Source of the DNA: a virus
Virus record (IMG/VR): IMGVR_UViG_3300035698_003801
Coordinates: 1 to 20,016 of that record
Length of the DNA: 20,016 bases
Strand: one strand, 5' to 3'
The position numbers and the translations under genes are program-made. A model generated the notes under the pieces. The model made no database searches and had not been told where the DNA came from. It saw only the letters and a list, made by a program, of their open reading frames with translations. Shown here in pieces: positions 1 to 20,016 of this stretch; position 1 is the stretch's first letter, and each line of letters begins with the position of its first letter.

Positions 1-1
1 A

Positions 2-226
2 CTATCTACTCATCAATATGTTTATAAGACCTGTTAGTAACGCACCTATTGAGGCTGTAGCTACTATCCAGAAGTATTTCTTAAGCCAAGAGACATCTGT
101 TTTAACAGCAATTAAATCTTGCTTGACGTCTCCCATCTCATTATTAAAGGTTGAATAATGTTCTTCCAACCAATTTATTCTTCTATCTTGTTCTTCGTTT
201 TTAACTTTTACTCCATTCTCCTCCAT
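2..226 (-). CDS. XhlA-like haemolysin/holin-associated membrane protein
   Basis: This 74-aa protein has a charged, helix-forming N-terminal half (about residues 1-48, heptad-like with many E, K and D) followed by one C-terminal transmembrane segment (about residues 52-71, containing FWIVATASIGALLTGLINI). That architecture, the length and the WLKKYFW stretch just before the membrane segment match the XhlA family, known from the PBSX lysis cassette, where XhlA acts at the membrane with a holin. I infer a lysis role. It is transcribed leftward from a sigma70-like promoter overlapping the divergent promoter of the gene at 285. There is no Shine-Dalgarno at a useful distance. The next lysis genes, if any, lie outside the window. 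Another short membrane-anchored coiled-coil protein is the main alternative. Confidence 0.7.
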   Translation of the reverse strand: MEENGVKVKNEEQDRRINWLEEHYSTFNNEMGDVKQDLIAVKTDVSWLKKYFWIVATASIGALLTGLINILMSR

Positions 227-255
227 TTGACAATTGAAGACTTACTTGTTAATAT
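227..255 (+). promoter_or_regulatory. Sigma70-like promoter for the gene at 285
   Basis: A perfect -35 box TTGACA (227-232) is followed after exactly 17 bp by TAATAT (250-255). Transcription would start near 262, leaving a leader of about 23 nt without a Shine-Dalgarno sequence before the ATG at 285. Confidence 0.7.
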
Positions 256-261
256 TAACTA

Positions 262-291
262 ATCATAACTAACTATCTGAAACTATGTCAA
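262..291 (-). promoter_or_regulatory. Sigma70-like promoter for the XhlA-like gene
   Basis: On the minus strand TTGACA (291 to 286) is followed after 18 bp by TATGAT (267 to 262). Transcription would run left from about 255 into the XhlA-like gene at 226. The -35 box lies inside the first codons of the + strand gene at 285, so the two divergent promoters interleave and their polymerase footprints must overlap. Confidence 0.55.
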
Positions 292-503
292 TAGTATTAT
301 TTATTTCAAACACAGTTCTAGCCATTGGGCTAGGCTTTTTTATTGGCAAGAGCTGGGGTAATAAACCCATCCTTAAAAGCACAGCCTCTAAACAAAAAGA
401 AATGTTAAAAGTCATACGTCGACAACCAGTTAAGACATTCGATGAACGTCGACAAGAGGCTATTGAAACGGGTAAGCCAATAATAAAGGTAATGAGTAAA
501 TAA
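285..503 (+). CDS. Small membrane protein of unknown function
   Basis: This is a 72-aa protein with an N-terminal hydrophobic segment (about residues 2-22, LFISNTVLAIGLGFFIG) and a basic cytoplasmic-type tail rich in K, R and E, ending IIKVMSK. I do not recognise the family. The start is supported by a TTGACA-17-TAATAT promoter about 23 nt upstream. A stable hairpin (506-530) begins right after the stop codon. The same frame stays open after this stop and encodes a zinc-ribbon-like peptide up to the start of the LexA-like gene, which is odd and is described separately. The position opposite an XhlA-like gene might suggest a lysis accessory role, but nothing in the sequence proves it. Confidence 0.6.
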   Translation: MSIVLFISNTVLAIGLGFFIGKSWGNKPILKSTASKQKEMLKVIRRQPVKTFDERRQEAIETGKPIIKVMSK

Positions 504-659
504 AAACCCCCGTTATCGCTAACGAGGGGTAAAAACAAGCTACCAGAACTATGCGAGTGCGGGAAAAGATTAAACCACGATGGTAAAACATATTATAAAG
601 AAAGGGCTTATGAAATACAAAATTGTGTCTGTGGCTATAGTCAATTAGAATTAGTATGA
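504..659 (+). pseudogene. Zinc-ribbon-like open frame without a start codon
   Basis: After the stop of the 285-503 gene the same frame stays open to a TGA that overlaps the LexA-like gene's ATG (ATGA, 656-659). Its translation looks like a real mini zinc ribbon: LPELCECGKRLNHDGKTYYK, a short spacer, then NCVCGYSQLELV. This gives two CxCG knuckles about 25 residues apart. No ATG, GTG or TTG is in frame before the first cysteine (codon 552). It may be expressed by readthrough of the TAA at 501-503, by a rare initiator such as the ACG at 522, or be a decayed gene or one hit by a sequencing indel. The 4-nt overlap with the next gene is what a coupled gene would show. Confidence 0.4.
506..530 (-). 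terminator. Hairpin, possible leftward terminator
   Basis: CCCC/GGGG (507-510 with 526-529) and GTTA/TAAC (512-515 with 520-523) close on a TCGC loop. Read on the minus strand the stem is followed by a run of five T, as in a Rho-independent terminator. Read on the + strand it is followed by TAAAAA, so it would not terminate the 285-503 transcript. Confidence 0.4.
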
Positions 660-868
660 AAGAACCCCTAACTAAAAAACAATATGAACTCTATGATTAT
701 TTAGAACATTATTTTCTATTGCACGGATATGCTCCCACTATTCAAGAGATGAGCAACTGGATAGGCAAGTCAATCGGTAACACTTGGAAGATATTACGCC
801 ATTTAGAATTAAAGGGTTGGATAAATAAGAAAAAGAATTGCTCAAGGCATATAAAGTTAGTCAATTAG
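656..868 (+). CDS. LexA-type winged-helix DNA-binding protein (no protease domain)
   Basis: The 70-aa product matches the N-terminal DNA-binding domain of LexA along its whole length: LTKKQYELYDYLEHYFLLHG, then YAPTIQEMSNWIG (the recognition helix-turn-helix region), then ILRHLELKGWINKKKN (helix and wing). The C-terminal S24 autoprotease half of LexA (about 130 aa) is absent, so it cannot respond to RecA by self-cleavage. I infer a small phage transcription regulator. Candidate targets are the divergent promoters at 227-291 and the repeated leader motifs near 1315 and 1615. Its start overlaps the preceding zinc-ribbon-like frame by four bases, suggesting translational coupling if that frame is real. 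There is no Shine-Dalgarno. Confidence 0.75.
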   Translation: MKEPLTKKQYELYDYLEHYFLLHGYAPTIQEMSNWIGKSIGNTWKILRHLELKGWINKKKNCSRHIKLVN

Positions 869-943
869 TATAAGAAAACAGCCCCCGTTAAAGGAGCTGG
901 TAAAGATTATCTTTTGTCGGTATCGCACCGCCTTGACATTATG

Positions 944-962
944 ACGCATTTGTTGCGTTTTT
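944..962 (+). terminator. Probable Rho-independent terminator after the LexA-like gene
   Basis: ACGCA (944-948), loop TTTGT and TGCGT (954-958) form a short stem that runs into five T (958-962). It lies 76 bp past the stop of the LexA-like gene and before the convergent gene that ends at 984, where a terminator is expected. The stem is only 5-6 bp. A second small hairpin (CGGT/ACCG, about 918-930) lies just upstream. Confidence 0.4.
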
Positions 963-983
963 ATTACACTAAAACGAGGGTTA

Positions 984-1076
984 CTATCTTATAAATACAT
1001 CTATAACATGACCTCCAAAGTAACCAACAAAGCTACTCAATAGGACAATATAACACCACTTCTCTGTTTTATTCAT
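984..1076 (-). CDS. Tiny single-span membrane peptide
   Basis: This 30-aa open frame begins MNKTEKW and continues into a hydrophobic stretch (CYIVLLSSFVGYFGGHVIDV) that could span the membrane once. It lies downstream of the 49-aa gene on the same strand, after a hairpin at 1114-1145, and faces the LexA-like gene. No family is recognised and there is no Shine-Dalgarno. The composition (charged start, membrane helix, basic end) is that of a real phage mini-protein, but the length alone cannot exclude chance. Confidence 0.35.
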   Translation of the reverse strand: MNKTEKWCYIVLLSSFVGYFGGHVIDVFIR

Positions 1077-1113
1077 ACTTTTATACTACTTAGTTTATAA
1101 TAGCTCTTAATAA

Positions 1114-1145
1114 GATAGCTGTTACCCCGCTTTATAACGGCTATC
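1114..1145 (-). repeat. Hairpin between two small leftward genes
   Basis: GATAGC (1114-1119) pairs with GCTATC (1140-1145). After one mismatch GTTA pairs with TAAC, and the loop carries CCCCGC. It lies 10 bp downstream of the 49-aa gene on the minus strand. There is no T-run, so it could be an RNA processing or stability element rather than a classical terminator. Confidence 0.4.
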
Positions 1146-1154
1146 CTATAAAAG

Positions 1155-1304
1155 TTATTCTTCAATTACCTTAACTATCTCAAAGCTATCTTCAACATAT
1201 TCTTTCGGTAGCTCATAGTTGTTGGCAAATAGTTCTGCTTCTTCGTCTGTTTTACAATCAGGACAAGGTATCTCAATGTTTATGTTAACTATTACTGATT
1301 TCAT
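1155..1304 (-). CDS. 49-aa protein with a CPDC motif, unknown function
   Basis: The open frame encodes 49 residues: a short beta-like N-terminus (MKSVIVNINIEI), a CPDC pair at residues 14-17 and an acidic remainder (DEEAELF, YELPKEYVEDSFEIVKVIEE). A single CxxC pair may bind metal as a dimer or be redox active, but nothing more can be said. The start is supported by its leader: the ATG is 10 nt after a 17-bp element, ATTATTAGTAACCCCGC on the minus strand, that also precedes the next leftward gene. The arrangement suggests that both genes are expressed from similar promoters with the same leader. Confidence 0.55.
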   Translation of the reverse strand: MKSVIVNINIEIPCPDCKTDEEAELFANNYELPKEYVEDSFEIVKVIEE

Positions 1305-1314
1305 TGTTTAAATA

Positions 1315-1331
1315 GCGGGGTTACTAATAAT
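1315..1331 (-). promoter_or_regulatory. Leader element, copy 1 of a 17-bp exact repeat
   Basis: The minus-strand sequence ATTATTAGTAACCCCGC is identical to the copy at 1615-1631 and lies 10 nt before the ATG of the 49-aa gene. A TATAGA-like -10 lies just upstream, so the element would sit at the start of the transcript. Confidence 0.5.
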
Positions 1332-1376
1332 TCTCTCTATAAGAGCTACCAACAAGTGATAACTCTTAAGAAGGGA

Positions 1377-1598
1377 TTATATTGCCATTAGGTAGGTTTC
1401 AAGATATTCTTTATCATTCCAAGTTTCCTCTGTTACCAAGAAGCCACACCTTGATTTCCCATTATATATCCACGCTTCCCAACCAACAAACTCTTTTTTA
1501 TATCTCCTCTTTTGGTAAGGACTTTCTTTAAAGAACTTGACCTTGTTAAAAGGAATATGACGTTTAGTTAATTCCTTTTCTATTATTTCTTTCTTCAT
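1377..1598 (-). CDS. Small basic protein, unknown function
   Basis: The 73-aa product begins MKKEIIEKELTKRHIPFNKV and is rich in K, E, W and Y, with a central FVGWEAWIYNGKSRCGFLVTEETW segment that looks like beta strands of a compact domain. I chose the ATG at 1598 rather than an upstream ATG at 1688. The longer N-terminus (beginning MGQGAIHWLG) translates the conserved 17-bp leader element and its promoter-like region. With the shorter start, the leader sits 16 nt from the ATG, as in the neighbouring 49-aa gene. The family is not recognised. Confidence 0.6.
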   Translation of the reverse strand: MKKEIIEKELTKRHIPFNKVKFFKESPYQKRRYKKEFVGWEAWIYNGKSRCGFLVTEETWNDKEYLETYLMAI

Positions 1599-1614
1599 AT
1601 TATTGTCCGCTTTT

Positions 1615-1631
1615 GCGGGGTTACTAATAAT
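1615..1631 (-). promoter_or_regulatory. Leader element, copy 2 of a 17-bp exact repeat
   Basis: This is identical to 1315-1331 and exactly 300 bp from it. It is preceded on the minus strand by TTGCTATAAG, an extended -10-like box (TGC plus TATAAG), and followed by CCGC-AAAA-GCGG, which could form a small hairpin before the ATG at 1598. Confidence 0.5.
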
Positions 1632-1750
1632 CTTATAGCAAGGTACTAACGAATAAACTCCAAGCCAATGTATTGCTCCCTGTCCCAAAGGTTAGCTCGT
1701 GGGAACTAACTCGGGAACTAAGAAGCAATACACTAGCAAGGAGTTAGTTG

Positions 1751-1775
1751 CCCCAAGGCTACTAAGTAGCAGGGG
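1751..1775. repeat. Strong hairpin upstream of terS
   Basis: GCTAC-TAA-GTAGC (1758-1770) is a perfect stem extended by CCCC (1751-1754) with GGGG (1772-1775) across an asymmetric internal loop. It is followed on the + strand by TAAAAAAAATAACC and then a second hairpin, ATAACC/GGTTAT (1784-1801). Neither is followed by a T-run on the + strand. Confidence 0.45.
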
Positions 1776-1923
1776 TAAAAAAAATAACCTTGTAGGGTTA
1801 TAAATATGCTTATAAGCCCACGAAACTTATCCCACGAAGCAAGAAGCAATACAATGAACTTTACTTAATACTAGCATACCAAGAACATAAGTCAAGCCCT
1901 AACAGTGCATAACTATTTAAGCT

Positions 1924-1952
1924 TTGACACAGCATAAAATCGGGGTTATACA
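1924..1952 (+). promoter_or_regulatory. Late-operon promoter upstream of terS
   Basis: TTGACA (1924-1929), a 17-bp spacer and TATACA (1947-1952) make a near-consensus sigma70-type promoter. The predicted start point, about 7 nt past the -10, falls at or next to the ATG of terS at 1959, so the message may be leaderless. Confidence 0.65.
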
Positions 1953-1958
1953 GAAGTA

Positions 1959-2378
1959 ATGAGTAAACTAACATTAAAACAAAAGAAGTTTGTTAAGGTA
2001 ACAGCTCAAACATTAAACCCAACAGAGGGAGCAAGACAAGCTTACAATCTTAAGGGCAAAACGGGGGTTAAAGATAAAGATAAACAAGTAAGTCTAGCAA
2101 CAACAATAGCAAGTGACAATATGACAAAACCTGCTATTAAGAAAGCGTTGCAAGAAGTGTTAGAAGAACAGAAGGTTAATAGTGAGTTCAAAACGAGGTT
2201 AATGAAGCGTAATGCAGAACAAGAAAGTAATATACCTGCGAGTAATCAGGCTATAGATATGCTTAATAAGATAATGGGTGATTATGCTCCTATTAGAAGT
2301 ATTAATATAAACGTAACACCTGATAATATAAATAATAGGTTAAAAGAATTAGAGGATGAACTCAAGCAGTTACAATAG
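1959..2378 (+). CDS. terS: Terminase small subunit
   Basis: The 139-aa protein starts with a helix-turn-helix region of the Terminase_2 type (LTLKQKKFVKVTAQTLNPTEGARQAY, about residues 4-30; the pattern is LT-KQ--FV...N-TEGARQAYN). A basic helical middle follows, then a C-terminal coiled coil (NNRLKELEDELKQLQ). This is the expected DNA-recognition, oligomerisation and TerL-binding order of small terminases, which bind the packaging site and recruit the large subunit. It is the first gene of the rightward late operon. There is no Shine-Dalgarno, and the promoter places the transcript start at about the ATG. Its last 23 nt overlap the next open frame. Confidence 0.85.
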   Translation: MSKLTLKQKKFVKVTAQTLNPTEGARQAYNLKGKTGVKDKDKQVSLATTIASDNMTKPAIKKALQEVLEEQKVNSEFKTRLMKRNAEQESNIPASNQAIDMLNKIMGDYAPIRSININVTPDNINNRLKELEDELKQLQ

Positions 2379-2685
2379 AAAACTAGAGATATACACAGAG
2401 ATGCAGGGGTTACTCTCTCTCAAGAGGCGTAACAAAGGGCGGGATATTAGTACCTTTATAAGCATATACTTAGATAGTCTAACACCATACTCACGTCCAC
2501 ACTTCCATACATCCATTCTAAGGCAGTTATCCCTCTCAGTAGTACAATCTATCAACTCTAGTACTAACACAGCACACAGAGGCACACAGACACCAATAAG
2601 CACACAGGAAGAAGAGACAGAGGGAGGGTATGATACCCCCCACCCCCCTACCTTTAAAGAATCACTTGATAGCACTACCACATAA
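2356..2685 (+). CDS. Unknown protein; possible detached N-terminal segment of TerL
   Basis: This 109-aa open frame overlaps the end of terS by 23 nt and fills the gap before terL. Residues about 28-55 (GRDISTFISIYLDSLTPYSR, then PHFHTSILRQL) resemble the helical region that normally precedes the Walker A loop in large terminases, with the F...Y and FH..I...L pattern. TerL downstream starts only 36 residues before its Walker A and lacks that region. The second half (residues 66-109) is low complexity, rich in S, T, P and E, and is encoded by CACACAG-like repeats. The two frames differ and are separated by a stop and 47 non-coding bases. It could be an N-terminal TerL fragment split off by an insertion, or an unrelated small protein. 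The similarity is judged by eye only. Confidence 0.45.
   Translation: MNSSSYNRKLEIYTEMQGLLSLKRRNKGRDISTFISIYLDSLTPYSRPHFHTSILRQLSLSVVQSINSSTNTAHRGTQTPISTQEEETEGGYDTPHPPTFKESLDSTTT
2627..2639. repeat. Perfect small inverted repeat GGGTA-TGA-TACCC
   Basis: This short palindrome lies in a purine-rich to C-rich switch (GGGAGGGTATGATACCCCCCA) inside the low-complexity end of the open frame at 2356-2685, just before the gap separating it from terL. It could form a hairpin that affects translation across the gap. Confidence 0.35.
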
Positions 2686-2732
2686 TTCTTCTAAAAATAG
2701 TAATTCTTCTTAATTTTTATATTTTTTAGTAA

Positions 2733-4163
2733 ATGAATACAAATCCATCACTAGACAATGAAAAGGAGGAAGAGTCAAATATGCCATCTCCCACCGAGGA
2801 GAGACAAGACTCTATGTGTAAAAGCAACAGATTGTTGTTTATTGCACCCCGTGGATTCGCCAAATCAACGATATGTAGCCGTTTCTTCCCCCTTTGGCTG
2901 GCATTATACGGACTAAAGAACGATATTCTGCTAATTAGTAGTACCGTTGCCCTTGCTAAAGATAACCTCCGAATTATTAAAGACCAACTAATTTCCAACG
3001 AGAAGATAATCCAAGACTTCGGGGAGATGAAGAGTGACAAGTGGACAGAAGAGGAAATAGTCTTAGCTAATGGTTGTAGGATAAGAGCCAAGGGCAGAGG
3101 CTTCCAAATTCGTGGGTTAAGACCTGATATAATAATATGTGATGACCTAGAGGATGATGACATAGTTGCTTCTAAGGAACAGAGAGAGAAACTAGAGAAC
3201 TGGTTTCTACGTACTCTACTTCCTACTTTAAAGCCTGACCAGCAACTAATCTACATCGGAACCAAGCTTCACCAATTTGCCCTGATTGCTAAGCTCCAGG
3301 ACAAGAAAGAATTTAGAAGCTATCATTATAAGGCTCTGGTGGACGGTAAGAGCATCTGGGAGGATATGTGGCCCGTGAAGAGGCTTCTGGAGATAAGAGA
3401 GGAGATAGGTGTCTATGCCTTTGAGAGTGAATACCAGAACAACCCCTTGAGTTTAACAGAGCAACCCATAAAGCCTCATTTCTTGGACGGTGTTAAGGCT
3501 GAGGGAGATATTGTAGAGAGTTGTATGGCTATTGACCCAGCGATTAGCGAAAGAGAGAACGCTGACTTCACGGCTATTCAGATAATGGGTAGAACAGAAA
3601 AGGGAGACTTCAAAGAGTTATTAACAGTTAAGGGAAGATGGGGAATAGAAGAGCAGGTTGACAAAGTAATTGACTTGTATGTAAAATACGGGAAGAGATG
3701 GAACATTCTACGAATACTATTGGAGGAGGTTGCCTATCAGAAGGTTCTAAGACCTCTTTTAATAAAGAAATCTCGCCCAAAGAACATCTATTTGCCAATA
3801 AGTACAGCTGAAATAGGAATGGGACATAATAAACGCCCCAAGGACAAGAGAACTAGACTTATGCAGGTTGTTCACCTCTTTGAAGGTAGATTAGTAGAGA
3901 TAGATAACCCAGAAACCAGGATAGAGTTACTTTCATTTCCATTCGGAGACTATGATGACACCGTAGACGTAACTGTGTATAACTTATACTGGCTCCTAAA
4001 TAACCGACCTGGAAAGTTTATGCTGAAGAAAGAGAAGATAGGACTACCGATTAAATCCAAAGAGTCATTCTATGTTAACGAAGTCAGACCAGGAGTATAT
4101 ATGGCTGAAATGGAGAGTGAACCAATTAAACCCGTAGCAAGTTTCATAAATTATGATAAGTAA
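2733..4163 (+). CDS. terL: Terminase large subunit (ATPase-nuclease)
   Basis: This 476-aa packaging motor protein has both expected domains. The ATPase part shows Walker A PRGFAKST at residues 39-46 (the phage-type loop with R40 and K44), Walker B DIIICDD at 132-138 followed by the catalytic acid (E140), and a coupling motif LIYIGT at 172-177. The RNase H-like nuclease shows MAIDPA (D268), an acidic pair at 331-332 and FGDYDDTVD (D406-D412). It cuts concatemers and drives DNA into the prohead. The N-terminus is unusually short and low complexity (NPSLDNEKEEESN...) before Walker A. The missing helical segment may be the preceding open frame. It overlaps the next gene by 11 nt. Confidence 0.92.
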   Translation: MNTNPSLDNEKEEESNMPSPTEERQDSMCKSNRLLFIAPRGFAKSTICSRFFPLWLALYGLKNDILLISSTVALAKDNLRIIKDQLISNEKIIQDFGEMKSDKWTEEEIVLANGCRIRAKGRGFQIRGLRPDIIICDDLEDDDIVASKEQREKLENWFLRTLLPTLKPDQQLIYIGTKLHQFALIAKLQDKKEFRSYHYKALVDGKSIWEDMWPVKRLLEIREEIGVYAFESEYQNNPLSLTEQPIKPHFLDGVKAEGDIVESCMAIDPAISERENADFTAIQIMGRTEKGDFKELLTVKGRWGIEEQVDKVIDLYVKYGKRWNILRILLEEVAYQKVLRPLLIKKSRPKNIYLPISTAEIGMGHNKRPKDKRTRLMQVVHLFEGRLVEIDNPETRIELLSFPFGDYDDTVDVTVYNLYWLLNNRPGKFMLKKEKIGLPIKSKESFYVNEVRPGVYMAEMESEPIKPVASFINYDK

Positions 4164-4500
4164 AGAACAAATCCATAAACTAAGAATGAGAAAGGAACTA
4201 CTTATGCACAGGTTATCCACAGCAGATGAGGAGGAACAGCCATATTATAGGAGAAAACTAAACTCACTGGCCATGGAAGAAAGAGATGCGTATAATGATG
4301 ACCTAGTCCAACCAGGAGAGAATAGATTTAAGAGCTTATATAAAAACGAGTGGCTAAAGAATGAAAAAGAGAAAGAAGAAAAACTTATTAAACAAAAAAG
4401 AGAAAAAGAATCAAGAGATAAATTTTATAAAGATAATCTCTTAGAGGGAAAGGAGAGAGTCAAGAGAGCCCTGGAACTCGAAGAAAAACTAGAAAAATAG
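4153..4500 (+). CDS. Charged coiled-coil protein, unknown function
   Basis: The 115-aa product is highly charged and predicted to be almost entirely helical. Residues about 70-115 (NEKEKEEKLIKQKREKESRD, and ERVKRALELEEKLEK at the end) form a long coiled coil. There are no cysteines, membrane segments or recognisable motifs. It starts inside the end of terL (11-nt overlap) and stops 1 nt before the portal ATG, so it is translated as part of the packaging block. A role as a portal- or terminase-associated helper would fit the position but is inferred only from context. Confidence 0.6.
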   Translation: MISKEQIHKLRMRKELLMHRLSTADEEEQPYYRRKLNSLAMEERDAYNDDLVQPGENRFKSLYKNEWLKNEKEKEEKLIKQKREKESRDKFYKDNLLEGKERVKRALELEEKLEK

Positions 4501-4501
4501 T

Positions 4502-6151
4502 ATGGATGAATTAAAAGAGCAAGCATTACTTGAGAAGGAGGCATTCGAGGAGAAGATGTCTGATGAGGCTTTGCTTACTCAAATAGAGTCGTGGGTCAGA
4601 GAATCAGAAACCTTTTATAGCAAGTTAAGACCAATCTGGGAACAGAACCTAGAATACTATGGCGGAATCCAGACAGGAGTAGAGTCTCTTAGAGGCAAGA
4701 CTTCACGAGCTGTGGAAAACCGTATCTTTATGGCAGTGGAAACAATGATACCTATTGCTAGTTCTCGACTTCCAGACATAGAAGTCAGAGCAGGAAGTGA
4801 AGACGAACAATCTCAGATGAACTCCAATGAGTTACAAGATATATTGGGTTATCATATGGAGAGAGTAAATATCCAAGGTAAGGCAGAACAGTTCCTAAGA
4901 GATATGATTACCAAGAGATATGGAGTCTTCAAGATTAACTGGGATAAAAATGATGTAGATTTAATAGTTAGAGACCCTCGGAAGATAAGAATACCTAAGT
5001 TCGGGAGACTAACCCAAGACCTAGCTTTCATTATAGAGGATTTAGAAATGAGTTATAACCAGCTAGTTGAAAAGTTTGGGAATAAGAAAGCTGAGGAAGT
5101 TAGAAAAGAAGCTCCAAAAGTAGGGATAACTGATAACGGAGAAGAAGACCAAGTTAGAAAAGCAACCTTTACTATCTTAGAAGTTTGGACTAACGAAATG
5201 GTAGCCTGGAAAGCAGGAAGCATTATCCTTGACAAGAAAGAGAATCCATACTTTAATTTTAATAATAAGGAAAAGAATTGGTTTACCTTCCCAAGCAAAC
5301 CATATGTAATAAAATCTTTGTTTGAGACAGACGAATCAATGATTGGAGATACTGATTATATTCAACAAATGATTTCAATCCAGGACAATATAAATAGTAG
5401 AAAGCGTCAAATAGAGAATGTCGTTGCTAAGGTAGCTAACCCTCCTCTCTTAATAGATAGCGATACGATGTCAGAAGAACAGGCAGCCAATATCACCAAC
5501 GAGGAAGGATTGATAATCTATGGCAAGGACGCAGCTGACGGAACTAAGATAAGATTTGAACAACCAGGACAATTACCGAATGATGTCTTCTTGGACCTAG
5601 AAGGAAGTAGAAGTGCCTTTGATAACATCTGGGGGATACACTCCACTACTAGGGGGGAAAGACAAGGAAAGGAAACGCTGGGAGGAAGGCAGTTATTAAA
5701 AGCAGCTGACCTAGGACGGATTGACCTAGTAGCCAGACAATTAGAGAGAGCCCTAGATGAAGTAGCTGGCTGGTGGACACAACTGATTAAGTTGTTTTAT
5801 ACAGAGAACAAGAGTTTCTCTATTGCTGGAGAGGACGGAACAATATTCATTAACAATTTCACAGGAGACAAGGTAGCTAAGAATACTAAGTTGAGAGTAA
5901 TGGCTGGGTCAACCCTACCTAAAGATGAGATAACCCAGAGGCAAGAGGCAATAGAGCTATGGCAATTAAAGGCCATAGGAGTAAAGACTCTTTATAAGAG
6001 ATTGAAGATGTCGAATGTTCAGGCTGCCGTAGCAGACTTTGTAGAAACCCAGTCTGGAGCAATAATGCAACCCCAAGGAGGTCAGGGTGGACAGCCTGCC
6101 CTAGGACAAGGAACACCAAGTGCACCGCCACCTGTCCAACCACAAGTATAG
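4502..6151 (+). CDS. Portal protein
   Basis: The 549-aa protein has the length, position (just after the terminase) and features of tailed-phage portals. There is an N-terminal helical region (SWVRESETFYSKLRPIWEQN), a clip/stem region with phrases such as NRIFMAVETMIPIASSRLPD, and a conserved middle where a long helix region (YIQQMISIQDNINSRKRQIE) precedes a glycine/asparagine-rich segment. A segment WGIHSTTRGERQGKETLGGR, common near the C-terminal third of portals, is also present. The protein forms the dodecameric DNA gate at one capsid vertex. The last 30 residues are Q, G and P rich (QPQGGQGGQPALGQGTPSAP), probably disordered. It is followed by tandem hairpins rather than directly by the scaffold. 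Confidence 0.85.
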   Translation: MDELKEQALLEKEAFEEKMSDEALLTQIESWVRESETFYSKLRPIWEQNLEYYGGIQTGVESLRGKTSRAVENRIFMAVETMIPIASSRLPDIEVRAGSEDEQSQMNSNELQDILGYHMERVNIQGKAEQFLRDMITKRYGVFKINWDKNDVDLIVRDPRKIRIPKFGRLTQDLAFIIEDLEMSYNQLVEKFGNKKAEEVRKEAPKVGITDNGEEDQVRKATFTILEVWTNEMVAWKAGSIILDKKENPYFNFNNKEKNWFTFPSKPYVIKSLFETDESMIGDTDYIQQMISIQDNINSRKRQIENVVAKVANPPLLIDSDTMSEEQAANITNEEGLIIYGKDAADGTKIRFEQPGQLPNDVFLDLEGSRSAFDNIWGIHSTTRGERQGKETLGGRQLLKAADLGRIDLVARQLERALDEVAGWWTQLIKLFYTENKSFSIAGEDGTIFINNFTGDKVAKNTKLRVMAGSTLPKDEITQRQEAIELWQLKAIGVKTLYKRLKMSNVQAAVADFVETQSGAIMQPQGGQGGQPALGQGTPSAPPPVQPQV

Positions 6152-6173
6152 ATTATTAAAAAGTCGAAGATAA

Positions 6174-6240
6174 CGAGGAGACACACCTCATTAAAAAAGC
6201 GTAATTAAGGAGACAGACCTTGTAAAAAAAGCGTAATATT
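6174..6240 (+). repeat. Two tandem hairpin units before the scaffold gene
   Basis: Unit 1 (about 6174-6206) is GAGG-AGACACA-CCTC followed by ATTAAAAAAGCGTAATT. Unit 2 (6207-6240) is AAGG-AGACAGA-CCTT followed by GTAAAAAAAGCGTAATATT. The period is 32 bp. The stems differ by a compensatory pair (G-C in unit 1, A-T in unit 2), so pairing is preserved while the sequence changes, which argues for a functional RNA hairpin. The second unit ends at the ATG of the scaffold (6241). Confidence 0.6.
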
Positions 6241-6848
6241 ATGCCAACAGGTGAAGCACCAAGCATAGATGAAGGCGTGGAGGAACCCGTAGAGGAGACT
6301 CCAGGAGAACCATCAACTCCAGAGCAAACTGTTCCAATCGGTCGTTTTAATGAAGTTTATAAGAAAACGAAAGAATTGGAAGAGAAAATCGGCACACTCA
6401 AAAGCTCAGACGGTGAGCAATTAACTCTGAACAGCAAAAGGAGCGTCAAGCTGAGGAATATCTTTCTAAACTCTATGACAAAGTCATCGATAAGAGAGAA
6501 ACCGCAGCCAAAGCTACTAAAGCTAAAGAACAGGAGGAGTTTGAAACAGAGATTGATGACGTATTGGCTATCCACACCGATGTCAATAAGGACGAGTTTC
6601 TCAAGTTCGTAAAGACCAAGAGCGACGAATACGGGGTTAAATCCGTAAAAGGAGCTATGAAGCTTTATAAGGACCTGGGTAAACTAAAGTCCGAGACAGA
6701 GGATGAGGTAAAGGATAATTTTTCCAAGAAGCCAAACCTTCCTAAGTCGGAAGGAACATCAGTTTCTAAAACTCCACCAGATGATTCTGACAAGAGTTAC
6801 GAGCAAATCCAAAGAGAGATTGAGGCAGAGGCCGAAAAGGTCAAATAA
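6241..6848 (+). CDS. Probable scaffolding protein, interrupted by a -1 frameshift
   Basis: The frame starting at 6241 begins with an acidic, P/E-rich segment (EEPVEETPGEPSTPEQTVP) and a coiled-coil stretch (YKKTKELEEKIGTLKSSDGE). After about position 6425 it turns into basic nonsense and stops at 6612. The -1 frame, open from 6417 to 6848, continues with typical scaffold sequence: NSEQQKERQAEEYLSKLYDK, EEFETEIDDVLAIHTD and a C-terminal KSYEQIQREIEAEAEKVK. Joined, the product has about 202 aa, helical and highly charged, directly before the capsid gene, as expected for a capsid scaffold. One missing A in TTAAC (near 6421-6424) would restore a smooth reading ...GEQLNSEQQKE. Either the assembly has an indel or the phage uses a -1 frameshift; no classical slippery heptamer is seen. 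Confidence 0.65.
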
Positions 6849-6873
6849 ATAATTTCACTACCCAAAAAATATT

Positions 6874-7875
6874 ATGCCCGCAGTAAGTAAATTCGTAACA
6901 ACAACGACTCAGACTCGTTTACTTCCTAAGGTTGTAGACCAGATTCTTGACGGAAACGTTCTAATGATGAGGTTGTTAAAGAATGCCAGTACCTGGAGAG
7001 GGGGAACTAAAATTGACATTGCTGTAAATCTATCTGATATTACAGCCGTTGGTTCCTACTTCGGATTTGACACTCTAGCAACAGCTCAAGAGAATATCCG
7101 TGAAAGAGCTAGTTTCAACCCAAGTCAATACTACGTAGCAGTACCACTTTCTGGAATTCAAAAAGCTATAAACCAAGGTGAAGCAGCAGTTATTAACATG
7201 GTTGCTGAAGAACTAAAGTTTAGAACAGCTAGGTTGAAAGACGAAATGGGAACTGACTTATATCTTGACGGAACAGGAAACAGCTCAAAGGCATTCACAG
7301 GGATAGATGCAGTTGCAGATGACTCTACAAGTGTTACCACTTATGGTAATATTTCAAGAAGTTCATTTGCTAACTGGAAAGCTACCCGAACAGCACAGTC
7401 AGGTTCATTAAGTTTAGCTGATTTAGCTACTGATTTTGATGCAGCTCAAAGAGGTGATAAAGTTCCTACAATAATGGTAACTACCCCAGCGGTATTCACC
7501 ATTTATGAAGCACTTTTAACACCGACTGTATCTCATCAGTTCTCAATGAATGACTTTAGAATGACTGGAACTGGAATGGCTAGAGTTGGAGGAACATTGG
7601 CGGCTAATCAAGGCTTTAGGGCTTTGACTTTCCGTGGTATTCCTATCGTAGCAGACGAGAAATGTACATCTGGTTATTTATATACATTGAACGAAGAACA
7701 TTTGAAGTTCTATGTTATACCTCAACCAGGAAGAGAGATTAAGAACGGTTTCGCTTGGACAGGTTGGAAAGAACCAGTCAACCAAGACGCTACCGTTGGT
7801 CATATGCTTTGGTACGGTCAGTTAACTTCTGATTCACCAAGGACAATGGCTAAGAGAACAGGAGTCACATCCTAA
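6874..7875 (+). CDS. Major capsid protein
   Basis: The 333-aa protein sits where the major capsid protein is expected, right after the scaffold. It has the feel of an HK97-fold shell protein: an N-terminal arm (SKFVTTTTQTRLLPKVVDQI), a long helix (GEAAVINMVAEELKFRTARL, then KDEMGTDLYLDGTGN) like the spine helix and P-domain turn, and a C-terminal beta/A-domain region (GFRALTFRGIPIVADEKCTS, EEHLKFYVIPQPGREIK). No prohead protease gene lies nearby and the protein begins close to its mature arm, so a cleaved delta domain is unlikely. A separate scaffold is present instead. The start context is AAATATTATG with no Shine-Dalgarno. The stop overlaps a TAAAGGTCG motif shared with two other structural genes. 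Confidence 0.88.
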   Translation: MPAVSKFVTTTTQTRLLPKVVDQILDGNVLMMRLLKNASTWRGGTKIDIAVNLSDITAVGSYFGFDTLATAQENIRERASFNPSQYYVAVPLSGIQKAINQGEAAVINMVAEELKFRTARLKDEMGTDLYLDGTGNSSKAFTGIDAVADDSTSVTTYGNISRSSFANWKATRTAQSGSLSLADLATDFDAAQRGDKVPTIMVTTPAVFTIYEALLTPTVSHQFSMNDFRMTGTGMARVGGTLAANQGFRALTFRGIPIVADEKCTSGYLYTLNEEHLKFYVIPQPGREIKNGFAWTGWKEPVNQDATVGHMLWYGQLTSDSPRTMAKRTGVTS

Positions 7876-7907
7876 AGGTCGCTATTAACATAATTTAAGA
7901 TAAAATT

Positions 7908-8327
7908 ATGTCTTTCAAAAACCCCGCAAATTCTAACCCTAAAGCTCGTGTTCAGAGTTTTACGGTGCCACATACATTGCCCTATACAGACGCAGCATCT
8001 GCAAATTATTACGCAGAGGTATTCTGGATTGCTCCAGATAAGTGTGTCGTAGATTCAGTGGAAGCAAGGTGGGAAACCGCTTCATCTTCAGGAACAGTAA
8101 CAGTTCATAAAGTTCCTTCAGGCACCGCAGTATATTCTGGTACAGCTTTATTGTCAGCTACCATTAGTACAGCAGGAACTGCTGATACTAAAACAGCAGG
8201 GACATTAAGCACTACCAAAGCTACTTTAGAGTTAGCCGCAGGTGATGGACTTCAGCTAGTTGATAGCGGAAGCCTCACAAGCCTTGTAGGTCTAAACGTT
8301 ACAGTTGGCCTACATTGGATAGTTTAA
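7908..8327 (+). CDS. Small beta-rich structural protein, likely capsid decoration or head fibre
   Basis: The 139-aa protein has no cysteine pairs, is rich in A, S, T, V and G, and alternates short strands and turns (VQSFTVPHTLPYTDAASANY, YAEVFWIAPDKCVVDSVEAR, then GTVTVHKVPSG, and LNVTVGLHWIV at the end). It looks like a beta-sandwich. It directly follows the major capsid protein with a 32-nt spacer, the usual place for decoration, stabilisation or head-fibre proteins. I do not recognise a named family. The start is well supported by the AAAATTATG context used by its neighbours. Confidence 0.6.
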   Translation: MSFKNPANSNPKARVQSFTVPHTLPYTDAASANYYAEVFWIAPDKCVVDSVEARWETASSSGTVTVHKVPSGTAVYSGTALLSATISTAGTADTKTAGTLSTTKATLELAAGDGLQLVDSGSLTSLVGLNVTVGLHWIV

Positions 8328-8344
8328 AGGTCGTAAAACAATAC

Positions 8345-8410
8345 TTGAGAATCTATGGGTTAGTTTTGTGCAGTAATGTATGAAACGATTATTCCCTTAA
8401 AGGTTCTCGA
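8345..8410 (+). repeat. Stem-loop in the spacer before the first paralogue
   Basis: TTGAGAA (8345-8351) can pair with TTCTCGA (8404-8410), with one G-T wobble. Inside, GGG (8358-8360 region) faces CCC (8395 region) and GTTT faces AAAC. The 92-nt spacer 8328-8419 is otherwise without a gene. Confidence 0.35.
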
Positions 8411-8419
8411 ACTAGAATT

Positions 8420-9145
8420 ATGTCTATGACAGGTGCACCCGTTATATACGGGATAATCCCTCACACGGATAGTACAGAACAAAAACATCCATTAGGAACA
8501 ACAGGCGTTACCAATGACGGTAGAACGTATCGCTACGGTCAAGCCGCTAGTACTAAATTAGTACTAGGTAAAATGTGTATCGCTCCAGATATTACAACTC
8601 ATCACGAAGATATAGCTGTTAATACCTTTGCAATCGGTGATAAATCTATCACTGCTACCTTAGGTGCTACTGCTATAACTGGTAATGAATATCAGGAAGG
8701 TTTGGTAAATGTTACTGATGGTACAGGTCAAGGTATAATGTACAAGATTAAGAGTTGTCCAGCTACAGCCTTGAGTTCAGATGTGATTATCACATTAGAA
8801 GAACCTATAATTGTAGCCGCTGAAGCAGCAACTACGGTTACTCTTTATCGAAACAAATACCGAGACATTATTGTATCAGACGGTACTCAAGCTGATTTAC
8901 CAGTTGGAGTTCCTAATATTGATATTGCCGCAGATTCATACGGATGGTTCCAAGTTGGAGGTCCTTGTTCTGTCTTAGTTGACGCAAACGACACTACAGT
9001 TGGTACTCCAATCACAATCGGTGATGGAACAGCTGGCGGAGTCGAAACTCACAATGCAGCTACTGAAGTTCTTGTTGGTATTCAACCAGCAGGTGCAGGT
9101 GCAGATGTAGGCGAATACGGTGTATTCGAATTAACACTTAACTAA
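8420..9145 (+). CDS. Beta-rich structural protein, paralogue 1 (likely capsid decoration)
   Basis: The 241-aa protein is built from strands and glycine turns: PVIYGIIPHTDSTEQKHPLG, GVTNDGRTYRYGQA, APDITTHHEDIAVNTFAIGD, VTLYRNKYRDIIVSDGT, and YGWFQVGGPCSVL. The phrase NDGR-[TA]-YRY, the central acidic loop and the GGPC turn are shared with the next gene along the whole length, so the two arose by duplication. The content and location between the capsid protein and smaller head accessory genes indicate a virion surface or decoration protein, in my judgement. No catalytic motif is visible. The start context is GAATTATG. Confidence 0.6.
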   Translation: MSMTGAPVIYGIIPHTDSTEQKHPLGTTGVTNDGRTYRYGQAASTKLVLGKMCIAPDITTHHEDIAVNTFAIGDKSITATLGATAITGNEYQEGLVNVTDGTGQGIMYKIKSCPATALSSDVIITLEEPIIVAAEAATTVTLYRNKYRDIIVSDGTQADLPVGVPNIDIAADSYGWFQVGGPCSVLVDANDTTVGTPITIGDGTAGGVETHNAATEVLVGIQPAGAGADVGEYGVFELTLN

Positions 9146-9147
9146 TC

Positions 9148-9193
9148 ATTGGTTTTCTATGAGGGTGTCAGACCCCTCTTAAAGTTCTCCAAT
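9148..9193 (+). repeat. Stem-loop between the two paralogues
   Basis: ATTGG (9148-9152) pairs with CCAAT (9189-9193) and GAGGG (9161-9165) with CCCTC (9174-9178) around an 8-nt loop. It fills almost the entire 55-nt spacer. No T-run follows, so it is not a classical terminator. Confidence 0.4.
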
Positions 9194-9200
9194 CAAATAT

Positions 9201-9929
9201 ATGTTTACAGGAATGCCCGTTATATACGGAATACGTCCACATAAAACAAGTACAGACCAAAAACATCCTATTGGTAGTTTAGGTCTTATGAATGACGGTA
9301 GAGCTTATCGTTATTGTCAGAACGCAGGAACTTCAGCTTTAAATCCAGGACAACTATGTATTGCTCCAGACATTACAACCAATCACGAAGATTTGGCGAC
9401 CAATACATTCACTATAGGTGATAGAAGTATTACAGTCACTGTTGGTGCCACTGCTATTACAGGCAATGAGTACGACGAGGGATTTGTAAATATTACTGAT
9501 GAAACTGGACAAGGAATAATGTATAAGATTAAGAAGATTCCTACTAGTTCAGGAAGTGAAGACATTACAGTTGACCTTGAAGAACCCATTAGGGTGAGTG
9601 CCGTAGCAGCAACTACAGTTACACTTTATAGGAACAAGTATCGTGATGTTGTTGTTTCTGACGGTACATTAACTGATGTTCCAGTAGGAGTTCCAAATGT
9701 AACTGTAGCCGCTAGCGAATACGGTTGGTTACAGATTGGAGGTCCTTGTTCTGTCTTAAATGACGAGACAACAACAATTGTTGCAGGAACTCCAGTTACA
9801 ATTGGACAAGTTACCGATGGTGCTGTTGAACCATTAGATGCTGCTACAGAACCATATGTTGGTAATGTTCCAGCAGGAGCAGTTGGTGACGCAGAAGAAT
9901 ATGTGGTAATCGAACTTACTTTAGACTAA
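9201..9929 (+). CDS. Beta-rich structural protein, paralogue 2 (likely capsid decoration)
   Basis: This 242-aa protein aligns end to end with the preceding gene (PVIYGIRPHKTSTDQKHPIG, GLMNDGRAYRYCQ, APDITTNHEDLATNTFTIGD, VTLYRNKYRDVVVSDGT, YGWLQIGGPCSVL). Many silent and conservative differences are spread over the whole length, so the duplication is not recent. Both copies keep intact frames and their own start context (AAATATATG here), suggesting that both are made. Two distinct decoration proteins on one capsid, or one head and one tail-side version, are both possible. Confidence 0.6.
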   Translation: MFTGMPVIYGIRPHKTSTDQKHPIGSLGLMNDGRAYRYCQNAGTSALNPGQLCIAPDITTNHEDLATNTFTIGDRSITVTVGATAITGNEYDEGFVNITDETGQGIMYKIKKIPTSSGSEDITVDLEEPIRVSAVAATTVTLYRNKYRDVVVSDGTLTDVPVGVPNVTVAASEYGWLQIGGPCSVLNDETTTIVAGTPVTIGQVTDGAVEPLDAATEPYVGNVPAGAVGDAEEYVVIELTLD

Positions 9930-9935
9930 CTAACC

Positions 9936-10006
9936 AGAAGCAGAGAGAGCGGTCTACTCTCGTTTACCCCGCAAGGGAGACATTAGTCTCGTAAACCTCT
10001 GCTTCT
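9936..10006 (+). ncRNA. Multi-branched structured element in an intergenic spacer
   Basis: A 10-bp perfect stem AGAAGCAGAG (9936-9945) / CTCTGCTTCT (9997-10006) encloses AGAG/CTCT (9946-9949 with 9957-9960) and a 6-bp stem GTTTAC (9962-9967) / GTAAAC (9991-9996). That second stem itself holds CCC-GCAA-GGG (9968-9977, GNRA loop) and GAGAC-ATTA-GTCTC (9977-9990). Almost every base is paired and helices stack without linkers. It is not a tRNA: there is no T-arm consensus. It ends 6 nt before the next ATG (10013). It could be a cis-acting translation control or an RNA processing or packaging signal. Confidence 0.55.
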
Positions 10007-10012
10007 AAAACA

Positions 10013-10459
10013 ATGGAAGAAATTAATACTTTAACAGACACAACTAAGTTTGTTAATATAAGTGACAAACCATTTGATATTTATATTAACAAAAAGAAAG
10101 TCAGGACATTTGAGCCTGGCGAAGAGCGAGTACTTCCTGTTTTTGTTGCCCAAGTCGGTAGCAAACACTTGGCTGACATAATGCTTTTTAAAAAGGGGAT
10201 AAGAGATGTTAATAAACCCTCTCCTATAAAGGACGCAATCTTAGCTAGAATAATGCCAGAGATGGCAGAAAAGGTTGAGATTAAACCTCTATCAGAAGAA
10301 GAGTTCCGAACAAAGGTAGATAAGAACTTAGAGGAACAAGCAAATCTTATTGCTGGCTTAAAGGGAGAATCCGAGGTCAAGGATAAGAAGAAGGATACCG
10401 AGATAGACAAACTTAAAAAGGAAATAGAAGCTCTCAAAAAGGTCGCTAAGAAATCTTAA
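10013..10459 (+). CDS. Hypothetical structural protein with C-terminal coiled coil
   Basis: The 148-aa product has an N-terminal beta-like domain (residues about 11-62: FVNISDKPFDIYINKKKVRT, then FEPGEERVLPVFVAQVG, containing a PGE turn) and a C-terminal charged coiled coil (residues about 95-148, ending KLKKEIEALKKVAKKS). I recognise no named family. Similar small beta-plus-coiled-coil proteins occur among head and neck genes of metagenomic phages. It is preceded by the structured element at 9936-10006, which ends 6 nt before this ATG and could gate its translation. Confidence 0.6.
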   Translation: MEEINTLTDTTKFVNISDKPFDIYINKKKVRTFEPGEERVLPVFVAQVGSKHLADIMLFKKGIRDVNKPSPIKDAILARIMPEMAEKVEIKPLSEEEFRTKVDKNLEEQANLIAGLKGESEVKDKKKDTEIDKLKKEIEALKKVAKKS

Positions 10460-10471
10460 ATTTGTGAATTT

Positions 10472-10768
10472 ATGCCCAATCTACACGGTAATTTCTCTGC
10501 AAGGTCCGTAACAGAGACTGTGGTCAATGTCCCTAGTAATACGTGGACTCCTCTTCCAACAACCGCAAAGAGTGGTAGAGCACTCGTTGAGGTTACTAAT
10601 AAAGGAGAAGTCGCACTATATTTGTCTTACGACAATACTGCTGACATCCGACACAGAGCTGGTATCAAGACTGGAATGGTTAGAATACTTCCTATTCAGG
10701 ATAATCTAATCATATACGGTAGGTCAGTAAGTGGAAGCGTTAGGGTCGTAGTCACAGAGTACAAATGA
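10472..10768 (+). CDS. Small beta-sandwich-like structural protein, unknown
   Basis: The 98-aa protein is made of short strands (TETVVNVPSNTWTPLPTT, RALVEVTNKGEVALYLSYDN, LIIYGRSVSGSVRVVVTEYK). It has the composition and turn pattern of small virion proteins found after capsid genes, with no catalytic residues, membrane segment or signal peptide. The start is in the context GAATTTATG, 12 nt after the previous stop. It ends 1 nt before the ATG of the Ser/Thr-rich protein, so the two are probably translated together. Head completion or a surface adaptor are possible roles but not shown. Confidence 0.55.
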   Translation: MPNLHGNFSARSVTETVVNVPSNTWTPLPTTAKSGRALVEVTNKGEVALYLSYDNTADIRHRAGIKTGMVRILPIQDNLIIYGRSVSGSVRVVVTEYK

Positions 10769-10769
10769 T

Positions 10770-11003
10770 ATGAGTGAATTTTTATTTGGCAATACGTTGA
10801 TAAGTTGGACATCTACATCTAGTAGTACTTCAACTAGTACCACCGTTACAACGACATCATCTACTACGACTACTGTTACGAGTACTTCTAGCACTTCGTC
10901 TACCTCTACTACTGTTACGACTACTAGTAGCACTACCTCCACCTCCACGTCTACATCAACCAGCACGAGCACATCTACTTCAACCAGTACAACAGTAACC
11001 TAA
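10770..11003 (+). CDS. Mucin-like Ser/Thr-rich protein
   Basis: After an 11-residue head (MSEFLFGNTLI) and SW, the remaining 64 of 77 residues are Ser or Thr with only a few Val (patterns such as STSTSTTVTTTSS). All four Thr codons and all six Ser codons are used, with no nucleotide periodicity, so the protein sequence rather than DNA slippage maintains the tract. No membrane segment or domain is seen. It lies at the right end of the head accessory genes and directly before the sugar cassette (stop at 11001-11003, next ATG 11010). I infer a virion or secreted protein carrying dense O-linked glycans. A disordered spacer is the alternative. It resembles the tail of the LamG protein at 18776. 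Confidence 0.6.
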   Translation: MSEFLFGNTLISWTSTSSSTSTSTTVTTTSSTTTTVTSTSSTSSTSTTVTTTSSTTSTSTSTSTSTSTSTSTSTTVT

Positions 11004-11009
11004 AGAATT

Positions 11010-11825
11010 ATGAAAATATGCGTAGTTGGAATCGGGATGGTAGGAAGTCAAGTCAAAGCGTGGTTTCGAGAAGCTCTGACTTATGACACCAAAAAGCAGT
11101 CCAATAACTGGGACGAGTGTTCTAGTGCGGACTGTTTTTTTGTTTGCGTACCAACCCCATATAAAGAGAACGAAGAATACGACTTATCTTATTTAGAGGA
11201 AGCCATAGCTAAAATCCCAGATGGGAAGATAGTTGTGATTAAATCAACTGTAACTCCAGGGACAACTGATTACTTTCAACAGAAGTATCCTAATAAGAAG
11301 TTTATGTTTAACCCAGAATTTCTAACTGAGTTATCAGCCAAGGAAGACTTCTTCCACCCAGATATGCAGATACTCGGAGTTGGGAAAGAAAGTTATAAGT
11401 TGGCTTCAGAGATAATGTTAATGTTGCCATCAGCACCAGTTATGAGAATTGTTTCTCTTATAGACGCTGAGTGGATTAAGAAGATAAGAAATGCTTATTA
11501 TTCTACTAAGGTTATCTTCTTTAATCAAATATACGATATTGTTAATAAGACCCAAGGGGATTACGAAACAATTAGAAGTATAATCGTAGAAGACCCAAGA
11601 ATTGGAAACTCTCATTCTTTTGTATTTCATAAGAATTACAGAGGATTTGGGGGAGCCTGTTTACCAAAGGATACTTATTCCTTAATAGATTTCGCCAAGA
11701 AAGTCGAAGCACCATCTTGTTTATTACAAACAGTTAAAGACCTAAACAAACAATATGAGAATAGCCCTAACGGGGTCTCTCGGATTCATCGGGAGACACT
11801 TATTCAGAGAGTTAGTAAAAAGTAA
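11010..11825 (+). CDS. ugd: Nucleotide-sugar 6-dehydrogenase lacking the C-terminal domain (Ugd-like)
   Basis: This 271-aa protein oxidises C6 of a nucleotide-activated hexose to the uronic acid with two NAD+. Visible motifs are the Rossmann loop GIGMVG (7-12), CVPTP (46-50), KSTVTPGTT (78-86), NPEFLTE (101-107), an AEWIKKIRNAYYS helix with K157/K158 and N161, and the active-site loop GFGGACLPKD (212-221; catalytic C217). Family members are usually 390-450 aa with a C-terminal UDP-binding domain. Here the protein ends soon after the catalytic loop, and its last 24 residues are read from the next gene's Rossmann region (71-nt overlap). It may be a minimal catalytic form or a deleted remnant. 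The exact substrate (UDP-Glc, UDP-GlcNAc, GDP-Man) cannot be told. Confidence 0.8.
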   Translation: MKICVVGIGMVGSQVKAWFREALTYDTKKQSNNWDECSSADCFFVCVPTPYKENEEYDLSYLEEAIAKIPDGKIVVIKSTVTPGTTDYFQQKYPNKKFMFNPEFLTELSAKEDFFHPDMQILGVGKESYKLASEIMLMLPSAPVMRIVSLIDAEWIKKIRNAYYSTKVIFFNQIYDIVNKTQGDYETIRSIIVEDPRIGNSHSFVFHKNYRGFGGACLPKDTYSLIDFAKKVEAPSCLLQTVKDLNKQYENSPNGVSRIHRETLIQRVSKK

Positions 11826-12612
11826 GTATACCTATGTCATTGGAATAGACCTGAAAGACGGAAATGATATTAGGAAATTAGAACCAAGGAATTTTAAAGG
11901 AATTGATTATGTCTTTCATATGGCAGCCCAAGCCAAGGTTCAGCAATCAATAGACAAACCAGTATTTACTAATTCACATAATATAGAGGGAACTCTTAAT
12001 GTATTAGATTGTGCCAGAAAGGCAGGGGTTAAAAGAGTAATCTATTCAGCCTCATCTTCTGCCTATGGAGAACAAGATAGTTTACCATTAAGAGAAGATA
12101 TGATACCTAACCCAATGTCTCCCTACGCTATACAGAAACTAGTGGGAGAGATGTACTGTAAACAGTTCTATGAACTCTATGGATTAGAAACAGTGTCGCT
12201 ACGATACTTTAATGTCTATGGTCCAGAGATGCCAGTAGATAGTGCTTACTCCGCTTGTATCGCAAGATTCCTAGACTTTTATAAGAATGATAAACATCTT
12301 CCAGTTTATGGAGGAAAGCAGACTAGAGACTTCACCTATGTAGGAGATGTCGTCCAAGCTAATTTGAAAGCAATGATTTCAGATAATGTTGGAAAGGGGG
12401 AGGTTATAAATATTGGTTCTGGGGAAAACTATTCTATTGATGCTATAGCTAAAGCTGTATCTAATGATATTAAACATCTGCCTCAAATGAAGGGTGAACC
12501 GATGAATACTAAAGCCGATAATAAAAAAGCTAAAGAGTTGTTGGATTGGGAACCAACAATGAATGTAATAAAATGGCTAACACAATTCAAGAAAGGCTCG
12601 AAGGAGTCTTAA
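11755..12612 (+). CDS. NAD-dependent nucleotide-sugar epimerase (extended SDR)
   Basis: The 285-aa protein is a full-length extended short-chain dehydrogenase/reductase. It shows the NAD-binding loop GSLGFIG (7-13), a Ser-rich active-site strand SASSSAYG (98-105), the catalytic Y124 and K128 (YAIQK), and the substrate-loop motif RYFNVYGP (150-157). These are typical of UDP-glucose/GlcNAc 4-epimerases of the GalE/WbpP type, which use a 4-keto intermediate. Genes of this kind often sit next to a 6-dehydrogenase in LPS and capsule clusters to make galacto-configured uronic acids. The start lies within the end of the preceding gene, ATG at 11755, with no Shine-Dalgarno. It overlaps the following amidotransferase-like gene by 40 nt. 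Confidence 0.8.
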   Translation: MRIALTGSLGFIGRHLFRELVKSKYTYVIGIDLKDGNDIRKLEPRNFKGIDYVFHMAAQAKVQQSIDKPVFTNSHNIEGTLNVLDCARKAGVKRVIYSASSSAYGEQDSLPLREDMIPNPMSPYAIQKLVGEMYCKQFYELYGLETVSLRYFNVYGPEMPVDSAYSACIARFLDFYKNDKHLPVYGGKQTRDFTYVGDVVQANLKAMISDNVGKGEVINIGSGENYSIDAIAKAVSNDIKHLPQMKGEPMNTKADNKKAKELLDWEPTMNVIKWLTQFKKGSKES

Positions 12613-13490
12613 AAGAATCAGTTGAAAAGAGTATAGAAAAGTTGGATAGACCATATGCAGTATTTTTATCTGGTGGGTTAGATAGTAGTTTACTTGCTGC
12701 ACTAACAAAGCCAGATGTTCTTATCACCTGTAAGTTCCCCTATGGTAAGAAGTATGATGAGTTTCATTATGCTAGAAGGGTAGCCACCTATTTAGGCATA
12801 AGGCACGAGGTGATAACTTTTACAGAGAAAGATTTTAAAAAGAATTTAGAATATGCTGTTAATGCTCATAAACCGACTTCTCATTTTAGTCTAGTTCCTC
12901 TCTGGATGTTATTTAAGAAAGCAAGTGAGTTAAAGATAAAGACAGTTCTCTCTGCTCAAGGTCCCGATGAATATTTAGGAGGTTATTCTTCTTATACGTT
13001 TATTAATCACGAACAGGAATTATATTCCAAAGAAGAACTAAAGAATTATCACCCAGCCCTTAATAAGTATTTAGGAACTCCAATGGAAAGGTTTGCTAAA
13101 ATATTAGGCAAAGAACCAAAAGAGTTAAAAAGATACTGGGGAAGGTATGGAAATCTGTTGAGCAAAATGGGTTATACTGATTTACATTTAAGAGGAATAG
13201 AAGATATGGAACAAGACTTAGCCGAGCACTGGAACATAAACCTAGTTTACCCTTATATGTCTAAAGGATTAGAAAGATTCTGTTTTGAGTGTGTCCCAGA
13301 CAAACTAAAGATTAACGGTTTTATCACTAAGTTTATATTAAGACTGATAGCTGATAAGTATCTTCCAGATGATGTAGTCTGGCGTAGAAGTAAGATGGGT
13401 GGACCAGTAGCACCAGTAGGTAAATGGTTGGGTGAGAAAGATGAATTCTGTAAAGATAAATATTTAAAACTACAAAATGGATATAAATAA
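12573..13490 (+). CDS. Asparagine-synthase-like amidotransferase without glutaminase domain
   Basis: The 305-aa protein is the ATP-dependent synthetase half of the asparagine synthase family. It has the PP-loop LSGGLDSS (32-39), which binds ATP pyrophosphate, and the second conserved loop GPDEYLGGY (130-138). A C-terminal basic segment (KFILRLIADKYLPDDVVWRR) is also present. The N-terminal Ntn glutaminase (about 200 aa, starting with Cys2) of AsnB and of the LPS amidotransferases is missing, so ammonia must come from the medium or another protein. Beside a nucleotide-sugar 6-dehydrogenase it would plausibly amidate the uronic acid carboxylate, as known for WbpS/WbmI-type enzymes. I chose the ATG at 12573 rather than a TTG 27 nt upstream. 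It overlaps the next gene by 14 nt. Confidence 0.8.
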   Translation: MANTIQERLEGVLKESVEKSIEKLDRPYAVFLSGGLDSSLLAALTKPDVLITCKFPYGKKYDEFHYARRVATYLGIRHEVITFTEKDFKKNLEYAVNAHKPTSHFSLVPLWMLFKKASELKIKTVLSAQGPDEYLGGYSSYTFINHEQELYSKEELKNYHPALNKYLGTPMERFAKILGKEPKELKRYWGRYGNLLSKMGYTDLHLRGIEDMEQDLAEHWNINLVYPYMSKGLERFCFECVPDKLKINGFITKFILRLIADKYLPDDVVWRRSKMGGPVAPVGKWLGEKDEFCKDKYLKLQNGYK

Positions 13491-14304
13491 ATTATCATCA
13501 TACCAAAATCCAGAAGGGAAACTAAAAGATAGACTTGTTCCAAGGGTTGAGTCTCGTTTGGGTAAAATAGATTGGAACATATTTAAGGGAAGAACAGTTC
13601 TTGACATTGGCTGTAATAATGGTTTGTTTGTTAGAGAGGCAATAAAGCACGGTGCCACAAGAGCAGTAGGGGTTGATATAAGTGATTGTATCCAAGGGGC
13701 TAAAGAACTTGGTGATGGAGAGTTCTGGCAGATGAATGTTAATAGCAAGGAGTTCAGAAAGTTCTGTCCTAGGTTTGACATAGTCGTATTGTTTTCTGTT
13801 CTTACTCATATAGGTAGAAATGGTGATATTGATGAGTTCCTTGACTGGCTAGATGATAGAGTTAAATATGTTCTTTTCTTTGAGAGTAACCACGGAGAGA
13901 GATATAAAAAACATATTGACCTAGTTAGGAAGCATATATATTTTGAGAAATGTGTTTATTTAGGACCAAGCGATATTCCAGAAAAGCCACACTATATGTG
14001 GGTTTGTAAGAAAGCAGACCACGAGATGAAATATCCACAAATAACTAGTGCTCCAGTCACCTTTCTCCCAATAAATGATATTGTTGGTGTGGATGAGAAA
14101 ACTATATTAAGTCAGAAAATTACCTATCCAGTAACTAGTGATAAGTTTAAAGATTTAGTGTCAGACATTAAGGATAGGGGGATAAGAGAACCAATAGTTG
14201 TTAGGGCAAGAAAAGATGGAAAGTTTAATATGTTTCAAGGGGGTCATAGATATTTAGCAGCTAAACAACTTGGATACAAGTATGTACCCTGTAAGGTAAT
14301 ATGA
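13477..14304 (+). CDS. Fusion of SAM methyltransferase and ParB/Srx-like domain
   Basis: Residues about 20-180 form a class I methyltransferase with a clear motif I (VLDIGCNNG, 41-49) and GVDIS at the end of strand 2 (65-69). The usual FDIVVLFSVLTHIG segment lies at 100-113. Residues about 195-275 form a ParB/sulfiredoxin-type domain: DIKDRGIREPIVVRARKDGK, then the signature FQGGHRYLAAKQLGY, with GGHRYLAA (255-262) matching the G-x-x-R-x-x-A of ParB, which binds or hydrolyses CTP. The fusion is unusual. Its place in a sugar operon suggests that it acts on a nucleotide-sugar or glycan, not DNA partitioning. The ParB domain could bind a nucleotide such as CTP or a CDP-sugar. Both domains look complete. 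Confidence 0.75.
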   Translation: MDINKLSSYQNPEGKLKDRLVPRVESRLGKIDWNIFKGRTVLDIGCNNGLFVREAIKHGATRAVGVDISDCIQGAKELGDGEFWQMNVNSKEFRKFCPRFDIVVLFSVLTHIGRNGDIDEFLDWLDDRVKYVLFFESNHGERYKKHIDLVRKHIYFEKCVYLGPSDIPEKPHYMWVCKKADHEMKYPQITSAPVTFLPINDIVGVDEKTILSQKITYPVTSDKFKDLVSDIKDRGIREPIVVRARKDGKFNMFQGGHRYLAAKQLGYKYVPCKVI

Positions 14305-15023
14305 GATTATCAACTATAATCCCAAGTTATAACAGATTCAATATAACCGTAGCCCACGTTAGGGAGGCAATGAATAATACTAGACCACCTGATGAGGTCA
14401 TAGTCGTCAATGACGGAGGAGACCCAAAGCTGAAGGAGATGCTTCAGAAGCTAGATATCAAAACCAAACTTATTTACGCTAGGATAAACGAGGATATTCA
14501 CTGGAACTATATGGGTGCTTGTAACCTCGGATTCTGGTTATCAACAGGAGATTTAATATCTGTTGAAGATAACGATAATATACCAACTAGTACTATCTAT
14601 GAAGAGCAGATTAAGTTCTTAGAAGCTAATCCAAATGTTGGTAGATTGAATGGTGGAAAGAGGTGGGATATATCAGAAACTCAATTAACGAAACCGTCAA
14701 GTGAGTGGGTAATGGAAAGCAAGAGAGGACCTAATATGGGAACCTGTATGATGAGAAGGGAACTCTATTATAAAATGAAAGGTTATGATGAAAGGTTCTC
14801 TGGAAACTATGGTTGGATGTATTATGACATAAGGGTTAAGGTTCTTAGGTTGTGTGATTTTGGAAGATGTGGAAATTATTGGTATATTAAAGATGGACAG
14901 GACAACATAGACCACAAGGTAAGCTCTAAGAACTACAGTGTGTTTAGAAAAAACAGAAAACTTGGTTTAAAGCAATCAGAAGAAGGATTATTAAACTTTA
15001 GCTATGAGGTTGAAACACTATGA
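14301..15023 (+). CDS. Glycosyltransferase, GT-A fold (family 2-like)
   Basis: The 240-aa protein begins with the GT-A opening strand STIIPSYNR (4-12), followed by VVNDGGD (35-41) for the nucleotide sugar. An acidic ED-N-D cluster (SVEDND, 87-92) serves as the DXD-like metal site. Downstream come MMRRELYYKMKGYDERFSGN and a Tyr-Tyr-Asp where GT2 enzymes usually have the catalytic ED pair. It should transfer a sugar from a nucleotide donor to an acceptor, probably the glycan or the Ser/Thr-rich proteins at the cassette's ends. No membrane segment is present, so it works in the host cytoplasm. It overlaps both neighbours by 4 nt (ATGA type), implying translational coupling. Confidence 0.8.
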   Translation: MRLSTIIPSYNRFNITVAHVREAMNNTRPPDEVIVVNDGGDPKLKEMLQKLDIKTKLIYARINEDIHWNYMGACNLGFWLSTGDLISVEDNDNIPTSTIYEEQIKFLEANPNVGRLNGGKRWDISETQLTKPSSEWVMESKRGPNMGTCMMRRELYYKMKGYDERFSGNYGWMYYDIRVKVLRLCDFGRCGNYWYIKDGQDNIDHKVSSKNYSVFRKNRKLGLKQSEEGLLNFSYEVETL

Positions 15024-15784
15024 AGAAAGCAAAACCTAGAATGAAATACGCTTCAATTATATTAGTTCATTATTCATTGGTAGATGACTATGGTGAAAAG
15101 AAGGCTTTGAAAGACCAAGACTCTCGTTCTGTAATGTTGAAGAAGTCCATAACCTCTATACTAGAAAATACTAATTACCAAGCAGAGTTGATAGTAATGG
15201 ATAACGGGGGCAATCCAGACGATTCAGAGTATCTATTAGACCTTACAAGAAAGGGGCTAATAACTACTTACGTTAGATACGGAAACAATATGCAATATGC
15301 CTTTGCTAATAATCAGGGTGCAAAGTTAGCAACTGGAGATTATCTGGTTTTCACTTGCAATGATGTAACGGTTAAACCTGGGTGGCTATCAGAGTGTGTT
15401 AAATTAATAGAACATAATAACGATAGAAGACTAGTAGCCACTCCATTTATTGTTTCCCATATCCACCCAAAGTATAACAAAGAGAAGATTGGAGATGCTA
15501 GAATAAACCCATTCGCTGGGTCAAACTGTATGGTAATGGATAGAAGAACATTTAATGACTTGGGTGATTTTCACGTCTATGTTGATTTTGGTAATCAGTG
15601 GTATAGAGAAAAGGTCGCAAAGGGGTATAAGTCTATAGCACCACCAGAAGATATGGCAGTCCATCTAGCTAGTCACAGAGGGTTAAATTGGCACCAAAAG
15701 GTCAAGATAGTAAAAACATTATTAAATAAAAGAGAAATAAACTTTGATGAAAGTCTCAATAACCAAGAAGGCGTTAACGTTTAG
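15020..15784 (+). CDS. Glycosyltransferase, GT-A fold, second copy type
   Basis: The 254-aa protein has the GT-A start ASIILVHYS (11-19), a long insertion, ELIVMDNGGNPDDSE (56-70), NNQGAKLATGDYLVFTCNDV (97-116) where CND stands in for DXD, and KPGWL (119-123) as in GT2 enzymes such as rhamnosyl- and galactosyltransferases. A C-terminal acidic EDM near APPEDMAVHLASHRG may be the catalytic base region. It is not a close copy of the preceding GT, so the two probably add different sugars or make different linkages. There is no membrane segment. Its start overlaps the previous stop by 4 nt and its end overlaps the next gene by 38 nt. Confidence 0.8.
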   Translation: MKKAKPRMKYASIILVHYSLVDDYGEKKALKDQDSRSVMLKKSITSILENTNYQAELIVMDNGGNPDDSEYLLDLTRKGLITTYVRYGNNMQYAFANNQGAKLATGDYLVFTCNDVTVKPGWLSECVKLIEHNNDRRLVATPFIVSHIHPKYNKEKIGDARINPFAGSNCMVMDRRTFNDLGDFHVYVDFGNQWYREKVAKGYKSIAPPEDMAVHLASHRGLNWHQKVKIVKTLLNKREINFDESLNNQEGVNV

Positions 15785-16601
15785 GTTTTTCGATTATAAG
15801 TGGAATAGACTTCCAAGTTATGCTAAAGACTCTAAGTCTATTTATAGAAAATGGTATTTGGAGAGATACGGATATACCAAGAAAACGTTTAAAGAGTTTC
15901 TTAATAACAAACATAGTATATTAGAAGCTGGTTGTGGAATGGGTAGAGATTCTATTTTCTTTGCTGAGTTGAATCCAAAGGCTAATATAGTTGCAGTTGA
16001 CCAAAGCCCTAGTGCAATTAAAGTTGCTAATAAGTATTTGCCAAAGAACTGTAGGGCAGTAAGAGATGATATTACCAAGATGAAGTTAAAAGAGAGGTTT
16101 GATTTTATCTCCTGCGACCAAGTTATTCACCATACCCCAAGTCCTAACAAGACACTTATTAATCTGATGAAGCACCTTAATAATGGAGGGGTGATTAACT
16201 TCTCAGTATGTAGGAAGAAGAACAAGTATCGTGATTTAGTAGATGATGTCTTAATGAACAATGGTCGCAAGATGACACAAAAACAACTCTGGGAATTTAG
16301 TGATGTGGTTACCAAGTTTGGGAAAGCTCTCTATGATTTAAAGATTAAGAATATAGAATTTGAGGGTAAGAAGTATCCAGATATACAGAGGTTCGTTCAC
16401 GATAATCTATTTAGATGTTGGTATAGTCCAAACGTAAGTTTTGAATCATCGTCTAGCTCAAACTATGATTGGTTCTCGGGTAACCCTCGGTTTAACGAGA
16501 AAGAGGTTAGAACACAAATACTTAAGTGTCTACCAAAATATAAATTATTAAGGTTGTTTAAAGATGACGCAACAATATCTGTGTCATTGAAAAAACTATG
16601 A
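15747..16601 (+). CDS. SAM-dependent methyltransferase (class I)
   Basis: This 284-aa protein has a class I methyltransferase core: motif I LEAGCGMGRDS (59-69), motif II VAVDQSPSAI (82-91), the DITKM region (108-112), and ISCDQVIHHTPSP (121-133) as motif IV. The pattern resembles Methyltransf_11/25 and cyclopropane-like small-molecule methyltransferases more than DNA or rRNA enzymes. In this operon an O- or N-methylation of a sugar is likely. I chose the ATG at 15747 (an upstream in-frame TTG at 15744 is not needed). It overlaps the end of the preceding GT by 38 nt and the next gene by 4 nt. Confidence 0.72.
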   Translation: MKVSITKKALTFRFFDYKWNRLPSYAKDSKSIYRKWYLERYGYTKKTFKEFLNNKHSILEAGCGMGRDSIFFAELNPKANIVAVDQSPSAIKVANKYLPKNCRAVRDDITKMKLKERFDFISCDQVIHHTPSPNKTLINLMKHLNNGGVINFSVCRKKNKYRDLVDDVLMNNGRKMTQKQLWEFSDVVTKFGKALYDLKIKNIEFEGKKYPDIQRFVHDNLFRCWYSPNVSFESSSSSNYDWFSGNPRFNEKEVRTQILKCLPKYKLLRLFKDDATISVSLKKL

Positions 16602-17464
16602 TGAAAGTAATGGTTACTGGTTCTAGTGGATTTCTGGCTCATCACATAATACCAGAATTACAAAGAAATGGTTATTATGTTGTTGGCGTAGATAAAAGAC
16701 CGATACCACCAGGTCACAATAAACCAGATTATTTTATTCAAACAAATGTTATGGATTTGGGGTTCAGGGATTTAATGGATATAGACTATGTCTTACATCT
16801 AGCCTTTATAACCAATATCCCAAACTCAGTTAGACACCCAAAGAACACTACTTTCCAGAACATAGATATGACTATTCATTTAATGGAGGTCTGTAAGGAA
16901 GCTAAGGTAAAGAAGTTTTTATTCCCATCTACAGCTTCACTCTATTCTACTAACCCAACTCCTTGGAAAGAGGATATGCCTCCTCTACCAATAGAACCGT
17001 ACAGTTGGCAGAAGTTATCCCTTGAGTATGCTTGTAGAATGTGGGACTTACCTTGTATCATCTTTAGGTTCTTCCAGATATTTGGGGAGCTCCAAAGAGA
17101 AGATACATCTTTATATGCTTTCTCCAAGTCAAAGGAGATAGGCAAACCTATTACTCTTACCGAGACAGTAGCTCAATCTTCATTCAAGTCAGGTCAAAGA
17201 GACTTCATTTATGCTGGAGATGTAGCTAAGGCAGTGGTAAAGGTATTAGAACACGGAGAGATAGGAGAGACATACAACGTAGCTTCTGGAGAAGTTCACA
17301 CTATGGAAGAAATAGCTAATGCTATGGGTTCTAAAGTAGAGTGGATACCTCGCAGAGAGTATGAAGTAGAGCGTCATCACGGAGATATTACTAAATTAAA
17401 GGAATTAGGTTGGCTACCAAAAGTCAATGTAATTGATTGGTTACATGAAAATAATAAAAAATAA
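16598..17464 (+). CDS. NAD-dependent epimerase/dehydratase (extended SDR), second type
   Basis: The 288-aa protein has the SDR glycine loop TGSSGFL (7-13), a dinucleotide-binding strand GVDKRP (30-35), the active-site strand FPSTASLYS (109-117), and catalytic Y135 and K139 (YSWQK). It differs clearly from the epimerase at 11755 (no RYFNVYGP; FRFFQIFGEL instead), so it serves another step: 4-keto reduction, 3,5-epimerisation or dehydration. Beside a sugar C-methyltransferase it could generate or reduce the 4-keto-deoxy sugar. Two starts are possible, ATG at 16598 and at 16601; the first gives the ATGA overlap. It overlaps the next gene by 20 nt. Confidence 0.72.
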   Translation: MMKVMVTGSSGFLAHHIIPELQRNGYYVVGVDKRPIPPGHNKPDYFIQTNVMDLGFRDLMDIDYVLHLAFITNIPNSVRHPKNTTFQNIDMTIHLMEVCKEAKVKKFLFPSTASLYSTNPTPWKEDMPPLPIEPYSWQKLSLEYACRMWDLPCIIFRFFQIFGELQREDTSLYAFSKSKEIGKPITLTETVAQSSFKSGQRDFIYAGDVAKAVVKVLEHGEIGETYNVASGEVHTMEEIANAMGSKVEWIPRREYEVERHHGDITKLKELGWLPKVNVIDWLHENNKK

Positions 17465-18665
17465 TAAATGTAGAATGTGCGATGGAACAGAGTTTAAGGA
17501 AGTTATAGACTTTGGAGACAACGCACTTGTTAATAGCTTATTAACAAAGGAAGAGTTTGGCACAGAAGAAGTTGCTTCTCTTGTAGTTGAACAATGCCAA
17601 AGTTGTTATCTAGTCCAGATAAGAAAAATAGTTGACTCTCACGAAATATATAAAGAGGTAGATTATCTTTATTTCTCATCTGATATGCCAACGCTAGATG
17701 ATTATTTCAAAGAGTTTGCCAAAGATGTAAAGGAAAGATTTTTAGAAGAAAATGATTTAGTTGTAGAAATAGGAAGCAATGACGGCATATTCATAAAGAA
17801 CTTTGACAATGCATTGGGAGTAGACCCAGCTTTGAATGTTGTCTTAAGAGCGTTGAAAAAGGGGATACCTACAATACCAGAGTTCTTCACAGACAAAGTA
17901 GCAAAGAAAATAATAGGAGAGTATGGACACGCTAAGTTAATCGCTGGTTCTAATTGCATAGCTCATTTGAATGACTTAAAAGATATGACAGAAGGCGTAA
18001 AGTCTCTGTTGACAAGTGATGGGGTATTCGTTGTAGAATGTAATTACTGGGGTGGTATGGTTAAGAACAAGAACTATGCGTTAATTTACCACGACCACTT
18101 CTCATATTTTACACTTAAAAACTGGTTGGATTACGCTAAAAAGAACGAATTAAGTGTATTTGATGCTATCGTTACGCCATCTCAAGGAGGTTCTTTAAGA
18201 GTGTTTATTGATAGGGGGGACAGAGAGATGACAGAAAGATGTTCAGATTTACTCCAAGAAGAATTAGACTCTAACCTTAATTCCTATGAAACAGCCAAGA
18301 GATACGAACGTGAGGTAAAAGAACAAGCTCAGAAACTAGGTGGTCTAGTAAGAAAGCTGAAGTCAGATGGTGCAGAGATAGCAGGATACGGAGCAGCAGC
18401 AAAAGGATTTTCTGTTCTCAAATTAGCTGAATTAGATGAAAGACATATAGACTACTTCATAGACGACAGCCCAGCTAAACAAGGAAAGTATACACCAATA
18501 TCACATATACCTATTTATAAGAGGACTAACCAAAAACCAGATTATTTCTTCATTACTGCTCCTAACTATAAAGACGTAATAATAAGTAAAGAGAAGGAGT
18601 ACTTAGAAAATGGAGGCAAATTCATTACAATTGAGGGAGATATTATCGACAAAGACAGCAAGTAA
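17445..18665 (+). CDS. Sugar C-methyltransferase (TylCIII/NovU type)
   Basis: The 406-aa protein has the three-part build of nucleotide-sugar C-methyltransferases. The N-terminal zinc-binding domain shows CRMC (9-12) and CQSC (51-54). A central SAM-binding domain has VVEIGSNDGIF (106-116), and the conserved YHDHFSYF (215-222) matches YHEHLSYF with the catalytic His region. The C-terminal domain carries AGYGAAAKG (about 316-324) and, further on, AKQGKYTPISHIPI. Known members add a methyl to C3 of dTDP-4-keto-6-deoxysugars, giving branched sugars. This strongly suggests a branched-chain deoxysugar is made. I chose ATG 17445 over a TTG 12 nt upstream. No 4,6-dehydratase (RmlB) is evident, so the precursor may come from the host. 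Confidence 0.85.
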   Translation: MKIIKNNKCRMCDGTEFKEVIDFGDNALVNSLLTKEEFGTEEVASLVVEQCQSCYLVQIRKIVDSHEIYKEVDYLYFSSDMPTLDDYFKEFAKDVKERFLEENDLVVEIGSNDGIFIKNFDNALGVDPALNVVLRALKKGIPTIPEFFTDKVAKKIIGEYGHAKLIAGSNCIAHLNDLKDMTEGVKSLLTSDGVFVVECNYWGGMVKNKNYALIYHDHFSYFTLKNWLDYAKKNELSVFDAIVTPSQGGSLRVFIDRGDREMTERCSDLLQEELDSNLNSYETAKRYEREVKEQAQKLGGLVRKLKSDGAEIAGYGAAAKGFSVLKLAELDERHIDYFIDDSPAKQGKYTPISHIPIYKRTNQKPDYFFITAPNYKDVIISKEKEYLENGGKFITIEGDIIDKDSK

Positions 18666-18750
18666 GTGTGTAGTTTCTGACAGAAAGATTGCCGAAAGGC
18701 ACGGAAGGGTACTAGAAGAAATACCAGCTCCTTTTATTCAACCCAAGTAA
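18610..18750 (+). CDS. 46-aa open frame overlapping the C-methyltransferase end
   Basis: This frame begins at an ATG 56 nt before the previous stop and ends at 18750, encoding 46 residues with a coding-like second half (CVVSDRKIAERHGRVLEEIP, then APFIQPK). Overlaps of 14-71 nt are usual in this cassette, which favours a real gene. No domain is recognised; it may be a remnant. A small hairpin TGCC-GAAA-GGCA (18690-18701) lies inside. Confidence 0.35.
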   Translation: MEANSLQLREILSTKTASKCVVSDRKIAERHGRVLEEIPAPFIQPK

Positions 18751-18775
18751 TGATATAGTAATTTATTCATAAAAT

Positions 18776-19846
18776 ATGGCTAACACTCATTCATTAGATT
18801 TAGAATCAAGTTCTTCCCAATATGCATATTGTGCTGACAATGCTGATGTTTCTGTTACTGGCGATATTACTATTGAAGCGTGGATTAAGTTAGAACAACT
18901 TCCCAGCACTGCCTCAAAACTGATGTATCTTGTTAGCAAATGGGGAAGTAGTGATGGAAATTATAGTTATGATTCCTCAATAGGAACTGACGACAAACTT
19001 AATTTCTATTTTTCAGATAATGGAGACTTTACCAACCATTATAGTTTAGTGCGAAGTAACTCAGCTTTCTTTGTTGCTGGAGACGTTGGGAACTGGGTTC
19101 ACGTTGCAATAACAATGGATGTATCTGTCCCATCTGGAAAACTATATAAGAACGGGACAGAAGTTGATTCAACTACGAGTCCTACCGATGCGACTTCAAT
19201 TTTTAATGGCACGCAGAACTTTACAATAGGACAAAATAATATAGGGCTAGATAGGTATCTTGATGGCAAAATAGACGAAGTAAGATTATGGAACGACGTA
19301 AGAACACAATCAGAAATAGATGATAATAAAAGTGTAGAATTAGCAGGGACAGAAACAAATTTAGTAGGTTATTGGAAATTAAATAACAATACTGATGATA
19401 GTGCTAAAAGTTCTGACTTAACTTTAAGTGGTAGTCCGTCTTATTCTAGCGATGTTCCTTTTGTGGGAGGTTCAACAACTACCACCTCCACTAGCACGTC
19501 TACCAGTTCATCTACCAGTACCTCCACTACGGTCACATCAACTTCCAGTACCACTACTACTGTAACTAGTACCTCTACAAGCACGAGTACCTCTACGAGC
19601 ACATCTACCACGGTAACTACATTAACCAGCACCAGTTCAACCACGACCACCTCAACGACGAGTAGTACTTCAACTACTCTTACCAGCACTTCATCAACTA
19701 CCAGCTCTACAAGCACGACATCTACTTCTACTAGCACGACAAGCAGTACCAGCTCTACCACTAGCAGTACAACGTCAGCACCACCATACATAATCCCAAT
19801 ATTAGAAATGAATATGTACAGTCCAATATTAGAAATGGTAAGATAA
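18776..19846 (+). CDS. LamG-like lectin domain protein with mucin-like Ser/Thr tail
   Basis: The 356-aa protein starts with a laminin-G/concanavalin-type jelly roll (residues about 4-225). LESSSSQYAYCADNADVSV and ITIEAWIKLEQLPSTA form the first strands. WVHVAITMD, KLYKNGTEVDSTTSPTDAT, FTIGQNN and GKIDEVRLWNDVRTQSEIDD are hallmarks of phage tail-tip and surface LamG modules that bind glycans. Residues about 232-336 are nearly all Ser and Thr, with mixed codon use. The C-terminal 20 residues (PPYIIPILEMNMYSPILEMV) contain the repeat PILEM twice. It lies at the right end of the sugar cassette, so a virion surface protein decorated by the cassette's product is plausible. There is no signal peptide. 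The start context is AAAATATG. Confidence 0.78.
   Translation: MANTHSLDLESSSSQYAYCADNADVSVTGDITIEAWIKLEQLPSTASKLMYLVSKWGSSDGNYSYDSSIGTDDKLNFYFSDNGDFTNHYSLVRSNSAFFVAGDVGNWVHVAITMDVSVPSGKLYKNGTEVDSTTSPTDATSIFNGTQNFTIGQNNIGLDRYLDGKIDEVRLWNDVRTQSEIDDNKSVELAGTETNLVGYWKLNNNTDDSAKSSDLTLSGSPSYSSDVPFVGGSTTTTSTSTSTSSSTSTSTTVTSTSSTTTTVTSTSTSTSTSTSTSTTVTTLTSTSSTTTTSTTSSTSTTLTSTSSTTSSTSTTSTSTSTTSSTSSTTSSTTSAPPYIIPILEMNMYSPILEMVR
19796..19837 (+). repeat. 15-bp direct repeat near the end of the LamG gene
   Basis: CCAATATTAGAAATG occurs at 19796-19810 and 19823-19837, in frame (27 bp apart), encoding PILEM twice. It is a short tandem duplication or a conserved C-terminal tag module. Confidence 0.5.
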
Positions 19847-19876
19847 AGGTCGCAAGCAATAAATAACAACAATAAA

Positions 19877-20016
19877 ATGACAATCGAAATAACAAAGAAA
19901 AGTGTTAGTTTAACTCAAGCTAAATTGTATTCAATAGTTTTGAATATGAAATACCTTGATGGTGAAACGGTCTTAATTGACCAAGATTTCTCCCAGAAAT
20001 ATAGAACTGGGGATAA
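19877..20016 (+). CDS. Start of an unknown phage protein (partial, runs off the window)
   Basis: Only the first 46 residues are present: MTIEITKKSVSLTQAKLYSI, VLNMKYLDG and so on, ending ...YRTGD. The sequence looks like a small beta-type phage structural protein with an amphipathic pattern, and its start context (ATAAAATG) matches the other late genes. The family cannot be judged from this fragment. It is not overlapped by the LamG gene, which ends 30 nt upstream. Confidence 0.55.
   Translation, partial: MTIEITKKSVSLTQAKLYSIVLNMKYLDGETVLIDQDFSQKYRTGD

Follow-up and report, generated by a model that had tools for sequence, protein, structure and literature searches.

Ser/Thr-tract proteins paired with a glycosyltransferase cassette in an uncultured phage suggest a phage-borne protein O-glycosylation module

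Results

The DNA analysed, hereafter the window, is a 20-kb fragment (20,016 nucleotides) corresponding to the virus record IMGVR_UViG_3300035698_003801 itself, and all the features described here are on the plus strand. The major capsid protein (6874..7875; phrog_9953, 1e-49), which has no S/T tract, was used as the anchor for the comparison of relatives, and g98 (10472..10768), a conserved small protein of the virion module, marks the slot directly upstream of a small Ser/Thr-tract protein of 77 aa (10770..11003). The original prediction presented this protein as almost all Ser/Thr; this is true of its tract, in which 60 of the 64 residues after the first 13 are S or T, but the protein opens with a conserved N-terminal motif, MSEFLFGNTLISW, and is hence built as motif plus tract. 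Against the mean S/T content of 11% in the other window proteins, the log10 P of such a tract occurring by chance is about -52 per site. A second tract is found in a LamG-domain protein of the long tract-protein class (18776..19846; PF13385, E=4e-26), where 97 of 103 residues are S or T, in agreement with the roughly 100 Ser/Thr residues announced to the right of the cassette. Its C-terminal tail, PYIIPILEMNMYSPILEMVR, is conserved and common to the tract proteins of relatives.

Between these two proteins lie nine ORFs (11010-18665), each overlapping the next and all identified by Pfam, which bears out the earlier description of nine sugar genes in one block flanked by two Ser/Thr proteins; the original prediction's term of a complete sugar pathway goes beyond what these genes show. 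The first encodes a short protein of the UDP-glucose/GDP-mannose 6-dehydrogenase family (271 aa, 11010..11825; PF03721 8e-22, PF00984 5e-18, TIGR03026 2e-44), for which no C-terminal domain was matched and which belongs to cluster c9, conserved in relatives. It is followed by an SDR nucleotide-sugar epimerase/dehydratase (11755..12612; PF01370 1e-50, cluster c4) with TviC and GalE as nearest curated models, by an asparagine-synthase-like ATP-dependent amidotransferase domain devoid of a glutaminase domain (12546..13490; PF00733 3e-42, cluster c17), and by a methyltransferase fused to a ParB N-terminal-type domain (13477..14304), which is not core since it is missing from the closest relative, L009. 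Then come two GT-A glycosyltransferases, GT1 (family 2, 14301..15023; PF00535 5.5e-13) and GT2 (15020..15784; PF00535 2.7e-15, cluster c3), a SAM-dependent methyltransferase with a putative role in sugar O-methylation (15744..16601; PF13847 5e-20), a second SDR nucleotide-sugar enzyme (16598..17464; PF01370 2.5e-39) and a protein of the sugar C-methyltransferase type with a Methyltransf_13 zinc domain and Methyltransf_14 (17433..18665; PF08484 9.5e-39, PF08421 1e-13).

In the window and in the pieces of seven relatives, the cassettes contained no clear membrane-spanning protein, and no flippase, polymerase, gtrA-like protein or polytopic glycosyltransferase was present. The Pfam matches of the cassette genes scanned included no kinase or sulfotransferase family. 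The thymidylate-synthase/hydroxymethylase-type enzyme PF00303 was absent from the window and nine long relatives (10 records) in a search whose controls worked; a search for Tet/JBP was uninformative, its controls having stayed silent.

In 22 other phages, too, a homologue of the 77-aa protein stands in the corresponding slot. In relatives, the small tract protein stands in this fixed place after the head genes and upstream of a variable glycan cassette, a sugar or glycosyltransferase gene follows it in the annotated relatives wherever the contig extends that far, and longer tract proteins with a common C-terminal "PILDIK" tail stand downstream of the cassette. The relative L003 has a small tract protein too (L041 5549-5722), which is missed with an ORF cut-off of 60 aa and seen with one of 40 aa. 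The cassette lies between the head genes and later virion genes, and the location of the major capsid protein places it in the virion-gene module. A peptidoglycan-peptidase-like gene (phrog_2307) in one relative suggests a bacterial host; the portal profile had no match in 84,980 cellular genomes.

The small proteins of relatives consist of an N-terminal motif of 14-18 residues and then the tract, and in 23/23 of the lineage's small proteins the motif [FLI][TS][WF][TS] stands before it. Across these 23 homologues, S/T codons make up 1821 of the 1844 tract codons (98.8%). The tracts use all ten S/T codons, AGA and AGG are absent, and just 43% of the single-base changes from the tract S/T codons would remain S/T. 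In contrast to ordinary linkers, the tracts contain almost no G, P, A, N or Q. Their length differs between close relatives, as between the window and L009, with differences that stay in frame. Since all ten synonymous codons are in use at this S/T content, the tracts are selected as protein and are neither a chance product nor a DNA-level repeat.

The assignment of GT1 to glycosyltransferase family 2 (GT-A) is confirmed by its Glycos_transf_2 domain (PF00535), which scored 49.6 bits, above the curated cut-off of 23.3. Its AF2 model, with a mean pLDDT of 55, was too poor for use. The close relatives of GT1 (at least 42% identity) adjoin S/T-tract proteins in 8/8 loci, two of which are outside the phage group of the window, having neither this capsid nor this portal; the distant relatives do so in 0/8.

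A second glycosyltransferase family, c6, is absent from the sequence of the window and is associated with the tracts in the other phages. Among capsid-family records of at least 20 kb, c6 was present in 9/10 tract-positive versus 0/18 tract-negative ones (p=1.4e-6), an association which may reflect a single ancestral event. With the exception of one 26.6-kb fragment, all near-complete tract-bearing relatives that the capsid scans found have c6, and a tract is lacking in all ten relatives without c6 that came from the same metagenomes, two or three of which have little downstream DNA. In G003 and G005, c6 lies on the other half of the genome together with c10 and c20, and a like position would be expected in the phage of the window. 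Outside the lineage, an S/T-tract ORF was located within 10 kb in 43 of 66 c6 loci, a set that includes near-duplicate contigs (e.g. L249/L250, L282/L309, L310/L311, L275/L276/L278), versus 0 of 80 sugar-epimerase control loci not matched to them in habitat (p=1.8e-20). The median gap between c6 and tract was 1.4 kb there, and the other 23 loci, several of them short, showed no tract in the DNA examined. Conversely, c6 accompanied S/T tracts of other viral contigs in 2/80 loci within the DNA examined; this sample, drawn with a half-specified S/T pattern, is mixed, with reading-frame false matches and other tract types, and serves as background only. The genomic association of GT1 and c6 with S/T tracts is strong.

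The c6 family had no tblastn match in 50,697 GenBank phage records, and its sole match among cellular genomes was one 4.5-kb MAG contig, itself probably viral. Its match to PF00534 (Glycos_transf_1) was weak (22.4 bits, below the curated cut-off of 26.4), no NCBIfam family was matched, and its profile matched no PDB sequence at E<=1, GtfA and other solved glycosyltransferases included. The structural model, of moderate confidence (mean pLDDT 65), predicts a GT-B/GT4 fold with BshA, MshA and WaaG as best matches at 11-16% identity; the chlorovirus NY2A glycosyltransferase structure 3oy2 was also matched.

Discussion

The original prediction had proposed a search of other phage genomes for a Ser/Thr tract beside a glycosyltransferase block, and had named Ser/Thr proteins never linked to such a cassette as an outcome that would speak against it. 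That outcome did not occur: the pairing is conserved, and it was found in related phages and in phages outside the group of the window. Of the prediction that the phage glycosylates its own Ser/Thr surface proteins, this pairing of acceptor-like proteins with a cassette stands as observed, and the glycosylation is what we infer. We put the probability that this locus serves the phage as a module for protein O-glycosylation, in which cytosolic enzymes glycosylate virion Ser/Thr stalks, at about three in four. Protein glycosylation fits better than DNA modification or the export of a lipid-linked glycan, since the cassette sits amid virion genes, contains no clear membrane protein and is not accompanied by a base-modifying enzyme of the thymidylate-synthase type.

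In such a module, the acceptors would be the small motif-plus-tract protein (10770-11003) and the tract of the LamG protein (18776-19846), short anchors (the N-terminal motif or the PILDIK-type C-terminal tail) carrying stalks of nothing but Ser and Thr. The soluble cassette enzymes would produce one or more modified nucleotide sugars and, still in the cytosol and prior to assembly, transfer them onto the hydroxyls of the tracts. The glycan might be started by c6, which would lie outside this fragment, and/or by GT1, then extended and decorated by the variable glycosyltransferases, the methyltransferases and the amidotransferase. This would yield a stiff bristle, mucin-like and densely glycosylated, which the position of the genes suggests to be on the head or tail. 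Its changing sugars may help the particle to adhere to glycans of the host or the matrix, or conceal it from host surface defences.

Among the alternatives, the one that survives best, although we consider it unlikely, is that the tracts serve virion fibres as plain hydrophilic spacers that bear no modification and that the cassette, incidentally close, alters the host LPS or capsule, for example in superinfection exclusion. Sugar and glycosyltransferase genes with host-envelope roles do occur in many phages, and some S/T tracts in other viral contigs are independent of c6; but GT1 and c6 track the tracts inside and outside the capsid family, the composition is unlike that of ordinary linkers, and the cassette sits inside the virion-gene block with no clear membrane protein. 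Much less probable is a transfer of the sugars onto phage DNA bases with the tract proteins unrelated: phage glycosyltransferases often glucosylate modified bases (PMC12619734), yet PF00303 is lacking from the ten records searched, and the fact that GT1 and c6 go together with tracts also speaks against it. We give slightly less credit still to tract hydroxyls that bear phosphate, sulfate or acyl groups, or serve with no modification as an adhesive polymer, the sugars then being carried by the capsid or another virion protein. Mycobacteriophage glycans are reported to sit on capsid and tail-tube subunits (PMC12619734, citing Freeman 2023); however, no kinase or sulfotransferase family was matched in the cassettes scanned, and c6 co-varies with the tract proteins rather than with the capsid, relatives by capsid that have no tract lacking c6. 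Finally, low-complexity DNA repeats grown by slippage and translated by accident, which the varying tract length might evoke, are extremely improbable given the intermixed codons, the in-frame length changes and the conserved start motif and slot.

If tract glycosylation is indeed what the locus performs, many environmental phages assemble a glycoprotein coat of their own on proteins that are dedicated to the acceptor role. Bacterial adhesins and animal mucins follow this strategy, whereas in phages glycans have so far been seen only on capsid and tail-tube ends. The system would then provide two sequence markers for finding such phages, the c6 GT-B and the motif-plus-tract proteins, a new class of peptide O-glycosyltransferase using the simplest conceivable acceptor, and a direct means of probing the function of virion glycans in phages. 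Searches of the open-access literature turned up no account of virion proteins with Ser/Thr tracts and glycosyltransferases linked to them.

Several known systems bear comparison. In chloroviruses of the PBCV type, virus-encoded cytosolic glycosyltransferases modify a virion protein; the modelled likeness of c6 to the NY2A enzyme concerns only the GT-B fold, and these are eukaryotic algal viruses, in which the sugars are placed on a folded capsid protein rather than on an S/T tract. The GT4/GT-B enzymes BshA, MshA and WaaG use malate, inositol phosphate or LPS core as acceptors, and the match of c6 to them is one of fold only, at low identity. Lysogenic conversion and O-antigen clusters have a membrane flippase or a polytopic glycosyltransferase, whereas no clear membrane segment is present in the cassette proteins here.

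In the mycobacteriophages Che8 and Rita, phage-encoded glycosyltransferases are reported to glycosylate virion structural proteins (PMC12619734, PMC11256854; Freeman et al. 2023), and the window and its relatives encode phage glycosyltransferases too. The principle of virion glycosylation is therefore not new; what is new is the predicted acceptor class and the enzyme family. The mycobacteriophage acceptors are C-termini of capsid and tail-tube subunits, whereas the predicted acceptors here are dedicated Ser/Thr-only proteins with their own anchors, accompanied by a larger sugar-modifying cassette and by c6, itself without match among GenBank phages.

The closest likeness in layout is with the serine-rich-repeat (SRRP) adhesins of bacteria (Fap1, GspB, PsrP; accessory Sec/GtfA-GtfB), whose clusters combine a Ser/Thr-rich acceptor stalk, a priming cytosolic glycosyltransferase and a variable set of 2-10 glycosyltransferases (PMC6973325). 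These are Gram-positive cell-surface proteins, whereas the phage proteins have new anchor motifs; no signal peptide was seen on the tract system, unlike SRRP, and neither accessory Sec genes (SecA2/SecY2/Asp) nor an LPXTG anchor was found among the window genes or cassette genes scanned, the tail being of the PILDIK type. No sequence relationship was detectable between c6 and the priming GtfA/GtfB with DUF1975. Here too, a Ser/Thr-rich acceptor gene is clustered with glycosyltransferases, and the SRRP order of binding domain, stalk and C-terminal anchor resembles the LamG domain, tract and tail of the phage protein. We lean, by a narrow margin, towards a widespread and so far undescribed system of uncultured phages in which dedicated virion "mucins", a short anchor with a pure Ser/Thr stalk, would be O-glycosylated by c6, as a virus-specific GT-B family, together with GT-A partners. 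Interchangeable genes for sugar modification would vary the coat from one phage to another, and the whole would be a phage counterpart of the bacterial serine-rich-repeat glycoproteins.

Organization of the locus

The 20,016 bp of the window make up one entire IMG/VR virus record, and its packaging and head block, with the terminase (2733-4163), portal (4502-6151) and major capsid protein (6874-7875) genes, is of the standard tailed-phage type. The last of the small virion-module genes 3' of the capsid gene, g98 (10472-10768), is directly followed by the gene for a 77-aa protein (10770-11003) carrying a tract of nearly pure Ser/Thr; then come a nine-gene cassette (11010-18665), in which every gene overlaps its successor, and a LamG protein with a tract (18776-19846). 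Pfam assigned to the cassette a short nucleotide-sugar 6-dehydrogenase, two SDRs, an asparagine-synthase-like amidotransferase, a methyltransferase-ParB fusion, two family-2 GT-A glycosyltransferases (GTs), a methyltransferase and a sugar-C-methyltransferase-type protein. The original prediction of a Ser/Thr protein, nine overlapping sugar genes and a LamG tract protein was confirmed by these ORF positions and Pfam matches. The best curated-model matches of the first SDR (11755-12612) were TviC/GalE, and no C-terminal domain was matched in the 6-dehydrogenase.

The fusion gene (13477-14304) is missing in the closest relative of the window, L009 (95% identical), and a similar stand-alone ParB-like ORF of ~90 aa was found after the portal gene in loci L026 (8841-9137) and L031 (8260-8529). 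The window has a scaffold-like gene in two frames (6241-6612 and 6564-6848), corresponding to one ORF of ~200 aa in relatives such as L009; programmed frameshifting, a genuine frameshift mutation or an error in sequencing may account for the split. Downstream of the capsid gene, a ~241-aa virion-module protein is tandemly duplicated (8420-9145 and 9201-9929), with two copies also in L019 and one in L009. The window capsid gene is uninterrupted; that of L009 (4469-5778) is interrupted by a Group I intron (4912-5194, Rfam Intron_gpI, 65.6 bits), and that of the divergent relative L010 contains an HNH-type ORF and was matched weakly by an intron model (around 9109-9965).

Ser/Thr tracts and their genomic slot

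The 77-aa protein consists of a 13-residue start (MSEFLFGNTLISW) and 64 residues, 60 of them S/T, and the LamG protein tract contains 97 S/T out of 103. In the tracts of 23 homologous small proteins, S or T is encoded by 1821 of the 1844 codons, about half each, with all ten S/T codons in use and AGA/AGG absent, even though no more than 43% of single-base changes in such codons would keep S/T. This codon use excludes a neutral DNA repeat. Compared with that of L009, the window tract shows length differences that keep the frame, as well as many substitutions that either are synonymous or swap S and T. The tracts are under selection as protein.

Relatives were collected with capsid and portal profile scans, the most distant of them sharing about 20-25% identity in the capsid protein. 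In the tract-bearing ones, a small protein of 51-192 aa occupies the same slot after g98, and the motif [FLI][TS][WF][TS] precedes the tract in all 23 small proteins. The cassette downstream varies in gene content between phages (GTs, SDRs, 6-dehydrogenase, methyltransferases, amidotransferase, polysaccharide-deacetylase-like genes). In the longer proteins encoded 3' of it, a tract separates variable N-terminal domains from a C-terminal tail, e.g. APPFIIPILDIKPVKPILDIKR (the window LamG protein ends in APPYIIPILEMNMYSPILEMVR); virion structural genes follow. These features point to two predicted acceptor classes, which would be anchored by the N-terminal motif and by the C-terminal tail, respectively.

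A hydrophobic tail with repeated PILDI/PILEM units, which may be a virion docking tag, is common to long tract proteins with unrelated N-terminal domains (C-termini in the window, 19780-19846, and in loci L013, L044, L057, L091 and L396). Homing elements appear to visit the tract-gene slot: an HNH/NUMOD3 endonuclease ORF lies close to the tract gene in locus L003 (6181-6621), and a NUMOD3-like remnant at about 8058-8378 in L009 has the tract gene on one side and the cassette on the other.

Glycosyltransferase families associated with tracts

Two GT families, GT1 and c6, go with tracts. Tract proteins adjoin close relatives of GT1 (14301-15023; at least 42% identity) in 8/8 loci, compared with 0/8 for distant family-2 GTs, and two of the eight GT1-type loci, L394 and L395, have no window-type capsid or portal. 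The c6 family, ~420-aa proteins with a predicted GT-B fold, was present in 9 of the 10 relatives of at least 20 kb that carry tracts and in 0/18 tract-lacking ones (p=1.4e-6, in a test that may count one event). In the clade of the window (G003, G005 and G001), c6 and two partner genes are located elsewhere, on the minus strand, and would thus fall outside the window fragment.

A c6 scan of IMG/VR yielded 66 loci beyond the lineage, some of them near-duplicates. With 10-kb flanks fetched, an S/T-tract ORF was found at 43 of these and at 0/80 sugar-epimerase loci (p=1.8e-20; controls not habitat-matched), or at 31/41 and 0/40 when only loci of at least 15 kb were counted. The median gap between c6 and tract was 1.4 kb, and paired small tract proteins with quite different N-termini often lay directly upstream. 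Ten c6-negative capsid relatives from c6-holding metagenomes showed no tract in the fetched DNA (0/10; two or three had little downstream sequence).

Ser/Thr (often Thr-only) tracts within larger proteins were also seen at L116, L127, L157, L164, L166 and other loci, with no c6 in the fetched DNA; such contigs may use other GTs or none. No c6 match was obtained by tblastn in 50,697 GenBank phage records or among NCBIfam models, and a scan of 84,980 cellular genomes gave just one, on a 4.5-kb MAG contig.

Proposed mechanism and alternatives

The S/T acceptor-like proteins, nucleotide-sugar modification genes and GT genes are neighbours inside the virion-gene block, and the cassette enzymes are cytosolic, with no clear membrane segments found in their sequences. 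We propose that c6 and/or GT1 would attach the first sugar to Ser/Thr in the host cytosol, that other GTs and modifying enzymes would lengthen the glycan, and that the glycosylated stalks would become part of the particle; adhesion, shielding and decoy are candidate benefits.

The main remaining rival is that the tracts are an unmodified linker. Modification of the host envelope by the cassette is disfavoured because membrane GTs and flippases are absent and the GTs are associated with tracts. Transfer of the sugars onto DNA bases is disfavoured, since a search of ten records, in which the control worked, found no hydroxymethylase-type gene.

Comparison with known systems

Glycosylation of the tracts would follow the same logic as serine-rich-repeat adhesins, in which GtfA/GtfB prime GlcNAc on Ser/Thr and clusters hold 2-10 GTs (PMC6973325). 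However, the phage locus lies outside that system, because it has neither accessory Sec nor LPXTG and c6 shows no detectable relation to GtfA. Phage-directed virion glycosylation is already known, being reported for mycobacteriophages at the C-termini of capsid and tail-tube proteins (PMC12619734, PMC11256854); new here, against the open-access literature, are the dedicated, putative mucin-like acceptors and the virus-specific GT families.
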